64,000 nucleotides of DNA from Solirubrobacter ginsenosidimutans (GTDB taxonomy: Bacteria; Actinomycetota; Thermoleophilia; Solirubrobacterales; Solirubrobacteraceae). The notes below the pieces were generated by a model. That model was not told the origin of the DNA and did not search any database. It saw only the letters and a list, made by a program, of their open reading frames with translations. The position numbers and the translations under genes were made by a program. The DNA lies in contig NZ_JAPDOD010000033.1 of the NCBI RefSeq assembly GCF_027587205.1, forward strand, positions 43,765 to 107,764. Direction: 5' to 3'. This document shows positions 1 to 64,000 of this stretch, in pieces (within the stretch, counting starts at the first letter, position 1; every line of letters begins with the position of its first letter).

Positions 1-2
1 AC

Positions 3-2558
3 CGGCACGCGAAGACCCCGCTGCTGTGGGTTCTGAGGGATGTCCTCGGCCTGCGTGGCACGAAGTTCGGGTGCGGTGGCGGGTTCTGCGCGGCGTGCAC
101 CGTGTTGGTCGACGGGCACAACACGAAGTCCTGCCAGACACCGGCCGAACGCGCGGCCGGCAAGGCCGTGACGACGGTCGAGGGCGCCGCCGGTCCGGTC
201 GTGGACGCGGTCCGCGACGCGTGGCATCGCGGCAACGTCGTGCAGTGCGGCTACTGCCAGCCTGGGCAGACCCTCGCCGCCGTGTCGTTGCTCGAGTCAG
301 ACGCCTCCCCCGACGACGCGACGATCGACCAGTGGATGAGCGGGAACCTGTGCCGCTGTGGCACCTATCCGCGCATCCGCGCCGCCATTCACCGCGCCGC
401 GGACACCCTCGCGGCGGGCGATGCGCCGGTCGCGCTGGTCGCGCCGCCCGAACTCGACGTGCGCCGCCTGACGCCTGAGGAGGCGAGCGACCCGGTCCAT
501 CCGTACATCCGGATCCACGCCGACGGGACGGTCCTCGCGTACTCGAGCCAGATCGAGATGGGGCAGGGGATCCACACGGGGCTGGCGACGATCGTCGCCG
601 AGGAGCTCGACGCCGCGTTCGATTCGGTCCGGGTCGTCAACGCCGCGAACGGGGCGGGGCCGAACGGTGACGTCTACGGGAATCCCGCCGCCGGCGGCGC
701 TCTCCAGCTCACGGGCGCGTCCAATTCGATGCAGGGGTACTGGATCCGGTACCGGCTGGCCGCCGCTCAAGCGCGGGCGCGGCTCGTGAACGCGGCGGCC
801 GAGGCGTGGGACGTGCCGGCGGCCGAAGTCGAGGTCGAGGACGGCGTCGTGCGCCATGCGAGCGGGCGCCGGGCGGCGTTCGCCGAGCTCGCCGCGCGAG
901 CCGAGCAGCTCCCGGTTCCGGACGGTGTGCAGCCCAAGGATGCGGCCGCCTACAAGCTGATCGGGCGCGAAGGCCGGCTGCGGGTCGACGCCGTAGGGAA
1001 GATCCTCGGCGCCACCCACTTCACGATCGACCTCAGCCTTCCGGGGATGCTGACGGCGCTCGTCCTGCACCCGCCGAGGTTCGGCGCCACGGCTGCCGCG
1101 ATCGATGACCGGGCGGCGCTCGCCGAGGCCGGCGTGGCCGCGGTCGTCCCGATCGACGAAGGCGTCGCCGTGGTGGCCGAGAACCTCGCCGACGCGCAGC
1201 GTGGCCTGCGTGCCCTGGTCGTGGAGTGGGACGATGCGAACGCCGAGCGGCGCAGCACCGAGGAGCTGCTCGCCGAGCACCTGCGGCTCCTCGAGTCGCG
1301 CGAGAAGGCAGTGACGTCTCGGGACGACGGCGATGTCGACCGCGCCCTCGCCGACGCGGCCTCGACGGTCGACGCGACGTACGTGTTGCCCTACCTCGCC
1401 CACGCCGCGATGGAGCCGAACAACGCGGCGTGCCGGATGCGCGACGACGGCGTGCTCGACGTCTGGGCCGGGACCGAGGGACCCCAGTACGTGAAGATGA
1501 ACGCCTCCTCGATCGCCGGGATCGACGTCGAGCAGGTCGAGGTGCACGTCTCCTTCGTCGGCGGATCGTTCGGTCTGCACTCGAGCGCCGAACACGACCC
1601 GGTCGCCGAGGCCGTGCAGATCGCGAAGGCGCTCCGATGGGAGCACCCGATCAAGGTGCAGTCACTGCGCGAGGAGGAGTTCAAGGTCGGTCGCTACCGG
1701 GCGATGGCCGTCCACCGGGTGCGGGCCGGCGCCGACGCGGACGGTCGCCTCACCGCCTGGCATCAGGAGATCGTGGCCGCGCCGACTTCGATCAACCTGC
1801 CGTTCGTTCGCGACGTGATGTTCACGAACGGCGTCGACTTCTTCACGACGACCGGTGCCGTCGACCCACCGTACGCCGTCGAGAACTTCCGGGTCGACTC
1901 GACCAACTTCGAGTCGCGGATCTCGACGATGGTCTGGCGATCGGTGGGCAACTCGCACACCGAGTTCGCGCGCGAGTCGGCGATCGACGAGCTCGCGCTC
2001 GCGGCGGGCCGTGATCCGGTCGACCTCCGTCGCGCGCTGCTCGCCGGCAGCCCGCGCACGGTGCGCGCGCTCGAGCTCGCGGCGGAGTCTGCAGGCTGGG
2101 GATCTCCGCTGCCGGAAGGGCATGCGCGCGGCCTCACGTGCTCCGGCTTCCTCGGCCACAGCGCCAACGTGACCGAGGTCTCGCTCGATGCTCGCGGGCG
2201 CGTCCGTGTCGACCGGATCGTGTTCGCCCTCGACTGCGGGCGAAACGTCAACCCCGATCTCATCCGTGCGCAGGTCGAAGGTGGACTGCTGTGGGGGCTG
2301 AGCGCCGCGGCGTGGGGCGAGGTCGTCCTCGGCGAAGGCGGCGAGATCGTCACCCAGAACTTCGACCGCTACCCGATCCTGCGGATGCGCTCCGTCCCGC
2401 AGATCGAGATCCACCTGATCGACTCGACCGAGCCGCCGACCGGCGTCGGCGAGGTCTCCGTGCCCTCGGTCGCTCCCGCCCTGGCGAACGCCATCGCCGC
2501 GCTCACCGGGACCCGGATCCGGAATCTGCCCTTCTCCAAGACCATCAAGATCGCCTAG
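3..2558 (+). CDS. Fused xanthine dehydrogenase/isoquinoline 1-oxidoreductase-like molybdoenzyme (5' partial)
   Basis: The frame is open from the left edge, so the gene starts outside the window; about 851 residues are visible. The first ~130 hold both [2Fe-2S] domains of the xanthine dehydrogenase family: FGCGGGFCAACTV plus SCQT for the plant-type cluster, then QCGYCQPGQT (about residue 81) and NLCRCG (about 117) for the helical cluster. After a short linker comes a molybdopterin-binding large subunit like IorB, with MGQGIHTG near residue 186, FVGGSFG in the middle and GVGE, the expected catalytic Glu, near 815. In the Ior enzymes these are normally two polypeptides (IorA about 150 residues, IorB about 700). 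Here no stop or start separates them. The family hydroxylates N-heterocycles or oxidises aldehydes; the substrate cannot be read from sequence. The next gene begins 12 bases after the stop. Confidence 0.9.
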   Translation, partial: RHAKTPLLWVLRDVLGLRGTKFGCGGGFCAACTVLVDGHNTKSCQTPAERAAGKAVTTVEGAAGPVVDAVRDAWHRGNVVQCGYCQPGQTLAAVSLLESDASPDDATIDQWMSGNLCRCGTYPRIRAAIHRAADTLAAGDAPVALVAPPELDVRRLTPEEASDPVHPYIRIHADGTVLAYSSQIEMGQGIHTGLATIVAEELDAAFDSVRVVNAANGAGPNGDVYGNPAAGGALQLTGASNSMQGYWIRYRLAAAQARARLVNAAAEAWDVPAAEVEVEDGVVRHASGRRAAFAELAARAEQLPVPDGVQPKDAAAYKLIGREGRLRVDAVGKILGATHFTIDLSLPGMLTALVLHPPRFGATAAAIDDRAALAEAGVAAVVPIDEGVAVVAENLADAQRGLRALVVEWDDANAERRSTEELLAEHLRLLESREKAVTSRDDGDVDRALADAASTVDATYVLPYLAHAAMEPNNAACRMRDDGVLDVWAGTEGPQYVKMNASSIAGIDVEQVEVHVSFVGGSFGLHSSAEHDPVAEAVQIAKALRWEHPIKVQSLREEEFKVGRYRAMAVHRVRAGADADGRLTAWHQEIVAAPTSINLPFVRDVMFTNGVDFFTTTGAVDPPYAVENFRVDSTNFESRISTMVWRSVGNSHTEFARESAIDELALAAGRDPVDLRRALLAGSPRTVRALELAAESAGWGSPLPEGHARGLTCSGFLGHSANVTEVSLDARGRVRVDRIVFALDCGRNVNPDLIRAQVEGGLLWGLSAAAWGEVVLGEGGEIVTQNFDRYPILRMRSVPQIEIHLIDSTEPPTGVGEVSVPSVAPALANAIAALTGTRIRNLPFSKTIKIA

Positions 2559-2570
2559 GGAGGCCCCGCC

Positions 2571-2768
2571 ATGCCCGACGTCACCATCACCCCCAGCGAA
2601 GACGGCCCGTACATCGTCGCCGGCCCGGTCACCCTGGTCGCGCCCGACGGGCACGTGATCGACCACCCCGATCCGATGGCGATGTGCCGCTGCGGGCACT
2701 CGTCGAACAAGCCGTTCTGCGATGGCACACACGCCACGATCGACTTCGACGGGACCCTGGCGAACTGA
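2571..2768 (+). CDS. CDGSH iron-sulfur domain protein
   Basis: This 65-residue protein carries the CDGSH-type cluster signature CRCGHSSNKPFCDGTH (about residues 39-54), that is C-x-C, then C seven residues later, then DG-x-H. These are the three Cys and one His that bind a [2Fe-2S] cluster in this family. An upstream GGGAGG serves as ribosome site. The ATG lies 12 bases after the molybdoenzyme stop, and the TGA overlaps the next ATG by one base. Co-transcription with the molybdoenzyme is likely, possibly as a small electron carrier or cluster-handling partner; that role is inference. Confidence 0.85.
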   Translation: MPDVTITPSEDGPYIVAGPVTLVAPDGHVIDHPDPMAMCRCGHSSNKPFCDGTHATIDFDGTLAN

Positions 2769-3265
2769 TGACCGAGAGCGTCGGGATCATCGGCGCGGGC
2801 CGGATCGGCCGGGCGATGGCGCGGATCGCGCGCCGTGCCGGCCGACCGGTCACGATCGCCAACCGGCGAGGGCCACAGTCGCTGATGTGGCCGGACGTTC
2901 CGAAGGCCGTCGACGGGTTGGCATGGGAGGGACGGACCGTGATCGACCCGACCAACGCCTTCGATCCAAGCGACCTCGACGGGCGCACTTCCAGCGAGCT
3001 CGTCGCCGATCTCGTCACGCCGGCCCGGGTGGTCAAGACCGCCAACAACTTCGCGGCCGACGTGCTCGCGTCGGACCCGCACCAAGCGGGTGGGCGGCGG
3101 GTCATGTTCCTGTCGGGAGAGGACGCCGGCGCCAAAGCTGAAGTGGGCGAGCTGTTCGAGGCCGCCGGCTTCTTCGCCATCGACCTCGGTGGGCTCCGCG
3201 ACGGCGGACAACTGCAGCAGTTCGGCGGCCCGCTCGCCGGCCAGAACCTGATTCGTCTCGCCTGA
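2768..3265 (+). CDS. NAD(P)-binding protein (F420-dependent NADP reductase-like) with internal deletion
   Basis: This 165-residue protein begins with a clear Rossmann motif, VGIIGAGRIGRAMARIARRA, followed by IANRRGPQSL, as in NADPH:F420 oxidoreductase-like and IlvC-like proteins. In that family RGPxSL is followed by 30-40 residues (an alpha/beta unit ending in DVVxLAV) before a xWPDVPxAV segment. Here SL runs directly into MWPDVPKAVDG, so about 35 residues appear to be missing in frame. The remainder (VIDPTNAFDP, VVKTANNF, MFLSGED, GLRDGGQLQQFGGPLAGQNLIRL) is intact. The ATG overlaps the CDGSH gene's TGA by one base. The cofactor fold may be compromised, so this could be a non-functional allele. 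Confidence 0.75.
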   Translation: MTESVGIIGAGRIGRAMARIARRAGRPVTIANRRGPQSLMWPDVPKAVDGLAWEGRTVIDPTNAFDPSDLDGRTSSELVADLVTPARVVKTANNFAADVLASDPHQAGGRRVMFLSGEDAGAKAEVGELFEAAGFFAIDLGGLRDGGQLQQFGGPLAGQNLIRLA

Positions 3266-3278
3266 GTGGATCACCAGC

Positions 3279-3740
3279 ATGATCCACATTGAGATCACAC
3301 ATGCCGAGCAGGCCGACCGGCTGGCCATCCGCGAGCTGATCGACGCCTACGCGCACTGCGCCGACCGCCGCGACGCCGAGGGCCAGAAGTCGCTGTTCAC
3401 GGACGACACGCACTTCGTCGTCTACATGGAGGGCGAGCGTTCCACCCCGACGCAGGCGCTCGACGGCCGCGAGGCATTGACGCCCGTCTTCGCCGCCCTG
3501 AACACCTACGAGACGACGATGCACTTCAACGGCCAGAGCACGGTCGAGCTCGCCGGCGATCGGGCAACGGGCGAGACCTACTGCATCGCTCATCACCTGT
3601 TCACGACGGACGGGAAGCGCCAATTGATGGTGGCCTTCCTGCGCTACCACGACACGTTCGTCAAGCGTGACGGGACCTGGTTGTTCGCCGCGCGTGAGCT
3701 CTACGTCGACTGGACCGAGACCAGGGCGTCGCAGCCCTGA
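3279..3740 (+). CDS. SnoaL-like/NTF2-fold protein
   Basis: The protein has 153 residues. ADRLAIRELIDAYAHCADRRDAEG near the N-terminus, a FTDD segment and a C-terminal DTFVKRDGTWLFAARELYVDW match the SnoaL-like (NTF2 fold) family. Members are polyketide cyclases, dehydratases, isomerases or uncharacterised small enzymes. No dedicated catalytic residues can be assigned with confidence. It follows the preceding gene by 13 bases and probably belongs to the same operon. The same fold recurs in the gene at 18410-18910. Confidence 0.8.
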   Translation: MIHIEITHAEQADRLAIRELIDAYAHCADRRDAEGQKSLFTDDTHFVVYMEGERSTPTQALDGREALTPVFAALNTYETTMHFNGQSTVELAGDRATGETYCIAHHLFTTDGKRQLMVAFLRYHDTFVKRDGTWLFAARELYVDWTETRASQP

Positions 3741-3763
3741 ATCAACGAGCGAGAGGTTGGAGA

Positions 3764-4492
3764 GTGGGGGCCATGTCGGCAGATGCTGTTCAGAACGCTC
3801 CGGGCGCCGTCGATTCGAGGCACCTGCTGGTGGTCGGGACCGGCCCGGGGCTGGGTGCGTCCGTCGCGCGCCGCTTCGCGCGCGAGGGGTATCGCCTGAC
3901 GCTCGTTGCCCGGTCGCCGGCGACGTTGGCCGCGCTCGCCGATGCGTTGCGCGCCGCGAGCACCGACGTCACGATCGTCGCTGCGGACGCCGGTGACCCT
4001 GATCGCCTGAGTGCCGCCCTCGCACCGCTGTTCGCCGGGCCCGGGGCGCCGGGCGTCGTGATCTACAGCGCGGCCTTGGCGGCATCCGACGAACTGCTGA
4101 GCGTCACGCCGCAGCAGCTCGCCGCGGCTTACGCCGTCAATGTGATCGGCGCGGTGGTGACGGCACAGCTCGCCGTGCCCGCAATGCGCGCGGCGGGTGG
4201 CGGAACGCTCCTGTTCACCGGCGGCGGCTTCGCAGACGCGCTCCCGGAATCGCTGACCACGCTCTCACTCGGCAAGCTCACCCTGCGCGGGGTCGCGACG
4301 ATGCTCGCGCGCCAGGTGCGCGACGACAACATCCACTCCGGCAGCCTCACGATCCGCGGGCAGATCGCCGCGGGCACCCCGTTCGCCCCGGACCGGATCG
4401 CCGACGCGTATTGGGCGATCCACAACGAGGACCGTGACGGTTGGCGCGAGGAATATCGCTTCGACGGCGCTGTCGCGACCACGGACGCCTGA
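3764..4492 (+). CDS. SDR-family protein lacking the catalytic tyrosine
   Basis: This protein of 242 residues (GTG start) or 239 (ATG at 3773) has a short-chain-dehydrogenase fold. The cofactor loop is GTGPGLG, followed by VARRFAREGYRLTLVARS, an acidic VAADAGD segment, YSAALAAS at the NNAG position and AYAVNVIGA. The normal active site Ser...Tyr-x3-Lys reads here as FTGGGF...LSLGK: the Lys remains but Leu stands where Tyr should be and Gly where Ser should be. Classical oxidoreductase chemistry is therefore doubtful. A GAGAGG seven bases before the GTG supports that start; a G-run precedes the ATG. Probably the last gene of the operon from the left edge. Confidence 0.75.
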   Translation: MGAMSADAVQNAPGAVDSRHLLVVGTGPGLGASVARRFAREGYRLTLVARSPATLAALADALRAASTDVTIVAADAGDPDRLSAALAPLFAGPGAPGVVIYSAALAASDELLSVTPQQLAAAYAVNVIGAVVTAQLAVPAMRAAGGGTLLFTGGGFADALPESLTTLSLGKLTLRGVATMLARQVRDDNIHSGSLTIRGQIAAGTPFAPDRIADAYWAIHNEDRDGWREEYRFDGAVATTDA

Positions 4493-4612
4493 CCCGGCTG
4501 AAGCCACCGCCCGGAGTTAAGTCGATCGCCCGATGCCGCGGCCGCCGATGGCGGATACGCGGCGTCGGATGACAGGCGCGCCCGGCAGGCCGATCGGCGT
4601 CAATACTCGATC

Positions 4613-5509
4613 GTGGAACTCCGCCATCTGCGCGTGTTCGTCACCCTCGCGGAGGAGCTGCACTTCGGGCGGACGGCGCTTCGTCTGCACCTGACGCAGC
4701 CCTCTGTCAGCGGGCAGTTGCGCCAGCTCGAAGCCGACTTGGGTGTCCGGTTGATCCGTCGCAACGCGCGCCAGGTGACGTTGACCGACGTGGGGGTGGG
4801 GTTTCTGCGCGATGCCCGCCGCGTGCTCGAGCAAGCGGACGCAGCGGCGGGCGGCGTCCGGCGGTTTCAGGACGGCGTCCGAGCCAGCCTCAGAATCGGC
4901 TACCTCTGCGACGCGGTCCCTGAGCGATTCCCGTTGGCACTCCGGCGCACCGCGCACGGCTTTCCCCCGACGCGCGTGGTGCTCAGCACCGGGGAGCCGC
5001 AGAAGCTCCTCGAGGACCTCCGCGATGACCTGCTCGACGTCGCGGTGGTCTCGCTCCCCGCTCCGGTCGCCGGCCTCCGGGTGACACGGGTGGGCTTTGA
5101 GCGTGCGGTCGCCGCCGTCCCCTCCAACCTCGACCGCGACGACGCGTCACCGCTCGAGCTGCTCGCGCAGCACACGCTGTTGACGCTTCCTCGCCGGCGC
5201 AATCCGGCGTTCTATGACGCGCTGATCGCGGCGCTGCGGTCGGCGGGGCTTCCGGGATCGCTCGTAGAGGTCGAGGCCGCGTCGATCGAGCCGTTGCTGA
5301 TGGAGGTCGCATGCGGTGCGGGTTGCGCTCTCGTGCCGGAGTCCGTGATGCTTCGCTGGCGCGCCCCCGGAGTGACGTTTCGCCGGGTGGCCGGCGACAC
5401 GGCGGTCGGGTGCGACATGGCGGCCGTGACCCCGGACGCCGCGCGGACCCCGGCCCTGTCGGCGTTCATCGCCGGGCTCGTCCGCGAGCGGGCACTCGTG
5501 GCGGCCTGA
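4613..5509 (+). CDS. LysR-family transcriptional regulator
   Basis: This regulator has 298 residues and a GTG start. The N-terminal winged helix is typical of LysR: MELRHLRVFVTLAEELHFGR, then AALRLHLTQPSVSGQLRQLE in essence and GVRLIRR. It is followed by a periplasmic-binding-protein-like effector domain (residues ~90-290). The gene is separated from the upstream SDR by 120 bases and ends two bases before the convergent LuxR gene. LysR proteins usually sense a small molecule and control nearby genes; the upstream redox operon is a possible target, but it is on the same strand, so the classic divergent arrangement is absent. Confidence 0.9.
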   Translation: MELRHLRVFVTLAEELHFGRTALRLHLTQPSVSGQLRQLEADLGVRLIRRNARQVTLTDVGVGFLRDARRVLEQADAAAGGVRRFQDGVRASLRIGYLCDAVPERFPLALRRTAHGFPPTRVVLSTGEPQKLLEDLRDDLLDVAVVSLPAPVAGLRVTRVGFERAVAAVPSNLDRDDASPLELLAQHTLLTLPRRRNPAFYDALIAALRSAGLPGSLVEVEAASIEPLLMEVACGAGCALVPESVMLRWRAPGVTFRRVAGDTAVGCDMAAVTPDAARTPALSAFIAGLVRERALVAA

Positions 5510-5511
5510 GC

Positions 5512-8244
5512 TCAGCGGCTGGAAGCGTTGAGTGAGTCGCGCAGCTGCGCGCGCGTGGTGACCCCGAGCTTGGGGAAGATCCGGTACAGGTGCGAGCCGA
5601 CGGTCCGCGGAGAGAGCAGCAGGCGTTCGGCGATCTCGCGGTTGGAGAGTCCCTGTGCGGCCAGCTCCGCGATCTGGCGCTCCTGGACGGTCAGGCCGGT
5701 TCGCTCGTCCGCCGGAGAACGCGTCCGATCGCCTGTCGCCCGGAGCTCGTGACGTGCGCGCTGCTCCCACCCCGATGCGCCGAGCGCGGCGAACTGATCC
5801 GCCGCGGCGCGCAGGGGAGTCCGAGCATCGGCGCTCCGGCGATGGCGGCGTAGCCAACGGCCCTGTGCGAACAGCGTCCGTGCCCGCAGGAGCGGGTAGC
5901 CGGACAGGTCCGCCTCCAGCGCGGCGGCGAACCGTTCCTCGGCGGCAGCGTCATCGGCCACGAGCGGGCGGGCACACAGCACTCCCGCTCGCAGGACCGG
6001 CGGACCATCCACGCCGGCGATCGCCGCGAGCGTTTCCAGCACCGCACCCGCCACGTCGTGGCGACCGCAGCCGACGGCCGCTTCGACCACATCAAGGACG
6101 GCGGGCCAGCGCATGAAGCCGTGAAAGACCGGCGATGCTTCGTCGAACACCGGCCACAGATGCGCGAAGGCCTCATCGTGCCGGCCATCGCCAAGGGCCG
6201 CGGCACCGCGTGCCAGGTGAGCGGGTGCCAGCAGCGGCCCGCCGCCGAGCGCGAGCAGCTTCGCTTCGGGAACGGAGAGCATCGCGTCGATCTGGGTCTC
6301 GGATCCGGTCGTGGCGGTCGCCAGCGCGGCCATCAGTCGCGCCGTCAGCCCGAATTGCGGTTGGCGTGTCTCTTGCGCGAGCGCCGACGCTTCGCGCCCG
6401 GACTCGACGGCGGCCTGCCAATCGCCGGTGTAGGTCGCGACCCAGGCGTAATGGACCAGCGCCTGGGTGAGCATGCCGAGCGCGCCCTGCTCGCGGAGCT
6501 GCTCGACCGCGCGCCCGAGCCGGTGTGCTCCGGCGACGAAGTCCCCGGCCTTCTCGGCGGCGATCCCGCGGTAGGTCTCGCCGAGTGGATCGGCCAGCCG
6601 TGCGCTCGGAAGCCGCGCCAGCCGCCGTCGCACCTCGAGCCCCGTGGTCTCAGGGTCGGCCAACGCGATCACCGCCAGCAGCCGTGAATCGTCATCGTCC
6701 GCGGCGACCCGGCGCGCCGCGTCGACGAGATAGCTCCTCGTCCGCGGCTTTGAGCGGACCCACCAGCAGCGATGCGCGATCGGGACCAGCGACCGCAGCG
6801 CCATGTCCGGGTCTCCGGCCTCGGCCATCTGCTCGGCGATCGTCACGAACGTCCGCGTTGCTCCGGCCTGTGACCAGAAGTCGCCGGCGATCATCTGTCG
6901 CAGCCATTCCAGACGGGCGGCTTCCAACGGCCCGACCGCGATGGATTCGGCCTGAGCGAGGAGCCGCCGGACGAGCTCGACGTGACCGAGCTCGTAGGCC
7001 ACTTCCGCCGCGCGCACCAGCCGCTCGCCGCGGCGAAGCGGGTCAGAGGTCAGCTCGGCGGCGCGCTCCAGCGCCGCCGCGGCGGCGATCATCGCCCCCC
7101 GACGGCGGGCGACGGCGGCATGGGCGTCGAGGGCGTCGGCGAGCGTGTCATCGAGGCCGAGCGTGGCTCGCGCGCGGTGCCACAACCCGCGTTCGGGGTC
7201 GGCGACGACCTCGGCGAGGGCGCCGTAGGTCGCCAGCAGCTCGGCGGGGAGGGCGGACTGCGAGACGGCCGTGCGGATCAGCGGGTGGCGGAAGCGCAGC
7301 TCGTCCCCCCGGATGTCGATCAGGCCGGTGAACACCGCGGGATCGAGGACGGAAGGCCCGACGGTCCGACCGTGGATTCGGCTGACCGCTGCGATGACGT
7401 CTCGCAGGGATGCCTGCTGGTCGAGCGCCGCCACCAGGAGCGCTTCACGGGTCTCCGCTCCCAGCTCGTCCAGTCTCGCCGCGAAGGCCCGCTGCAGGCG
7501 CTCGGTCAGCGTGATCGAGGAGAACATGGGTGCGTCACCCGATGGGGCGGACGGCTGCAGCGTCCGGCCCAGCTCGATCAGCGCGAGCGGATTTCCGGCC
7601 GCTTCCGCGAGTACACGCGCGCGAGCTCCGGGGCGGAGCTCGGGGGTCGAGCGGTCGAGCAGATGCCCGGCGGCATCGAGATCCAGCGGCCCGAGGCTCA
7701 AGGTCGGTAGGCGAGCGTCCTCGAGCGGCGTCGAATAGCCGTCGCGGCACGCGGCGAGGAGCACCACCGGCTCACGGGCGAGCCGGCGGGCGATGAACGC
7801 GAGAACGCCCAGGCTGGACCGATCGAGCCAGTGCGCATCGTCTGCGACCAGCAACAGCGGGGCGGAGGCGGTGGCGCCGATCACGAGCTCATAGGCAGCG
7901 AGCGCGACCAGGAACGGATCGGGCTCGTCGTCTCCGGTCATGCCGAAGGCGGCCTGCAGCGCCCGTCGCTGCGGCGCGGGCAAGGTCTCGACCCCGCCGC
8001 GGATGGGCCGCAGGAGCTGATGCAATCCGGCGAACGCGAGCTCGGCCTCGGACTCCACGCCCTCGGCGGCCAGCGTTTCGATGCCGTGCTCGGCGGCGTG
8101 GCTCTGGACCTCGCCGAGCAAGGCCGACTTGCCGATCCCCGGAGCGCCCTTGACGAGCAGGGCACCGCCCGCCCCGGGCAGACGATCGACCAGTGCCTCG
8201 GCACGCGCGACCTCGGCGTCTCGTCCGAGGAGTGAGGACCCCAC
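5512..8244 (-). CDS. LuxR/AAA (LAL-type) transcriptional regulator
   Basis: This 910-residue regulator (GTG start) has an N-terminal STAND/AAA ATPase domain with Walker A GAPGIGKSALL near residue 35 and Walker B LLLVADDAHWLD. A helical TPR-like middle follows, then a C-terminal LuxR helix-turn-helix: LTVQERQIAELAAQG, LSNREIAERLLLSPRTVGSHL and YRIFPKLGV. Such LAL proteins are ATP-dependent activators, often of catabolic or secondary-metabolism genes. It is transcribed away from the alpha/beta hydrolase at 8353, with a 108-base divergent region, so that hydrolase is the natural candidate target. Three other members of the type lie in this window. Confidence 0.92.
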   Translation of the reverse strand: MGSSLLGRDAEVARAEALVDRLPGAGGALLVKGAPGIGKSALLGEVQSHAAEHGIETLAAEGVESEAELAFAGLHQLLRPIRGGVETLPAPQRRALQAAFGMTGDDEPDPFLVALAAYELVIGATASAPLLLVADDAHWLDRSSLGVLAFIARRLAREPVVLLAACRDGYSTPLEDARLPTLSLGPLDLDAAGHLLDRSTPELRPGARARVLAEAAGNPLALIELGRTLQPSAPSGDAPMFSSITLTERLQRAFAARLDELGAETREALLVAALDQQASLRDVIAAVSRIHGRTVGPSVLDPAVFTGLIDIRGDELRFRHPLIRTAVSQSALPAELLATYGALAEVVADPERGLWHRARATLGLDDTLADALDAHAAVARRRGAMIAAAAALERAAELTSDPLRRGERLVRAAEVAYELGHVELVRRLLAQAESIAVGPLEAARLEWLRQMIAGDFWSQAGATRTFVTIAEQMAEAGDPDMALRSLVPIAHRCWWVRSKPRTRSYLVDAARRVAADDDDSRLLAVIALADPETTGLEVRRRLARLPSARLADPLGETYRGIAAEKAGDFVAGAHRLGRAVEQLREQGALGMLTQALVHYAWVATYTGDWQAAVESGREASALAQETRQPQFGLTARLMAALATATTGSETQIDAMLSVPEAKLLALGGGPLLAPAHLARGAAALGDGRHDEAFAHLWPVFDEASPVFHGFMRWPAVLDVVEAAVGCGRHDVAGAVLETLAAIAGVDGPPVLRAGVLCARPLVADDAAAEERFAAALEADLSGYPLLRARTLFAQGRWLRRHRRSADARTPLRAAADQFAALGASGWEQRARHELRATGDRTRSPADERTGLTVQERQIAELAAQGLSNREIAERLLLSPRTVGSHLYRIFPKLGVTTRAQLRDSLNASSR

Positions 8245-8352
8245 GGAGCCATTCTGCCAGCCACATCACGCGCCCTGATCGATCGATTCAGAATCGGGCT
8301 GGATTTTCGTGGCCGATGGCGGACGATGGGTGCGACTGCGAAAGGAGCACAC

Positions 8353-9216
8353 GTGTCCGGCACCCTGGTCGAGAACTACGTCGACGCTGAAACCCAAGTG
8401 CTCGGCGCCGCCAACGGCGTTGACTACGCCTACCGCGCCACGGGGGACCCCGACACGATGCCGATCGTGGCGTTGCAGCACTTCCGCGGCAATCTCGACA
8501 ACTGGGATCCCGCGCTGATCGACGCGCTGGCCACCGGCCGCCGGGTGATCACCTTCGATAACCGCGGCGTCGCGGCTTCAACCGGGACGACGCCGAGCAC
8601 GATCGCGCAGATGGCCCTCGATGCGATCGACTTCATCGACGCGCTCGGGCTGGGAGCGGTCGATCTGCTCGGGTTCTCGATCGGCAGCTTCGTGGCCCAG
8701 GAGATCGCGCTCGTACGTCCCTCGGCCGTGCGCAAGCTGGTCCTCGCCTCCTCGGCACCGCAGGGCGCCACCGGAATGCATGGCTGGCCCCCGGAGGTCA
8801 TCGGCGCCGTGGGGAAGCCCGAGACCTCACCCGGGGAGTACCTGAGCGTCTTCTTCGCGAGCTCTGACGCGAGTCGGGCGGCGGGGCAAGCGGTCCTCGG
8901 CCGCGTGTATGGGGCACGCACGGCCGATCGCGACGCGACGACCAGCTGGCAGACCCGGCTGGCGCAATACGACGCGGTCTGCGCGTGGGGACAGCCGAAC
9001 CATGCCCTGCTCCAGCGCGTCTCGGCCATCGACAAGCCCGTGTTCGTCGCCAACGGCGACAGCGACCCGATGATCCTCCCGCGCTACTCCTACCTGCTGG
9101 CCGGGCTGATCCCCGACGCGCGCCTCAAGCTCTACCCGGACGCGGCCCACGGCTTCCTCTTCCAACACCACGAGGCGTTCGCCGGCGACGTTCACGCGTT
9201 CCTGGCCGGGGCGTAG
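8353..9216 (+). CDS. Alpha/beta hydrolase
   Basis: This 287-residue alpha/beta hydrolase has the nucleophile elbow GFSIG, an upstream VITFDNRGVAAS strand-turn, the acid in NGDSDPM and the catalytic His in DAAHGF. I chose GTG 8353 because AAAGGAG lies five bases upstream; an in-frame ATG at 8326 has no such site. The family covers esterases, lactonases and C-C hydrolases, and the substrate is unknown. Its 3' end overlaps the convergent hydrolase by 25 bases. It is divergent from the LuxR/AAA regulator at 5512-8244. Confidence 0.88.
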   Translation: MSGTLVENYVDAETQVLGAANGVDYAYRATGDPDTMPIVALQHFRGNLDNWDPALIDALATGRRVITFDNRGVAASTGTTPSTIAQMALDAIDFIDALGLGAVDLLGFSIGSFVAQEIALVRPSAVRKLVLASSAPQGATGMHGWPPEVIGAVGKPETSPGEYLSVFFASSDASRAAGQAVLGRVYGARTADRDATTSWQTRLAQYDAVCAWGQPNHALLQRVSAIDKPVFVANGDSDPMILPRYSYLLAGLIPDARLKLYPDAAHGFLFQHHEAFAGDVHAFLAGA

Positions 9217-9833
9217 GCGGTGAGCCAGGCCGCCGCCAGCTCGGTCCATGCCTCGGCCTCACCGGCGCCACGCGCAAGCCCCAGGCTGTGCGGCCCGCGC
9301 GAGAAGACGTGCAGCGCGTGTGGGATGCCGTGCGCGGCGAGCGCTGCCGCCAGGCGGTAGCTGTGCTCGACGGGGACGTACGGATCCTCGGCCGTGTGCC
9401 AGATGAAGAACGGCGGGGCAGCCGCGGTCACGAGCGCGTCCAGCGAGGTCGCTCGGCGCAGCTCCGGCGACGCGCCTTCGCCGAGCAGGATCAGCCGCGC
9501 CAGCCGGTAGGTCTCCAGCTCCATCGATGTGATCGCGTAGCCGAGCACGGCCAGGTCGATCGAGGCATCCGACAGGGCGGCGTGACCGGCGAGATGCCCG
9601 CCGGCGGAGAAGCCGATCAGGCCGATGCGCCGCACCCCCGTGGCGCGCAGCCGGCGCACCTCCGATCGGACGGCGTCCAACGGGATCGGGTGGCGCGCGT
9701 TCAGCGGGTAGCGCAGGACCGACGCCGGGATGCCCAACCCCTCCAGCCACTCGCGGATCGGCTCCGCCTCGTTCTCGGCATGCGCCGCGTACCCGCCTCC
9801 GGGGAGCACCACGAAGTGCGTCGGTGAGCTCAT
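9192..9833 (-). CDS. Alpha/beta hydrolase (esterase/lipase type)
   Basis: This protein of 213 residues starts VVLPGGGYAAHA, an oxyanion-type HGGGY-like loop with Leu-Pro in place of His. It has the nucleophile elbow GFSAGGH, the acid near HTAEDPYVP and a C-terminal SRGPHSLGL with the catalytic His. This resembles BD-FAE/acetyl-xylan-esterase-like hydrolases. Its ATG overlaps the stop of the tautomerase gene by four bases (ATGA), so translation is probably coupled. It is the third gene of a minus-strand operon with the tautomerase and the haloalkane-dehalogenase-like hydrolase. Confidence 0.82.
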   Translation of the reverse strand: MSSPTHFVVLPGGGYAAHAENEAEPIREWLEGLGIPASVLRYPLNARHPIPLDAVRSEVRRLRATGVRRIGLIGFSAGGHLAGHAALSDASIDLAVLGYAITSMELETYRLARLILLGEGASPELRRATSLDALVTAAAPPFFIWHTAEDPYVPVEHSYRLAAALAAHGIPHALHVFSRGPHSLGLARGAGEAEAWTELAAAWLTAYAPARNA

Positions 9834-10270
9834 CCGCCGCCCCCTCCGGACAGCTTCGCCGCCTCCGCCCGCGCCGCCGCGACGAGCTCCGCGTTGGTGT
9901 GGGCGTGTCCCCAGAGCCCCCAGCCGCCGTCCGGAGCTTCGGTGAGCAGCACCCACGTGCGCTCCCGCAGCTCGGGACGTCCCGCGGCATCGGCGACGAT
10001 GCCGGTGAACTGCTCGACGACGGCCAACTGCTTGGGGCGATCCAGGGCTCCCAGGTTCGTGAGCACCTGGACGCGGACGTAGTCGCCCTCGCCCTCGACG
10101 TTGGCGATGGCGCCGGCCGGGAGTGCGTGCACGAACGCGGCCGTGTTGTTCCGGAACATCGGCAACGCCGGAACCTCCTCGATGCGCATCAGCGTCGCTG
10201 CCAGGCGCTGGGCGAGCGAGCCCGGATCGGCGAATGTGCCGGCGGCCGCGTAGACGTCGATCATCGGCAT
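9830..10270 (-). CDS. Tautomerase-family protein
   Basis: The protein has 146 residues. ATG 10270 gives MPMIDVYAAAGTF, which would leave Pro as N-terminal residue after Met removal. That proline is the catalytic base of the 4-oxalocrotonate tautomerase superfamily, which favours this start over the GTG one codon upstream. The length fits the fused-dimer tautomerases (cis-CaaD/MSAD-like). The second half contains RTWVLLTEAPDGGWG and a HAHTNAEL segment often seen in tautomerase-like proteins. The start shares one base with the upstream stop (TGATG), and its own stop overlaps the next gene by four. Operon partners are two alpha/beta hydrolases, which suggests a small degradation pathway. Confidence 0.72.
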   Translation of the reverse strand: MPMIDVYAAAGTFADPGSLAQRLAATLMRIEEVPALPMFRNNTAAFVHALPAGAIANVEGEGDYVRVQVLTNLGALDRPKQLAVVEQFTGIVADAAGRPELRERTWVLLTEAPDGGWGLWGHAHTNAELVAAARAEAAKLSGGGGG

Positions 10271-11115
10271 CACGCATCACCGCCGACGCGTGTGTAGCCG
10301 CCGTCCAGCCACGCCAGGGCGGCGTCGCCCCACGCCTCGGCGCCGTCCTCCCACGCGAAGTGGCCGAGGTCGAGCACCGTCAGTTCGCAGTGCGGCAGGC
10401 GCTCGGTCAGATAGGTGGCGTTGCTGAGCGGAACCATCGGATCGTGGTCGCCGGCGATGATCTTCACCGGCGTCTCGATCCGGGGCAGGAGACCCTCCAG
10501 CAGCGCCAGGTCGGTCGGGTAGTTGCGGACGAACCGCGCCGACTCGCCGAAGCGACTGCCGGCGTACCCGGTGACATAGTCCTCCAGAGCCGCCGCGGAG
10601 ACGGTGTAGGTCTCGTGCATCGTCATCGACTGCCTGACGATCTCGGCGCCGTCGAGCGCGAGCAGCGACTCGAAGTCGGGGTTGTCGATCAGGTCCTTCA
10701 GCGTGCCGTCCACTTCGAGCGGATACGACGTCGCACCGTTGCCGATGACTGCGCTGAGGAGCGACGAGGGAGATTCCGCGGCGGCGAAGAGCGCGGTCGG
10801 CGCGCCGACGTCCGGGCCGAAGACATGCGGCGCTCCGAGCTCCCACTCCTCGATCAATCCGACGAGGAACCGGCCCATGGCCTGCGGCGAGAAGAGGTCG
10901 GCGCGCGCCTGCGAATGGCCGAAGCCCGGCAGGTCGATCGCGAGCACATGTCCCGCTGCGCTCAGGCGCGGCCAGAGCTGCTCCCAGGCGTAGATGGTCT
11001 CGGGCCACGGGTTGAGCAGCAGCAACGTCGGCTCGGCACCGGCGTTCCATTCGGCGTAGCGGATCTCGAGGCCGTCGGCCTTCCGCGTCGACACCTTCTC
11101 CATTTGCGGTCGCAT
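10270..11115 (-). CDS. Alpha/beta hydrolase with Asp nucleophile (haloalkane dehalogenase/epoxide hydrolase-like)
   Basis: The protein has 281 residues. The nucleophile elbow is FGPDVGAP: Asp where esterases have Ser, as in haloalkane dehalogenases, epoxide hydrolases and fluoroacetate dehalogenases. Other elements are IDLPGFGHS, the acid in AGDHDPMVP and the His in DLGHFAWEDG. The start could be ATG 11115 or the in-frame ATG at 11103; neither has a strong ribosome site. It heads an operon with the tautomerase and a second hydrolase. Dehalogenase activity is possible from the Asp but not proven. Confidence 0.8.
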   Translation of the reverse strand: MRPQMEKVSTRKADGLEIRYAEWNAGAEPTLLLLNPWPETIYAWEQLWPRLSAAGHVLAIDLPGFGHSQARADLFSPQAMGRFLVGLIEEWELGAPHVFGPDVGAPTALFAAAESPSSLLSAVIGNGATSYPLEVDGTLKDLIDNPDFESLLALDGAEIVRQSMTMHETYTVSAAALEDYVTGYAGSRFGESARFVRNYPTDLALLEGLLPRIETPVKIIAGDHDPMVPLSNATYLTERLPHCELTVLDLGHFAWEDGAEAWGDAALAWLDGGYTRVGGDA

Positions 11116-11194
11116 GTCGCGGACGGTAGGTCCCCGGTGGCGGCGTCGCGATCGGCGATCGGCATCGTTCGATCACGCCTCGTGCCACGGCGAG

Positions 11195-11674
11195 CTAATC
11201 GACCAGCTGTCCGCGCAGCATCCAGAGCTGGTCCTCGAGCGTGCCCTGCACGCCGAGGAGCGCGTGATGTGACACTGCGTCCAGCGCGGCGAGCCGGTCG
11301 GCGCGCTGGCGGACCCGGAGCGCGACGTCCCAGACCTGCAGGCAGAGCCGTTCGATCGCGGCTCCGGCTTCGGTGAAGCCCGGCTCCAGCGGCCGGTGGT
11401 CGTCGAGCTCGATGACCGCGGCAGCCGATCCGTCGAGCGCCATCCCGATCGCGGCCGCGCGCCCGGCGACGACGTCCTGGAGTGCTCGCCACTCGTCCAC
11501 GAGCCGGCCGAGGTAGCCATGGACGCTGACGAGGTCGCGGCCGTAGCACGTCCACTGCAGCTGCTTGCCCGCGAGCGACAGGGCGATCAGTTCGACGAGG
11601 GTGAGCTGGAACTGCTTGCCGATCTCCTCGCACGCCTCGTCCGGGAGCGGCGAGTTCGGCGCCCTTGAGGACAT
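11195..11674 (-). CDS. Dps-like ferritin-fold protein with altered ferroxidase residues
   Basis: This 159-residue, mostly helical protein includes LVELIALSLAGKQLQW, a LVSVHGYLGRLVDEW helix and QDVVAGRAAAIGMALDG, which aligns by eye with Dps (L-x-KQxHW, LHxxxDE, DxxAERIxxLGGxPxG). Of the inter-subunit ferroxidase ligands the first His is replaced by Gln (LQW rather than AHW), and the AE-type Glu is Gly. The second His and the Asp remain. It may bind DNA or assemble as a shell with weak or no iron oxidation. The ATG is preceded by GGAG at seven bases. Confidence 0.68.
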   Translation of the reverse strand: MSSRAPNSPLPDEACEEIGKQFQLTLVELIALSLAGKQLQWTCYGRDLVSVHGYLGRLVDEWRALQDVVAGRAAAIGMALDGSAAAVIELDDHRPLEPGFTEAGAAIERLCLQVWDVALRVRQRADRLAALDAVSHHALLGVQGTLEDQLWMLRGQLVD

Positions 11675-11738
11675 GGTGATCTCCGATCCGTCGCCGGGCC
11701 GGCAGGACCGCGAGCGTCCTGCCGGCCGGGCGGCACGT

Positions 11739-12449
11739 TCAGGCGACGGCCTTCGCGGCGGCGAGCGCCTGCTGTGCGGCGGTCTTGATCAGGTCGGCGG
11801 TCGCGCGTGGTTGGGAGACGTAGATCGAGTGGCTGGCGGGTGCTTCGGCGACGGTGGCGCCGGCGCGCTCGGACATGGCTCGCTGGGCGGGCGGCGGGAT
11901 CATCCGGTCGTCGCTGGCGACGAGGTACCAGCTGGGCTTGCTGCGCCACGCGGGTTCGGTGATGGCGCCGCCGAGCGCGTCGACGCCCCACGGGACCTGG
12001 GAGTCGGCCATGAACGCGGCGTCGTCGGCGGCGAGGTCGGCGGCGAAGGAGGCGGCGAACTTGTCGCGGTCGAGGAACAGGAATCCGTCGACGGGCGGCA
12101 GGATCGGCGGCACCGGGGCGCCTGGGGGCGGGTCGGCGATCAGCGTGTTGACGGACTCGCCGGCGTCGGGGGCGAACGCGGCGATGTAGGCGAGTCCGGC
12201 GACGCGTTCGTGGCGGCCGGCTTCGGTGATGACGGCGCCGCCGTAGGAGTGCCCGACGAGGATCGCGGGGCCGTCGAGTTGGTCGAGCACGTGGTGGGTG
12301 GTCGCGACGTCGCTCGCGAGCGAGAGCGTCTGGTTCTGCACGACGCTCACGTTGAATCCGTCGGCCTTCAGCAGGTCGTAGACGCCCCGCCATCCGGAAC
12401 CGTCCACGAACCCGCCGTGGACCAGGACGACGTTCTGTACCTCGGTCAT
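11739..12449 (-). CDS. Alpha/beta hydrolase, cytoplasmic member of a local paralogue set
   Basis: This protein has 236 residues, and GAGGAGG lies just upstream of ATG 12449. VVLVHGGFVDGSGWRGVYD, GHSYGGAV and a C-terminal SHSIYVSQP with the catalytic His mark an alpha/beta hydrolase of the salicylate-esterase/YdeN-like branch. It lacks a signal peptide. It shares its overall pattern (VLVHGxFxDxSxW, GHSYGGAVI) with the secreted hydrolases at 26549 and 38859, so it appears to be their cytoplasmic paralogue. The gene lies downstream of the LuxR/AAA gene at 12578 on the same strand, 128 bases away. Confidence 0.86.
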   Translation of the reverse strand: MTEVQNVVLVHGGFVDGSGWRGVYDLLKADGFNVSVVQNQTLSLASDVATTHHVLDQLDGPAILVGHSYGGAVITEAGRHERVAGLAYIAAFAPDAGESVNTLIADPPPGAPVPPILPPVDGFLFLDRDKFAASFAADLAADDAAFMADSQVPWGVDALGGAITEPAWRSKPSWYLVASDDRMIPPPAQRAMSERAGATVAEAPASHSIYVSQPRATADLIKTAAQQALAAAKAVA

Positions 12450-12577
12450 GGCTGACCTCCTCGGTGTTGGCTTGGTCACTCGTGGACTCTGGCCAGGACG
12501 CGAACGCGATACATGCGTCACACGACGACATCTTCGGCGCGTCGCGTACGTACGTCACGCTCGCCGCGTCGTAGGAG

Positions 12578-15328
12578 CTAGCGCGTCGCGCCCGACGCCA
12601 GGGCCGGTCCAAGCTCCGCCCGGGAGGTGATCCCGAGCTTCGGAAACACGCGATACAAGTGCGTGCTGATCGTGCGGTGCGACAAGAACAGGCGCTGGCC
12701 GATCTCACGATTCGACAGCCCCTCGGACGCGAGCTGGGCGATCTGCAGCTCTTGCGCCGTCAGATCGTCGCGTGCTTCGGGAGCGCGGCGCCGACTGCTC
12801 TCGCCCGACGCGCGCAACTCGCGGCGCGCCTGGTCTCCCCAGCCGGCTGCGCCGATCGCGTCGAACAGACCCCGAGCCTCACGCAGCGGCGCGCGGGAAT
12901 CCATCACCCGCCGGTGGCGGCGCAGCCACCGGCCGTGGGCGAGCAGCAGGCGGCCACGCCAGAGCGGCCAGCCGCCGAGATCGGCGCTCAGGGCCTCCTC
13001 GAAGCGCACACTCGCTTCGCGATCGTCGTCGGCGAGCAGGGCTCGGGCATGGCGGAGCGTGATCGCGAGCCACTCGGCCGGTGCGCCACCCACGAGGACC
13101 TCGACCTCGGCGAGGCGCTCGCGTGCCGCCTGCGCGTTCTCGGCGTGGACCGCGGCCTCGGCGAGGTCGCCGATGGCCATGCACGCGAAATGCAGATGGT
13201 GCGCCGGATCGCGCGGGTCGAACATCCGCTCCACGAACCCGAGTGCCTCGGGATAGCGACTCTGCCCCAGCGCGGAAAGCGTCAATCCCATCTGGGCGAG
13301 CGCGACGAGATGGGTCGCGCCCAGCGGCAATGCGAGCGCGTCGGCACGGGCCGTGGCACGCTCGGTCGCGTCCGGGTCTCCGCGCAGGGCGCCGATCATC
13401 GCCACCGCCGTCTCGGCCGTCGCGAGCCAGACCGGCTGGCCGAGCTCGGTCGCCAGCCGGCGGGCCTCCTCGGCGGCGGGGATCGCGATGTCCCAGTCGG
13501 GCAGGCGAACGGCGAGGATCGCCTGCGTCGCCAGCAGACGGGGGAGAGCGCCGAGGCGCCCTTCTTCGCGGGCACTGTCGATCGCGGCGGTGCAGAACAT
13601 CAGGCTGTGGTGGAAGGCGCCGATGACCATCCCGGCCGAGGCGAGGTATCCCGCGGGCACCGCGCCGATCGCGCGGCTGTCGGCGGCCTCGCGCAAGCAG
13701 TCGACGATCTTCGACGCGTTGGCATGCGGATCGGCGTACGCGTGAATCGAGACCAGGCGCGCGTTCGCCGCGGTGGGCGCGCCGGCGCGGTTGGCGGCGT
13801 CCACGATCAGCCGGCGGATATCGGGTCCCGGGCTCGCCCACCACGTCCGCGCGGCGGCGATCCACAACAGGTTGTGATGCAGCTCGAGATCGCCCGCTTC
13901 TCCCGCCTGCTCGGCGATGGCGATCAGATCCGCCACCCGTGACCGATCCGCCAGCGCGCGGGCGTCCAGCAGCTCGCTGATGAAGCGGGCTCGCGCGACG
14001 TCCAGCGGCTCGCGCTGATCCAGGCGCTCGATCTCGCGCAGCATCGCGGCCGCGATGTCCGGCCGCCCGCCGTCGTAGGCCAGCTCGGCGGTCGCGAGCA
14101 TCCGAGGAGCCCGATGGCTCGGCTCGCTGAGCTCCACGGCGCGCCGCAGCGCCGTCAGGGCGATGTCGACGGCGCCTCGGCGCCGCGCGCGCACCCCGGC
14201 CTGCTCGAGTTCGCGCGCGACCTCCTCGTGCGTCCCGCTCACCAGTGCCGCGCGATGCCACACGCGCCGGTCGGGATCGTCTTCGAGCGTCGCCGCGAGC
14301 GCCTCGTGCACACGGCGACGCAGCTGCACGCCGGCGCTCTGGCGGACCGCAGAGCGAATCAGCGGGTGCCGGAACCGGATGGCATTGACGTCGAGTTCGA
14401 TGAGCGCCGCGTCGACGGCCGGCTCGAGCGCTTCGAGATCGACGGGGGTTCCGGCGACGGCGCTCGCGGCCTGCAGGCTTTCGCTCATGGCATCGTCGTC
14501 GCTGAGCGCGCTGACCAGCAGGACGAGGCGCGTGATCTCCGGCAGATCCGACACGCGGCCCGCGAAGGCCCGCTCGAGGCGCTCGGTCACCGGCACCGCG
14601 CCCGGCTGCGCCGGCTCGCCCCTCGCCGCCGGAAGCTCGAGCAGCGCCAGCGGGTTGCCGGCGGCCTCGCGCAGGACGCTGGTCCGTCGAGTCAGCGACA
14701 GATCGGGGACCGCGGCATCGACCAACGCCGCGGCCGCCACGTCGTCGAGCGCAGCCAGCCGGTGCTCCGCCAGCCCCGCCTCCGTGAGCCCCTCGGGATA
14801 CCCGTCCCGGGCGGCGGCCAGCAGGAGAATCGGATCGGACTCGATGCGCCGAGCGACGAACGCCAGCACATCCGCGCTCGGGCGGTCGAGCCACTGCGCG
14901 TCATCGACGACGAGCAGCAACGGGCCGTCCGTGGCGACCTCCGACACGAGGTCGAGCACGGCCATCGCGATCCGGTAGGGCTCCGGCGCGACATCGGGCG
15001 CCAGCCCGAACGCGGCGTCGAGCGCCTCACGCTGGATCAGAGGCAGCTCGACGGCGCGCTCTCGTATCGGGCGAAGCAGCTGATGCAACCCGGCGAACGG
15101 CAGCTTCGCCTCCGACTGCACGCCGGCGGCGGTGAGCACGGCCATCCCTCGCTCGCGGGCGCCGCGCGCGGCCTCGGAGAGCAGGCGCGACTTGCCGATC
15201 CCCGGCTCCCCACGGAACACCAGCGCGCGGCCACACGTCGCGACCTCATCCAACAGCGACGTCAAGAGCCGCAGTTCGCTTTCGCGACCGAGAAGCGGCG
15301 CCCCCTCATCACGAACCGTGCCGACCAT
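12578..15328 (-). CDS. LuxR/AAA (LAL-type) transcriptional regulator
   Basis: This protein has about 916 residues from ATG 15328; a TTG at 15397 would add 23 residues with no domain match. It has LLGRESELRLL, Walker A GEPGIGKSRLL, Walker B LLLVVDDAQWLDRPS and a long helical repeat region. The C-terminal LuxR HTH has LTAQELQIAQLASEG, LSNREIGQRLFLSHRTISTHL and YRVFPKLGITSRAEL. It most resembles the regulator at 5512-8244. The AAA-sensor-TPR-HTH order is that of MalT/LAL activators. The likely regulated neighbour is the hydrolase immediately downstream at 11739. Confidence 0.92.
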   Translation of the reverse strand: MVGTVRDEGAPLLGRESELRLLTSLLDEVATCGRALVFRGEPGIGKSRLLSEAARGARERGMAVLTAAGVQSEAKLPFAGLHQLLRPIRERAVELPLIQREALDAAFGLAPDVAPEPYRIAMAVLDLVSEVATDGPLLLVVDDAQWLDRPSADVLAFVARRIESDPILLLAAARDGYPEGLTEAGLAEHRLAALDDVAAAALVDAAVPDLSLTRRTSVLREAAGNPLALLELPAARGEPAQPGAVPVTERLERAFAGRVSDLPEITRLVLLVSALSDDDAMSESLQAASAVAGTPVDLEALEPAVDAALIELDVNAIRFRHPLIRSAVRQSAGVQLRRRVHEALAATLEDDPDRRVWHRAALVSGTHEEVARELEQAGVRARRRGAVDIALTALRRAVELSEPSHRAPRMLATAELAYDGGRPDIAAAMLREIERLDQREPLDVARARFISELLDARALADRSRVADLIAIAEQAGEAGDLELHHNLLWIAAARTWWASPGPDIRRLIVDAANRAGAPTAANARLVSIHAYADPHANASKIVDCLREAADSRAIGAVPAGYLASAGMVIGAFHHSLMFCTAAIDSAREEGRLGALPRLLATQAILAVRLPDWDIAIPAAEEARRLATELGQPVWLATAETAVAMIGALRGDPDATERATARADALALPLGATHLVALAQMGLTLSALGQSRYPEALGFVERMFDPRDPAHHLHFACMAIGDLAEAAVHAENAQAARERLAEVEVLVGGAPAEWLAITLRHARALLADDDREASVRFEEALSADLGGWPLWRGRLLLAHGRWLRRHRRVMDSRAPLREARGLFDAIGAAGWGDQARRELRASGESSRRRAPEARDDLTAQELQIAQLASEGLSNREIGQRLFLSHRTISTHLYRVFPKLGITSRAELGPALASGATR

Positions 15329-15436
15329 GGGCAGCAATGCTGGCACTTCGAGCCGGCTGCCCCCGCCAGACTCGTGGACGGAGGCGCCGACATCCAAAAG
15401 TGGGGCTCGACTACCGTGCGCGCGACTTATTGTTAA

Positions 15437-15640
15437 CTAGAGCGTCACCTGCGGCGTGATCTGCAACCCGGTGACGCCGCCGACGAGGTACACGAAGGCA
15501 GCGTTGCCGACTCGTAGGTCCGACACGACCCCTGGGGAGCGGTGTATTGGGCCCACCGACCCGCCCGCGTCTCAGAAGGTGAGATACCGCCGTCGCGTCG
15601 CGGGGATGCACTCCGCGACGCGAACCATCCGCCCTCTCAT
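15437..15640 (-). pseudogene. Small coding-like frame with an in-frame TGA (possible decayed gene)
   Basis: On the minus strand an ATG at 15640, with GGGAGGGA just upstream, opens a frame reading MRGRMVRVAECIPATRRRYLTF. It then hits TGA (15574-15572) and continues in the same frame for 44 codons to TAG at 15437. The second half (VVSDLRVGNAAFVYLVGGVTG, then LQITPQVTL) has almost exclusively G or C at third positions and an ordinary protein-like composition. A 67-residue gene with one nonsense change would explain it. I recognise no family. It could also be chance in GC-rich DNA. Confidence 0.3.
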
Positions 15641-15851
15641 TTCCCTCCCGCGTCGAAATGTCAACCGGCACCGACCTGTCCGATGGCACGGTTGGTTCTG
15701 CCCGTTCGTACGTCGGCAACGCTCTGAGCGAAAACACACCTCGTACGTGTTTGCCGCCGGAACGGTGAGGGCTGGTATGAGGGGCAGGTCCGACGCGGTT
15801 TCGCAGGACTGCACACTGCAGCCCTGACCGATGAAACGGAGGCACTTCTAC
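15641..15851. other. Intergenic region upstream of the hydrolase at 15852
   Basis: Together with 15329-15436 this is the longest stretch without a confident gene. It is less GC-rich than its surroundings and contains TGTTAAC near 15431 and CGTACGTG near 15752. It must hold the promoter for the LuxR/AAA gene (minus strand) and for the hydrolase at 15852 (plus strand). I see no long inverted repeat, tRNA or mobile element. Confidence 0.4.
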
Positions 15852-16823
15852 ATGGCTGTGACAGCCGTACACGAGGTTGACGTGAACGCGCCGGAGGCAT
15901 CTGAGAGCAGCGAGCCGTTCCGCGACGCCGTTGAGGTTGCCGTGACCGGCGGGATGCTGCGCGTCGCGCGCGCCGGGTCGCCGCCGGAGGAAGCGCAGGG
16001 CGTCGTGCTGGCGCTGCACGGGATGACGGGGACCCACATGGTCTATCGGACCGTGGCGCGTGAGCTGAGCCGCAACGCTCCCGAGTTGTGTCTGCTCGCT
16101 CCCGATCTGCGTGGGCGGGGGGCGAGCGCCGGGCTTCCCGCGCCCTACGGCATGGGCGTGCACGTGGCGGACCTGATCGCGGTGCTGGACGATGCCGCCG
16201 TCGAGCGAGCGGTCGTCGTCGGTCATTCGATGGGCTGCAACGTCGCAGCACGGCTTGCCGCCGAGCATCCCGAGCGCGTGGCGGCGGTGGTATTGCTCGA
16301 TGGCGGGCTGCCGCTGCTGCCCGACAACATGATGAGCGAAGACGACGAGCAGGAGGACGAGTCGCACGAGATCTTCGCTCGGTTCGAGTCGACGTATGCC
16401 ACGGTCGACGCCTACATGGGCTACTGGCGACAGCACCCGGGGCTCGAGCGCGCGTGGGATGAGGACGTCGAGGCCTTCGTCCGGCGTGACTTCAAGCAGG
16501 ATCGCGACGGCGTGCGCTGCCGGGCCCACCTCGAGGCCGTGCGTAAGGACGTCGCCGACATCATGCTCGACGGACGCACCTGGACGGCGATCACGCGCGT
16601 CAGTGCGCCGGTGCGAGTACTGCGAGCCGAGCGCGGTTTCTACGACGACGATCCGGTGATCCCGCTGGAACCGCTCGACAAGTTCGTCCGCGACCATCCG
16701 CACGTCTCGGTCGAGGTGGTCAGCGACGTCAATCACTTCACACTGGTCATCGGAGGCGGTCACGGCCCGCGCCGCGTTGCCGCGACGCTGGCCGCGATGG
16801 CCCTCGGCGATACGGCGCGCTAG
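15852..16823 (+). CDS. Alpha/beta hydrolase
   Basis: This 323-residue protein starts at ATG 15852, with GGAGG nine bases upstream; ATG 15831 in frame lacks a site. LALHGMTGTHMVYR, APDLRGRGAS, the nucleophile elbow GHSMGCNVAA and a late VNHFTLV with the catalytic His define an alpha/beta hydrolase. A lid-like acidic insert (MMSEDDEQEDESHE) follows the core. The methyltransferase gene starts 10 bases downstream, so both are probably one transcription unit. Confidence 0.87.
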   Translation: MAVTAVHEVDVNAPEASESSEPFRDAVEVAVTGGMLRVARAGSPPEEAQGVVLALHGMTGTHMVYRTVARELSRNAPELCLLAPDLRGRGASAGLPAPYGMGVHVADLIAVLDDAAVERAVVVGHSMGCNVAARLAAEHPERVAAVVLLDGGLPLLPDNMMSEDDEQEDESHEIFARFESTYATVDAYMGYWRQHPGLERAWDEDVEAFVRRDFKQDRDGVRCRAHLEAVRKDVADIMLDGRTWTAITRVSAPVRVLRAERGFYDDDPVIPLEPLDKFVRDHPHVSVEVVSDVNHFTLVIGGGHGPRRVAATLAAMALGDTAR

Positions 16824-16833
16824 GGCGCACCAG

Positions 16834-17751
16834 GTGACATCGAAACGAACATATTCAGCGGCCGAGGATCGTGACTTCAAGGCCGCGCAGCGCGCCGTGT
16901 GGGCGCGGGGCAATTACCACGAGTTCGCGCGGCGCGCCCTCTGGGGATTCGGGGGCGAGCTCGTCGATGCCTGTGGAATCGGCCCCGGTCAGCGTGTCCT
17001 CGACGTGGCCGCGGGAAGCGGCAACGTGGCAATCCGCGCCGCGCTGGCCGGCGCCGAAGTGGTCGCGTCGGACCTGACGCCCGAGAACTTCGAGGCCGGA
17101 CGCCGCGAGGCCTCGGCGCACGGCGTGCGGATGGAATGGGTGGAGGCCGACGCCGAGGCGCTGCCGTTCGGCGACTCGGAGTTCGACGTCGTCACCTCGG
17201 CCTTCGGAGCCGTCTTCGCGCCGCGCCACCAGCTCGTGGCCGACGAGCTGCTGCGTGTCTGCCGGCCGGGCGGCACGATCGGGCTCACGGTGCCCGCGCT
17301 GCCGGAAGGCAAGGCGGCGCGCGTGCCGATCGGCACCGACCTGCCGTCGATGTGCGGTCCGGAGTCGGCGCTGCCGTGGGGCGAAGAGCAGCATGTGGCG
17401 GAGCTGTTCGGCGAGCGCGTCGACGCGCTCGAAATGACCCGCCGGCGCTCGAAGCTCGAGGGCTTCACCAACGAAACCGAGCTGCGCGACTTCCTCAAAG
17501 CGAACCACCCGGTGGCGGTCGCGATGTACCGCGAGCTGCTCGAGGACCCTGAGCTGCGCGACGACGAACGCGAGCTCGCGACGGCGATGCTCGACGACGC
17601 GTTTCTCGTGACGGTCAAGCTCTGGTACTCACGCGGCGACGGCGGCTCGGGGAGCCTCGGCCAGGAGGCGGTGTTCATCGTCGCGCGCAAGCGCAATGCC
17701 ACGCCGACCCAGACCCGTTTCCGGCTCCGGCCCGTCGCCCGAACCAGGTGA
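16834..17751 (+). CDS. Class I SAM-dependent methyltransferase
   Basis: From GTG 16834 the protein has 305 residues. Motif I is VLDVAAGSGNVAIRAA, with an acidic VASDLTPENFEAG strand end, ADAEALPFGDSEFDVV and LLRVCRPGGTIGL. This order matches the UbiE/Methyltransf_11 type. The substrate is unknown. The core ends naturally near VFIVARKRNA. The last ~16 residues (TPTQTRF then RLRPVARTR) look like read-through into unrelated DNA and overlap a coding-like fragment on the other strand. It lies 10 bases after the hydrolase. Confidence 0.85.
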   Translation: MTSKRTYSAAEDRDFKAAQRAVWARGNYHEFARRALWGFGGELVDACGIGPGQRVLDVAAGSGNVAIRAALAGAEVVASDLTPENFEAGRREASAHGVRMEWVEADAEALPFGDSEFDVVTSAFGAVFAPRHQLVADELLRVCRPGGTIGLTVPALPEGKAARVPIGTDLPSMCGPESALPWGEEQHVAELFGERVDALEMTRRRSKLEGFTNETELRDFLKANHPVAVAMYRELLEDPELRDDERELATAMLDDAFLVTVKLWYSRGDGGSGSLGQEAVFIVARKRNATPTQTRFRLRPVARTR

Positions 17752-17838
17752 ATCCGGCGTAGTCCACGTGCTTGAACACGAAAGCCCCGCCGGGAGCGAT
17801 GCGCCGAAGGGACTCGCTGAGCCGAGAGAGTCGCCGGG
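17735..17838 (-). other. Possible antisense remnant of another methyltransferase-like gene
   Basis: Minus-strand reading downstream of the MarR gene gives LSESLRRIAPGGAFVFKHVD followed by YAGFTWFGRR. That resembles the late beta-strand region (xxLxPGGxFVFKH) of class I methyltransferases, but no start, motif I or full domain is present. It may be a truncated 3' fragment left by rearrangement. Chance resemblance is possible. Confidence 0.22.
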
Positions 17839-18288
17839 TCAGCTCTCCGGCGGCGGCTCGCCGACGATGCGCCACAGCGTTGCGTGGAACGCCGCGCGGT
17901 CGGACGGCTGGATGCCCGCGAGGCGGTCGTTGATCGCCTCCTCGCGCGCGATCGCGACGCGCTCGTAGACCTTCACTCCCTCGGGCGTGATCTTCGGGAT
18001 CCGCGCGCGGCGGTCGCGCGTGGAGGTCGTCCGGACGACCAGGCCGTCGCGCTCCAGCCGGTCGAGGATCGGCACGAGCGTCGAGCGGTCGATCGCGAGG
18101 TGCGTCGCGATCTCCAGCTGCGTGCGCTCGGCGTCGTCGAGCGTCAGCAGCGCGAGGACGAGCCAGTCGCGCAGGTCGGTCAGGCCGGCATCGCGCGAGA
18201 CCTTGTTGAACGCGGCACCGAGGGCGTCGGCCGCGCGGTAGGCGAGCCACGTCAGGTCGTCGAAGCCTGGCTTGGCGTCCTCGGTCAT
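17839..18288 (-). CDS. MarR-family transcriptional regulator
   Basis: From ATG 18288 the protein has 149 residues. A winged helix is clear: LTDLRDWLVLALLTLDDAERTQ in essence, then IATHLAIDRSTLVPILDRLE, RDGLVVRTTSTRDRRARI and PKITPEGVKVYE. The wing motif S-x-RDRRAR is typical of MarR. It is divergent from the SnoaL-like gene at 18410 across an AT-rich stretch with inverted repeats, so it probably represses itself and that gene in response to a small ligand, as MarR proteins do. Confidence 0.9.
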   Translation of the reverse strand: MTEDAKPGFDDLTWLAYRAADALGAAFNKVSRDAGLTDLRDWLVLALLTLDDAERTQLEIATHLAIDRSTLVPILDRLERDGLVVRTTSTRDRRARIPKITPEGVKVYERVAIAREEAINDRLAGIQPSDRAAFHATLWRIVGEPPPES

Positions 18289-18339
18289 CGGCAACAGGCT
18301 AGCCCAGATCGCCTGGATGTGGTGACGAGAAATTATCTT

Positions 18340-18368
18340 GTATCAGATGATCTTATGCGCAATGATAC
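18340..18368. promoter_or_regulatory. Candidate MarR operator/promoter between 17839 and 18410
   Basis: The divergent region 18289-18409 is AT-rich around 18330-18370. It contains the inverted halves GTATCA (18340-18345) and TGATAC (18363-18368), plus repeated ATCTT steps (ATCTTGTAT, ATCTTATG). That is compatible with overlapping promoters and MarR binding. The spacing is longer than usual for one MarR dimer. Confidence 0.4.
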
Positions 18369-18409
18369 GGAGCGCCCGTACCTCGAACACCATGAGAGAG
18401 GGGTCCCGC

Positions 18410-18910
18410 ATGACCACCGACCTCGACGCGCGCCTGCGCCGCCTCGAAGACCGCACCGAGATCAGCGAGCAGGTGATCAAGTACGCCATGGGCGTCGACC
18501 GGCGCGACTGGAGCATGTTCGCCGCCTGCTTCACCGACTCCGTCTACGCCGACTTCTCGGCCGGCGGGAGACCGGCCGCCACCGTGTCGCGCGACGAGCT
18601 GGCGGACAGCGTCTCCGCCGCCCTGGACGGCTTCACCGCCACGCAGCACATCAGCCCGAACCACGTCATCGAGTTCGACGCGCACGATCCCAACCGCGCG
18701 ATCTGCCACTCGTACATGTACGCCCAGCACCTGTTGCTCGGCGCCGCCGGCGGCGACTACTACCTGCTCCGCGGCTCGTACACCAATCACATGCTGCGCA
18801 CGGCCGGCGGCTGGCGCATCGAGGGCATCGTGCAGCACAGGAGCTGGACCGACGGCAACGACAACGCGGTCGCCGAGGCGATCGCGCGTACGGCACCGGC
18901 CGGGACGTAG
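18410..18910 (+). CDS. SnoaL-like/NTF2-fold protein
   Basis: The protein has 166 residues; GAGAGGGG precedes ATG 18410. LEDRTEISEQVIKYAMGVDR, then RDWSMFAACFTDSVYADF and a C-terminal GGWRIEGIVQHRSWTDGN match the SnoaL_4 branch of the NTF2 fold. In that branch Tyr/Asp/His at the pocket can act as dehydratase or hydroxylase residues. It is divergent from a MarR regulator and likely under its control. The cupin gene follows after 10 bases. Confidence 0.83.
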   Translation: MTTDLDARLRRLEDRTEISEQVIKYAMGVDRRDWSMFAACFTDSVYADFSAGGRPAATVSRDELADSVSAALDGFTATQHISPNHVIEFDAHDPNRAICHSYMYAQHLLLGAAGGDYYLLRGSYTNHMLRTAGGWRIEGIVQHRSWTDGNDNAVAEAIARTAPAGT

Positions 18911-18920
18911 TCTGCGGCGG

Positions 18921-19307
18921 ATGTCTGACTACTCGATCGTGAACCTACGTGAAGTCGACGATGACACAAAGGGCCGCGTGGACGGCATGCGCGGCGCGTT
19001 CGGTCGCAAGTACCTCGACTCTCGTGACCTCGGCGTCTCGCTCTGGTGCTACGACGCCAACCTCCGCGTCCCGTTTGCCCACTCGCACCGCGAGCAGGAA
19101 GAAGCCTACGTCGTGGTTGCCGGCTCCGGCCGCATCCGCCTCAACGACGAGGTGCGCGAGCTCAAACCCTGGGACGTCGTCCGCGTCGCGCCTGACGTCG
19201 TCCGCGGCTTTGAGGCCGGCCCGGACGGGCTCGAGCTGATCGCCGTCGGCGGCCCGAAGCCCGAGGGCGGCGACGGCGTACCTTCGGACTCGCCCTGGCC
19301 CGAGTAG
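18921..19307 (+). CDS. Cupin-domain protein
   Basis: The protein has 128 residues. A single cupin barrel is visible: PFAHSHREQEEAYVVVAGSG supplies the H-x-H...E metal motif and DVVRVAPDVVRGFEAGPDG forms the second motif, although its usual His is replaced by Arg-Gly. Metal binding through three ligands is possible. It lies 10 bases after the SnoaL-like gene. No substrate can be proposed. Confidence 0.85.
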   Translation: MSDYSIVNLREVDDDTKGRVDGMRGAFGRKYLDSRDLGVSLWCYDANLRVPFAHSHREQEEAYVVVAGSGRIRLNDEVRELKPWDVVRVAPDVVRGFEAGPDGLELIAVGGPKPEGGDGVPSDSPWPE

Positions 19308-19462
19308 CGAGCACGCGACATGCCGGCCCGCCGCCGCCCTGTGGGCGATGCAGCACGACGTCGTCGGCTGAGGAGTCGGCGGCTGGACGCAAGTGGTTCC
19401 AACCTTTCGGCGCGCCGAGCGTTGTTCCGTCGAGTTGTCCAATTTGCTGATGGGAGCGCTCG

Positions 19463-19552
19463 ATGCGCAGATTCGTGATTGTGGCCGCCATGGTCGGCAG
19501 CAAGTGTGTGTCCAAGCGCGCCAAGGCGCATAAGGGCGGCGTCGATTCGTAG
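19463..19552 (+). CDS. Possible 29-residue small protein
   Basis: In the gap 19308-19603 a short frame, MRRFVIVAAMVGSKCVSKRA plus KAHKGGVDS, starts at ATG 19463 with GGGAG six bases upstream. Composition is basic with a short hydrophobic stretch. I do not recognise it. It might be a leader peptide or chance. The rest of the gap shows no other feature. Confidence 0.22.
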   Translation: MRRFVIVAAMVGSKCVSKRAKAHKGGVDS

Positions 19553-19603
19553 CGCTCTCCAAGGGGTGGGGCCGGCCTGCCGGCGGCCCTGCGCCCGGGG
19601 AGC

Positions 19604-20968
19604 GTGCCGAGATGCCCCGTTCCCGTCGGGAAGCCGGACTCCGTGAGCACCGCGTTGTCCGGGAGCGGCCATTTGGCGTCCGTCGTGCGGCGGTCCGTGA
19701 CGCGCTCGCCGGCCGCGCGCGGAGACGCCGCGGCGTTCGCGGAGCTCTACGAGCGCCATCACCAGGCGCTCTATCGCTACTGCGGCTCGATCTTGCACCA
19801 CGAGCAGGACGCGCAGGATGCGCTGCAGAGCACGATGACGCGCGCGTTCGCGGCGCTGCGCGACGAGCCGCGCGACTTCGAGTTGCGCCCCTGGCTCTTC
19901 CGGATCGCACACAACGAGGCAATCTCGCTGCTGCGCCGGCGGCGTCCGACGGACGAGATCGACGAACTGCGCACCACCGAAGCGTCGGTCGAGGACCAAG
20001 TCTGCCTGCGCGCCGACCTGGAGGTCCTGCGGCTCGACCTCCAGGCGCTCACGGAGCGTCAGCGCGCCGCGCTGGTCTTGCGGGAACTGAACGGTCTCAG
20101 CCACCGCGAGATCGCGGAGGCGCTCGAGTGCACCCCCAACGCCGTCAAGCAATCGATCTTCGAAGCGCGAACCAGGCTGCTCTATGCGCGGGAGGGACGC
20201 GAGATGGAATGTGAAACCGTCCGCCGGGCGCTGTCAGACGGGGACGGCCGCGTGCTGCGAAGCGGGCGGATGCGCGCCCACCTGCGCAGTTGCTCATCCT
20301 GCCGGGCCTTCCAGCAGGCACTCGTCGACCGTCCGCGCGAGCTCGCGCTGCTCGCGCCGCCGATGCCGGTCGCCGCGAGCGCGGCACTGCTCGCAAGTCT
20401 GCTGCCGCTCTCCGCCGCGGCGACGACCGGCGTGGTCTCCGCGACTACCGCGGCGGCGTTCGCGCCCAAGGTCGCGGCCACCGTCGCGGTCCTGGTCGCC
20501 GCGGCGGGCGGAACCGCCGCGGTCCACGACAGCCGCACGCCGTCACCGCCGCGGCCACCCGTTGAGCGCCCGGCGCCCGCGAAGGTGGTCGTCGCGTCAC
20601 CCAAGGCGGTCGTCGTCGCGCGGACCGGCGAGCGGGACATCGCCCCGCCGTCACCGAGGGCAGCCACGGTGACCCGCTCATCACCCGCTTCCACCCACAC
20701 ACGCCATGCCAAGTCCAACCGGCGCGCGAAGGCGCCGCGGACCCATGCAGCGGCAGCCAAGTCGCGGGGACGCGGCCGCGAGCGGGCGTCGGTGGCTCAT
20801 GCGCACACGCCGAATGGCGTCGCGCGCGGTCAACAACGGCCCAAGACCTCGAACCGGTCGGCGACAGCGGGCCATTCCGTCGCGAAGAAGAAGGCGCCAT
20901 CCACCCGGCCCGGGGCCGCCACGAAGCGGGCGGCCAACACGCCGCGGGGCCGCTCGCGCAAGCCCTGA
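19604..20968 (+). CDS. ECF sigma factor fused to zinc-finger/transmembrane anti-sigma-like region and basic tail
   Basis: This sigma factor has 454 residues from GTG 19604; an alternative GTG at 19643, with GGGAAG nine bases upstream, would remove 13. Sigma region 2 is FAELYERHHQALYRYCGSIL through RPWLFRIAHNEAISLLRRR. Region 4 is LTERQRAALVLRELNGLSHR, EIAEALECTPNAVKQSIFEA. At about 200-235 a zf-HC2-like segment has C, then HLRSCSSC (H-x3-C-x2-C), as in anti-sigma factors. An Ala/Val-rich hydrophobic stretch (~258-310) could cross the membrane once. About 140 Lys/Arg/Pro-rich residues follow. A sigma factor carrying its own anti-sigma-like membrane tether is inferred; release by proteolysis would be one mechanism. 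Confidence 0.85.
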   Translation: MPRCPVPVGKPDSVSTALSGSGHLASVVRRSVTRSPAARGDAAAFAELYERHHQALYRYCGSILHHEQDAQDALQSTMTRAFAALRDEPRDFELRPWLFRIAHNEAISLLRRRRPTDEIDELRTTEASVEDQVCLRADLEVLRLDLQALTERQRAALVLRELNGLSHREIAEALECTPNAVKQSIFEARTRLLYAREGREMECETVRRALSDGDGRVLRSGRMRAHLRSCSSCRAFQQALVDRPRELALLAPPMPVAASAALLASLLPLSAAATTGVVSATTAAAFAPKVAATVAVLVAAAGGTAAVHDSRTPSPPRPPVERPAPAKVVVASPKAVVVARTGERDIAPPSPRAATVTRSSPASTHTRHAKSNRRAKAPRTHAAAAKSRGRGRERASVAHAHTPNGVARGQQRPKTSNRSATAGHSVAKKKAPSTRPGAATKRAANTPRGRSRKP

Positions 20969-21183
20969 CGTGCCTGGCTGAGGGACGAACACGGCACGCG
21001 GGGCAGGCGGATGGATCGCGTGGCCATCAGCGTTTGTCGTCTCCTCCACTGAATTGCTCACGCGATTTCCACTATCCACTAGACATGGCTTCATGAGTGG
21101 TGTTACGTTTTGTCTGGCGGTCCAACGTGCAGGAGGGGCGCGGTCGCCGGTTCGCATCAGCGAGTTGGGGAGGAGAGGACGCA

Positions 21184-22941
21184 ATGCACCGGACCCGTCT
21201 GACGGGAGGGGCGATCGCGGCCATCGCGGTCGCGGCCGTTTTAGTGGTTCCGTCCGCCGCCGCGGGACAGGCGTTCCCAGTGTTCGGGAAGGACAAGTGG
21301 CTCGGCAGCGTCAACGAGCTCACCCGTCCGCTGTTCACGCAGTACTTCAACCAGGTCACGCCTGAGAACGCGGGCAAGTGGGGCAGCGCGGCCGGCACGA
21401 CGCGCACCGCGGCGATGCGCTGGGCGAATCTCGACCAGGCCTACAACTTCGCGCAGACCAACGGCTTCCCGTTCAACTTCCACGTGCTGGTCTGGGGCAA
21501 CCAGCAGCCGACCTGGATGGCCGCGCTGCCGGCCGAGGAGCAACTGGTCGAGATCAAGAAGTGGTTCGCGGCCGTCGCGGAGCGCTACCCGAACATCAAG
21601 TGGCTGCAGGTCGTCAACGAGCCGCTGCACGACCCGCCCGACTGCACGCACTCGGCCAACCAGGGCGCCAACTGCAACGCCAGCGGCAACTACGCGCGAG
21701 CGCTGGGCGGCGCCAACGGGACCGACGGCACCGGGTGGGACTGGGTCCTCAATGCCTTCCGGCTGGCGAGGCAGTACTTCCCCAACGCGAAGCTGATGCT
21801 CAACGACTACAGCATCACCAACTCCAACAGCGCGACCACCCAGTACCTGCAGATCATCGACATCCTCAAGCGCGAGAACCTGCTCGACGTCATCGGCGAG
21901 CAGGGTCACGCGTTCTCGACCACCGGCAACATGGCGGTCCACAAGTCCAACCTCGACCGCCTCGCCACGACCGGGCTCCCGATCCAGATCACCGAGCTCG
22001 ACATCGACGGAGTCGCGGCCGGCGGGGTCGCCGGCGATGTCGTCCAGCTGCGCGACTACCGGCGGATCGTCCCGGTCTTCTGGGAGCACCCCGCGGTCCA
22101 GGTCGTCACGGTCTGGGGCTGGCGGCAGCCCAACCACTGGCGCAACGCCCAGAACGCGCCGATCGTGCTCTCCGATGACATGCCCAAGCCCGCGGCGCTC
22201 TGGCTGCACGACTACGTCCGCGGCATCGCGCCGGCGATCAGAGCGAACCAGACGTTCAGCGTCCGCGACGTCAACGCCCCGGTCGGCACCGTCCAGGCCG
22301 ACGACTGGGCATCCGCGATCGGCCGTCCCGAGCTGCGGACGTTCACGTGGCAGCTGACCGGGACGGACGGGCCGTTCGCGATCGATCCGAGCACCGGCGC
22401 GCTTCGCATCACCGATCAGCGCCAGCTCGACGAGCGCACCACGTACACGCTCAAGACCCGCGTGAGCGACGGCTTCCACACCTCCGACGAGGTCACGCTC
22501 ACCGTGGCCACGCAGGATCTGGCCAACGTCGCCGACGGCGACGCCGGCGGCAGCGTCCCCGCGACGCTCGCGCTCGCACTCGGCGGCGGTGCCGGCTTCG
22601 GTGCCTTCACCCCCGGCGTGGGCAAGGACTACGCGGCGTCGACGAGCGCCAATGTCATCAGCACGGCGGGTGACGCGACGCTGAGCGTGGTCGATCCGGG
22701 CGCGTCGCCCGGCCGGTTGGTCAATGGGGCATTCTCCCTGGCGCAGCCGGTTCAGGCGGCGGTGTCGGCCGCGTTCGCGCCGGTCGGGGCGGCACCGGTC
22801 ACGCTCCACTCCTACAGCGGACCGGTCAGCAACGACCCGCTGACCATCCGCTTCAGGCAGACCATCGGCGCGTCCGAGGCGCTGCGCACCGGCGCGTACT
22901 CCAAGACGTTCACGTTCACCCTGTCGACGACGACACCATGA
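21184..22941 (+). CDS. Secreted GH10 endo-beta-1,4-xylanase with cadherin-like and TTTP C-terminal modules
   Basis: This protein has 585 residues; GAGGAGAGG precedes ATG 21184. A signal peptide ends near VVPSAAAGQA. The GH10 barrel has VTPENAGKW, VLVWGNQQPTW, acid/base Glu146 in VVNEPL and nucleophile Glu271 in ITELDID. After the barrel (about residue 350) comes a cadherin-like Ig domain (TFSVRDVNAPVGTVQ ... YTLKTRVSDG). The last 131 residues form a module shared with both GH78 proteins of this window, ending FTLSTTTP. It should hydrolyse xylan outside the cell. There is no LPxTG motif or transmembrane anchor, so the C-terminal module may mediate attachment or export. Confidence 0.93.
   Translation: MHRTRLTGGAIAAIAVAAVLVVPSAAAGQAFPVFGKDKWLGSVNELTRPLFTQYFNQVTPENAGKWGSAAGTTRTAAMRWANLDQAYNFAQTNGFPFNFHVLVWGNQQPTWMAALPAEEQLVEIKKWFAAVAERYPNIKWLQVVNEPLHDPPDCTHSANQGANCNASGNYARALGGANGTDGTGWDWVLNAFRLARQYFPNAKLMLNDYSITNSNSATTQYLQIIDILKRENLLDVIGEQGHAFSTTGNMAVHKSNLDRLATTGLPIQITELDIDGVAAGGVAGDVVQLRDYRRIVPVFWEHPAVQVVTVWGWRQPNHWRNAQNAPIVLSDDMPKPAALWLHDYVRGIAPAIRANQTFSVRDVNAPVGTVQADDWASAIGRPELRTFTWQLTGTDGPFAIDPSTGALRITDQRQLDERTTYTLKTRVSDGFHTSDEVTLTVATQDLANVADGDAGGSVPATLALALGGGAGFGAFTPGVGKDYAASTSANVISTAGDATLSVVDPGASPGRLVNGAFSLAQPVQAAVSAAFAPVGAAPVTLHSYSGPVSNDPLTIRFRQTIGASEALRTGAYSKTFTFTLSTTTP
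22546..22938 (+). repeat. TTTP-terminal module, copy 1 (in GH10 xylanase)
   Basis: These 131 codons run from GGSVPATLALALGG to the stop. The landmark order is VPATLALxLG, FGAFTPGVGKDY, STAGDATLSV, GRLVNGAFSL, GPVSNDPLTI, FRQTIGASEALRTGAYSKT and FTFTLSTTTP. The same order closes the GH78 proteins at 45292-45693 and 53821-54240. It looks like a beta-sandwich domain. Confidence 0.85.
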
Positions 22942-22971
22942 ACCTCGGTCACTTGATTCGGCGGCACGGCG

Positions 22972-23427
22972 TCAGTCCGCCCCGGCTTCCAGGAGGTGCT
23001 TGAGCGTGGCGAGGTTGGCGTCGACGCCGCGTCTGACCGCGCGTCCGGCGAGTGGCCCGGCGAGGGTGGCCAAGCCCGCGAGCTCGACGGTGGCGTCGAG
23101 CTCGAGGATGGTGGCGACGCCGTCGGCCATGAAGCGGTAGCGATAGACGAACGGCGTGGGGCCGGAGGTCGTGCGGATGGCGAAGGTCGTGGGCGGCGTG
23201 AGCTCCAGGATCTCGAGGGTGTTCTCCGCGGGGCCGGTGGGGAGTGCGCGGCGCATCAGGAATGTCGACCCGGCCTCGCCCGGACGCGTGGAGGTGGCGC
23301 GGACGGATTCGACGGCTGAGTTCCAGTGGGGGAACTGCGTCGGATCCGCGACGTAGGCGAACAGCTCGTGCCGCGGGCGCATGATTCGCACGCTGGTTTG
23401 GAACGCGACCATGGAAGCTCGTTTCAT
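22972..23427 (-). CDS. SRPBCC-family (polyketide cyclase/START-like) protein
   Basis: The protein has 151 residues from ATG 23427, or 146 from ATG 23412; neither has a clear ribosome site. VRIMRPRHELFAYVADPTQF, PHWNSAVESV, a central RYRFMADGVATILEL strand and a C-terminal helix (VDANLATLKHLLEAGAD) are typical of the SRPBCC fold, which binds hydrophobic ligands. It is divergent from the MarR gene at 23498 with a perfect palindrome between them, so it is probably the target of that repressor. Confidence 0.85.
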   Translation of the reverse strand: MKRASMVAFQTSVRIMRPRHELFAYVADPTQFPHWNSAVESVRATSTRPGEAGSTFLMRRALPTGPAENTLEILELTPPTTFAIRTTSGPTPFVYRYRFMADGVATILELDATVELAGLATLAGPLAGRAVRRGVDANLATLKHLLEAGAD

Positions 23428-23452
23428 GTGGAGGGGGCGGAGCGAGCTCCAA

Positions 23453-23494
23453 GATACATGATGTATCACGTATTTCAATGACACGACATGTATC
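23453..23494. promoter_or_regulatory. MarR-type operator: palindrome plus second half site
   Basis: GATACAT-G-ATGTATC (23453-23467) is a perfect 15-base palindrome in the divergent region between the SRPBCC and MarR genes. A second copy of one half, ACATGTATC, lies at 23486-23494, directly before the MarR start. The arrangement fits two operators controlling both directions. Confidence 0.7.
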
Positions 23495-23497
23495 TCT

Positions 23498-23995
23498 ATG
23501 CTGCCTCGCATGGATCCCGTGGAAGAGCTGCGCTATCTCGTCCTCGCGGCACAGCGCGACGGCAACCGCGCCCTCGCGGCGCTGTTGCGTCCGCTCGCCT
23601 TGACCCCCGCGCAGGCCGAGGTGATCAACGTTCTCGCGCGAGCCGAACGTCCGCTCACCGTCCGGGAGGTCGGCGACCACCTCGTCTGCGAGCCGGGGAG
23701 CCCGAGCCGGCTAGTCGCCTCACTCGCCGAGGCGGGGCTGGTCGCCCGCAGCGTCGATCCCCGTGACGCCCGCGCCTGGACGCTGGAATTGAGCGAGAGT
23801 GGACGGCAAGCGGCAGAAGCCGTCCGTGCCGTCGATGCGCGCCTCCATGACGAACTGCGGGCCGGCCTCACGTCCCAGAGCGACATCGAGGCGGCGTTGC
23901 GCGTGCTCCGACAGTTGGCTCCGGACGGCGCCTCGGCCGCCGCGCTCGGACGTCGGCTCGCGGCCGAGGCCGCTCGCCCGTCGTCACGCTCGTGA
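23498..23995 (+). CDS. MarR-family transcriptional regulator
   Basis: The protein has 165 residues from ATG 23498 (ATG 23510 also possible; little leader sequence precedes either). The winged helix has LTPAQAEVINVLARAERPLT, VREVGDHLVCEPGSPSRLVA and SLAEAGLVARSVDPRDARAW, followed by a dimerisation helix. It is divergent from the SRPBCC gene and sits against a palindromic operator, which implies autorepression. The oxidoreductase at 24105 is downstream on the same strand after 109 bases and could also belong to its regulon. Confidence 0.9.
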   Translation: MLPRMDPVEELRYLVLAAQRDGNRALAALLRPLALTPAQAEVINVLARAERPLTVREVGDHLVCEPGSPSRLVASLAEAGLVARSVDPRDARAWTLELSESGRQAAEAVRAVDARLHDELRAGLTSQSDIEAALRVLRQLAPDGASAAALGRRLAAEAARPSSRS

Positions 23996-24104
23996 CCGAG
24001 CGGGAGATGCGAGGCAGCGGTGCGGCGACCGCGCCCGACCTGTTGCGCCGCTAGCCACCGTGCGCCGAGAAGACCAAGGCGGGGCTAATGTTCGGCGCCG
24101 GCGT

Positions 24105-25118
24105 ATGAGTCCGCTCAATCATCAGATCCGCCTGGCCGCTCGTCCTTCCGGGCGTGCAGAGGCGTCGGACTGGGAGCTGACCACGGAGCCGGTCCCGTCG
24201 CCCGGACCCGGCGAGTTCGTGGTTGCGGTCGCGTACGTATCGATCGATCCCGCGATGCGGCGCTGGATCGCCGCGAGCCCGTTCTACTCGGCGCCGGTGG
24301 CCATCGGCGCGGTGATGGAGGCCGGGGCGGTCGGGCGCGTGGCGACGTCCGAGCACGCAGGCTTCGCGGTCGGTGAGTACGTCTACGGCGGGTTCGGCGT
24401 CCAGGAGTTCGCCCGTTCCGACGGGACGGGCGTGACGAAGCTCGACGCGTCGCTCGCGCCGCTGACGGCCTACCTCGGGGCGCTCGGGATCCCCGGCCTC
24501 ACGGCGTATTTCGGGTTGCTCGACGTCGGCCGCGCGAGCGCGGGCGAGACCGTTGTCGTGTCGGCCGCGGCGGGCGGGGTCGGGAGCGTCGCGGGTCAGA
24601 TCGCCGGGATCAAGGGCTGTCGTGTGATCGGGATCGCGGGCGGGCCGGAAAAGTGTCGCTGGCTCGTCGATGAGCTCGGCTTTGACTCCGCGATCGACTA
24701 CAAGGCGCAGGACGTCTCCCGCGTGCTCGGGGAGCTCGCGCCCGACGGTGTCGAGGTGTTCTTCGACAACGTCGGCGGCGAGATCCTCGACGCGGTGCTC
24801 TCGCACCTGGCCCGCGGCGCGCGCGTCGTCATCAGCGGGGGTCTCTCGCAGTACGACGAGGATCAGCGCTGGGGGCCGTCCAACTATCTGGAGCTCCTGC
24901 GGACGCGCTCGTCGATGACCGGATTCGTCACGCCCGACTACGCCGACCGCTATCCGGAGGCCGTTGCGGAGCTCGCCGGCTGGCTGCGCGAGGGCCGGCT
25001 GGTCTCACGCGAGCAGATCATCGAGGGCGGCGTTCGCGCCTTCCCCGACGCGCTGCGGATGCTGTTCGCCGGCGAGAACCTCGGCAAGTTGATACTCGCC
25101 GTGTCGGACCTGACCTAG
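24105..25118 (+). CDS. NADP-dependent MDR-family oxidoreductase (PTGR/2-alkenal reductase-like)
   Basis: The protein has 337 residues. PVPSPGPGEFVVAVAYVSID, DPAMRRWI, the cofactor motif VVSAAAGGVGSVAGQIAGIK, GCRVIGIAGGPEKC, FDNVGGEILDAVL and GARVVISGGLSQY are the typical landmarks of the zinc-free MDR branch (leukotriene B4 12-hydroxydehydrogenase/prostaglandin reductase, curcumin reductase CurA). It should reduce alpha,beta-unsaturated carbonyls with NADPH. The zinc-binding Cys/His set of alcohol dehydrogenases is absent, as expected. Confidence 0.9.
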   Translation: MSPLNHQIRLAARPSGRAEASDWELTTEPVPSPGPGEFVVAVAYVSIDPAMRRWIAASPFYSAPVAIGAVMEAGAVGRVATSEHAGFAVGEYVYGGFGVQEFARSDGTGVTKLDASLAPLTAYLGALGIPGLTAYFGLLDVGRASAGETVVVSAAAGGVGSVAGQIAGIKGCRVIGIAGGPEKCRWLVDELGFDSAIDYKAQDVSRVLGELAPDGVEVFFDNVGGEILDAVLSHLARGARVVISGGLSQYDEDQRWGPSNYLELLRTRSSMTGFVTPDYADRYPEAVAELAGWLREGRLVSREQIIEGGVRAFPDALRMLFAGENLGKLILAVSDLT

Positions 25119-25154
25119 GCGACGCAAGATCCGGTCGCTCCGCGCCGATCCTGG

Positions 25155-25205
25155 CTAGTAGACGCGGTCGCGGTGGGCGGTGGCGTGGACTGTGGCAGCG
25201 CTCAT
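25155..25205 (-). pseudogene. 16-codon remnant of a gene downstream of the permease
   Basis: GAGGAGGAG precedes an ATG at 25205 that overlaps the permease stop by four bases (ATGA). The frame MSAATVHATAHRDRVY then ends at TAG (25157-25155). A strong ribosome site and operon-style overlap on a 16-residue frame suggest the 5' end of a lost gene. Its identity cannot be told. Confidence 0.4.
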
Positions 25206-26478
25206 CGCTCCTCCTCCGCGTCCGCGATCTTCCAAGACGGCTTGCGCAGTTTGTAGAGCGCCAACGGCGGAACGATGCCGATCAGCACCGTGCCGCCAAG
25301 GATCAGGAGCCCGTACGTCAGCGGGCTGGCGCTGCCGAATGCGACGGCGGCACGAAGCCGATCACGAACGCGGCGAGCGACGCGAGCAGGCCCGTGATGC
25401 ACAGCGCGGTGAGCGCCGGCGCCTAGTAGCCGCGCGGGTGATCGGGCTGGTCGCGCCGCGACCGGCGCGCCGCCACGAACATCAGCACGTACATGATCAG
25501 GTACACCTGCGTGGTCATCACCGAGAAGATCCAGTAGGCGCTGGAGACGCTCGGCGGGAAGGCGAAGAGCAGCCCGATGATCGTGGTCACGACGCCCTGG
25601 GCGACGAGGATGTTGACCTGGATGCCCTCCGCGTTGAGCTTCTGGAACTGCGGCGGCAGGTAGCCCTGCTCGGCGCCGATCTTGAGCAGGCCCTTGGACG
25701 GGCCGGCGAGCCAGGCGTTCATGCCGCTGAGCGAGGCAGCAACCAGCGCGAGCGCGATCAGCGGCACGAGGAAGGACATGCCGAAGTGCGCGAAGAAGGC
25801 GCTGAACGCCTGCATGACGCCGGCCGTGAGGCTGAGCTCCTCGGCCGGGATCATCCACGAGATCGCGAGTGCCGGCAGGATGAAGATGGCGAGCACGAGG
25901 CCCATCGCGACGAAGATCGGCTTCGGGAACTCCCGCGCGGGGTCCTTGAGCTCGGACACGTGCACGGCGTTCATCTCCATCCCCGCGTAGGAGAGGAAGT
26001 TGTTGACGATGAGCACGAGCCCGGCGAGGCCGGTCCAGGCGGGCACGAGCTGGCTGGTGTCCATGGGCGCGGCCGAATGGTTGCCCTGGAGCAGGTACAC
26101 GAGCCCCATGACGACGAGGATCGCGCCCGGGATCAGCGTCCCGATCACGGTGCCGTGCGACGCGAGCTTCGCGACCAGGCCCATCCCGCGCGAGGAGACG
26201 AGCACGCCGCCCCAGAAGAGCGTGATGACGACTGCGGCGGTGTAGACGCCGTTGCCGGCCAGGCCGGGGTCGATCACGTAGGCGAGGGTGCTGCCGACGT
26301 AGGCGAGCAGTGTCGGGTAGTAGAAGATCGTCAGCGCGAACTGGCACCAGATGGCGAGCAGCCCGAGCGGCGCCGACAGGCCCTCGCTGACCCAGCGGTA
26401 CACGCCGCCCTTCCAGCCGGAGGCGAGCTGCTGGAGGCCCCGATATCCGGAGCGTATGGCCGCCGCCAGGACCATCAC
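25202..26478 (-). pseudogene. APC-family amino-acid permease, inactivated
   Basis: The body is a clear APC permease (glutamate/GABA antiporter style): GGVYRWVSEG, QFALTIFYYPTLLAYVGSTL, LSYAGMEMNAVHVSELKDPA, MNAWLAGPSKGLLKIGAEQG and many membrane helices. Three lesions are visible. First, the N-terminal helices are missing; the frame begins right beside a terminator with unrelated sequence before GWKGGVYRW. Second, a TAG at 25425-25423 follows DHPRGY although the frame continues sensibly (APALTALCITGLLASLAAFV). Third, near 25341 a one-base deletion shifts the frame; the C-terminus (FGSASPLTYGLLILGGTVLI through KIADAEEER) is in the shifted frame. The protein should be non-functional. Confidence 0.82.
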
Positions 26479-26490
26479 CGTCCGGCCAAC

Positions 26491-26520
26491 GCCGAGAGGC
26501 CCGCCGGTCGGCGGGCCTCT
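26491..26520 (-). terminator. Intrinsic-type terminator of the hydrolase at 26549
   Basis: Perfect 14-base arms, CGAGAGGCCCGCCG and its complement, are separated by GT, 29 bases beyond the stop of the minus-strand hydrolase. No T-run follows, as is common in GC-rich actinobacteria. It marks the boundary with the truncated permease. Confidence 0.75.
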
Positions 26521-26548
26521 CGTGGGGCGGATGCGTTTCGCGCTCGCG

Positions 26549-27361
26549 TCAGCGCGCGGCGCGCTCGATGACGTCAGCGACGGTGCCCGCGTGGCTGATC
26601 AGGCCGAGGTGCGACGCGTCGATCTCGGTCGTACGGCCGTGCGCGCGCTTGGCCATGAAGCGCAGCCCGGCGGGATCGATCGCCTTGTCCTGGCGGCCGA
26701 TGACGAACCACGACGGGATCGTCTTCCATGCGGCCGCGGTCGGCGGCTCGACGAACGCCGACTGGTCGACCGGGCGCTGGGCCGCGGCGGCCAACGCGAT
26801 CGCGTGCTCGGGCACATCGGCGCCGATCACCTCGCGGAAGCGGCTCGGCTGAACGTACACGTCAGTGCCGGTCTGTCCGCCGGGTAGCGCGTACGGCCGT
26901 GTGATCAGCGCGGGGCCGAGCAGGTTGTTCGGGAAGCGCTCGCCGATCGACCCGGCGGGCTCGCCGACGTCGAGCGCGAACGCGTCGACGAACACGAGCG
27001 ACTTGACGTTGGGCAGGCCGGCCGCGGCCTGGCCGATCACGGCGCCGCCGTAGGAGTGACCCGCGAGCACGACCGGGCCCGGAATCGTCTTTACGACACT
27101 CGCCAGGTAGGTGGCATCCGAGGCGATACCGCGGAGCGGGTTCGCCGGCGCGATCACGGGATACCCGTCGCGCTGGAGTCGGTCGATGACGCCGTTCCAG
27201 GTCGACGCGTCGGCGAAGGCGCCGTGGACGAGCACCACGGTGGGCTTCGGCTGGCGCGGCTCGTTCTGTGCCGCCAGCGTGTTCGTTGCCGTCAGGGCGA
27301 GTGCGGCAACCCCGACCGCCACGAGGGCGATACGACGGCGGATCGATTGCTTGTTGTACAT
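26549..27361 (-). CDS. Secreted alpha/beta hydrolase
   Basis: The protein has 270 residues; GGAGG precedes ATG 27361. A signal peptide (SIRRRIALVAVGVAALALTA ... LAAQ) is followed by TVVLVHGAFADASTWNGVID, ANPLRGIASDATYLA, the nucleophile elbow GHSYGGAVIG and FVIGRQDKAIDPAGL with the acid; DASHLGL carries the His. It is strongly similar by eye to the secreted hydrolase at 38859 and to the cytoplasmic one at 11739. The substrate is unknown. It has its own terminator. Confidence 0.9.
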   Translation of the reverse strand: MYNKQSIRRRIALVAVGVAALALTATNTLAAQNEPRQPKPTVVLVHGAFADASTWNGVIDRLQRDGYPVIAPANPLRGIASDATYLASVVKTIPGPVVLAGHSYGGAVIGQAAAGLPNVKSLVFVDAFALDVGEPAGSIGERFPNNLLGPALITRPYALPGGQTGTDVYVQPSRFREVIGADVPEHAIALAAAAQRPVDQSAFVEPPTAAAWKTIPSWFVIGRQDKAIDPAGLRFMAKRAHGRTTEIDASHLGLISHAGTVADVIERAAR

Positions 27362-27490
27362 CTCGGCCTCCAGGAAAAGGGGGGTGTTTTGGCTGTCTCC
27401 AGCGTCGCGCGCAGCCGGTCCCTTCGCACCCGTGCGGGCCCGGGTCCCGCGACTGGCTCGCCGCACGTGACCCGGGCCTCGCCGGTGGAG

Positions 27491-28093
27491 TTAGGCGGCC
27501 GCGGTCGTCGCGGTCGGGGCGGACCAGGCCTTGTCGAGCTCAGCAGGGAGGCGCTTGGCCTCGAAGGCCAGCACGACGCGCGAGACGCCGATGGCGACGG
27601 CCCAGATACCGGCGACGGTGATGATGGCGGCGAGGGTGGCGCCGGGGTTGGCGAGGGCGAGCACGCCCAGCGGGATCTCGAGCAGCCCGATGAGCAGCAG
27701 CATCCACCAGTACGGCAACACGGGCCGGACGGCGAACGCGCCGCTGATGGCGATCGTGCCGGAGACGACAAGCCAGGCGCCGAGGAAGATCGCGACGGCG
27801 ACGATGCCGGGCTCGGGCCAGGCGATGATGGCGATGCCGGTGGCGATCGAGATCAGCCCGGAGATGACGTTGGCGCGTCGCACGCGCGGGTCGATGCCGG
27901 ACGCGAGCGCGCGCGAGGCGCCTTCGAAGATGAACAGGGCGCCGATGAAGGTGGCGAGCGAGTTCACGGTCCAATCGATGCTGAAGACGAGCACGCCGGC
28001 GACGATCAGCGCGAGGCCGTTGAGCAGCAACAGCCACCAGGCCTTGGCGACCCTGGTCGCGGCGTCGCGGGTGAGTTGGTGTGCGAGCGTCAT
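27491..28093 (-). CDS. HdeD/DUF308-family membrane protein
   Basis: This 200-residue protein has six predicted hydrophobic segments in three pairs: AWWLLLLNGLALIVAGVLVF, SLATFIGALFIFEGAS, VISGLISIATGIAIIAW, VAVAIFLGAWLVVSG, YWWMLLLIGLLEIPLGVLAL and ITVAGIWAVAIGVSRVVLAF. This pattern and length match the HdeD family, linked in E. coli to acid resistance. ACGGAGGT lies upstream and its ATG overlaps the sigma-factor stop by four bases, so it is the last gene of a coupled LysR-sigma-HdeD operon. Confidence 0.88.
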   Translation of the reverse strand: MTLAHQLTRDAATRVAKAWWLLLLNGLALIVAGVLVFSIDWTVNSLATFIGALFIFEGASRALASGIDPRVRRANVISGLISIATGIAIIAWPEPGIVAVAIFLGAWLVVSGTIAISGAFAVRPVLPYWWMLLLIGLLEIPLGVLALANPGATLAAIITVAGIWAVAIGVSRVVLAFEAKRLPAELDKAWSAPTATTAAA

Positions 28094-28872
28094 GGTGTAC
28101 CTCCGTGGGGGATGGGTGGACTGATGAGGGTCCGCAGCCAGTGCAGACCTTGTTGTTCGAGTTGGCGGCTGCGTTGCTCGCCGACGCCGAGCCAGTCCGC
28201 GATCTGCTCGTGGCTCTGGGCGTCGTCGCGGCCGATTCCGAAGCGGCGCAGCAGGACTTCGCGGTGGCGTGCGGGCAGCAGGTTCAGCAGCGAGCACAGC
28301 CGGCGGCGGGTCTCGTCTCGCTCGGTCTGCTGCCACGCCGGGTCGCCGTCAGGGTCGCCGATCAGCTCGGCGAGCGGGGTGCCGTCCTCGCCGAGCGGCT
28401 CGTCGAGCGAGGCGGTCACATGCGGTGCGTCGCGCAGCGCGTGCACCGTGCGCGGACTGAGGCCGGCATGCGCGGCGATCGCGTCGTCGCTGGCGACCAC
28501 GTCGAGCCGGCGCAGTTCGTCCTCAGCGCGCAGAACGGCCGCGAGCTGCTGCCGGGCGGCGGGCGGAATGCGGATCGCCTGGGCGTCGGTGAGGGCGTCC
28601 ATGATCGAGCGCCGGATCCACCAGGCGGCATAGGTCGAGAACCGCAGCCCGCGCCGGTGATCGAACTTCTCGGCGGCGCGGACGAGCCCGACCGCGCCTT
28701 CCTGTGTCAGATCCTCGAGCGGCACGCCGCGACCGCGGTAGCGTTGCGCCACGGCATAGACCAGCCGCAGGTTCGCGGTGATCAGCTCGTCTTTGGCGAC
28801 CAGGTCGCCGCGCTCGATCCGGCGTGCCAGGCGTACCTCGTCCGCCGCGGTGAGGAGTCGATCGCGTGTCAT
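28090..28872 (-). CDS. Sigma-70 family RNA polymerase sigma factor (RpoD-like, short)
   Basis: This sigma factor has 260 residues. Region 1.2/2 is DEVRLARRIERGDLVAKDEL, ITANLRLVYAVAQRY, DLTQEGAVGLVRAAEKFD and RFSTYAAWWIRRSIMDAL. Region 3 follows, and region 4 is LLNLLPARHREVLLRRFGIG and HEQIADWLGVGEQRSRQLE. It lacks region 1.1 and is closest in style to group 2/3 sigma factors rather than ECF. GGAGG stands before the ATG. The ATG overlaps the LysR stop, and its own stop overlaps the hdeD-like ATG, so the three proteins should be made together. No anti-sigma gene is adjacent. Confidence 0.9.
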   Translation of the reverse strand: MTRDRLLTAADEVRLARRIERGDLVAKDELITANLRLVYAVAQRYRGRGVPLEDLTQEGAVGLVRAAEKFDHRRGLRFSTYAAWWIRRSIMDALTDAQAIRIPPAARQQLAAVLRAEDELRRLDVVASDDAIAAHAGLSPRTVHALRDAPHVTASLDEPLGEDGTPLAELIGDPDGDPAWQQTERDETRRRLCSLLNLLPARHREVLLRRFGIGRDDAQSHEQIADWLGVGEQRSRQLEQQGLHWLRTLISPPIPHGGTP

Positions 28873-29762
28873 GCCACCGCCTCCAGGACGCGCAGGGAAG
28901 ACGGCGCGGCGGCCGCTTGCGCGCTCGTGATCAGCTCGCGGAGGGCGGGCGATGGCGTCTCGTCGCGCCGGATCAGCGCGAAGCGCAGGCGTCGCGTCGG
29001 GGTCAGCGGGCGCGCGATCAGCCCGGCTGTCGGCGCGCTGGCGAGCGCGAGCGCCTCACCCGCGGCGACCGCCGCATGCAGCGCGGGGCCGGGGCCGCCG
29101 GGGACCAGCTCAGCCGTGACACCAAGGCTGTCCAGCAGCTCGGACACGGCGCGGTCGTAGCCCGCGCCGTCGCGGTGCCCGGTGGTCACGATGCGCTCGC
29201 GATTGAGTGCGGTGGCGCTGATCGGACCGGGCGTGGCGAGACGGTGGCCGTGGGCGACGAGCACGGACCACGGCTCCGAGGCGATTCGCAGCGATCGCAG
29301 GTTCGCGGTCCCGATCGCCGAGGGTGCGATCACGGCGTCGAGCCGGCCGTCGTGCAGGTCGCGCAGCAACGCGCCCGCATAGGACGTGACGACCGTGACC
29401 TCGACGTCGGGCCGGTCGCGCCCGAAGGCGGCGAGCAGCCCCGGCGTGACGCCGGCCGGCGCCTCGTCCGCGAGCCCGAGCCGCACGCTGCCGACCAGCC
29501 CCGCCTGGAGGTCTCGGCCGGTGGCGAGCGCGCTGTCCGCGGCGGCCAGGGCCAGGCGGGCGCGTTCGAGCAACAGCTCGCCCGCGTCGGTCAGGTCGAC
29601 GCCGCGGCTGTGGCGCGTGAAGAGCGTGACGCCGAGCTCGCCTTCCAGCCGCCGGATCTGCGACGAGAGACCGGGCTGGGCGATCCACAGGCGCTCGGCG
29701 GCACCCGTGAAGCTTCGCTCCTCGGCGATCGCGACGAAGTAGCGCAAGTGACGCAGTTCCAT
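28869..29762 (-). CDS. LysR-family transcriptional regulator
   Basis: The protein has 297 residues. MELRHLRYFVAIAEERSFTG, AAERLWIAQPGLSSQIRRLE and GVTLFTRHSRGVDLTDAG are the LysR winged helix. The effector domain follows, with the GLADEAPAGVTPGLLAAFGR strand and helix. The ATG at 29762 lies five bases after the stop of a 68-residue gene, and its stop overlaps the sigma-factor ATG by four. A LysR regulator translationally coupled to a sigma factor is unusual and suggests a two-tier switch. Confidence 0.92.
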   Translation of the reverse strand: MELRHLRYFVAIAEERSFTGAAERLWIAQPGLSSQIRRLEGELGVTLFTRHSRGVDLTDAGELLLERARLALAAADSALATGRDLQAGLVGSVRLGLADEAPAGVTPGLLAAFGRDRPDVEVTVVTSYAGALLRDLHDGRLDAVIAPSAIGTANLRSLRIASEPWSVLVAHGHRLATPGPISATALNRERIVTTGHRDGAGYDRAVSELLDSLGVTAELVPGGPGPALHAAVAAGEALALASAPTAGLIARPLTPTRRLRFALIRRDETPSPALRELITSAQAAAAPSSLRVLEAVA

Positions 29763-29767
29763 GGCGC

Positions 29768-29974
29768 TCACTCGGTTCCCGCGATCGCGAACAGCTCGTC
29801 TGCGGCGTCCGCCTCGAGATCGAGCGCGGCGACGTAGGCGGCGAACGCCTCGCGGCGCACCGACGGGCGGTCCGCGGCCAGGTAGTGCTGCCAGGCGTCG
29901 CCCACCTGCTGGGCGGCGAATCGCCACGACTCCAGCGCCTGGTCGACGGACACGGCTTCGATCAAGAGGTTCAC
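29768..29974 (-). CDS. Small conserved-looking protein of unknown function
   Basis: This protein has 68 residues from GTG 29974, with AAGGAG five bases upstream. The sequence is acidic and helical (WRFAAQQVGDAWQHYLAADR, EAFAAYVAALDLEADAADEL). I recognise no family. The strong ribosome site and five-base spacing to the LysR gene make it the probable first gene of the LysR-sigma-HdeD operon. Confidence 0.65.
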   Translation of the reverse strand: MNLLIEAVSVDQALESWRFAAQQVGDAWQHYLAADRPSVRREAFAAYVAALDLEADAADELFAIAGTE

Positions 29975-30070
29975 GGTGGCTCCTTCAGGTCAGGGACGGT
30001 GTGTGTCCACAGTGCGCCTCGGGCACGCGAATAGCGCCCGGGCCGACCCCTGGTCAGGACCCCCTGGTGG

Positions 30071-32836
30071 CTACACGGGCGCCGGGTCAGCGGCCCGGGT
30101 GGGCAGCGCTTCGGGCAAGCCGCGCCGGGAGCTGATCCCGAGCTTGCTGAACACCTTCTTCAGGTGCCATTCGACGGTTCGGGGGCTGAGGAACAGCTGG
30201 CCGCCGATCTCCGCATTCGTGAGCCCGTCGCGCGCCAGTCGTGCGATCTGCCCCTCCTGCGGCGTGAGGTCGTCACGCGCCTCGGGCTGCCGCCTGCGGA
30301 CCGTCTCGCCCGTCGCGATCAATTCGCGTCGCGTGCGCTCGGCGAACGCCTCCATCCCCATCTCGGTGAACATGTGGTGCGCGGTCCGCAGCGGCTCCCG
30401 AGCGTCCGCGCGGCGAGCAAGGCGGCGCAGCCATTCACCGTAGAGCAGGTGCGTCCGCGCGAGCTCCGCGCTCAGACGCGTGCGTCCGAGGCGCTCGAGC
30501 GCGTCCTGATACAGCGGCTCGGCGTCTTCGCCTTCGCTGATGAGCGCGCGTGATCGGGCCTCGATGCCCAGCGCCCAGTCGGTACCGGCCGCGCTGGTGC
30601 TCTCCGCCAGCCGCCGCATCGCGTCCTCGGCGAGCGCGCGTTGGTTGCTGCGGACGGCGGCCTCGACGAGCTGCGGCAACAACCGCGTCAAGCAGGAGAG
30701 CTCGTGCGGACGATCCAGGCCGTGCCGTGCCGCCGCGCACGCGTCGGGATAACGGCCAAGCGCGCAGTAGAGCATCGCCTCGGCGTGCTCGAGCAACGCC
30801 ATGGCGATCCCCTCGCCACGCGCGCCGACCTGCTCGCGGACCGCGCGAATCAGCTTCGCGGCTTCGTCCTCGCGGCCTCCGAAGGCGGCGAGCGCGAGCG
30901 CGCTGTACGGGGGAAGTCCGCTTCCGATGGCGTCCTTGACCGCCACCAGCTCGTCGATGAGCGAGGCGGCCGCCGGCAGCTCACCGGCGCTGAGGTGCAG
31001 ATTGACGCGACCGTTGAGCGCGAAGGGCAGCATGGCCAGCGCGCCCGCTTGCCGGGTCAGCGTGACGTGCCGCTCGCTCAGCTCCTCCCAACCCTCGTCA
31101 TCCCACACATCCTGGGCGGCGTAGGCGGCCATCCACAGCCACCGGATCGCATCTGGCGCAGGCATGTCCGCCCTGCGAAACGCCGTGACGGCGCGCTTCA
31201 CGAGCGGCGCTCCGGCGCGATAGCCGTCCGTGATCTGGACGGCCAGGCCGCCGAGCAGCAGATCCTGCGGGCGGCCGGAATCCATCGACGCCGCGCGCAC
31301 GGCCTGAGCGACCTCCACGACGCCGATCTCACCGGCGTGCCGTCCCACGTACAGCGCCGCCGCCATTGCCTCGAGATAGGCGTCACGCGCCGACAGCCGG
31401 TCGAGCGGTTCGAGTTCCTTCGCCGCCGCGAGCAGCAGCCGCGGCGCGTCGCGACGGTTGAGCGAGCCGAACGCGGCTCGTCCGCGAAGCAGCTCGACGT
31501 GGGCGCGCTCGCGAGCATCGAGGGGACCGGCCTGGGCTCGCCCCAGCAGCCTGAGCGCAGCCTCCGGGGCGCCGGAGAGCAGTGTCGCCTCGGCGGCCGC
31601 CAGCGCGCGGCGCGAGCGCCGTGCGGCATCGGGTGTGAGATCCATCGAGCGCTCAAGGACCGTGGCGGCCACGGCCAGGCCGCCACGCAGCTGCGCGCGA
31701 CCGGCGGAATGCTCGAGTTCGGTGGCCACGTCCTCGTCCGGCCCGGCCGCTGCAAGAGCGCGGTGCCACGCGCGGCGATCGGCGTCGACGTCAGCGTCGC
31801 AGGCGTCTGCCAACGCCGCGTGGGCGCCGCGGCGATCCTCCGGGGACGCCTCCCCGTACACCGCCGAGCGCACCAGCGGATGCGGGAAGCGCACGTCGGC
31901 GCTGATCTGCAGCAGCGCGCTCTCGCGTGCCGGATAGAGGTCGCTCGCTCCCAGCCCGAGCCGCTCCGCGGCCCGCCAGAGCAGGGTGGTGTCTCCCGCC
32001 GGCTCGGCCGCCGCCAGCAGCAGCAACCGCTGCGTCGCCTCGGGAAGCGCGTGGAGACGTTTGCAGTAGCGCTGCTCGATGCGACTGGCAAGATCCGCCG
32101 CGGCGGGCACGACCAAGCCGCTGGCGACGCCCGGTGCGCTCCTATGCCGCGACAGCTCCAGCAACGCGAGTGGGTTGCCGCGCGTCTCGGCGATGATTCG
32201 CTCGCACACCCGATCGTCGCGGAGGCCCGGGACGGCCGTCGCCAGCAGGACGCGAGCGTCCTCCGAGCCGAGCCCTCTCAGCCGCAACTCCGCCAAGCCT
32301 TCCAGCGCAGGTGTGCCCGAGCGCTTGCGTACCCCGAACACGAGTGCGACCGATTCCGCGAGCAGCCTTCGCGCCACGAACCCGAGGATCTGACTCGACG
32401 CGCGGTCCAGCCACTGCGCGTCATCCACCACGCACAGCAGCGGTCGCTCCTCTGCCACTGCCGCCAGGAGGCTGAGCACGGCCAGCGCGACCAGGAAGTT
32501 GTCCCGCGGCTCGCCGGACGAGAGCCCCAGCGCGACGCTCAGCGCCTCGCGCTGGGGCTCCGGAAGCGTGTCGAGCCGAACCAGCATCGGAGCGCAGAGT
32601 TGATGCACCGCCGCGAACGGCAGGTCCATCTCGGCCTCGACGCCGGCGATCCGCGCCGTCCGGAACGCCGACGCCTGGCTCGCGCAGTAATCCAGGAGCG
32701 CGGTCTTGCCGATCCCCGCTTCGCCGCGGATCACCAGGACCGCGCTCTGGCCGCCGCGGACGTTGTGCAACATCCGATCGAGCATTTGGCGCTCGGCGGC
32801 ACGGCCCAGCAATACCGGCGCACGGCGGGTGGCCAT
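30071..32836 (-). CDS. LuxR/AAA (LAL-type) transcriptional regulator
   Basis: The protein has 921 residues. LLGRAAERQMLDRML, Walker A GEAGIGKTALLDY, Walker B LLCVVDDAQWLDRAS, a long helical repeat region, and the C-terminal LuxR HTH LTPQEGQIARLARDGLTNAE, IGGQLFLSPRTVEWHLKKVF are all visible. It differs from the two regulators at 5512 and 12578 in its HTH (VEWHLKKVFSKLG rather than SHLYRxFPKLG). It is divergent from the rhomboid operon at 32956 across 119 bases, so that operon is a candidate target. Confidence 0.92.
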   Translation of the reverse strand: MATRRAPVLLGRAAERQMLDRMLHNVRGGQSAVLVIRGEAGIGKTALLDYCASQASAFRTARIAGVEAEMDLPFAAVHQLCAPMLVRLDTLPEPQREALSVALGLSSGEPRDNFLVALAVLSLLAAVAEERPLLCVVDDAQWLDRASSQILGFVARRLLAESVALVFGVRKRSGTPALEGLAELRLRGLGSEDARVLLATAVPGLRDDRVCERIIAETRGNPLALLELSRHRSAPGVASGLVVPAAADLASRIEQRYCKRLHALPEATQRLLLLAAAEPAGDTTLLWRAAERLGLGASDLYPARESALLQISADVRFPHPLVRSAVYGEASPEDRRGAHAALADACDADVDADRRAWHRALAAAGPDEDVATELEHSAGRAQLRGGLAVAATVLERSMDLTPDAARRSRRALAAAEATLLSGAPEAALRLLGRAQAGPLDARERAHVELLRGRAAFGSLNRRDAPRLLLAAAKELEPLDRLSARDAYLEAMAAALYVGRHAGEIGVVEVAQAVRAASMDSGRPQDLLLGGLAVQITDGYRAGAPLVKRAVTAFRRADMPAPDAIRWLWMAAYAAQDVWDDEGWEELSERHVTLTRQAGALAMLPFALNGRVNLHLSAGELPAAASLIDELVAVKDAIGSGLPPYSALALAAFGGREDEAAKLIRAVREQVGARGEGIAMALLEHAEAMLYCALGRYPDACAAARHGLDRPHELSCLTRLLPQLVEAAVRSNQRALAEDAMRRLAESTSAAGTDWALGIEARSRALISEGEDAEPLYQDALERLGRTRLSAELARTHLLYGEWLRRLARRADAREPLRTAHHMFTEMGMEAFAERTRRELIATGETVRRRQPEARDDLTPQEGQIARLARDGLTNAEIGGQLFLSPRTVEWHLKKVFSKLGISSRRGLPEALPTRAADPAPV

Positions 32837-32955
32837 GGCCCCGCTGAGACTACTCCTCCGGCATGCGCGCGAGCGGCCGCTCCGCCATACGACTCGCCTA
32901 TGACGCTGACGCGGTGTGGTCTAACCGTCACGGCGCGCCCGCGCCACGGTAGGAC

Positions 32956-33639
32956 ATGATCCCGCTGTCCGACGGCATCCCCGCACGGCGCTTCCCCGTC
33001 GTCAACGTCGCGTTGATCGCGGCCAACTTCCTCGTCTGGATCTTCTACGAGCTGCCGGACCTCAACGGCTCGGTCGCGCATTCCTCCTTCTACCCGTGCG
33101 CGCTCGACGGCTCGTGTCACGCGCCGCTCGCGTGGGGGGTGAGCTGGTTCACCGCGATGTTCATGCACGGCAGCTGGGACCACATCCTCGGCAACATGCT
33201 GTTCCTCGCGATCTTCGGCAAGAACGTCGAGGACGCGTTCGGGCATCTGCGTTACCTGGCGCTGTACTTCGCGGGCGGCTTGGCGGCCGCGCTCACACAG
33301 GGTCTGATCACGCTCGTGGCCGGGACGGCCGCCGACGCGCACGTCCCGATGCTGGGCGCAAGCGGCGCCATCGCAGCGGTGCTCGGCGCCTACTACGTGC
33401 TCTATCCGCGCTCGCGCGTGCTGACGCTCGTGTTCGTCTTCCCGATCCGCATCCCGGCCTGGGTCTTCCTCGGCGCCTGGTTCCTCTTCCAGCTCGTCGA
33501 GGCCAACTTCGGCCTCATCGACCCCGGTGCCGGCGGCACGGCGTTCTTCGCCCATGTCGGCGGCTTCCTCTTCGGCGTCCTCGCCGCCCGTCTGCTCTCC
33601 ATCCAACCCAACCCATCCCTGAGGGAGGTCCCCACATGA
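32956..33639 (+). CDS. Rhomboid-family intramembrane serine protease
   Basis: The protein has 227 residues with six or more hydrophobic segments. The catalytic pair is visible: Ser in MLGASGAIAAVLGAYY and His in FFAHVGGFLFG. The TM2-TM3 region has WDHILGNMLFLAIFG with the conserved HxxxN variant. Rhomboids cleave transmembrane substrates. The stop overlaps the next gene (BON protein) by four bases. It heads a plus-strand operon that extends to 36699. Confidence 0.92.
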   Translation: MIPLSDGIPARRFPVVNVALIAANFLVWIFYELPDLNGSVAHSSFYPCALDGSCHAPLAWGVSWFTAMFMHGSWDHILGNMLFLAIFGKNVEDAFGHLRYLALYFAGGLAAALTQGLITLVAGTAADAHVPMLGASGAIAAVLGAYYVLYPRSRVLTLVFVFPIRIPAWVFLGAWFLFQLVEANFGLIDPGAGGTAFFAHVGGFLFGVLAARLLSIQPNPSLREVPT

Positions 33640-34289
33640 CCGACAACCAACTCCGCAGCGACGCGCAGGAAGAGCTCCGCTGGGAACCGCGAGTCGACGA
33701 CACATCGATCGCCGTCTCGGCCGCCGACGGCGTCGTGACGCTGCGCGGGACGGTCGGAAACTTCCGCGACAAGCGCGAGGCCGCCAACGCCGTGAAGCGC
33801 GTCTACGGCACCAAGCGCGTCGAGAACGAGCTCGAGGTCAGGTTGCTCAACGCCGACCGTCGGGCGGATGCCGACCTGCGCGGCGACGTGCTGCAGGCGT
33901 TGATCCTCGACTCGTTCGTCCCGAGCACGATCGACGCGAAGGTGGACGACGGCGTCGTCACGCTCAGTGGCACCGCGCACCTGCATTTCGAGAGCGACGA
34001 AGCCGAGCAGGTGGCGGGCAACATCACCGGCGTGATCCGGGTCGACAACCAGGTCGAGCTGATCGCGCCGCCGCCGCTCGAAGGCGACGTCCGGGACTCG
34101 ATCAAGCGGGCGATGGAGCGCGACGCCAAGCTGGATGCGGAAGGCGTGCACATCGAGAGCGCCGACGACGGGAAGGTCAAGCTCACCGGGAGCGTCCGCT
34201 CCTGGGCCGAGCGCGACGCGGCCGTCGGCGCGGCGTGGGCCGCACCCGGCGTGAACTTCGTCGACGACCACCTCTCCGTCGCCTACTAG
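33636..34289 (+). CDS. BON-domain protein (three BON domains)
   Basis: The protein has 217 residues; GGGAGG precedes the ATG. Three successive BON units are visible, each with a D/E-start, VxVSAADGVVTLRGTVGNFR-type strand and VENELEV end: residues ~10-70, ~80-145 and ~150-217. It has no signal peptide, although BON proteins are usually periplasmic or membrane-associated in Gram-negatives (OsmY). Cytoplasmic multi-BON proteins are found in actinobacteria near stress genes. It overlaps the rhomboid gene by four bases. Confidence 0.88.
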   Translation: MTDNQLRSDAQEELRWEPRVDDTSIAVSAADGVVTLRGTVGNFRDKREAANAVKRVYGTKRVENELEVRLLNADRRADADLRGDVLQALILDSFVPSTIDAKVDDGVVTLSGTAHLHFESDEAEQVAGNITGVIRVDNQVELIAPPPLEGDVRDSIKRAMERDAKLDAEGVHIESADDGKVKLTGSVRSWAERDAAVGAAWAAPGVNFVDDHLSVAY

Positions 34290-34363
34290 CGGCATAGACA
34301 AGGGCTATCGCGCTCGCCGTCCACTCGCATGACGCCGGTGGACGGCGAGCGCCATCTTGGGCC

Positions 34364-34801
34364 ATGTCCGATACCTCCCTCCAGCGAGACGTCATGCAGG
34401 CGCTCGCCGACAACCAGCTCGTGTTCCCCGACGAGATCGCCGCCCAGGTGGTGGGCGACGACGTGACCCTGCGTGGCACCGTCGGCAGCGTCCAGCAGCG
34501 CGACGAGGCGGGCCGATCCACGCAGTGGGTGCCCGGCGTCCGCCACGTCGATAACCAGCTGCGCGTGCGGCCGCTCGACAGCGACCGGCGCGCGGATGCC
34601 GACACGCAGGCCGCCGTGATGGACGCGCTAAGCGCTCATCCCGGGCTGCACCCGGCGCGTCTCGACGCCATCGCCACCGCCGGCACCGTGACGTTGCGCG
34701 GTGTCGTCGACACGCCCGACCTGCGCGGCAAGGCGGCGCAGATCGCCTTCCAGACCTCGGGCGTCACCGAGGTCCACAACAAGATCGAGGTCGCGAGCTG
34801 A
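34364..34801 (+). CDS. BON-domain protein (two BON domains)
   Basis: The protein has 145 residues. Two BON units are present (VVGDDVTLRGTVGSVQQRDE ... VDNQLRV, and ATAGTVTLRGVVDTPDLRGK ... VHNKIEV). It is a shorter paralogue of the preceding gene and probably arose by tandem duplication. The stop shares one base with the next ATG (TGATG). Confidence 0.87.
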   Translation: MSDTSLQRDVMQALADNQLVFPDEIAAQVVGDDVTLRGTVGSVQQRDEAGRSTQWVPGVRHVDNQLRVRPLDSDRRADADTQAAVMDALSAHPGLHPARLDAIATAGTVTLRGVVDTPDLRGKAAQIAFQTSGVTEVHNKIEVAS

Positions 34802-35322
34802 TGGCCTCGCACACGGGTCATCACGGGGCGCTCTGGCCACCGTTGGCGCCGGAGCGCGACCACGTCGACGGTCCGGCCTCCGCCGCTCCCACGCTGCTCG
34901 TCTTCGGTGCCTACGCGACGCCTTGGTCGCGCCGGCTGGGCGAGGTGCTCGACGCCGCGCGCCTGACGACCCGTGTCGCCTGGCGCCACTACCCCGATGA
35001 GACCGCCCACCCGCACGCCTTCGCGTTCGCCCTCGCCGCCGAGGCCGCCGCGACCCGCGGCAAGTTCTGGGTCCTCACCCGCGAGCTGCTCAAGCTGCGC
35101 CACGACGACCCGCAGGACCTCCATGACGCGCTCGTGCGCGCCGGGCTCGACCCCGAGTGGACGTTGGAGGCGATGCGCGCGCGCACCGGCGCCGAGCGCA
35201 TCGACGCCGACGTCGCCAGCGCACGGGCCAGCGGCGTGGCCTTCGCTCCGACGCTGTTCGTCAACGGCGAGCGCTACCGCGGCGAGCTTGACCCGGCTGC
35301 CATCACTGGTCGCCCCCGGTGA
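34801..35322 (+). CDS. DsbA/thioredoxin-fold protein lacking the CxxC pair
   Basis: The protein has 173 residues. TLLVFGAYATPWSRRLGEVL takes the place of the usual FxDYxCPxC start, so both redox cysteines are absent. The cis-proline loop VAFAPTLFVNGERYRGELD and the helical insert (ALAAEAAATRGKFWVLTREL) remain, as in DsbA-like domains that accompany NhaA antiporters. Without cysteines it is unlikely to be a thiol oxidoreductase; a binding or chaperone role is possible. It is coupled to the upstream BON gene. Confidence 0.72.
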   Translation: MASHTGHHGALWPPLAPERDHVDGPASAAPTLLVFGAYATPWSRRLGEVLDAARLTTRVAWRHYPDETAHPHAFAFALAAEAAATRGKFWVLTRELLKLRHDDPQDLHDALVRAGLDPEWTLEAMRARTGAERIDADVASARASGVAFAPTLFVNGERYRGELDPAAITGRPR

Positions 35323-35395
35323 CGACATGACCAGTGTCAACACGGGTGCGACGCGAAGCCCAGCGGCGCACACTCGGGTCGGAAGGAGCATTTCG

Positions 35396-36106
35396 ATGAC
35401 CAACACCGCACATCTGCAGCCCCCTACGGCCGGCCTGCCGCCGGCCCGGCTTTCCGGCACGAAACGTGTCTTCGCGCGGGTCTTCTTGCGCGACTGGCAT
35501 CCCGTGCTGCGGGATCCGCTCGACCTCTTCCGGCTGAGCTTCCCGATCGGCGCGCTGGTCTACGCGCTGATGGGGAACTGGGACGCCGCACTGCGGCTCG
35601 CAGCGCCGGGCCTGGCGGTGTTTCTCGTGCGCGCCATCGACGTTCCCCGTGCGGTCGATTGGGTGTTCTGCACGGCCATGTTCTTCCAGGGTTGGGGCAA
35701 CGCGCTGCATCTGTTCAGCCGCTTCTGGTGGTACGACAACCTCGTTCACATCACGCTGCCGATGAGCCTGGCGCCGATCCTCTACATCGGATTCGCGCGC
35801 CTGGACGTCGTGCCCGATCCATCCAAGCGCTCGGGCAGCAACTGGCAGCTCGCGGGCATGGCCCTGATCACCTGCTGCCTCGGTGTGACCGCGGCCGCCT
35901 TCTATGAGGTCTACGAGTGGGTCGTGGACAACTGGTTCGGCCAGCACCTGTTCATCGGTGAGACCGACACCGTCACCGACATCGCCGACGGCTTCCTCGG
36001 CGCGGGCGTCGGTGGGCTGTTCCTGGCCGTCTGGGCGATCGCGAGCTACACGACCCGGCGGCTGCCCGCGCGCATGGAGCGCCGGCTGCTTGCGGAGGGA
36101 CGATGA
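35396..36106 (+). CDS. YjdF/DUF2238-like membrane protein
   Basis: The protein has 236 residues; GGAAGGAG lies seven bases before ATG 35396. Several membrane helices carry conserved short motifs: FWWYDNLVHITLPM, AAAFYEVYEWVVDNWFG and DTVTDIADGFLGAGVG. Its downstream neighbour has the same motif set, so the two are paralogues. The family is uncharacterised. It overlaps the next gene by four bases. Confidence 0.78.
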   Translation: MTNTAHLQPPTAGLPPARLSGTKRVFARVFLRDWHPVLRDPLDLFRLSFPIGALVYALMGNWDAALRLAAPGLAVFLVRAIDVPRAVDWVFCTAMFFQGWGNALHLFSRFWWYDNLVHITLPMSLAPILYIGFARLDVVPDPSKRSGSNWQLAGMALITCCLGVTAAAFYEVYEWVVDNWFGQHLFIGETDTVTDIADGFLGAGVGGLFLAVWAIASYTTRRLPARMERRLLAEGR

Positions 36107-36699
36107 CGACCGCGGCGATGCATCGCCGGCCGCGGCTGCCGAGCCGCCCGGCCGCGATCACCGCGCTGCAGCTCGCCTACCTGGTCTGGGCAGCGGTGGA
36201 GGTGGGGCAGGGCCGGCCGGGCAAGGCGCTCGCGCTGGTGGTCGTGTTCGCCGTGCTCCAGGTGCCGCGCCTGCTGCGACTGCCGGTGGCGTTCGATGTC
36301 GCGTTCCTCGTGGCGTGGACGCTGCAGGAGCTCGGCCAGGTCGCGGGCTTCTGGGGGCGCTACGAGTGGTGGGACACGCTCGTGCACACGGCGCTCCCGG
36401 CGGTTCTGGCGCCGACCGCCGTGATCGTGCTCATCCGCGCCGGCGTGCTGCCCGACGTGCTGCACCCCGTGCGCTGGGTCGAGCGGATCGGCGCGGTGCT
36501 GCTCGTGTTCCTCGTCGCCACCGGCTTCGGGAGCGCTTACGAGATCTACGAGTGGACCTCCGACAGCCATCGCGGCACGCACTACCAGCCCGACAACAAC
36601 GACACCATGACCGACACCACGGCCAACGCGCTCGGCGGGCTCGCCGGCGGAGTGCTCTTGGCAGCAACGGCGACCCGGCGCCGCCGGGAGCCTGAGTGA
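36103..36699 (+). CDS. YjdF/DUF2238-like membrane protein, second copy
   Basis: The protein has 198 residues. YEWWDTLVHTALPAVL, FGSAYEIYEWTSD and NNDTMTDTTANALGGLAGG parallel the motifs of the preceding gene. It is the last gene of the operon from the rhomboid and ends seven bases before the convergent PHP gene. Confidence 0.76.
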   Translation: MTTAAMHRRPRLPSRPAAITALQLAYLVWAAVEVGQGRPGKALALVVVFAVLQVPRLLRLPVAFDVAFLVAWTLQELGQVAGFWGRYEWWDTLVHTALPAVLAPTAVIVLIRAGVLPDVLHPVRWVERIGAVLLVFLVATGFGSAYEIYEWTSDSHRGTHYQPDNNDTMTDTTANALGGLAGGVLLAATATRRRREPE

Positions 36700-36706
36700 T
36701 GCCGCC

Positions 36707-37765
36707 TCAGCGCAGATGGATCGGGTTGGACAGCAGCCAGAACCGCTGGTCGATCCGCGCTTCGATCCGGTAGACGCCCGGGAGCTCCACGTCGAGGTCG
36801 AGAGTGTCGCCGTGCACCCGCCGCAGCGGTACGCCGTCGCGCAGGAGGACGATGTCGGCGGGCGCCGGCAGCCGCGCGCACAGCCGCGTGGGACCGGCGC
36901 GAGCCTCGCCGCCCATGGCGATCGTCGTTCCGTCGTCGCGCTCGGCCCAGAGCCGGGCGCCGTGGGCGGGCGCGACGAACGGGCAGACGAGCCACGCCGC
37001 ACCGGCAGCGAGCGCGGCCAGGAGGGTCGACCGGTCGGCGTCGACGTCGCCGCTCAGGGGCCGCTCGCAGACCAGGTGGGTGCGCAGCAGGCCGAACGTG
37101 CGCGCGTGTGACAGGGGCGAGTGGACGCGTCCGCGCACGCGGACGCCGGGCGCGTGGCCGTCGAGGCCGCCGAGCGCGGGCAACCGCCGGCGGGCCGACA
37201 GCTCGTCCCAGCGCCGGAGGTGATGGGCCGGTGGACCCGCGGCGACGGCCGCCTCCGGGTCGCGCAGCCAGCGCCATGCCTCGGCCGGCGTGCTCCACGC
37301 CTCGGCCGCGTCCGTGGTCACGCTCCACAACTCGATGCCGTCGCACCCGTCTTCGAGCGCCGGCCATCCGTGCGGCAGCACGATCCGCCGCGCGACCGGC
37401 GGATACAGCATGTGCCCGCCGTCCGAGAACGGGTGCGCGGCGAAGCCGATACCGCCCGCCGCCCGCACCGAGTCCGCGATCTCGCGCGCCGACCGCCCGG
37501 CGTGCGAGATCTCGTCCGCCACGCCGAAGGCCAGGTAGTGGCCCACTCGCGGACTGACTTCGGTCCCCACCAGCAGGAAGACCCCGTCATGCGTGCCCTC
37601 CCACCCGTCGCGACGCGCGGCCAGCGAGTCGTGGTCGGTGAGCAGCACCGCCTCGGCGCCCGCCTCACGCGCGGCGGCGAGCAGCTCGGGCACGGTCGCC
37701 GTTCCGTCCGAATACGTCGTGTGGACGTGGACGACGCACGAGACGTCGAACGCGACATCGTGCAT
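36707..37765 (-). CDS. PHP-domain metal-dependent phosphoesterase-like protein
   Basis: The protein has 352 residues from ATG 37765; an upstream in-frame ATG at 37795 is less likely. The PHP motifs are VVHVHTTYSDGTATVPELL (HxH), LLTDHDSLAA, GTEVS, FAAHPF and a later GGLDGHA. The first ~230 residues form the PHP domain, and the C-terminal ~110 contain beta-rich sequence ending in FWLLSNPIHLR. This pattern is frequent in actinobacterial CehA/McbA-like PHP proteins. The target phosphoester is unknown. Confidence 0.85.
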   Translation of the reverse strand: MHDVAFDVSCVVHVHTTYSDGTATVPELLAAAREAGAEAVLLTDHDSLAARRDGWEGTHDGVFLLVGTEVSPRVGHYLAFGVADEISHAGRSAREIADSVRAAGGIGFAAHPFSDGGHMLYPPVARRIVLPHGWPALEDGCDGIELWSVTTDAAEAWSTPAEAWRWLRDPEAAVAAGPPAHHLRRWDELSARRRLPALGGLDGHAPGVRVRGRVHSPLSHARTFGLLRTHLVCERPLSGDVDADRSTLLAALAAGAAWLVCPFVAPAHGARLWAERDDGTTIAMGGEARAGPTRLCARLPAPADIVLLRDGVPLRRVHGDTLDLDVELPGVYRIEARIDQRFWLLSNPIHLR

Positions 37766-37855
37766 GCGTCCATCGTCACACACCGGCCACTGCATCGCTG
37801 AGTCGTATCGACGGCGGGGGCAGAACGACTCGGCTGGGTTCGGGCGGCGAGGTAG

Positions 37856-38818
37856 GTGTCGGACATGAACAAAGTGGTCGCGGTGCTCCCCAGCTTCGAC
37901 GGCACCGCGGCGCACGTCGACGTCCGGTGGCTGCTCGCCGGCGTGCTGCTGCACATCCTTTCTCAGGCAGTGCGGTCACGCGGCTGGTTCAACATTCTTC
38001 GCGCGTCCTACCCGCACGCGCGCGAGCTCGGCGGGCGGCACGTCATGGCCGCGTCGTTCGCCGCGGCGGGGTTGAACGGTCTGCTGCCGGCACGCGGCGG
38101 CGACGTCGTGAAGCTGGCCTTCGTCCGCCGTCGTATCGACGGCGCCCACTATCCCTCGCTGATCGCCACGGCGGTCGCCGAGACCGCTTTCGAGTCGCTG
38201 TGCGGCGCGGCGCTGCTCGTGTGGTTGCTCGTCCGAGGCTGGGTGCCGATGCCGAGCGTGGCGGGAGCGCTATCCGCGGCGGGCGCGTCGATGCACCCGG
38301 TGGTGACATCGGTCCTCGCGCTCGCGGCATTGGTCGTCTTGACCGCGGCCGCGCGCCCGCTGGGGCGCCGTTTGGCTCGCGCCGGGTCTCGCTGGCGTCG
38401 GGGACTGGCGATCTTCTCCACCCCCCGACGCTTCCTCACCCGGGTGGCGAGCTGGCAGGCGCTCGCTCGCCTGATCCGTCTCGCCTCGCTCTTCTGCTTC
38501 CTGGGCGCCTTCGCGCTTCCGGCGACGCTCGGCACGGCGGCGCTCGTCATGGCGGTCCAGGGAGGCGCGCGCGTCGTTCCCTTCGCGCCGGTGAGCGCGG
38601 GGATGCGCATCGCGTTGCTCAATTGCGGGATCGCCGGGATCGCCGGGCACCCGGTCGCCCTCAGCGCGATCGCGGCGTTCATGGTCGGCATGAGCGCCAC
38701 GACCTTCAGCGTCATGCTCCCCATCTCCGCCGTGCTCGTCGGACGCGAGCTCGGGACGCGCTCGCCGCGGCTGGCGCTTCAGCGTGCCCGCGTGCGTCTG
38801 CAATCGGCCGCGGTCTAG
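37856..38818 (+). CDS. Flippase-like/LPG-synthase-TM-domain membrane protein
   Basis: The protein has 320 residues (GTG 37856; ATG 37865 equally possible). Multiple helices with SRGWFNILRASYP, AASFAAAGLNGLLPARGGDV and VVKLAFVRRRI match the lysylphosphatidylglycerol-synthase transmembrane (UPF0104) family, whose members flip or modify lipids. The synthase domain is absent. No operon partner is obvious; the preceding PHP gene is divergent. Confidence 0.82.
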   Translation: MSDMNKVVAVLPSFDGTAAHVDVRWLLAGVLLHILSQAVRSRGWFNILRASYPHARELGGRHVMAASFAAAGLNGLLPARGGDVVKLAFVRRRIDGAHYPSLIATAVAETAFESLCGAALLVWLLVRGWVPMPSVAGALSAAGASMHPVVTSVLALAALVVLTAAARPLGRRLARAGSRWRRGLAIFSTPRRFLTRVASWQALARLIRLASLFCFLGAFALPATLGTAALVMAVQGGARVVPFAPVSAGMRIALLNCGIAGIAGHPVALSAIAAFMVGMSATTFSVMLPISAVLVGRELGTRSPRLALQRARVRLQSAAV

Positions 38819-38841
38819 GGGCTCGGCCGACCCACGCACAG

Positions 38842-38856
38842 CGACTCCGCGAGTCG
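38842..38856. terminator. Small hairpin between convergent genes
   Basis: CGACTC-CGC-GAGTCG is a perfect six-base stem placed between the stops of the convergent genes at 38818 and 38859. It is short and could be a weak bidirectional terminator. Confidence 0.3.
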
Positions 38857-38858
38857 GG

Positions 38859-39641
38859 CTAGTGCCGAACGGACTGCGCGGCCTCGAGGATGAGCTTCGT
38901 CACCGCGGCCGGGTGCGAGAGGAAGGACACGTGCGAGGAGTTGATCTCGACCGTGTGCGCGCGGGCGCGCTTGGCCATGAACCGCTGCGCTTCAGGGCTG
39001 ATGACCTCGTCCTGGCGGCCGATGAGATACCAGGAGGGAATCGTCTTCCAGGCCGGTGCGGTGGCCTTCTCCTGGATGGCGGCGAGTACCACCGGGCGCT
39101 GAGCGGTGGCCATCAGTGCGGCGGTCCGGGCCGGGATGTCGGGGGCGAACAGCGCGCGGAACTTCGTCGTGTCGACGTAGAGATCCGTGCCTCCGGGGAA
39201 CGGTCGCGGCACCAGTGCGTCGGCGAACTGATTGGGGAAGCGCTGGGTGATCTCGACGTTGCTCTCGCCTTCATCCATCGCCAACGCGTTGAGGTAGACC
39301 AGCGCCTTCACGTTGCCGACTTGGGTGGCCGCCTCGGTGGTCACGGCGCCGCCATAGGAGTGCGCGACCAGGACGATCGGTCCGCTGATGGTCTTCAGCA
39401 CGCTCGCGATGTAGGCGGCGTCGCTCGCCGGTCCGCGGAGCGGGTTGGCCGGTGCGATGACCGTGTACCCACGATCCTGCAGCCGGCCGGTCACGGCGCC
39501 GAAGCCGGAGGCGTCGGCGAATGCGCCGTGGACGAGGACGATGGTCGGCTTGGCGCCGGTGCGTGCCGCCGCGGGCGACGCAGCGATGGTGGCGGCGAGA
39601 AGGATCGCGGCGAGCGCCGCGGTCAGGCAGGAACGGATCAT
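38859..39641 (-). CDS. Secreted alpha/beta hydrolase
   Basis: The protein has 260 residues. A signal peptide (LTAALAAILLAATIAASPAA-A) is followed by IVLVHGAFADASGFGAVTGR, ANPLRGPASDAAYIA, the elbow AHSYGGAV, an acid in LIGRQDEVISP and SSHVSFLSHP with the His. It is a close paralogue of the hydrolase at 26549. Its ATG overlaps the stop of the esterase gene at 39638 by four bases, so the two are co-translated. Confidence 0.9.
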   Translation of the reverse strand: MIRSCLTAALAAILLAATIAASPAAARTGAKPTIVLVHGAFADASGFGAVTGRLQDRGYTVIAPANPLRGPASDAAYIASVLKTISGPIVLVAHSYGGAVTTEAATQVGNVKALVYLNALAMDEGESNVEITQRFPNQFADALVPRPFPGGTDLYVDTTKFRALFAPDIPARTAALMATAQRPVVLAAIQEKATAPAWKTIPSWYLIGRQDEVISPEAQRFMAKRARAHTVEINSSHVSFLSHPAAVTKLILEAAQSVRH

Positions 39642-40639
39642 CGGGACTCCTCACCGTGGAGAGCGACGCGCAGGACCGAGCTGGCCTGAGCGATGGCAGC
39701 CCGCGTCGCGTGCGTGGCGCTGAGCGGGTTCAGCATCATGAAGTCGTGCGTGATGCCGTCATAGCGGACGGTCGTGACCGCCACTCCGGCCGTGCGCAGG
39801 CGCGCCGCGTACGCCTCGCCCTCGTCGCGCAGCACATCGGCCTCGTCGACGATGACGAGCGCCGGCGGCAGGCCCTGCAGCTGCTCGTCACTCGCCCGCA
39901 GCGGTGACGCGAACGGCTCCGAGCGCAGCGCGAGGTCCGGGCAGTAGCAGTCCCAGAACCAGGCCATCGACTTGGCGGTGAGGAAGTAGCCCTCCGCGAA
40001 CTGCGCGTAGGAGCCGGTGTCCATCGCCGCGTCGGTGACGGGGTAGTACATGCACTGGTGAACGAAGCGGACGTCGCCGCGCTCCTGGGCCATGAGCGCG
40101 ATCGCGGCGGTCATGCCGCCGCCGACCGAGTCGCCGGCGATCGCCATCCGATCGGGGTCGAGTTGGTGGGCGTGGCCCTCGCGCGTGATCCACTGCGCGA
40201 CGGCGTAGCCCTGCTCGATCGCGACCGGATAGCGGGCCTCGGGCGACCGGTCGTACTCGACGAACACGACGGCGGCGCCGGCGCCGACCGCGAGCTCGCG
40301 AACGAGCCGGTCGTGCGTCCCGGCGTTGCCGAGCACCCAACCGCCGCCGTGCATGTACAGGATCACGGGCAACGTCCAGAGGACGTTGCGCGGGCGAACG
40401 ATCCGGACTCGCACGTCGCCGACGTCGGCCGGCACGGTGACCCAGTGCTCGTCGACCGGCAACTTCGCAATCGGCGCGGACTGGACATCGTCGAGCACCT
40501 TGCGCGCCTCGTCGGGGGTCAGCTCGTACAAGAACGGCGGCGTGGAGGTCGCCTCGACGAACGCCTGCGAAGCAGGCTCGAGCGCGACGTCCGTGGACTC
40601 TGCGAACGCGCCGTGGACCAGCGCGACAGTCGACTGCAT
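39638..40639 (-). CDS. HSL-family alpha/beta hydrolase with chimeric N-terminus
   Basis: The protein has 333 residues. The body is a hormone-sensitive-lipase-type esterase: LYMHGGGWVLGN (oxyanion motif), the elbow GDSVGGGMTAA, acid in VDEADVLRDEG and His in GITHDFMML. The first 15 residues, MQSTVALVHGAFAES, are not typical of HSL. They match the extreme N-terminus of the VLVHGAFADAS hydrolases next door, after which the sequence switches to LEPASQAFVEATSTPPF, a normal HSL beginning. The start codon may thus come from a deleted paralogue. It overlaps the downstream secreted hydrolase by four bases. Confidence 0.87.
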   Translation of the reverse strand: MQSTVALVHGAFAESTDVALEPASQAFVEATSTPPFLYELTPDEARKVLDDVQSAPIAKLPVDEHWVTVPADVGDVRVRIVRPRNVLWTLPVILYMHGGGWVLGNAGTHDRLVRELAVGAGAAVVFVEYDRSPEARYPVAIEQGYAVAQWITREGHAHQLDPDRMAIAGDSVGGGMTAAIALMAQERGDVRFVHQCMYYPVTDAAMDTGSYAQFAEGYFLTAKSMAWFWDCYCPDLALRSEPFASPLRASDEQLQGLPPALVIVDEADVLRDEGEAYAARLRTAGVAVTTVRYDGITHDFMMLNPLSATHATRAAIAQASSVLRVALHGEESR

Positions 40640-40689
40640 GTGGATGCCCTTTCGGTCAGGTTTGATCCTCCAGGACCGAGCGCCGCACT

Positions 40690-40760
40690 GGTCTGTGACA
40701 GCCGCGGCTCGCACCGGTGACCGCAGAGCGCCCACTGGACCGCATGTCATGTCACAGACC
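40690..40760. promoter_or_regulatory. Divergent operator: 11-base inverted repeat with 60-base spacing
   Basis: GGTCTGTGACA (40690-40700) and its exact complement TGTCACAGACC (40750-40760) lie in the 182-base region between the divergent hydrolase genes. Flanking bases extend the match (CACTGGT... and ...CCAGT-like). The 60-base centre-to-centre spacing is nearly six helical turns, which would suit two operators bound by one regulator with looping. Confidence 0.55.
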
Positions 40761-40821
40761 CAGTCGCTATCCGGTCCTACCAGTGCACCACCGATGACTG
40801 CAACGAACGAAAGGGCGGCCA

Positions 40822-41643
40822 ATGACTCCTGCCACTTCCACGCCTGACACGATCGTCCTGGTCCACGGCTTCTGGGTCACGCCCCGGAGTTGGGAGCACT
40901 GGATCGAGCGCTACGAGGACAGAGGGCTGCGCGTGATCGCCCCCGCCTACCCCGGGTTCGAGGTCGACGTGGAGGCGCTCAACGCCGATCCCACGCCGAT
41001 CGAGCGCGTGACGGTCCCGGCGATCATCGAGCGCCTCGAGGGCATCGTCGGCGCGCTCGAATCGCCCCCGATCATCATCGGCCACTCCGCCGGCGGCGTG
41101 TTCACCCAGATCCTGCTCGACCACGGCTTCGGCGCCGCCGGCGTGGCGATCGACTCGGCGCCGACCGAGGGCGTCAAGCGCATCCCGTTCTCCCAGGTGC
41201 GCGCCAGCTTCCCGGTGCTCAAGAACCCGGCGAACCGCCACAAGGCCGTCGGCCTCACCTTCGAGCAGTGGCAGTACACGTTCACCAACGGACTCCCCGA
41301 GGACGAGGCGCGGCGGCTGTACGAGCGCTACCACGTCCCCGCGTCCGGAGAGATCTTCTGGGGCAGCGCGCTCGCGAACATCCATCCCGGCCGGGACGAG
41401 ACCTGGGTGAACTACGACAACGAGCAGCGCGCGCCGCTGCTGTTCATCTCCGGCAGCGCCGACCACCTGATGCCGCCGTCGATCCAGCGCTCGAACGCCA
41501 AGCACTACAACGACAACGTCATCACCGAGGTCGAGGAGTTCGAGGGGCCGCATCTCCTGCCCGCGTCGCCGGGCTGGGAGAAGGTCGCCGACTTCGCGCT
41601 CGACTGGGCGCTCGAGCACGCGGCGCTGCCGAGCACGCGATGA
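40822..41643 (+). CDS. Alpha/beta hydrolase
   Basis: The protein has 273 residues. IVLVHGFWVTPRSWEHWIER, YPGFEVDVEAL, the elbow GHSAGGVFTQ, the acid in SGSADHLMPP and GPHLLPA with the His define it. There is no signal peptide. It is divergent from the chimeric HSL-type gene across a region with a long-spaced inverted repeat. The substrate is unknown. Confidence 0.88.
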   Translation: MTPATSTPDTIVLVHGFWVTPRSWEHWIERYEDRGLRVIAPAYPGFEVDVEALNADPTPIERVTVPAIIERLEGIVGALESPPIIIGHSAGGVFTQILLDHGFGAAGVAIDSAPTEGVKRIPFSQVRASFPVLKNPANRHKAVGLTFEQWQYTFTNGLPEDEARRLYERYHVPASGEIFWGSALANIHPGRDETWVNYDNEQRAPLLFISGSADHLMPPSIQRSNAKHYNDNVITEVEEFEGPHLLPASPGWEKVADFALDWALEHAALPSTR

Positions 41644-41722
41644 GACGTGGAAGCGGTTGACGGGCGGATCGCGCACGGAACGGCCAACTCGCACTCATCT
41701 GACATTCAGCTTCACACGCCGC

Positions 41723-41747
41723 CCTAGGGAATTTCCCGGGCGCGAAC
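41723..41747 (+). promoter_or_regulatory. 25-bp conserved upstream element, copy 1 (GH78-A)
   Basis: The pattern is CCTAGGG-N5-C-N-CGGGCGCGAAC, ending 67 bases before the ATG of the GH78-A gene. It is identical at 19 of 25 positions to copies at 48538 and 50936, in the same orientation. In this copy the variable centre creates GGGAA-T-TTCCC. It is probably an operator or activator site. Confidence 0.75.
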
Positions 41748-41814
41748 GTAGCGCGACCGACCGTAAGGTTCGATTCTGTTCGATATCGGTCTGTTCGTTC
41801 AGTGAGGAGAGTGA

Positions 41815-44800
41815 ATGCTCATACGATCGATCACGGGACGTCGCTATTGGCGTCCAGCGGTCAAGGCAGCAGCGGTCACATCTGCGTGCGGGGTGCTGCT
41901 GGTCGCCGCCGGCAGCGCGCCCGCCGGGCCGGATGGCAGCGCAGTGGCGGTCCAGACGCTGCGCGTCAACACGATGGCCAATCCGATCGGCATCGGCGAC
42001 GCGACGCCGAACCTGAGTTGGAGGCTTTCAGGCGGGCGCCAGACCGCCTACGAGGTGCGGGTCGCGTCGTCCGCGGCACAGCTCGAGCAGCCGGACCTGT
42101 GGGACTCGGGCAAGGTGTCCTCGGGCGCCTCGTCCAACATCGCCTACGCGGGTGCCGCGCTCGCCTCGCGCAAGGCGGCGGTGTGGGACGTGCGCGTATG
42201 GGACGGATCCGGCGCCGCGAGTGACTGGAGCGAGCCGGCGACGTTCGACGTCGGCCTGCTCGCCAACCGCGACTGGTCTGCGAAGTGGATCGAGAACCCG
42301 GATTACACCTATGCGACCGGCGGCGTTCCGAACCCGCTTCCGATCTTCGCCAAGCCGTTCGACCTCTCCAAGCAGGTGACCAAGGCTCGGTTGTATATGA
42401 CCGGCCTCGGGCAGTACGCGGCGCAGCTCAACGGCAAGCCGGTCGGCGAGGCCGTGCTCGAGCCCGGGCAGACGTCGTACTTCGCCGAGGTCGACTACCG
42501 CACGTATGACGTCACGTCGCTGCTCAAGCAGGGCGGCAATCTCCTCGGCGTCGAGACCGGCAGCGGCGCCTATCAGCGCGTCATCACGGCGGGCCGGTAC
42601 TTCTTCCAGAACAACCCCGCGCCGGTCTACGGATCGCCCAAGGTGATCGCCGAGCTCGACCTCACCTACGCGGACGGCTCCAAGCAGACGATCGACAGCG
42701 ACTCGACGTGGCAGACCAAGCTCGGGCCGACGACCTTCTCCGCCTGGTGGGCGGGTGAGGATTACGACGCTCGTCGCCTGCCGACCGACTGGACGTCGGC
42801 GTCGGCGCTCAGCGGCTCCGGCTGGCGTGACGCCGGCCTCGTCACGCTCACGCCGACCACGACCCCGACGGACACGACGCCGCTGATCGCCGATCAGCGC
42901 CCGCCGGTGACCGTCGCCCGCGAGGCGCACCCGGTGGCGATCGCGCAGATCACGCGCGCCAACATCGCGACGACGCTCGCCGCGCCCGTGCGTCCGTCGG
43001 ACACGAACGTCAAGCTGGCGTCGATCAGCGGGCTCAACCCCGGCGACTCGATGAGCATCGACGGCGAGGCCCGCACCGTCGCGGGCGTCGGGACCGCGGC
43101 GGGCGCCGCCACGACGCTGTTCTCGCCGGCCGCCGCAGGTGACATCAACGTCAAGGTCTCGAGCATCACCGGCTTCGTGGTCGGCCAGCAGGCCCTGGTC
43201 GAGAACGAGCTCGCGACCATCACCGCGATCGGCACCGCCGGCACCGCGACGACCCTGTCGGCGGCGGCCGCCGCCGGAGCGACGAACCTGCGCGTCGCCT
43301 CGGTCACCAATCTCGCGGTCGGCGACAGCCTGACGGTGGACGGCGAGACGGTCACGATCACGTCGGTGGGTACGTCCGGCGCCAACGGCACCGGCGTCGG
43401 CGTCACCCCGGCACTCGCCGGGGCGCACGCGAGCGGCGCGGCCGTGCGCGACCAGAGCAAGGCGGGCACGGGCATCACGCTCTCGACCGCCTTGGGCGCC
43501 GCGCACGCGATCGGCACCGCCGCGCGCGGCGCGGGCACGGGCGTCACCGTCTCCGCGGGCTTCACCACCGCGCATGCGAACGGCGCCGCGGTGACGACCA
43601 CTCCCGGACCGACGTACGTGCTTGACTTCGGGAAGAACCTCTCGGGGCTTCCGAAGGTCAGCGCCTCCGGGCCGGCTGGGAGCACGGTCACGATGATCCC
43701 CGCCGAGGTCGCCAACGCCGACGGCACGATCAACATCAGCTCCACCAGCGCGTCGGCGACGAACCAGATCCTCTACCGCTACACGTTCGCCGGCAGCGGC
43801 ACGGAGACCTGGCACTCGCAGTTCACCTACAACGGCTTCCGGTACCTGCAGGTGACCGGCCTCGCGTCGGCGCCGACGGCCGACACCGTCACCGTGCAGG
43901 TCACGCACGCCTCCAACCGCGAGAGCGCGACGTTCGACAGCTCGAGCGACCTGCTCGATCAGATCTACACGATCTCCAAGCAGGCGCTGGAGAACAACAT
44001 GCAGTCGGTGCTGACGGACTGCCCGGATCGCGAGAAGGGTCCGTACACCGGCGACAACCTGCACAACATCGACACCGAGCTGACGCTGTTCGACATGCAG
44101 GCCTACGAGGGCCAGCTCGTCAACAACATGCGCACCGCGCAGCGCCCGGTGCCGGCGAACGGCCAGTTCCCCGGCATGATCGCCAACATCGCCCCGGAGT
44201 ACCACTTCGTCCCGCCGAGCTCCGGTGGCACATGGTTCCTCGACGAGCCCAACTGGGGCGGCGCCGTGATCATGATCCCGTGGAACCTCTACCAGGTCTA
44301 CGGCGACACCGACGCCATGCGCGTCAACTACGACGCGATGGTCAAGTGGCTCGACTGGGAGGCCACTACCAAGGCCGCCAACAACGGCAACATCCGCGGT
44401 CTCGGCGACTGGTCGGCTGCGCAGAGCACCACCGCGCAGCCGGTCATCGACTACGGCTACTACCGTGGCGCGAGCGCGATGGCCAAGATCGCCGCATTGC
44501 TCGGAAAGACGGCCGACGCCGACAAGTACTCGCAGCTGGCGACCAGCCTCGCGGCTGAGTACAACACGAAGTACCTGCACACCGACGCCGGCGGGAACGC
44601 CTGGTACGCGAACAACACCGAGGCGTCCAACGCCGTCGCGCTCGACGCCGGCCTGGTCCCGGCGCAATATCACGACGCGGTGGTCAACAGCCTCGTCGCC
44701 GCCGTGCACGCGTATGGCGATCGCATCGGCACCGGCTCGGTCGCGCTCGGTCCGCTGTTCCGGACGCTGCACGCCGCGGGCCGCGACGACGTCATCTACA

Positions 44801-45696
44801 CGATGGTCGCCAACCCCGCCTCGCCGGGCTACGCGTTCCTGGTCAACAGCGGCAAGACCACCCTGACCGAGAGCCTCAGCGGCACCGGCTCCCAGGACCA
44901 TCACTTCCTGGGCGAGGTCGCCTCCTGGTTCGTGCACGGCCTCGCCGGCATCCAGCAGGCTCCCGACTCGATCGGTTACCGCAGCCTCGAGATCAAGCCG
45001 GCGCTCGTCGGCGACCTCAACCACGCGGAAGGTACGTACGCCACGCCGCAAGGCGTCGCGTCGTCGAGCTGGACGCGTGCGGCGAACGGGCTGCTCAGCA
45101 CGCTCGCGGTGACCGTGCCCGGGAACACCACGGCACGCGTCTACGTGCCGACGTCGTCGCCGACCGAGACGTTCGTGGCCAATGGCAGCGCGGCCGTGAC
45201 CTATGTCGGCTACCAGAACGGCGCGCAGGTGTACGACGTCGCGGCCGGCAGCACGACGTTCGTGCACGGCACGAGCGTCGACACCGGAGTGGGCGGGACC
45301 GTCCCGGCCACGCTCGCGCTGTCGCTGGGCACACCGGCCGCGTTCGGGGCCTTCACTCCGGGCATCGGCCGGTCCTACGACGCGGCGACGACCGCGACCG
45401 TCACCTCGACCGCGGGCGATGCCACGCTCTCGGTCAGCGATCCGTCCTCGACGGCGACCGGCCGGCTGGTCAACGGCACGTTTGCTCTGAGTGAGCCGCT
45501 GCAGGCACGGGCGAACGCGGGTGCGTTCGCGCCGTTGCCGAGCAACGGACCGCTCACGTTGTTGACCTACGCGGGGCCGGTGAGCAACGACGCCGTCGCG
45601 ATCGGGTTCCGCCAGCACATCGGGTCGAGCCAGGCGCTCAGGACGGGCGCCTACAGCAAGACCTTGACGTTCACGTTGTCGACCACGACGCCCTGA
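41815..45696 (+). CDS. Secreted GH78 alpha-L-rhamnosidase (GH78-A) with inserted repeat module and TTTP module
   Basis: The protein has 1293 residues; GAGGAG precedes ATG 41815. A signal peptide ends near SAPAGPDG. Beta-rich domains follow (LRVNTMANPIGIGDATPNLS, YEVRVASS, SAKWIENPD), then a bacterial rhamnosidase jelly roll. Residues ~383-598 are a tandem-repeat insert between VAIAQIT and TYVLDFGKN. The (alpha/alpha)6 catalytic domain has DCPDREKGPYTGD with Asp735, Glu740 and Asp747 in the known GH78 acid cluster, and a TESLSGTGSQDHHF segment with the probable base Glu. The last 134 residues are the shared TTTP module. It should release rhamnose from plant or microbial glycans outside the cell. 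A conserved 25-bp element lies upstream and a strong hairpin follows. Confidence 0.93.
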   Translation: MLIRSITGRRYWRPAVKAAAVTSACGVLLVAAGSAPAGPDGSAVAVQTLRVNTMANPIGIGDATPNLSWRLSGGRQTAYEVRVASSAAQLEQPDLWDSGKVSSGASSNIAYAGAALASRKAAVWDVRVWDGSGAASDWSEPATFDVGLLANRDWSAKWIENPDYTYATGGVPNPLPIFAKPFDLSKQVTKARLYMTGLGQYAAQLNGKPVGEAVLEPGQTSYFAEVDYRTYDVTSLLKQGGNLLGVETGSGAYQRVITAGRYFFQNNPAPVYGSPKVIAELDLTYADGSKQTIDSDSTWQTKLGPTTFSAWWAGEDYDARRLPTDWTSASALSGSGWRDAGLVTLTPTTTPTDTTPLIADQRPPVTVAREAHPVAIAQITRANIATTLAAPVRPSDTNVKLASISGLNPGDSMSIDGEARTVAGVGTAAGAATTLFSPAAAGDINVKVSSITGFVVGQQALVENELATITAIGTAGTATTLSAAAAAGATNLRVASVTNLAVGDSLTVDGETVTITSVGTSGANGTGVGVTPALAGAHASGAAVRDQSKAGTGITLSTALGAAHAIGTAARGAGTGVTVSAGFTTAHANGAAVTTTPGPTYVLDFGKNLSGLPKVSASGPAGSTVTMIPAEVANADGTINISSTSASATNQILYRYTFAGSGTETWHSQFTYNGFRYLQVTGLASAPTADTVTVQVTHASNRESATFDSSSDLLDQIYTISKQALENNMQSVLTDCPDREKGPYTGDNLHNIDTELTLFDMQAYEGQLVNNMRTAQRPVPANGQFPGMIANIAPEYHFVPPSSGGTWFLDEPNWGGAVIMIPWNLYQVYGDTDAMRVNYDAMVKWLDWEATTKAANNGNIRGLGDWSAAQSTTAQPVIDYGYYRGASAMAKIAALLGKTADADKYSQLATSLAAEYNTKYLHTDAGGNAWYANNTEASNAVALDAGLVPAQYHDAVVNSLVAAVHAYGDRIGTGSVALGPLFRTLHAAGRDDVIYTMVANPASPGYAFLVNSGKTTLTESLSGTGSQDHHFLGEVASWFVHGLAGIQQAPDSIGYRSLEIKPALVGDLNHAEGTYATPQGVASSSWTRAANGLLSTLAVTVPGNTTARVYVPTSSPTETFVANGSAAVTYVGYQNGAQVYDVAAGSTTFVHGTSVDTGVGGTVPATLALSLGTPAAFGAFTPGIGRSYDAATTATVTSTAGDATLSVSDPSSTATGRLVNGTFALSEPLQARANAGAFAPLPSNGPLTLLTYAGPVSNDAVAIGFRQHIGSSQALRTGAYSKTLTFTLSTTTP
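42961..43610 (+). repeat. Tandem-repeat insert in GH78-A
   Basis: Three ~46-residue units follow one consensus: (T)NVKVASVTGLAVGDSLxVDG, ExVTITxVGTxGxxTTL, SAAAAAGA. Three shorter units of the form GTGxTxSxxLxxAHAxGAAV follow. The same units occur in GH78-B at 51478-52100, at a different position of the host enzyme. Confidence 0.85.
45292..45693 (+). repeat. TTTP-terminal module, copy 2 (in GH78-A)
   Basis: These 134 codons run from GGTVPATLALSLG to FTLSTTTP and the stop. They match the C-terminal modules of the xylanase (22546) and GH78-B (53821), with nearly identical blocks (STAGDATLSV, LRTGAYSKTLTFTLSTTTP). Confidence 0.85.
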
Positions 45697-45707
45697 ATCC
45701 AGTGCAT

Positions 45708-45733
45708 GCGCCGGCCGCTGTCGCGGCCGGCGC
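45708..45733 (+). terminator. Terminator hairpin after GH78-A
   Basis: Perfect arms GCGCCGGCCGC and GCGGCCGGCGC around loop TGTC begin 11 bases after the GH78-A stop. It separates GH78-A from the LuxR/AAA gene and argues against the GTG at 45702 as that gene's start. Confidence 0.8.
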
Positions 45734-45773
45734 TTCGCACCGGCCGACTGAAAGGGCTGGTAAGAGTGGCTTG

Positions 45774-48500
45774 GTGGGATACGCCGGGACATCACCGTTC
45801 GTGGATCGCGAAGCCGAATTCGGTGCGTTGCAAGCCGCCTTCGATCAGGTCATCAAGGGCCAGCCGCGGACCCTGGTGATCGAGGGCGAAGCCGGGATCG
45901 GCAAGACCACGCTCGTCGAGCAGTTCCTCTCCCGGCTTGCCTCCGTCAGGCTGCTGCGCGCCAGCGGCGAGGAGTCAGAGGCGCACGTGCCGTTCGCGAT
46001 GGCAGACCAGCTTCTCCGTGACGCCGGCACCGCGAGCGACGCGCTGCTGACCGGACAGCACGTCCGCGTCGGGATGGAGCTGCTGGAGCTGATGGCGTCG
46101 ACCACCGGCGGCGCCGAAGCGGTCGTCTTCGTCGACGACGCGCATCTGGCCGATACCGAATCGCTGCGCGCGTTGCTGTTCGCGGCGCGCCGGCTTGCCG
46201 CGAGCCGCGTGCTGTTGCTCGTCGTCGTTCGCGGGAGCGCCGACGAGACGCTGCCCGAAGGCTGGCAGAAGCTCGCGACGGAGCCGTCCGGTGGAGTCTT
46301 GAGCGTCGGACGGCTCGACCCGGGCCAGATCGCGGCGCTGGGCGTGACGCTCGGCGTCGCCATGACGCCGGATGCCGCCCGCCGGCTCTGCGAGCACACG
46401 CGTGGCAATCCGCTGCACGCGCGAGCCGTGCTGCAGGAGCTTCCCGCCGAGGGGACGTGGCAGCACGAGGATCGGCCACTCCCGGTCCCCAAGTCCTATG
46501 CGCAGCTGATCCTGCGACAACTCGATCGGTGCGCGCCCGACGTGGTCGGCCTGATCCAGGCCGCTTCGGTCCTCGGGGTGCGTGCGCCGCTGCATCCGGT
46601 GAACGAGCTCGCGCGGCTGCAAGACCCGCTCGAGACGCTCGACGATGCCCTCGAAAGTCGGCTCATGCGTCTCGACCAGGGGGCCGGCGGCGCGTTCGTC
46701 GAGTTCTCGCATCCGCTGATCCGCGCCGCCATCTACGACGCGATCCCACAGGCGCGCCGCGCCGCGCTCAACACCGCGGCCGCGGAACTGCTGGAAGATG
46801 CTGGGGCAGTGATGCGGCATCGCGTGGAGGCAGCGACGGTCGCCGACGAGACGTTGCTGGCGGAGCTGGAAACCCAGGCCCACGAGCAGATGTCGCGAGG
46901 GGCCTGGGCCGGCGCGGTGTCCAACCTGCTCGCCGCGAGCCGTCTGCACCCACGGCCCACGGATCGCGACCGCCTCGCGCTGGAGGCGATTGAAGCGATG
47001 ATGTACTCCGGCGACGGTGCCGCGGCCCGCCGGCTCGCGGAGCGGGTCAGCTTCGCCGATGGGCCGCGCCGCGACAGCGTCCTGGCCTACCTGGCGATCT
47101 TCGCGGGAGACCTCGAGGCGGCGCAACGGCTGCTGGCGCTTGCGTGGGAGCGGCGAGAGCTCGCCGATGACGATCGGCTCTCGGCGACGATCGCGCAACG
47201 CAGCGCGTTTCTCGCGACATCGCGACTCCGAGGCCACGAGGCGCTCGAGTGGGTCGCCCGCGCACACGCGCTCGCGCCGGGTGACGCGGCGACGGCGCGG
47301 CTGGTGGCGCCGTCTGAGGCCCTTGGCTCCAGCTTCATCGGCCGCCGCGAAGACGCGTACGCCGCGCTCGATCGCTGGCTTGAGCCGCGGCCCGGCGCCG
47401 GCTTCGTGCTCCTGGCCCTCAAGGGGTTCCTGGTGCTGGCCGACGGAAACGTCAACGCGGCCCGCTCGGCCTTCGCGACGTCCGCTCGCGAAAGCCTCGC
47501 CGAAGGTCTGCTCGTGGTCGCTGCCCTCTCGCTCTCGGGTCTGACCTATGTCGAGTACGTGGCGGGAGAGTGGGACCACGCGGTGGTCTCGTCGGAACGG
47601 GCCATCTCGCTCGCGATCGAATCCGAGGACCGCTGGGTCACCGGTCAAGCGCACTGGAGGGCCTCGTATGTCGCCACCGCGCGGGGTGATTGGCCGGTCG
47701 CGGAGGCTCACGTGCGCGCGATCCACGACCAGGCGCCGAGCTTTGAACGCCATCGCGCCGCCGCGGCGATCGCTGCGGCTGGGTTCGCGGCGGCTCGCGA
47801 GCGCCCGGCCGAGGTTCTCGACGCGCTGGCTCCTCTGGAGCAGATGCGGTCTCACGAGGGCGTCGACGATCCCGCGTTCCTGCCGTGGCAGCATCTGAAG
47901 GCGCACGCGCTCGTCGATGGCGGCCAGTTCGACGAGGCTGAGCGGTTTCTCGCCGAGGCGGCCGGCATCGCGTCGTCGCGCGCCAACCCGCTGCTGGGGG
48001 CGCGACTGGCGCACGCGCGCGCCAAGCTCGAGTTCTCCCGCCGCCGGCTCGGGCAGTCGATCGAGGCTTTCCAGGAGGCCCGTGCGCTGATCGAGCCGCT
48101 CGCCATGCCGTATGAGCAGGCGCTGATCGAGCTCTCGCACGGTCAGGTGTTGAGACGCACGGGGGAGCGACGGGCCGCCGCGGCGATGTTGCTCGCGGCG
48201 CACGGGCGGCTGAACGAGCTCAAGGCCCTGCCGGCGCTCCAGCGCTGCGCGAACGAGCTCGCGGCGTGCGGCCTGTCACCGTCGGCGCGCAAGACGCGCG
48301 ACTACACCGCGCTGACCCCCCAGGAGGTCGCGGTCACGAGGCTGGTCGTGTCGGGGATGAGCAATCGCGAGGTCTCAGTCGAGCTGATGCTGAGCACGAA
48401 GACCGTCGAGTTCCATTTGAGCAACGTCTACACGAAGCTCGGCGTGCGCTCGCGCTCGGAGCTCCGGGCTCGCGCCCGGGCGAGCGAGCTCACGCTCTGA
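45774..48500 (+). CDS. LuxR/AAA (LAL-type) transcriptional regulator
   Basis: The protein has 908 residues from GTG 45774, with AAGAG seven bases upstream; an earlier in-frame GTG lies before the terminator hairpin. FVDREAEFGALQAAF, Walker A GEAGIGKTTLVEQF, Walker B AVVFVDDAHLADTES, helical repeats and a LuxR HTH (LTPQEVAVTRLVVSGMSNRE, VSVELMLSTKTVEFHLSNVY) are visible. It is the most diverged of the four LAL proteins here. It lies inside the rhamnoside block, between GH78-A and the DeoR gene, but lacks the 25-bp element. It could be a second regulator of the locus. Confidence 0.9.
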   Translation: MGYAGTSPFVDREAEFGALQAAFDQVIKGQPRTLVIEGEAGIGKTTLVEQFLSRLASVRLLRASGEESEAHVPFAMADQLLRDAGTASDALLTGQHVRVGMELLELMASTTGGAEAVVFVDDAHLADTESLRALLFAARRLAASRVLLLVVVRGSADETLPEGWQKLATEPSGGVLSVGRLDPGQIAALGVTLGVAMTPDAARRLCEHTRGNPLHARAVLQELPAEGTWQHEDRPLPVPKSYAQLILRQLDRCAPDVVGLIQAASVLGVRAPLHPVNELARLQDPLETLDDALESRLMRLDQGAGGAFVEFSHPLIRAAIYDAIPQARRAALNTAAAELLEDAGAVMRHRVEAATVADETLLAELETQAHEQMSRGAWAGAVSNLLAASRLHPRPTDRDRLALEAIEAMMYSGDGAAARRLAERVSFADGPRRDSVLAYLAIFAGDLEAAQRLLALAWERRELADDDRLSATIAQRSAFLATSRLRGHEALEWVARAHALAPGDAATARLVAPSEALGSSFIGRREDAYAALDRWLEPRPGAGFVLLALKGFLVLADGNVNAARSAFATSARESLAEGLLVVAALSLSGLTYVEYVAGEWDHAVVSSERAISLAIESEDRWVTGQAHWRASYVATARGDWPVAEAHVRAIHDQAPSFERHRAAAAIAAAGFAAARERPAEVLDALAPLEQMRSHEGVDDPAFLPWQHLKAHALVDGGQFDEAERFLAEAAGIASSRANPLLGARLAHARAKLEFSRRRLGQSIEAFQEARALIEPLAMPYEQALIELSHGQVLRRTGERRAAAAMLLAAHGRLNELKALPALQRCANELAACGLSPSARKTRDYTALTPQEVAVTRLVVSGMSNREVSVELMLSTKTVEFHLSNVYTKLGVRSRSELRARARASELTL

Positions 48501-48537
48501 GCGAGCGGTCGACCGCACGCCGGCGGCGCAGCGGCAG

Positions 48538-48562
48538 CCTAGGGGTTCTCCCGGGCGCGAAC
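48538..48562 (+). promoter_or_regulatory. 25-bp conserved upstream element, copy 2 (DeoR gene)
   Basis: The CCTAGGG-N5-C-N-CGGGCGCGAAC pattern ends 129 bases before the DeoR ATG, in the intergenic region after the LuxR/AAA gene. Presence of the element before the regulator gene itself fits autoregulation. Confidence 0.75.
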
Positions 48563-48691
48563 GGGCAGTCGAGGCGGTACAACCCGGCGTGCGCCTTCGC
48601 GGTCGCCTGGTCCCGTTTCATCGGCCCACCCGCGTTGAAACGATCAGAGAGTTCATGAACGCAACGGAAAAGCGTCTGTCGAGAGCGAACG

Positions 48692-49531
48692 ATGGTTGAT
48701 GAATTCGGGCCCCTGCAGCTGAGCGAGGCGCGACGGGAAGCGATCCGGAAGCTGTTGATGGAGTCGGGTGCGGTGACGACGCGGGAGTTGCAAGCGCGCT
48801 TCGGCGTCTCCCCGATCACGGTGCGGCGAGATCTGGAAGCCCTCGAGCAGCGTGGCACCGCGCGCCGCACCCATGGGGGCGCCGTCCTGCCGTCCGTCGC
48901 GATACCCGACGGCTCCTTCACACAGCGAATCGAGCGCGCGACCGACGCAAAGCTCCGGTTGGCGGAAGCGGCGTGCAACATGCTGTCCGGGGGTGAGACG
49001 GTGTTCCTGGACTCGTCGACCACCGCCTACTTCATCGCTCGCCGGATCACTCAAGGTTCGCTCAGCCTGAGGGTGATCACCAATAGCGGGCCGGTGATGC
49101 AGCTGCTGGCATCTTCTGAAGAGTCCAATGTCGATCTCTACGCGATCGGCGGAATGCTGCGACGGCTCACGGGCTCGTACGTCGGACCGTCATCGGTGCG
49201 AATGATCCGCGATCTCTGGGCGGACAGGGTGTTCTTAGGGGTGACGGGCGTGACGGCCGGCGGGATGCTCACCGACACGGATCAACTGGAGGCCTCGGTC
49301 AAGCTCGCGATGCTCGAGCAGGCAAGGGAGTCCGTGCTGCTCGTCGACGCGTCGAAGTTCGCTAAGTATGGGCGACAGGCGATCGCCTCTCTGGACGCGG
49401 TCTCGCTCGTCTTGGCGGACGGGCTCGGGGATGAGGAGCTCGATCGGCTCCGTCTCAAGGGCGTGGCGGTGCAGCTCGTCGATACGCCGGCGTCGCGCAG
49501 ATTCAAGGCCAGGACGACCACCGACGATTGA
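48692..49531 (+). CDS. DeoR/GlpR-family transcriptional regulator
   Basis: The protein has 279 residues. The N-terminal winged helix is LSEARREAIRKLLMESGAVT, TRELQARFGVSPITVRRDLE, ALEQRGTARRTHGGAV. The DeoR sensor domain follows (ETVFLDSSTTAYFIAR, VITNSGPVMQLL, YAIGGMLRRLTGSYVGPSSV, LLVDASKFAKYGRQAI), which usually binds a sugar phosphate. It is followed by an MFS transporter gene 111 bases away and surrounded by two GH78 genes. It is the natural candidate for the protein that binds the 25-bp elements, probably responding to a rhamnose-derived phosphate. Confidence 0.92.
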   Translation: MVDEFGPLQLSEARREAIRKLLMESGAVTTRELQARFGVSPITVRRDLEALEQRGTARRTHGGAVLPSVAIPDGSFTQRIERATDAKLRLAEAACNMLSGGETVFLDSSTTAYFIARRITQGSLSLRVITNSGPVMQLLASSEESNVDLYAIGGMLRRLTGSYVGPSSVRMIRDLWADRVFLGVTGVTAGGMLTDTDQLEASVKLAMLEQARESVLLVDASKFAKYGRQAIASLDAVSLVLADGLGDEELDRLRLKGVAVQLVDTPASRRFKARTTTDD

Positions 49532-49585
49532 CAGCTTCCGACCGCCGTTGGTAGATTCTGGGCGATTGTGCCATGTATGGTCTGG

Positions 49586-49603
49586 TAGCGACCATTATCG
49601 CTA
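49586..49603. promoter_or_regulatory. Inverted repeat before the MFS gene
   Basis: TAGCGA-CCATTA-TCGCTA is a perfect six-base inverted repeat with a six-base centre, 40 bases before the MFS GTG. It sits in the 111-base gap after the DeoR gene and could be an operator for the transporter gene. Confidence 0.4.
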
Positions 49604-49642
49604 TCGACGGCGCGGTCGAGTTCCAACGTCCGGAGGAGAGTC

Positions 49643-50914
49643 GTGACGGCAGGTCGGGGCGTTTGGCGCAACACCATCCTCGCTGCGCTCGCGAGCTACA
49701 TCGACGCGGGCTCGATCGTCGCGGGCGCGGCGGGACTGGCGCTGTGGGCGGATGAGTTCGGTCTCGGGTCGAGCACGATCGGCCTGATCGGGGCGTTCAG
49801 CTCGAACGCGATCTCGGCCGGCGCCGGAGCGCTGGCCGGCGGCTGGCTGTGCGACCGGCTCGGGCGCCGACGGGTCTATCAGTGGGACTTGCTGCTCTAC
49901 GCGTTCGGGCTGCTCTGGATCATCTTCGCCACGACGCCGTGGATGCTGATCACCGGCTACGTGTTCGCCGGTCTCGCCGTCGGCGCGGATGTCCCCGCCT
50001 CCTGGACCTTGATCGCCGAGACCGCGCCCGCCCGCAAGCGCGGGCGCTACGGCGGGACCGCACAACTGTTGTGGAGCCTTGGCCCGATGGTGGTGTTGCT
50101 GATGGCGCTGGCGCTCTCCGGGCTCGGCGTTCTCGGGATCCGGATCATCTTCGCCCACCTGCTCATCGTGTCGCTCGTGCTGTGGGCACTGCGCCGCCGG
50201 ATGCACGAGTCGCCGATGTGGGAGGACGCCAAGGAGCGAGCGACGACGAGGCTCGCGGACGTCCGGGTGCTGCTCAGCCGCTCCTACCTGCCGCCGCTGC
50301 TGTTCCTGGCGGGGATGTACGGCTTCTGGAACCTGAAAGCCGGCACGAGCGGCTTCTTCCTGCCCTACATCCTGCGGACCGCGGGAAACCAGAGCCAGGC
50401 CGCGAGCGTCGCGTTTCAGGCGGTCGGCTTTGTCCTCGGGAGCCTTGGGATCGTGTTCGTGTTCATGCGCCTCGTGGACCGGACGAATCAGCGTCGGATG
50501 TTGCTGACCAGCGTCGGTTTGCAGATTGCCGCGATGCTGCTGTTCGCGCTGTTCCCGCTCACCACGCTGGTCGCGATCCTGTACGTGCTGGTCGGTGGTA
50601 TCGGTGGCGGCTTCGGGCCGCAGGCGTTCTTCCAGCTCTGGAGCGCCGAGCTCTTCCCGACCACGCTGCGCGCGTCCGCGCTCGGCCTGATGTTCGCCGT
50701 CGTCCGGATCGCGCTCGGGATCTGGAGCCTGTACGTGCCCGCGATCACCGCGGCGGGCTTTCACACCCTCGCATGGCTGCTGACCGGGTTCCTGATCGTC
50801 AGCGGCGTCCTCGGTTTCGCCTTCGCACCGTCCAACCCCGGCCGCTCGCTCGCCGAGCTCCATCCCGAGCCCGCGAACAGTGTGGAGCCGTCAGTCCTCG
50901 TAGCCGCCCGGTAG
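49643..50914 (+). CDS. MFS transporter (sugar-porter-like)
   Basis: The protein has 423 residues from GTG 49643, with GGAGGAGAG upstream. Twelve hydrophobic segments are visible. The loop 2-3 motif GGWLCDRLGRRRVYQWDLLL (G-x3-D-R-x-GRR) is the MFS signature. DVPASWTLIAETAPARKRGR (PxxxExxPxxxRG-like) and AELFPTTLRASALG are typical sugar-porter motifs. Situated after the DeoR gene and between two rhamnosidase genes, it is probably the importer of released rhamnose or rhamnosides. Confidence 0.9.
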   Translation: MTAGRGVWRNTILAALASYIDAGSIVAGAAGLALWADEFGLGSSTIGLIGAFSSNAISAGAGALAGGWLCDRLGRRRVYQWDLLLYAFGLLWIIFATTPWMLITGYVFAGLAVGADVPASWTLIAETAPARKRGRYGGTAQLLWSLGPMVVLLMALALSGLGVLGIRIIFAHLLIVSLVLWALRRRMHESPMWEDAKERATTRLADVRVLLSRSYLPPLLFLAGMYGFWNLKAGTSGFFLPYILRTAGNQSQAASVAFQAVGFVLGSLGIVFVFMRLVDRTNQRRMLLTSVGLQIAAMLLFALFPLTTLVAILYVLVGGIGGGFGPQAFFQLWSAELFPTTLRASALGLMFAVVRIALGIWSLYVPAITAAGFHTLAWLLTGFLIVSGVLGFAFAPSNPGRSLAELHPEPANSVEPSVLVAAR

Positions 50915-50935
50915 CGGTCGCACCAAGGGTCACGT

Positions 50936-50960
50936 CCTAGGGAAAAGCTCGGGCGCGAAC
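50936..50960 (+). promoter_or_regulatory. 25-bp conserved upstream element, copy 3 (GH78-B)
   Basis: The same CCTAGGG-N5-C-N-CGGGCGCGAAC pattern ends 103 bases before the GTG of GH78-B. It lies after the MFS stop, so GH78-B has its own promoter. Confidence 0.75.
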
Positions 50961-51063
50961 TTCGGCATGGCTCTGTAAAACCGCGTTTGGGGGCTGTTGT
51001 GATCGAGTGGGATTCAGTTTCCGTCGAGACGACCGCAGCCGAACACAAGGTGAGGAGAGTTCT

Positions 51064-54000
51064 GTGAAGGCTTCATCAGCGGTCGCCTGTGTGGCGGCCG
51101 GCCTGGCGACGCTTGTGGGCGCCGGATCGGCCGCGGCGCAGGGGCCGGTTGAGTTGTCGCGTTCGCCGATCCCGGAGAACGCCGCGTGGAAGAGCTACGT
51201 CATCGGCTCGGGGAGCGCGGACGTGGCTCCGGTGCGCGTCGCTTCCGTCTCTGGGTCCGTGACCAACGCTGACGGACTGGTCGATCCATCCAAGGGTCCG
51301 GCCACGCTGACTTTCACCTCGGGCGGTCAGCCGCCGGTGATCATTCTCGACTACGGTCGCGAGGTCGGCGGTCTGCCGTTCTTCACCTCGAGCGCGGTCA
51401 GTCCCGCCGGCGGCGGAACGTCTGTAACGCTGCGCAGCGCCTACAGCGAAACGCGTCAGTTCCTCTACTCGGCAGGCAACACGACACTGACCTTGCCGGC
51501 GGCGGTGGGGGACACGAACCTCAAGGTCGGCGGCGTCGGCAACTTCGTCGTCGGCGACACGCTGCGGATCGGCTCCGACACGGTGACGATCACGGCGGTC
51601 GGGACGCAAGCGCGTTCGACCACGCTGTTCGCCGCGGCGGCGGCCGGCGCGACCAACGTGAAGGTCGCGGCGACGACCGGGTTGGCCGCCGGCGACGCAC
51701 TCCGCGTCGACGGTGAGACCGTGACGATCGCGAATGTCGGCACTCAGGGCCGCAACACGACCCTGTCGGCCGCGGTCGCGGCGGGCGCGACGAACATCAA
51801 GGTGGCCAGCGTCACCGGGATGGCGGCGGGCGATCCGATCGTGGTCGACGGCGAGCCGGGCACGGTCCAGACGGTCGGCACCGCCGGCGCGAACGGCACC
51901 GGCGTCACGCTGGCCGCGCCGCTGACCACCGCTCACGCCTCGGGCGCCGCGGTCCAGGATCTCGGCACCGGGGTCACGTTCTCTCCCGCCTTGGCGGCTG
52001 CGCATGCGAGTGGCGCCCCGGTCATCGGGCCGGGCACCGGCATCACGATCTCCGCGCCGCTGACCGCCGCGCAGCCCGTCGGGACCGCCGTTCGCTCCTC
52101 GCCGGGGGCACTCACCGGGGATGCCAACGGCTTCAATGGCGTCGGCGTGGCCGCGAGCCGCGCTGAGAACTGGGTGTTCTCCGCGCCCGGCACCCTCGGC
52201 AACGCGGCCAACGCGATTCAGGGCGGCGAGCGCTTCCAGGCACTCACGCTGACCACGCCCGGCAGCATCCAGCTGAGCCAGGTCGGCATCCACGTCCGCT
52301 ACCCGAACGCCGGCTCCGCCGACTACGTGGGCCATTTCCTGTCCAGCGACGAGAAGCTCAACAAGATCTGGTACCAGGGCGCCTACACCAACGACACGAA
52401 CATGGTGCCGATCGGCGCGGTGCCGGGCCAGACGATCCCCGTGATCCTCGACGGCGCCAAGCGCGACCGGCGGCCGTGGTCGGGTGACCTCGATCTCCAA
52501 GGCAAGACGATGTTCTCGAGTCTCGGCTTCGGCGCGAAGGGGTCGGACTACATCAAGGGCTCAATTGCGCTCTTCGGCGCCAGCCAGGCCGCAAACGGGT
52601 CGATCTTCGGCCATATCCAGGACTGGACGCGCAATCCCCCCGCGGGCGGCTTCTACTCGCTGAGCTACTCGATGTACTACGTGCTCAACCTGGCCTCCTA
52701 TTACCTGTACTCGGGCGATCTGGACTTCGTGCGCTCGCAGTACGCGATCGTGCAGCGCCAGATGGCGTACAACCGAGCGCTGGTGGACCCCTCCACCGGC
52801 CTGCTGATCTCCAACAGCAGCGAGCGTGACTGGGACTTCTACGACGGCGGCAAGCCGGGTGCGGTGACGGCGTACAACGCGATCTACTACAAGGCCCTGA
52901 CCGACGCCGCGTACATGGCCAGTGAGCTGGGCAACACGGCCGATGCCGCCACCTACTCCGCGCAGGCAGCTGACCTCAAACCGCGGATCAACGCCGCGCT
53001 GTTCGACCCGGCTCGCGGTGTCTACAGGCTCGCGGACCGCGACAATGCCAATCACCCCGGCAACTCCGTGCCACAGGACGCCAACTCGGAAGCGATCTCG
53101 TTCGGGATCGCTCCGGAGAGCGCGCACGCCGGCATTCTCAGCTGGCTGCGCACCAACCTGTGGGAGCCGTTCGGTCCGCAGCCGTATTCCAGGGATGCGA
53201 ACTACTCCACGGTGATCAGCCCGTTCGTCACCGGCAAGGAGCTCGACGCCCGCTTCCACGCCGGCGACACACAGGGCGCGCTGGACCTCACCCACCTGCT
53301 GTGGGATCAGATGACCAACGAGAGCGGCCCGTACTACACGGCCACCATGTGGGAGAAGCTCAATCAGGACGGCACCGACGTCGATGCCAACGCGAGTCTG
53401 TCGCACGGCTGGGCCACAGCTCCGACACCGGCGCTGAGCCACTACGTGCTCGGCGTCCAGCCCGTGTCGGCGGGCTTCAAGACGTGGACGGTCGCGCCAC
53501 AGACCGGCGACCTGAAATGGGCCCAGGGCAGCGTGCCGACGCCGCAGGGAGTCATCGTCTCTCGCTGGTCGCGCGGAGAGGGCGACCGCTCGTTCGCCAT
53601 CACCGTGTCGGCTCCCGCGGGCACCTCCGGATCGGTTCGGGTGCCGCTGCTCGGCCGCTCACGGACGATCGCGATGGATGGCGCCGTCGTGTGGCAGGAC
53701 GGCGCCCCTGCCCCGGGGATCACCGCGACGCAGCGTGGCGGCGCGGTCGAGTTCAGCGGCGTGACGGGATCGCACACGTTCGCCTTCGGGACCGTGACGA
53801 CCGGCGCTGATGGCACGGCCGGCGGTTCGGTGCCGGCCACGCTGTCGCTGAGCCTGGGCACCCCAGCCGCGTTCGGCCCCTTCACCCCGGGCGTGGCAAG
53901 GGACTACCTCGCCGCGACGACGGCGAACGTGGTCTCGACCGCGGGTGACGCGACACTCAGCGTCGCCGATCCCAGCAGCACCGCGACCGGCCATCTGGTC

Positions 54001-54243
54001 AACGGCGCGTTCAGCCTGCCGCAGCCGCTACAGGCTCGGGCGCGCAACGCCGCCAACACCGGCACCGCCTACAACAACGTCGGCTCCTCCGCGAGCCCGT
54101 TGAACCTGCTGACCTACAGCACGCCGGTTTCCAACGACGCCGTCGCGCTGGAGTTCAAGCAGAGCATCGCGGCCAACGACGCGTTGCGCACTGGCACTTA
54201 CGCCAAGACGTTGACGTTCACGCTGTCGACGACGACGCCGTAG
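51064..54243 (+). CDS. Secreted GH78-type glycosidase (GH78-B) with inserted repeat module and TTTP module
   Basis: The protein has 1059 residues from GTG 51064; GAGGAGAG lies eight bases upstream. A signal peptide (AVACVAAGLATLVGAGSAAA-Q) starts it. VIILDYGREVGGLPFF is a rhamnosidase jelly-roll strand. A tandem-repeat insert occupies residues ~139-346. The catalytic domain follows: FLSSDEKLNKIWYQGAYT, VILDGAKRDRRPWSGDL (acid cluster in the DGAKRDR form of GH78) and NSSERDWDFYDGGKPGAV, then a C-terminal beta domain. The last 140 residues are the TTTP module. It probably cleaves alpha-L-rhamnosides, perhaps with a different linkage preference from GH78-A. Confidence 0.88.
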   Translation: MKASSAVACVAAGLATLVGAGSAAAQGPVELSRSPIPENAAWKSYVIGSGSADVAPVRVASVSGSVTNADGLVDPSKGPATLTFTSGGQPPVIILDYGREVGGLPFFTSSAVSPAGGGTSVTLRSAYSETRQFLYSAGNTTLTLPAAVGDTNLKVGGVGNFVVGDTLRIGSDTVTITAVGTQARSTTLFAAAAAGATNVKVAATTGLAAGDALRVDGETVTIANVGTQGRNTTLSAAVAAGATNIKVASVTGMAAGDPIVVDGEPGTVQTVGTAGANGTGVTLAAPLTTAHASGAAVQDLGTGVTFSPALAAAHASGAPVIGPGTGITISAPLTAAQPVGTAVRSSPGALTGDANGFNGVGVAASRAENWVFSAPGTLGNAANAIQGGERFQALTLTTPGSIQLSQVGIHVRYPNAGSADYVGHFLSSDEKLNKIWYQGAYTNDTNMVPIGAVPGQTIPVILDGAKRDRRPWSGDLDLQGKTMFSSLGFGAKGSDYIKGSIALFGASQAANGSIFGHIQDWTRNPPAGGFYSLSYSMYYVLNLASYYLYSGDLDFVRSQYAIVQRQMAYNRALVDPSTGLLISNSSERDWDFYDGGKPGAVTAYNAIYYKALTDAAYMASELGNTADAATYSAQAADLKPRINAALFDPARGVYRLADRDNANHPGNSVPQDANSEAISFGIAPESAHAGILSWLRTNLWEPFGPQPYSRDANYSTVISPFVTGKELDARFHAGDTQGALDLTHLLWDQMTNESGPYYTATMWEKLNQDGTDVDANASLSHGWATAPTPALSHYVLGVQPVSAGFKTWTVAPQTGDLKWAQGSVPTPQGVIVSRWSRGEGDRSFAITVSAPAGTSGSVRVPLLGRSRTIAMDGAVVWQDGAPAPGITATQRGGAVEFSGVTGSHTFAFGTVTTGADGTAGGSVPATLSLSLGTPAAFGPFTPGVARDYLAATTANVVSTAGDATLSVADPSSTATGHLVNGAFSLPQPLQARARNAANTGTAYNNVGSSASPLNLLTYSTPVSNDAVALEFKQSIAANDALRTGTYAKTLTFTLSTTTP
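51478..52100 (+). repeat. Tandem-repeat insert in GH78-B
   Basis: Three ~46-residue units (NLKVGGVGNFVVGD, NVKVAATTGLAAGD, NIKVASVTGMAAGD starts) are followed by three GTGxTxSxxLxxAHAxGAxV-type units. Order and length match the insert in GH78-A. Here it sits after YSETRQFLYSAG, a different place in the host protein. Confidence 0.85.
53821..54240 (+). repeat. TTTP-terminal module, copy 3 (in GH78-B)
   Basis: These 140 codons run from GGSVPATLSLSLG to FTLSTTTP and the stop. It matches copies 1 and 2, with one longer loop (NAANTGTAYNNVGSSASP). Confidence 0.85.
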
Positions 54244-54679
54244 CGCGGGTTCCGGAACCGGCCGGCGCGCGGGCGCCGGCCGGTGTATCCCCGTACTCCT
54301 CGTCCGTGACGTGCCGGCCCCACGTGACCGGGCTGCCGGACTCGTCGTTCTGCTGCATCGCGATGTGGAGCATGAAGCGGTTGGGCGCGGCGCCGTGCCA
54401 GTGGTTCTCGCCCGGCTCGAAGAAGACGCGGTCGCCGGGCCGGATCTCCTCGATCGGGGCGTTCTCGCGCTGGCAGAGGCCGACGCCTTCGGTGACGAAG
54501 ATCGTCTGGCCGTGCGGGTGGGTGTGCCACGCGGTGCGTGCACCGGGCGTGAAGTGCACCGCGGCGGCGGCGAACGTGGAGGTGCCGGCGGGTGCGGCGA
54601 CGGCGTCGATGTAGACGTCGCCGGTGAACCAGTCGGCTGGGCCCTTCTGGGTGTCGGTGCTTGAACGCGTGATCTGCAT
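54218..54679 (-). CDS. Cupin-domain protein (mandelonitrile-lyase/CMD-associated type)
   Basis: The protein has 153 residues; AAGGAG stands six bases before ATG 54679. FTPGARTAWHTHPHGQTIFV carries the H-x-H metal motif and PGDRVFFEPGENHWHGAAPN the second His motif, as in cupins that accompany carboxymuconolactone decarboxylases. The natural end is near VTDEEYGDTP. The last residues are read through the terminator of the convergent GH78-B gene, with a 26-base overlap of coding regions. It is the last gene of the XRE-AKR-AKR-cupin operon. Confidence 0.85.
   Translation of the reverse strand: MQITRSSTDTQKGPADWFTGDVYIDAVAAPAGTSTFAAAAVHFTPGARTAWHTHPHGQTIFVTEGVGLCQRENAPIEEIRPGDRVFFEPGENHWHGAAPNRFMLHIAMQQNDESGSPVTWGRHVTDEEYGDTPAGARAPAGSGTRATASSSTA
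54257..54284 (+). terminator. Terminator hairpin after GH78-B
   Basis: Perfect arms ACCGGCCGGCGC and GCGCCGGCCGGT around loop GCGG start 13 bases after the GH78-B stop. The stem core resembles the hairpin after GH78-A (GCCGGCCG). It lies inside the 3' end of the convergent cupin gene. Confidence 0.78.
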
Positions 54680-54696
54680 GAGAGCTCCTTCGAGGG

Positions 54697-55713
54697 CTAG
54701 CGTCGGCGCAGGGCGGGCTGGAGGACCTGCTCGCCGTAACTGGTGTCGGCCGGGTTGATGGTCACGCCGGGCGCGACGATCTGGTCGATGCGGTCGAGCA
54801 CCGCGGCGTCGAGCACGGCGTCGGCGGCGGGCAGCTGGCTGTCGAGCTGCTGCATCGTGCGCGGGCCGATGATCGCCGACGTGACGCCCGGGTGGTTGAT
54901 GACGAACGCGATCGCCAGCTCGATCATGGAGACGCCGGTGTCGTCGGCGACCTGCTGCAGCTGCTCGACGGCTTCGAGCTTGCGCTGGTTCTCGGGCAGT
55001 GACATGTCGAAGCGCGCGGCGAGTCGCTGCCGCGCGGGCGAGATCGGGGAGCTGTCGGCGCTCCAGCTGCCCGAGAGCCAGCCGCCGGCGAGCGGGCTGT
55101 AGGTGAGGATGCCCATCCCGTGGCGCTGCGCGGTCGGGAGGACGTCGAGCTCGATGCTGCGGGTGAGCAGCGAGTAGGGCGGCTGCTCGGTGCGGAAGCG
55201 CTCCAGCCGCCGCTCGCGGGCGGTCCATTGGGCCTCGACGATCTCGCTGCCCGAGTACGACGAGGACCCGATGTAGCGGACCTTGCCCTGCTGCACGAGG
55301 TCGGTGAGCGCACCGAGGGTCTCGTCGACGTCGACGGCGGGGTCGGGACGGTGCACTTGGTAGAGGTCGATCCAGTCGGTGTCCAGGCGCCGCAGGGAGT
55401 CCTCGACGGCCTTGACGATCCAGCGGCGCGAGCCTCCGCGGCGGTTCGGGTCGTCGCCCATCGGCATGAAGAACTTGGTGGCGAGAACCACGTCGTCGCG
55501 ACGACCCTTGAGCGCCTTGCCGACGATCTCCTCCGACTCGCCGGCCGAATAGACGTCGGCGGTATCGACGAAGTTGATCCCGGCATCGAGCGCGCGATGG
55601 ATGATGCGGACCGAGTCGTCGTGGTCGGGGTTGCCCCAAGCGCCGAACATCATCGTGCCGAGGCAGAGGGGCGAGACCTGGACGCCGGTGCGTCCGAGCG
55701 GGCGGAAGTCCAT
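54697..55713 (-). CDS. Aldo/keto reductase
   Basis: The protein has 338 residues. MDFRPLGRTGVQVSPLCLGT, NFVDTADVYSAGESEEIVGK (catalytic Asp and Tyr), VVLATKFFM (Lys) and LYQVHRPDP (His) give the complete AKR tetrad. SAIIGPRTMQQLDSQL near the end is the NADPH-binding segment. It belongs to the AKR11/12-like branch. It lies three bases from the next AKR gene and 17 before the cupin. Confidence 0.92.
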   Translation of the reverse strand: MDFRPLGRTGVQVSPLCLGTMMFGAWGNPDHDDSVRIIHRALDAGINFVDTADVYSAGESEEIVGKALKGRRDDVVLATKFFMPMGDDPNRRGGSRRWIVKAVEDSLRRLDTDWIDLYQVHRPDPAVDVDETLGALTDLVQQGKVRYIGSSSYSGSEIVEAQWTARERRLERFRTEQPPYSLLTRSIELDVLPTAQRHGMGILTYSPLAGGWLSGSWSADSSPISPARQRLAARFDMSLPENQRKLEAVEQLQQVADDTGVSMIELAIAFVINHPGVTSAIIGPRTMQQLDSQLPAADAVLDAAVLDRIDQIVAPGVTINPADTSYGEQVLQPALRRR

Positions 55714-55716
55714 GGT

Positions 55717-56610
55717 TCAGGCCTCCGGGATGTCGCGGCCGAAGGACTCCAGCGTGATCGCCTCGGGCTCCGGCCCGCCGCGGCGGCCGGTGTCGAGGCC
55801 GTCGATGGCGGTCAGCTCGTCGGCCGAGAGCTCGAAGTCGAAGACGTCGATGTTCTCGGCGATGCGCGCCGGCTTGGTGGACTTCGGGATCACCGATCGA
55901 CCGTGCTGCAGGCCCCAACGGAGCATGACCTGCGCCGGGCTCTTGCCGTGCGCCTCAGCGATCTCGACGATGACGGGGTCTTTCAAGGTGCTGGTGTGCT
56001 CGCTGTCGCGGTAGAAGGTGATGCCGCCGATCGGCGACCACGCCTGTGTGAGGATGCCGTGCTCGGCGCCGAAGGCCTGGACCTCCGGCTGGACGAAGTA
56101 GGGGTGCACCTCGATCTGGTTCACCGCCGGCACGACTGTCGTCTGCTCGAGCAACCGCATGAGGTGGTCGACCGTGAAGTTGCTGACGCCGATCGCGCGG
56201 ACCTTGCCGTCGGCCAGCAGCGTCTCCAGGGCGCGGTAGGCCTCTAGTGTCCGGTCGAACGCCGAGGGCAGCGCCTGATGGAGGATCAGCAGGTCGATCT
56301 GCTCGACGCCGAGCTTGGCCGCGCTCTTCTCGAACCCGTGCAGCGTCTCGTCGTAGCCGTAGTCGGAGATCCAGATCTTGGTCTCCAGGAACACCTCCGA
56401 GCGATCGAGCCCTGAGTCCCGCACCGCGTCGCCGACCTCGCGCTCGTTGCCGTACGCGGCGGCCGTGTCGATGTGGCGGTAGCCGTCGCGCAGCGCCGTC
56501 TCGACGGCCGCCGTGGTCTCCTCCGGCGGGCTCTGGAACACGCCCAGGCCGAGGGCCGGGATGTCGACGTCGTTGTTGAGCTTCAGGGCAGGGGTTGTTG
56601 CGGGAGTCAT
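55717..56610 (-). CDS. Aldo/keto reductase (2,5-diketogluconate reductase-like)
   Basis: The protein has 297 residues. DIPALGLGVFQSPPEETTAA, HIDTAAAYGNEREVGDAV (Asp, Tyr), FLETKIWISDYG (Lys) and LLILHQALP (His) make the tetrad. SVIPKSTKPARIAENIDVFD is the cofactor loop. It resembles AKR5 prostaglandin F/2,5-DKG reductases. It lies in the same operon as the XRE regulator and the second AKR. Confidence 0.92.
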   Translation of the reverse strand: MTPATTPALKLNNDVDIPALGLGVFQSPPEETTAAVETALRDGYRHIDTAAAYGNEREVGDAVRDSGLDRSEVFLETKIWISDYGYDETLHGFEKSAAKLGVEQIDLLILHQALPSAFDRTLEAYRALETLLADGKVRAIGVSNFTVDHLMRLLEQTTVVPAVNQIEVHPYFVQPEVQAFGAEHGILTQAWSPIGGITFYRDSEHTSTLKDPVIVEIAEAHGKSPAQVMLRWGLQHGRSVIPKSTKPARIAENIDVFDFELSADELTAIDGLDTGRRGGPEPEAITLESFGRDIPEA

Positions 56611-56645
56611 TGGTCCTGGGTCCTTTCGGATCGAAGATGGTGGAG

Positions 56646-57503
56646 CTAGCGCGTGTCGTGGCCTGCGGGGGCCGTCGTCCAGCTGGCCAGCAGGTCGAGC
56701 GCCTGCTGGGACGCCGAGCCGACCTCGGCGGTGTAGAGCGCCAGGCGCAGCCCGTCGTCGGCGTCGAGCGTGAGCGTCTCGTAGCTGAGCTCCAACGCGC
56801 CCACGACCGGGTGCTGCAGGCGCTTGCTGCCCGTCCGGTGGAAGCGCACGTTGTGCGCCGCCCAGCGGACGCGGAACTCGTCGCTGCGCGTCGAAAGCTC
56901 GCCGATGAGGTCCTGCAGGTTGCGGTCATACGGGTTGCGCCCGGCCTGCGAGCGCAGCGACGCGACGAGCTCGGAAGCCAGTCGGTCCCACTCTGGGTAG
57001 AAGTCGGGCGCTGCCGGGTCCAGGAAGGTGAACCGTGCGCTGTTGGCCGGCTGCTCGGGACTGTCGAAGACCGGCGCGTACAGCGCGCGGCCGAGCGCGT
57101 TCGCCGCCAGGTAGTCCCCGTACACGGTGCTGACGATCGCCGCCGCATCGATCTGGTCGAGCAGGCGCTGCACGACGGGACGTACCCGCTTCTTGACCGG
57201 CCGCGAACGCTTCGGAGCGACCGGACTGGCGGCCCGGGCCAGGTCGAAGAGGTGCGCGCGCTCGGCGTCGTCGAGCTGCAGCGCTCCGGCCAGGCCTTCC
57301 AGGACCAGCTCCGAGACGCCGCTGAGGTTGCCGCGTTCCAGGCGCTTGTAGTACTCGACGCTCATCCCGGCCAGCGACGCGACTTCCTCCCGGCGCAGAC
57401 CGGGCACGCGCCGCTTGCCATAGCTCGGAAGACCGGCCTGCTCGGGCGTGATCTTCGCCCGGCGGGTGGTCAGGAACTCGGCGATGTCGTTGGCGGCGTC
57501 CAC
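56646..57503 (-). CDS. XRE-family regulator with MmyB-like ligand domain
   Basis: The protein has 285 residues. LTTRRAKITPEQAGLPSYGK, RRVPGLRREEVASLAGMSVE and YYKRLERGNLSGVSELVLEG form the helix-turn-helix. The C-terminal MmyB-like domain has VYGDYLAANALGRALYAPVF and later RWAAHNVRFHRTGSKRLQHP. Such proteins are frequent next to SDR and AKR genes. It leads the AKR-AKR-cupin operon and is divergent from the SDR at 57695 (191-base region), so it probably controls both. Confidence 0.92.
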   Translation of the reverse strand: MDAANDIAEFLTTRRAKITPEQAGLPSYGKRRVPGLRREEVASLAGMSVEYYKRLERGNLSGVSELVLEGLAGALQLDDAERAHLFDLARAASPVAPKRSRPVKKRVRPVVQRLLDQIDAAAIVSTVYGDYLAANALGRALYAPVFDSPEQPANSARFTFLDPAAPDFYPEWDRLASELVASLRSQAGRNPYDRNLQDLIGELSTRSDEFRVRWAAHNVRFHRTGSKRLQHPVVGALELSYETLTLDADDGLRLALYTAEVGSASQQALDLLASWTTAPAGHDTR

Positions 57504-57694
57504 GGTCTAGATCTTCTCTCGATCGGCTTCTGCCACGACGGTAGACCGCGCCCGCCCTCGTTGGGGTGCCCTACCAGTACCCCTCTCACAGGGCCCCTCA
57601 CAAGGTCGGTACCCGCGCTTCTATGGAGGCATGCCCGCAGCCAGGTTCCATGAGCCCGCCGAAGCACTCCTCGTCCTCGCGTAAGGAGCACCAC

Positions 57695-58429
57695 ATGCAC
57701 GCCAACTCCCACTCGGGCCGCGTCGCGGTCATCACGGGCGCCTCGTCGGGCATCGGCGAGGCGACCGCCCGAGCGCTGACCGCCGACGGCTTCCGCGTCG
57801 CGCTGCTGGCCCGCCGTGTCGACCGGATCCAGGCGCTGGCCGACGAGCTGGGCGACGGGGCCATCGCCATCGAGGCCGACGTCACCGATCGCGACTCGCT
57901 CGTCGCCGCCGCGCAGCGCGTCCAGGACGAGCTCGGCGGCGCCGACGTGCTCGTCAACAACGCCGGCGTGATGCTGCTCGCGCCGTTCACCTCCGAGCAG
58001 CGCGCCGAACAGCGCCAGATGGTCGAGGTCAACCTGCTCGGCGCGATGACCGCCACCGAGGTCTTCCTCGACCAGCTGCGCGACGGCGGCGGCGACCTGG
58101 TCAACATCTCCTCGGTCGCCGGCCGCACCGCCCGCGCCGGCAACGCCGCCTACGCCGCGACGAAGTGGGGCATGAACGGCTGGTCGGAGGCGCTGCGCCA
58201 AGAGCTTCAGCCCGACGTCCGCGTGATCGTCGTCGAGCCGGGAGCCGTCGCGACGGAGTTGGTGAACCACATCACCCACGGCGAGACCAAGGAGGCGATC
58301 GAGCAGTTCTACGACGCCACCTCGATCACCGCCGACGACATCGCCGAGATCATCGCCTTCGCGGTCACCCGCCCGCACAGCGTCTCGCTCAACGAGATCC
58401 TCGTCCGCCCCACACGCCAGCAGGGATGA
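57695..58429 (+). CDS. Short-chain dehydrogenase/reductase
   Basis: The protein has 244 residues; AAGGAG precedes ATG 57695. VAVITGASSGIGEATARAL (cofactor loop), DVLVNNAGVML, VNISSVAGRTARAGNAAYAA and TKWGMNG with Ser and Tyr-x3-Lys present are all intact, and VEPGAVATEL follows. This is a classical SDR, unlike the defective one at 3764. It is probably regulated by the divergent XRE gene. Confidence 0.93.
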   Translation: MHANSHSGRVAVITGASSGIGEATARALTADGFRVALLARRVDRIQALADELGDGAIAIEADVTDRDSLVAAAQRVQDELGGADVLVNNAGVMLLAPFTSEQRAEQRQMVEVNLLGAMTATEVFLDQLRDGGGDLVNISSVAGRTARAGNAAYAATKWGMNGWSEALRQELQPDVRVIVVEPGAVATELVNHITHGETKEAIEQFYDATSITADDIAEIIAFAVTRPHSVSLNEILVRPTRQQG

Positions 58430-58547
58430 CGCCATGTACGTCTCGCACTAAGTCCACCGCGCGTCGCAAACCTTGAGGTGACGAGCAGGGTGCCGATGAT
58501 GCGCAGGCAAGCAGCTTTTCCTGAGGTGCACACGGAGGTGCCCTGAA

Positions 58548-60713
58548 TTGTCGGTTTCCCCTAAGAGTCGCTGGCGCGGCTGGACCACAGGGGTCCTGCT
58601 CGCCCTTGCGGTTCCACTCGCGACGGGCGGTTCGATCGCCCAAGCGACGCCGACGGCCCAGGCACGCCTCGCTTCTGTGGCGATGAAGACTCCGGCCAGC
58701 ACGGTCGAAGCGATCGTGCAGTTCAAGCCCGGTCTGTCCGAGCGCAAGGCTCGCGCGCTCGTCCGTTCCCACCACGGTCGCGTCACGGACCGGCTCCCGA
58801 GCCTCAACGGCTTCGCCGTCAAGCTCGCGGCCCGTGACGCGCGGGCGCTGCGGCGGAGCAAGCACGTCGTCAACGTCACGCTCAACACCCGCGTGCGCCC
58901 CACCGGCGTCGACGGCGGCAGCCTCGCGACGACCTACCCGAAGACGGTCGGCGCGGATCAGTTGTGGGCCGCCGGCATCACCGGCAAGGGCGTCGGTGTC
59001 GCGGTCATCGACTCCGGCGTCGGCGGCGACCTCGCGGACTTCAAGAACGCCGACGGCAGCTCGCGCATCACGGCCAACGTGATCGCCAACTCGGACGCGA
59101 CCCGCCCGGGCGACGACGTCGGCCACGGCACCCACGTCGCCGGCATCATCGCCGGCAACTCGTTCAATCGCGACCCTGCCGACCCCGCGCACGGCGCCTA
59201 CATCGGCATCGCTCCCGAGGCCAACCTGATCACGGTCAAGACCGCCGACGACGCCGGTGACTCGACCGTGCTCGACGTCATCACGGCGCTGCAGTTCGTC
59301 GTCGAGCACAAGGACGACCTCAACATCCGCGTCGTCAACCTCTCGGTGGCCTCGGACACCCCCGGCTCCTACCTCGACGACCCGCTCGACGCGGCCGTCG
59401 AGTTCGCCTGGCACTCCGGCATCGTCGTCGTCGCCGCCGCGGGCAACCGCGGGGACGCGGGCGACGCGGTCCAGTACGCCCCGGGCAACGACCCGTACGT
59501 GATCTCCGTCGGCGCCACGGACGAGGGCAACACGCTCGACCCGACCGACGACACGACCGCGACGTTCTCGAGCCGCGGCACCACCCAGGACGGCTTCGCG
59601 AAGCCGGACGTGTCCGCTCCCGGCGCGCGGATCGTCGCGCCGCTGGCCCTGGGCAGCGCGTTTGCGGCCCTGTGCCCGGCGTGTGTCGTCGGCGGCGAGT
59701 ACCTGCGCATCGGCGGCACGTCGATGTCGGCCCCGGTCGTCTCCGGCGCCGCGGCACTCCTGCTGCAGGCTCGCCCCGAGCTCAACCCCGACGAGGTCAA
59801 GGCGCTCCTGGTCCAGAACCCCAGCGTGGCGTCCGGTGGCGTCGACCTCGGCGCGGCCGACGGCTTCGCGGTCCTGGCGGGCGCGACGGTGACCAACACC
59901 GGCCCGTCGACGATCGACGGTGGCCTCGGCGTCAGCCCGGGCACGGCGGTGACCGGCCTCGTCGCCGGGACCGTCAGCGGGGCGACACACGCAGCCGACG
60001 CCGCCTCGCTGAAGGCGAAGGCCGACCTCGCGACCGCGTACGTCGCGGTCGCCAACCGCGCCCCGAGCACGCCGGTCCCCGCGGACCTCGGCGGGCGCAC
60101 GCTCACACCGGGCGTCTACGGGTCCGCGTCCTCACTCGGGTTGACGGGAACCGTCACGCTCGACGCCGGCGGCGATCCGAACGCCGTCTTCGTCTTCCAG
60201 GCGGGGTCGACGCTGATCACCGCCTCGGGTGCCCGCGTGCGCCTGGCCAACGGGGCACAGCCCTGCAACGTGTTCTGGCAGGTCGGAAGCTCCGCGACGC
60301 TCGGGAGCGGCACCGTCTTCGCCGGCAACATCCTCGCGCTGGCGTCGATCACGATGAACGCCGGCGTCGAGCTGACCGGGCGAGCGCTCGCTCGCACCGC
60401 CGCGGTGACGATGATCGATGACACGGTCACCGCCCCGCACTGCACGGGCGAGCTCAACGTCGCCCGCGCCCTGCCGGCGGAACCAGGCGGCGGCGCCAAC
60501 GCGGGCCTGAGCCCGAACCACTCCGTCGAGCAGGCGCTCGTCGAGGCCGGGCTCGACCCCACACGCGCGAACTGGAGCAAGTCGACGTGGAGCAAGTCGA
60601 CCTGGTCGAAGTCGACGTGGAGCAAATCGACCTGGTCGAAGTCCACCTGGTCCTCGGAAGACGAGCTCGCCGCCCCGTGGGCGCGTTCGACCTGGACGGC
60701 GCTCAACCCGTAG
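58548..60713 (+). CDS. Secreted S8 subtilase with inserted DUF3494 (ice-binding-type) domain and WSKST tail
   Basis: The protein has 721 residues from TTG 58548, with GGAGG 10 bases upstream; no better start was found. A signal peptide (GVLLALAVPLATGGSIAQAT) is followed by an inhibitor-I9-like propeptide (EAIVQFKPGLSERKARALVR). The S8 domain has Asp155 (VIDSGVGGD), His193 (GHGTHVAG) and Ser392 (GGTSMSAPVVSG). Residues ~439-631 are a DUF3494 domain (FAVLAGATVTNTGPSTIDGG, TLTPGVYGSASSLGLTGT, NVFWQVGSSATLGSGTVFAG). Then come ANAGLSPNHSVEQALVEAGL and five WSKST repeats. In related actinobacterial subtilases the body runs directly into that tail, so DUF3494 looks inserted. Confidence 0.92.
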   Translation: MSVSPKSRWRGWTTGVLLALAVPLATGGSIAQATPTAQARLASVAMKTPASTVEAIVQFKPGLSERKARALVRSHHGRVTDRLPSLNGFAVKLAARDARALRRSKHVVNVTLNTRVRPTGVDGGSLATTYPKTVGADQLWAAGITGKGVGVAVIDSGVGGDLADFKNADGSSRITANVIANSDATRPGDDVGHGTHVAGIIAGNSFNRDPADPAHGAYIGIAPEANLITVKTADDAGDSTVLDVITALQFVVEHKDDLNIRVVNLSVASDTPGSYLDDPLDAAVEFAWHSGIVVVAAAGNRGDAGDAVQYAPGNDPYVISVGATDEGNTLDPTDDTTATFSSRGTTQDGFAKPDVSAPGARIVAPLALGSAFAALCPACVVGGEYLRIGGTSMSAPVVSGAAALLLQARPELNPDEVKALLVQNPSVASGGVDLGAADGFAVLAGATVTNTGPSTIDGGLGVSPGTAVTGLVAGTVSGATHAADAASLKAKADLATAYVAVANRAPSTPVPADLGGRTLTPGVYGSASSLGLTGTVTLDAGGDPNAVFVFQAGSTLITASGARVRLANGAQPCNVFWQVGSSATLGSGTVFAGNILALASITMNAGVELTGRALARTAAVTMIDDTVTAPHCTGELNVARALPAEPGGGANAGLSPNHSVEQALVEAGLDPTRANWSKSTWSKSTWSKSTWSKSTWSKSTWSSEDELAAPWARSTWTALNP

Positions 60714-60726
60714 CGCCAAAGCGCCG

Positions 60727-63264
60727 ATGAGAGCTCGAGTGGGCATCCACACAATTCGCCGGAAGCTGGGATCGATCGAATCGGTGTGGTGGCTCAACGC
60801 CGTCATCGGCGCGAGCTCGTTGGCGCTGTACGTCCTCTGCATCCGTTCTCTGGGCCCGATTCAGGGCCCGGAGATCACGTGGTGGTGGACGCTCGGTGTC
60901 ATGGTCTTCGTCACCGAGCGCTGGCCGGTCGAGTTGGAGTTCCGGCGCAGCAATCACTCCTTCTCGCTGACCGACATCCCGGTGACGCTGGCGCTCCTGT
61001 TCGCGACCGGCACGCACGCCTTCGTCGCGGTGATGGGCGGCGCGCTCGTCGCGCTGCTGCTACGCCGGCTGCCGCCGATCAAGTTCGCCCTGAACCTCGC
61101 GCAGTTCGGGCTGGTCACGGCTGTGCTGATCGTCGGTGTGCACCTGGCCGCCTCTTTCGACCCCGGCTTCGGCTGGGTCACCTGGAGTGCCGTGCTCGCC
61201 GCGAGCCTGGTCGGCGGCATGCTGACGACGGCGCAGATCATCGCCGCGATCGCGCTGACCGAAGGGCACGTCTCACGCGCTCGGGTGCGCGAGATGTTCG
61301 GCCTGGACCTGGTGGTCACGCTGACCGGCGCGACGATGGCGCTCGTCTGCGGCATCCTCTGGATCGAGCGGCCCGCGGCGACTCCGCTGCTGCTGATCCC
61401 GATCGTGATCGCCGCCCTCGGCTACCGCGCGTACGTCCAGGAACGCCAGGGCCGCGAGAAGGTCACGACGCTCTTCGAGGTCAACCGCACCCTCTCCGAG
61501 TCACCCGAGGTCGCCGTCGCGCTCGACGGACTGCTCGAACGGGCCCTCGAGGCCTTCCACGCCGAGCAGGCCGAGGTCATCCTCTTCGCCGCCGACGGTG
61601 GCCCGCCGCTGCGCACCAGCCTCGGCCCGGGCGTCGCGCGCGAGTCGATGGCGACCGTCGAGGAGGCCGCGGCCACCGCATTGCGCACGTGCGCCGCGAG
61701 CTCCGAGGCCGCGGTGGCGCTGGCCGAGCCGTTCCCGGCGACGCTTGACCCTTATCTCGGCGACCGCGGCGTCCGGCACGCGATGCTCGGCCTGTTGCGC
61801 GGCAAGGACCGCGTGATCGGGACGATCATGCTCGCGAACCGCTTCGGCCTCTCGCGCGGGTTCACCGACGGCGATCGCGCGCTGTTCGCCACGCTGGCCG
61901 CCAACGCGAGCGCCGCGCTGCAGTTCGATCACCTCGAGCAGGCCGTCTCCGAGCTGCACGACCTGCAGGACGAGCTCCAGCATCAGGCCCACCACGACCC
62001 GCTCACGGGGCTCGCCAACCGCTCGCTGTTCAGTCAGCAGGTGCGCGAAGCGCTCGAGCCCGGCTCCGCGGGCGAGGTGGCCGTGATCTTCCTCGACCTC
62101 GACGACTTCAAGGCGGTCAACGACACGCTCGGACCCGCGGTCGGCGACGAGCTGCTGCGTGGCGTCGCGACCAGGCTGATGCGCTCCGTCCGCAACGACG
62201 ACGTCGTCGCGCGCCTCGGGGGCGACGAGTTCGCGGTGCTCGTCTGCCGCCCGTCGGATGTCGAGGCCGGGGCCGTGGGTCTCGCCGAGCGTGTGCTGCA
62301 GTCGTTCCTGCTCCCGGTCACCGCCGGCGAGGAGCTGCTCAACGTGGGCCTCAGCATCGGCATCGCCACGAGCCAGCACTCGCGCACCTACGCCGAGGAG
62401 CTGCTGCGCGACGCCGACGTCGCCATGTACGCGGCCAAGGAGGGCGGCAAGCGCCGCTTCGCGGTGTTCACGCCCGCGATGCGCGACTCGATCGTCCGCC
62501 GCCACGGCCTCAAGGCCGAGCTCGAGCACGCGATCAAGCAGCGTGAGCTGGTCGTGCAGTACCAGCCGATCGTCGACCTCGCCAGCGGGCAGACCGTGTC
62601 CGTCGAAGCGCTGGTGCGCTGGAACCATCCGGGCCGCGGCCGCATCCCTCCGCTCGAGTTCATTCCGCTCGCGGAGGAGACCGGCCTGATCGTGCCGCTC
62701 GGTCGCTACGTGATGGAGGAGGCGTGTGCGCGCGTCAGCGGGCGCCACCCCGAGCTGCAGGTCCAGGTCAACCTGTCGGCGATCGAGCTCGAGCATCCCG
62801 ACCTGATCGAGTCGGTTGCGGGCGTCATCGCGCGCACCGGCATCGCCCCCGACCGAGTCGTGCTCGAGGTCACCGAGACCCTGCTCGTCAAGGACGCCGT
62901 CCGCGGCGTCGAGACGCTGCAGCAGCTACGGGACCTCGGCGTGCAGCTCGCGCTCGACGACTTCGGCACCGGCTACTCGTCGCTCAGCTACCTGCGCAAC
63001 CTGCCGCTCGACTCCCTGAAGATCGCGCGCGAGTTCGTCGAGGGCCTGGCGTTCTCCGATCACGACGCCGCGTTCGTGCGGTTGATCGTCGGCCTGGCCA
63101 AGACCGTCGGCCTCAAGGTCGTCGCCGAGGGCATCGAGACCCGTGAGCAGCTCGACATGCTGCGTGAGATCGGCTGCGACCTCGGCCAGGGGTACTACTT
63201 CGCCAAGCCGATGGATGCCGACGCGGACTGGCTCGCCGCGGGCATCGGCCCCGCGTTGGTCTAA
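60727..63264 (+). CDS. Membrane-bound GGDEF-EAL (cyclic-di-GMP turnover) protein with GAF-like domain
   Basis: The protein has 845 residues. The N-terminal ~230 form 7-8 hydrophobic segments (MASE-like sensor). A GAF-like region lies near 255-405. GGDEF is intact (RLGGDEFAV, residues 498-502). EAL is intact (E627-A-L, VNLSAIELEHPDLIESV, DDFGTGYSSLSYLRNLPLDS, VVAEGIETREQL). Both synthase and phosphodiesterase motifs look functional, so net activity cannot be judged. The ATG is 13 bases after the subtilase stop, so co-transcription is possible. Confidence 0.93.
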   Translation: MRARVGIHTIRRKLGSIESVWWLNAVIGASSLALYVLCIRSLGPIQGPEITWWWTLGVMVFVTERWPVELEFRRSNHSFSLTDIPVTLALLFATGTHAFVAVMGGALVALLLRRLPPIKFALNLAQFGLVTAVLIVGVHLAASFDPGFGWVTWSAVLAASLVGGMLTTAQIIAAIALTEGHVSRARVREMFGLDLVVTLTGATMALVCGILWIERPAATPLLLIPIVIAALGYRAYVQERQGREKVTTLFEVNRTLSESPEVAVALDGLLERALEAFHAEQAEVILFAADGGPPLRTSLGPGVARESMATVEEAAATALRTCAASSEAAVALAEPFPATLDPYLGDRGVRHAMLGLLRGKDRVIGTIMLANRFGLSRGFTDGDRALFATLAANASAALQFDHLEQAVSELHDLQDELQHQAHHDPLTGLANRSLFSQQVREALEPGSAGEVAVIFLDLDDFKAVNDTLGPAVGDELLRGVATRLMRSVRNDDVVARLGGDEFAVLVCRPSDVEAGAVGLAERVLQSFLLPVTAGEELLNVGLSIGIATSQHSRTYAEELLRDADVAMYAAKEGGKRRFAVFTPAMRDSIVRRHGLKAELEHAIKQRELVVQYQPIVDLASGQTVSVEALVRWNHPGRGRIPPLEFIPLAEETGLIVPLGRYVMEEACARVSGRHPELQVQVNLSAIELEHPDLIESVAGVIARTGIAPDRVVLEVTETLLVKDAVRGVETLQQLRDLGVQLALDDFGTGYSSLSYLRNLPLDSLKIAREFVEGLAFSDHDAAFVRLIVGLAKTVGLKVVAEGIETREQLDMLREIGCDLGQGYYFAKPMDADADWLAAGIGPALV

Positions 63265-63273
63265 GCCCGAGCA

Positions 63274-63666
63274 CTACAGCCGCCGCGAGGACCAGAGCAC
63301 GGCGGCGAGGACGAGCGACACGATCGACGCCACCAGCCCGATCAGCCATCCCTGAGAGCTCTGCGAATCCATGATCGCGGCGATCACCACCGCGATGCCG
63401 ACGATGCCCGCCGTGGCGACGACTCGCATCAGGGGCGCCTCCAGCGGCAGCCGCTTGCGGCGATCGGGGATCATCACCCCAGAACGCTCGGCGCTCGGTC
63501 CCCGGCGGTCCTCCCGCGCCTGCCGCCTGGCTTCACGCTCGCCACCGGGGTCCCTGGACGCGGCGCGTGGATCTTCGACGGCGGCGTCGTGCACGACACG
63601 AACCGGTTCAGGAATGACACCGGGGACCGGGGAGCCGGTCTTCTCGGTGGGGTGCTCGGTCGACAT
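63274..63666 (-). CDS. Small membrane protein of unknown function
   Basis: The protein has 130 residues; GGAAGG precedes the ATG at eight bases. The first ~75 residues are charged (EREARRQAREDRR). Two hydrophobic segments follow (VVATAGIVGIAVVIAAIMDS and GWLIGLVASIVSLVLAAVLW), ending in SSRRL. I recognise no family. It is convergent with the GGDEF-EAL gene. Confidence 0.65.
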   Translation of the reverse strand: MSTEHPTEKTGSPVPGVIPEPVRVVHDAAVEDPRAASRDPGGEREARRQAREDRRGPSAERSGVMIPDRRKRLPLEAPLMRVVATAGIVGIAVVIAAIMDSQSSQGWLIGLVASIVSLVLAAVLWSSRRL

Positions 63667-63831
63667 GTCAGCGACCTTCCCGAGCGTGGGCCGCCAATCT
63701 CGGCGTCCTTACGCTCCCTAGGGGGGATGGCTCTTCCGTCGCTGAGGCGATTCGCAGGAGCGGTGAACGGGCCCTGTGCAACTCGATTCTACTCCCGGAT
63801 GTCCGCGCGGGACCGAGGTCGCCGGCTCCTG

Positions 63832-64000
63832 TTAGACGGCGACGCGCGCGGCGCCTCGGGCCTCGCTGAACAGGTCTGGCAGCGGGCGGCCGGCCTCCCG
63901 CGGGAGCACCAGCACGGGGCACTGGGCGGCATCGACAAGCCGGCGCGAGACGCCGCCGAGCAGCACGCTGCGGAGTGGGCCGTAGCCGCGGGAGCCGCAG
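63832..64000 (-). CDS. Universal stress protein, C-terminal part (5' partial)
   Basis: The minus-strand frame is open from the right edge to TAA at 63832, and 55 residues are visible. GSRGYGPLRSVLLGGVSRRL then VDAAQCPVLVLPRE matches the UspA C-terminal nucleotide-binding motif G-x2-G-x9-G-(S/G) and the final strand CPVLV. About 20 residues (AGRPLPDLFSEARGAARVAV) extend past the usual end. The start lies outside the window. Confidence 0.8.
   Translation of the reverse strand, partial: CGSRGYGPLRSVLLGGVSRRLVDAAQCPVLVLPREAGRPLPDLFSEARGAARVAV

Follow-up and report, generated by a model that had tools for sequence, protein, structure and literature searches.

A 25-bp element stands before three transcription units of an alpha-L-rhamnosidase cluster in the window (the whole 64,000-nt stretch of Solirubrobacter ginsenosidimutans DNA analysed here), is conserved with the LAL/GH78 locus in related genomes and lies at a fixed distance from a downstream TA. 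Judging from sequence, the LAL regulator encoded in the cluster is the predicted binder of the element, which is likely to be a class II activator box local to this one cluster. The element marks the rhamnosidase cluster, but the neighbouring DeoR-family regulator is probably not what binds it.

Table 1. Genes, element copies and putative -10 hexamers of the rhamnosidase cluster (window positions).
Feature	Position	Strand	Remarks
Element copy 1	41723..41747	+	C CTAGGG AATTT CCCGGG CGCGAAC; upstream of GH78A
Putative -10	41764..41769	+	TAAGGT, 16 nt past copy 1
GH78A, alpha-L-rhamnosidase	41815..45696	+	PF17389, PF08531, PF05592, PF17390
LAL, MalT-like LuxR regulator, proposed binder	45702..48500	+	AAA_16 and C-terminal GerE HTH
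Element copy 2	48538..48562	+	C CTAGGG GTTCT CCCGGG CGCGAAC; upstream of DeoR
Putative -10	48578..48583	+	TACAAC, 15 nt past copy 2
DeoR-family regulator, rival binder	48692..49531	+	PF08220, PF00455
MFS transporter	49643..50914	+	No element upstream
Element copy 3	50936..50960	+	C CTAGGG AAAAG CTCGGG CGCGAAC; upstream of GH78B
Putative -10	50976..50981	+	TAAAAC, 15 nt past copy 3
GH78B, rhamnosidase-like enzyme	51064..54243	+	PF17389, PF17390

Copies of the element and the putative promoters behind them

The pattern CCTAGGG-N5-C-N-CGGGCGCGAAC has three exact copies on the + strand, which share 19 of 25 positions and all lie between predicted genes (Table 1). They end 67 bases before GH78A (41815), 129 before DeoR (48692) and 103 before GH78B, whose likely start is a GTG (51064) that is kept in G1054 with its surrounding bases. 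Number, identity, coordinates, intergenic placement and the distance of 67 to 129 bases all agree with the initial annotation. With up to three mismatches the window held exactly three copies (100 dinucleotide shuffles gave a mean of 0.11 and a maximum of 1), and the best sites below them scored 14 of the 19 fixed positions. The earlier remark that there is no fourth good copy is right for the 25-bp pattern at this threshold. The 17-bp core C[CT]AGGG-N5-C[CT]C[CG]GG has four window sites (200 shuffles: mean 0.12, maximum 2); the fourth, on the - strand at 30037-30053 (CCAGGGGTCGGCCCGGGCGC), is divergent and adjoins another LAL gene (30071-32836). An RNA leader element was also considered; a scan of the window gave no Rfam family at gathering scores and left this idea without support.

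The LAL gene is a 932-aa frame directly behind GH78A that was absent from the initial annotation; its true start lies somewhere within 45702-45801. Upstream of the MFS gene, a sigma-70 consensus match was found at 49528-49557 (one in the scanned region, 0.4 expected).

All 9 copies, which are partly kin by descent, are followed by a TA at an offset of 15 or 16, as against a window-wide rate of 0.017. This distance would place CGCGAAC at -35 and CTAGGG-N5-CCCSGG just upstream of it; assuming that transcription starts about 7 nt past the putative -10, the hexamers would end 35-36 nt from the start site. The stretch GGCGCGA is invariant across copies and the 5-nt spacing is found in 9 of 9. Because the search pattern had fixed spacing, this constancy, and some of the invariance, is by construction. 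The symmetry of the two hexamers is weak: they agree at 3-5 of 6 positions as an inverted repeat and equally at 3-5 of 6 as a direct repeat with an 11-bp period, at which CYNGGG recurs.

Conservation in related genomes

The genome-wide scan covered the relatives, namely 232 genomes of one order. Five of these (G880, G1051, G1052, G1054 and G1055) carry a LAL ortholog (54.7-58.6%, BLAST) clustered with GH78 and DeoR; G880 and G1051 represent the same locus, counted once, so that the five genomes give four distinct loci. LAL searches scored two or three candidates per genome, and the LAL orthologs are therefore at least those found. G880 came from a LAL search in the class of G102. Trial searches with LAL gave a best match of 37% in a 396-member sample of the phylum and 12 matches among 296 (35-38%) in the class of G010. 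GH78A matched in 9 of 36 genomes, with the neighbourhoods viewed for G102 and G123, and GH78B found no match at E<=1e-20 among the 66 searched in the class of G337.

The five genomes carry 2, 2, 1, 1 and 2 promoter copies, in the order named above, matching 15-18 of the 19 fixed positions. With at most one mismatch, CTAGGGNNNNNCCCSGGCGCGAA gave nine matches in these genomes, eight of them at the locus, and nine in the other 227; a reversed control gave 12 across all 232. Exact matches to CTAGGGNNNNNCCCSGGCGCGAA numbered four and were found only at the LAL/GH78 locus, in four of the five genomes. Eight of the nine matches outside the five genomes overlap predicted ORFs, and L100 does not. When two mismatches were allowed in G1051, G1052, G1054 and G1055, 16 box matches were obtained, six at the locus, against 9 in the reversed control. 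Several loci have, in addition, weak matches of 15-16/19 within or next to ORFs, for example at 16/19 in a ROK-family gene in L067 and L085.

An ungapped comparison of W3 with its G1054 counterpart gave 88% identity in the element, 22% in the 60 bp upstream and 48% in the 25 bp downstream. The GH78B promoter of G1052 has the right half of the element only. In the relatives the element is not scattered, with eight of nine copies of up to one mismatch in the five genomes at the locus. The earlier view that a shared cis element marks the rhamnosidase genes of one neighbourhood extends to the orthologous locus.

The LAL regulator and other candidate binders

We propose that CTAGGG-N5-CCCSGG is bound by the LAL, a MalT-like ATPase carrying a LuxR-type HTH, the two hexamers lying about one helical turn apart and immediately upstream of the poor -35 CGCGAAC. 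Bound LAL would recruit RNA polymerase to a promoter with a TA-starting -10 15-16 nt further on, as in class II activation. The inducer would probably be a rhamnose-containing sugar; induced LAL would turn on GH78A, DeoR and GH78B together and, should transcripts of GH78A extend into it, the LAL gene as well. DeoR may add a second layer of control, perhaps at the conserved GATCGAT-N-TCG-N-TC downstream of the GH78A -10.

A LAL regulator is encoded with the targets in the window and in 5 of 5 relatives, and its orthologs have the helix KTVEFHL in common. No promoter copy of at least 15/19 was found near five LAL paralogs (helices KTVERHL, KTVENHL, KSVERYL and RTVEVHL). CTAGGG palindromes stand upstream of two distant LAL genes whose helices read KAxEYHL, at about 345 nt in L092 and about 90 nt in L095. 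The flank of L093 (also labelled L077), a LAL with the helix KAIEYHL, contains no CTAGGG, and this counts against the LAL as binder, as does the MFS unit without a copy of the element.

Resembling the layout proposed for the element, the Actinoplanes MalT (LAL) box has a hexamer pair with a 5-nt spacer in the -35 region of several units of a LAL-encoding cluster (PMC7567727). It reads TCATCC-N5-GGATGA, lies over the -35 and has a 3' end whose distance to the start site is 34.4 +/- 1.0 nt; in Actinoplanes sp. SE50/110, where the LAL is ACSP50_3915, mutants were used to study the binding region and the regulation (PMC7567727). TCATCC/GGATGA is a clear palindrome, whereas CTAGGG/CCCSGG is imperfect and, judging from sequence, would have other target genes. 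The MalT core GGA(T/G)GA is not matched by either hexamer of the element, which may work like a MalT box though it is not one by sequence. The PAS-LuxR (PimM-type) activator site CTVGGGAWWTCCCBAG, which lies at -35 (PMC9774167), has in common with the element CTAGGG on the left, CCC on the right, an A/T-rich centre, the predicted -35 position and a LuxR-type HTH. It differs in having 4 nt between GGG and CCC and a right half CCCBAG, whereas here there are 5 nt, CCCSGG and a proposed LAL regulator, and the 17-bp core does not fit the 16-bp consensus. Known boxes of the LuxR family are laid out in this way, and 'new operator class', as the element had been called, is therefore too strong. Among the matches listed in a search of the open-access literature, no paper on the motif or the cluster was found.

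Co-occurrence alone cannot separate LAL from DeoR, because the cluster includes DeoR in 5 of 5 element-bearing relatives. If the element were a DeoR operator, the three units, deoR included, would be repressed until rhamnose or its product is present, a reading that we regard as rather unlikely. DeoR does lie behind one copy in the window and is the first gene past one copy in G1055. The DeoR-type RhaR has, in each of four lineages, a motif built as an imperfect direct repeat of 10-11 bp period (PMC3870299); rhamnose-related targets, a clustered DeoR and a possible 11-bp direct repeat are common to both systems. Unlike those operators, the element does not track DeoR relatives elsewhere in the order, and its predicted position suits an activator. 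A DeoR relative at E<=1e-40 is present in 26 of the 232 genomes, and the 21 without a LAL ortholog (among them G1011, with a 37% LAL relative) have the element, at up to one mismatch, in 0 of 21 cases. In G1054 C8, where the closest DeoR (73%) adjoins the MFS counterpart (69%), no element was found within two mismatches. The recognition helix SPMTARRDL is found in 25 of 31 aligned DeoR loci, including the LAL-DeoR-GH106 cluster of L091, which lacks the element, and DeoRs of similar helix adjoin rhamnosidase or transporter genes without it. With SPITVRRDL, the window DeoR departs from this common helix at two positions, so the other DeoRs may read another site. Of the DeoR-run rhamnoside regulon suggested by the initial annotation, the marking of the rhamnosidase cluster stands, but the DeoR operator is less supported, given the LAL/LuxR-like shape, the predicted -35 position and the 0/21.

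It is still less probable that the element and the -10 form an alternative sigma factor promoter, the CTAGGG part being bound by no regulator. The fixed distance to the -10-like TA and the invariant GGCGCGA would fit, many ECF -35 boxes end in AAC, as CGCGAAC does, and two sigma-factor genes are present in the window (19604-20968 and 28090-28872). However, the conserved CTAGGG ends 33-34 nt ahead of the -10 TA, outside a -35 box. Neither sigma gene lies within 12 kb, and in relatives the copies keep to the LAL locus rather than being spread. A chance or recently copied repeat of no regulatory role would agree with the exact 19-base pattern having only two matches in the GTDB genome collection, but it is highly improbable and largely refuted by the scan of relatives, given the shuffle counts and the conservation at the orthologous locus (four distinct loci) despite diverged flanks. 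The two GTDB matches, one in Actinomadura between response regulator and histidine kinase genes and one in a Thermomicrobiales MAG 85 nt upstream of an ORF without a Pfam match, were taken as chance, because 3-mismatch scans of these genomes were not enriched over the reversed control (18 vs 16 and 6 vs 12).

A possible wider code of LAL boxes

More tentatively than we assign the element to its LAL, we suggest that the many LAL paralogs of these genomes could each act through a hexamer-N5-hexamer-CGCGA box near -35, of which the element would be one, and that the 5-nt centre together with the second base of the hexamer might decide which LAL reads a box. A second box class, CCAGGG-A(C/G)TT(A/C/T)-CCCGGG-CGCGA, was found at four sites before SDR, glyoxalase-like and LAL genes (G1052, G1055), and CCAGGGGTCGGCCCGGGCGC, beside the window LAL 30071-32836, is a relative of this class. 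The helix stretch of that LAL, SPRTVEWHLKKVF, is identical in the LAL beside the L160 box. The genomes of the relatives, with about 140-220 first-look candidates for the LAL query, seem rich in LAL-type regulators, and no paper on targets of such regulators was among the matches listed in the open-access literature. If the LAL does bind the element, one LAL would have alpha-L-rhamnosidases assigned to it as targets, along with its box and the geometry of the promoters, and the obvious but probably wrong assignment of the element to the neighbouring DeoR repressor would be corrected.

The repeated element and its gene cluster

The initial annotation had described three copies of a 25-bp element (CCTAGGG-N5-C-N-...) in one orientation, each intergenic and together identical at 19 of 25 positions. 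All of this was confirmed, each copy lying between predicted genes, and as it had also held, the window contained no further copy (0 other sites at ≤3 mismatches). In 100 dinucleotide shuffles of the window (G+C 70.5%), 0.11 sites were expected on average at ≤3 mismatches, compared with three seen.

A LuxR regulator frame of the large, MalT-like (LAL) type opens directly after the GH78A stop codon. It has an N-terminal AAA_16 domain and a C-terminal GerE HTH, and the NCBIfam MalT model covers its HTH only. Candidate LAL starts span 45702 to 45801, so the GH78A-LAL gap is 5 to 104 nt. The element was found neither in this gap nor upstream of the MFS gene downstream of DeoR, which is preceded by a sigma-70 consensus match. 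The other three LAL regulators in the 64 kb are only distant relatives of this one. A C-terminal stretch of ~130 aa, terminating in TLSTTTP, is common to GH78A, GH78B and a GH10 protein (GH10 versus GH78A/GH78B, 59-63% identical), and the same stretch was seen on several secreted-looking proteins of relatives.

Coordinates of the element copies, genes and related sites (window positions unless a locus in a relative is named)
Feature	Position	Strand	Remark
Copy 1	41723-41747	+	upstream of GH78A
Copy 2	48538-48562	+	upstream of DeoR
Copy 3	50936-50960	+	upstream of GH78B
GH78A	41815-45696	+	
LAL	45702-48500	+	
DeoR	48692-49531	+	
MFS	49643-50914	+	
GH78B	51064-54243	+	
LAL regulator	5512-8244	-	
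LAL regulator	12578-15397	-	
LAL regulator	30071-32836	-	
GH10 protein	21097-22941		
Subtilase	58548-60713		fused to ice-binding-like domain; STWSK repeats near its end
17-bp core site CCAGGGGTCGGCCCGGG	30037-30053	-	core spelled differently
Palindrome CTAGGGAGACCCCTAG	L092:3568-3583		~345 nt upstream of LAL homolog
Palindrome CTAGGGTCGTCCCTAA	from L095:5834		~90 nt upstream of LAL homolog
Second-class sites	L112, L155, L158, L159, around 1501-1523		upstream of SDR, glyoxalase-like and LAL genes

Occurrence in genomes of the order

LAL has many relatives among public proteins; among the 120 matches listed, the two with an organism name were from Solirubrobacter. A genome search found LAL orthologs (56-60%) in genomes G880, G1051, G1052, G1054 and G1055 of the same order, and the same cluster surrounds them in all five. 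GH78A is divergent from GH78B, with DeoR and LAL downstream of GH78B, in G880, G1051 and G1052; the order is GH78B-DeoR-LAL in G1054, whose GH78B is 82.6% identical; and GH78A is divergent from DeoR-LAL in G1055. G880 and G1051 carry an identical locus, counted once, and the loci are therefore four distinct ones. Upstream of these units stand element copies that match 15 to 18 of the 19 positions fixed in the window copies. G880, G1051 and G1055 have a back-to-back pair, and G1052 and G1054 a single copy each; the GH78B promoter of G1052 retains TTCCCCGGCGCGAAC only. When the GH78B promoter of the window is aligned with that of G1054, identity is 88% over the element and 22% over the 60 bp upstream.

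We searched CTAGGGNNNNNCCCSGGCGCGAA with ≤1 mismatch against 232 genomes of the order, with a reversed control, and obtained 18 matches across 14 genomes. Nine of the 18 fell in the five LAL-ortholog genomes. Eight of these lie at the cluster, and the remaining one (G1052, contig C125) is a member of a second box class (CCAGGG). The other 227 genomes gave nine single matches, eight overlapping predicted ORFs, and the control gave 12 over all 232 genomes and 0 in the five. All four exact matches (G880, G1051, G1054 and G1055) were at the cluster. At ≤2 mismatches, four of the LAL-ortholog genomes had 10 off-locus matches versus 9 in the control, which is control level. Because eight of the nine matches in LAL-ortholog genomes and all exact matches are at the cluster, with the others at control level, the element in relatives marks one locus. 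The scatter away from glycoside genes for which the initial annotation had proposed a genome scan was not seen in the 232 genomes.

Proposed promoter geometry and candidate binding proteins

Nine copies were compared, those of G1051 being omitted as the same as G880's. All nine have the same base at positions 2, 4-7, 13, 15 and 17-23, and 8/9 agree at positions 3 and 14; the 5-nt centre is A/T-rich. The constant spacing and part of the invariance are by construction, because the search pattern itself had a fixed spacing. Inverted- and direct-repeat symmetry of the hexamers match about equally. TA occurs 15 or 16 nt downstream of all nine copies, which are partly related by descent (window-wide rate 0.017), and this spacing, unlike that of the hexamers, was not built into the search pattern. 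With this TA as the beginning of a putative -10, CGCGAAC would lie at the -35 place, with CTAGGG-N5-CCCSGG immediately upstream. The hexamer pair would end 35-36 nt before a putative start site ~7 nt past that -10.

The site of Actinoplanes MalT, a LAL, is reported as two hexamers with a 5-nt spacer that lie over the -35, the distance to the start site being 34.4 +/- 1.0 nt (PMC7567727), and that of PAS-LuxR activators as CTVGGGAWWTCCCBAG at -35 (PMC9774167). Other LuxR or LAL regulators are reported to have sites unlike this layout: MilO bound three direct repeats, each of 11 bp, located 142 bp ahead of the start site (PMC11784345), and the LAL SCO6993, which represses, bound palindromes without a common sequence (PMC9628970). 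We consider it probable that LAL binds the element and, as a class II activator, would switch on the GH78A, DeoR and GH78B units.

In favour of LAL, the helix KTVEFHL is common to its orthologs, while the five LAL paralogs whose clusters have no promoter copy read KTVERHL, KTVENHL, KSVERYL or RTVEVHL. Two distant LALs with KAxEYHL helices (L092 and L095) have CTAGGG palindromes upstream, and a third (L093) has none there. LAL paralogs adjoin GH106 alpha-L-rhamnosidases in loci L090 and L091, the latter also with a DeoR paralog.

The initial annotation had favoured DeoR as the protein binding the element, which now appears unlikely. DeoR does sit in the cluster of all five element-bearing relatives, which weakens the case against it, and so does the recognition helix of the window DeoR, SPITVRRDL, unlike the common SPMTARRDL. 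DeoR is still a candidate because sites of the DeoR-type RhaR are described as direct repeats of 10-11 bp period (PMC3870299). However, DeoR relatives (E<=1e-40) occur in 26 of the 232 genomes, and the 21 that lack a LAL ortholog had 0 element matches (≤1 mismatch). Of the 31 DeoR loci aligned, 25 have SPMTARRDL as the recognition helix, including L091, where the LAL paralog, DeoR (58%) and GH106 rhamnosidase cluster is without the element. The best DeoR match (73%; G1054, contig C8) adjoins the best MFS match (69%) among peptidase and transporter genes, again without the element. The window DeoR is closer to this protein than to the in-cluster DeoRs (59-64%); it is as if DeoR-MFS had been exchanged into place behind a retained box.

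With LAL as the activator, DeoR would add a second control layer at sites other than the element. Between the -10 and the GH78A start codon, a block GATCGAT-N-TCG-N-TC is conserved in G880, G1052 and G1055 (L067, L086, L087), and the window has it with one base changed; a block CGAACACA lies between the -10 and the GH78B start codon in the window, G880, G1052 and G1054. Both are candidate DeoR sites, and the GATCGAT block is a possible second operator.

A second box class

The ≤2-mismatch search found four sites of a second class, CCAGGG-A(C/G)TT(A/C/T)-CCCGGGCGCGA (CCCGGGCGCGA being CCCGGG-CGCGA), in G1052 and G1055. The two SDR sites fall within the longest open frame yet upstream of the SDR domain. 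A fourth window site, recovered via the 17-bp core, lies between the end of a neighbouring LAL gene and a possible GTG start ~60 nt beyond. The second class and this site have the same 17-bp core as the element, which, from these few sites, suggests a general LAL-box layout.
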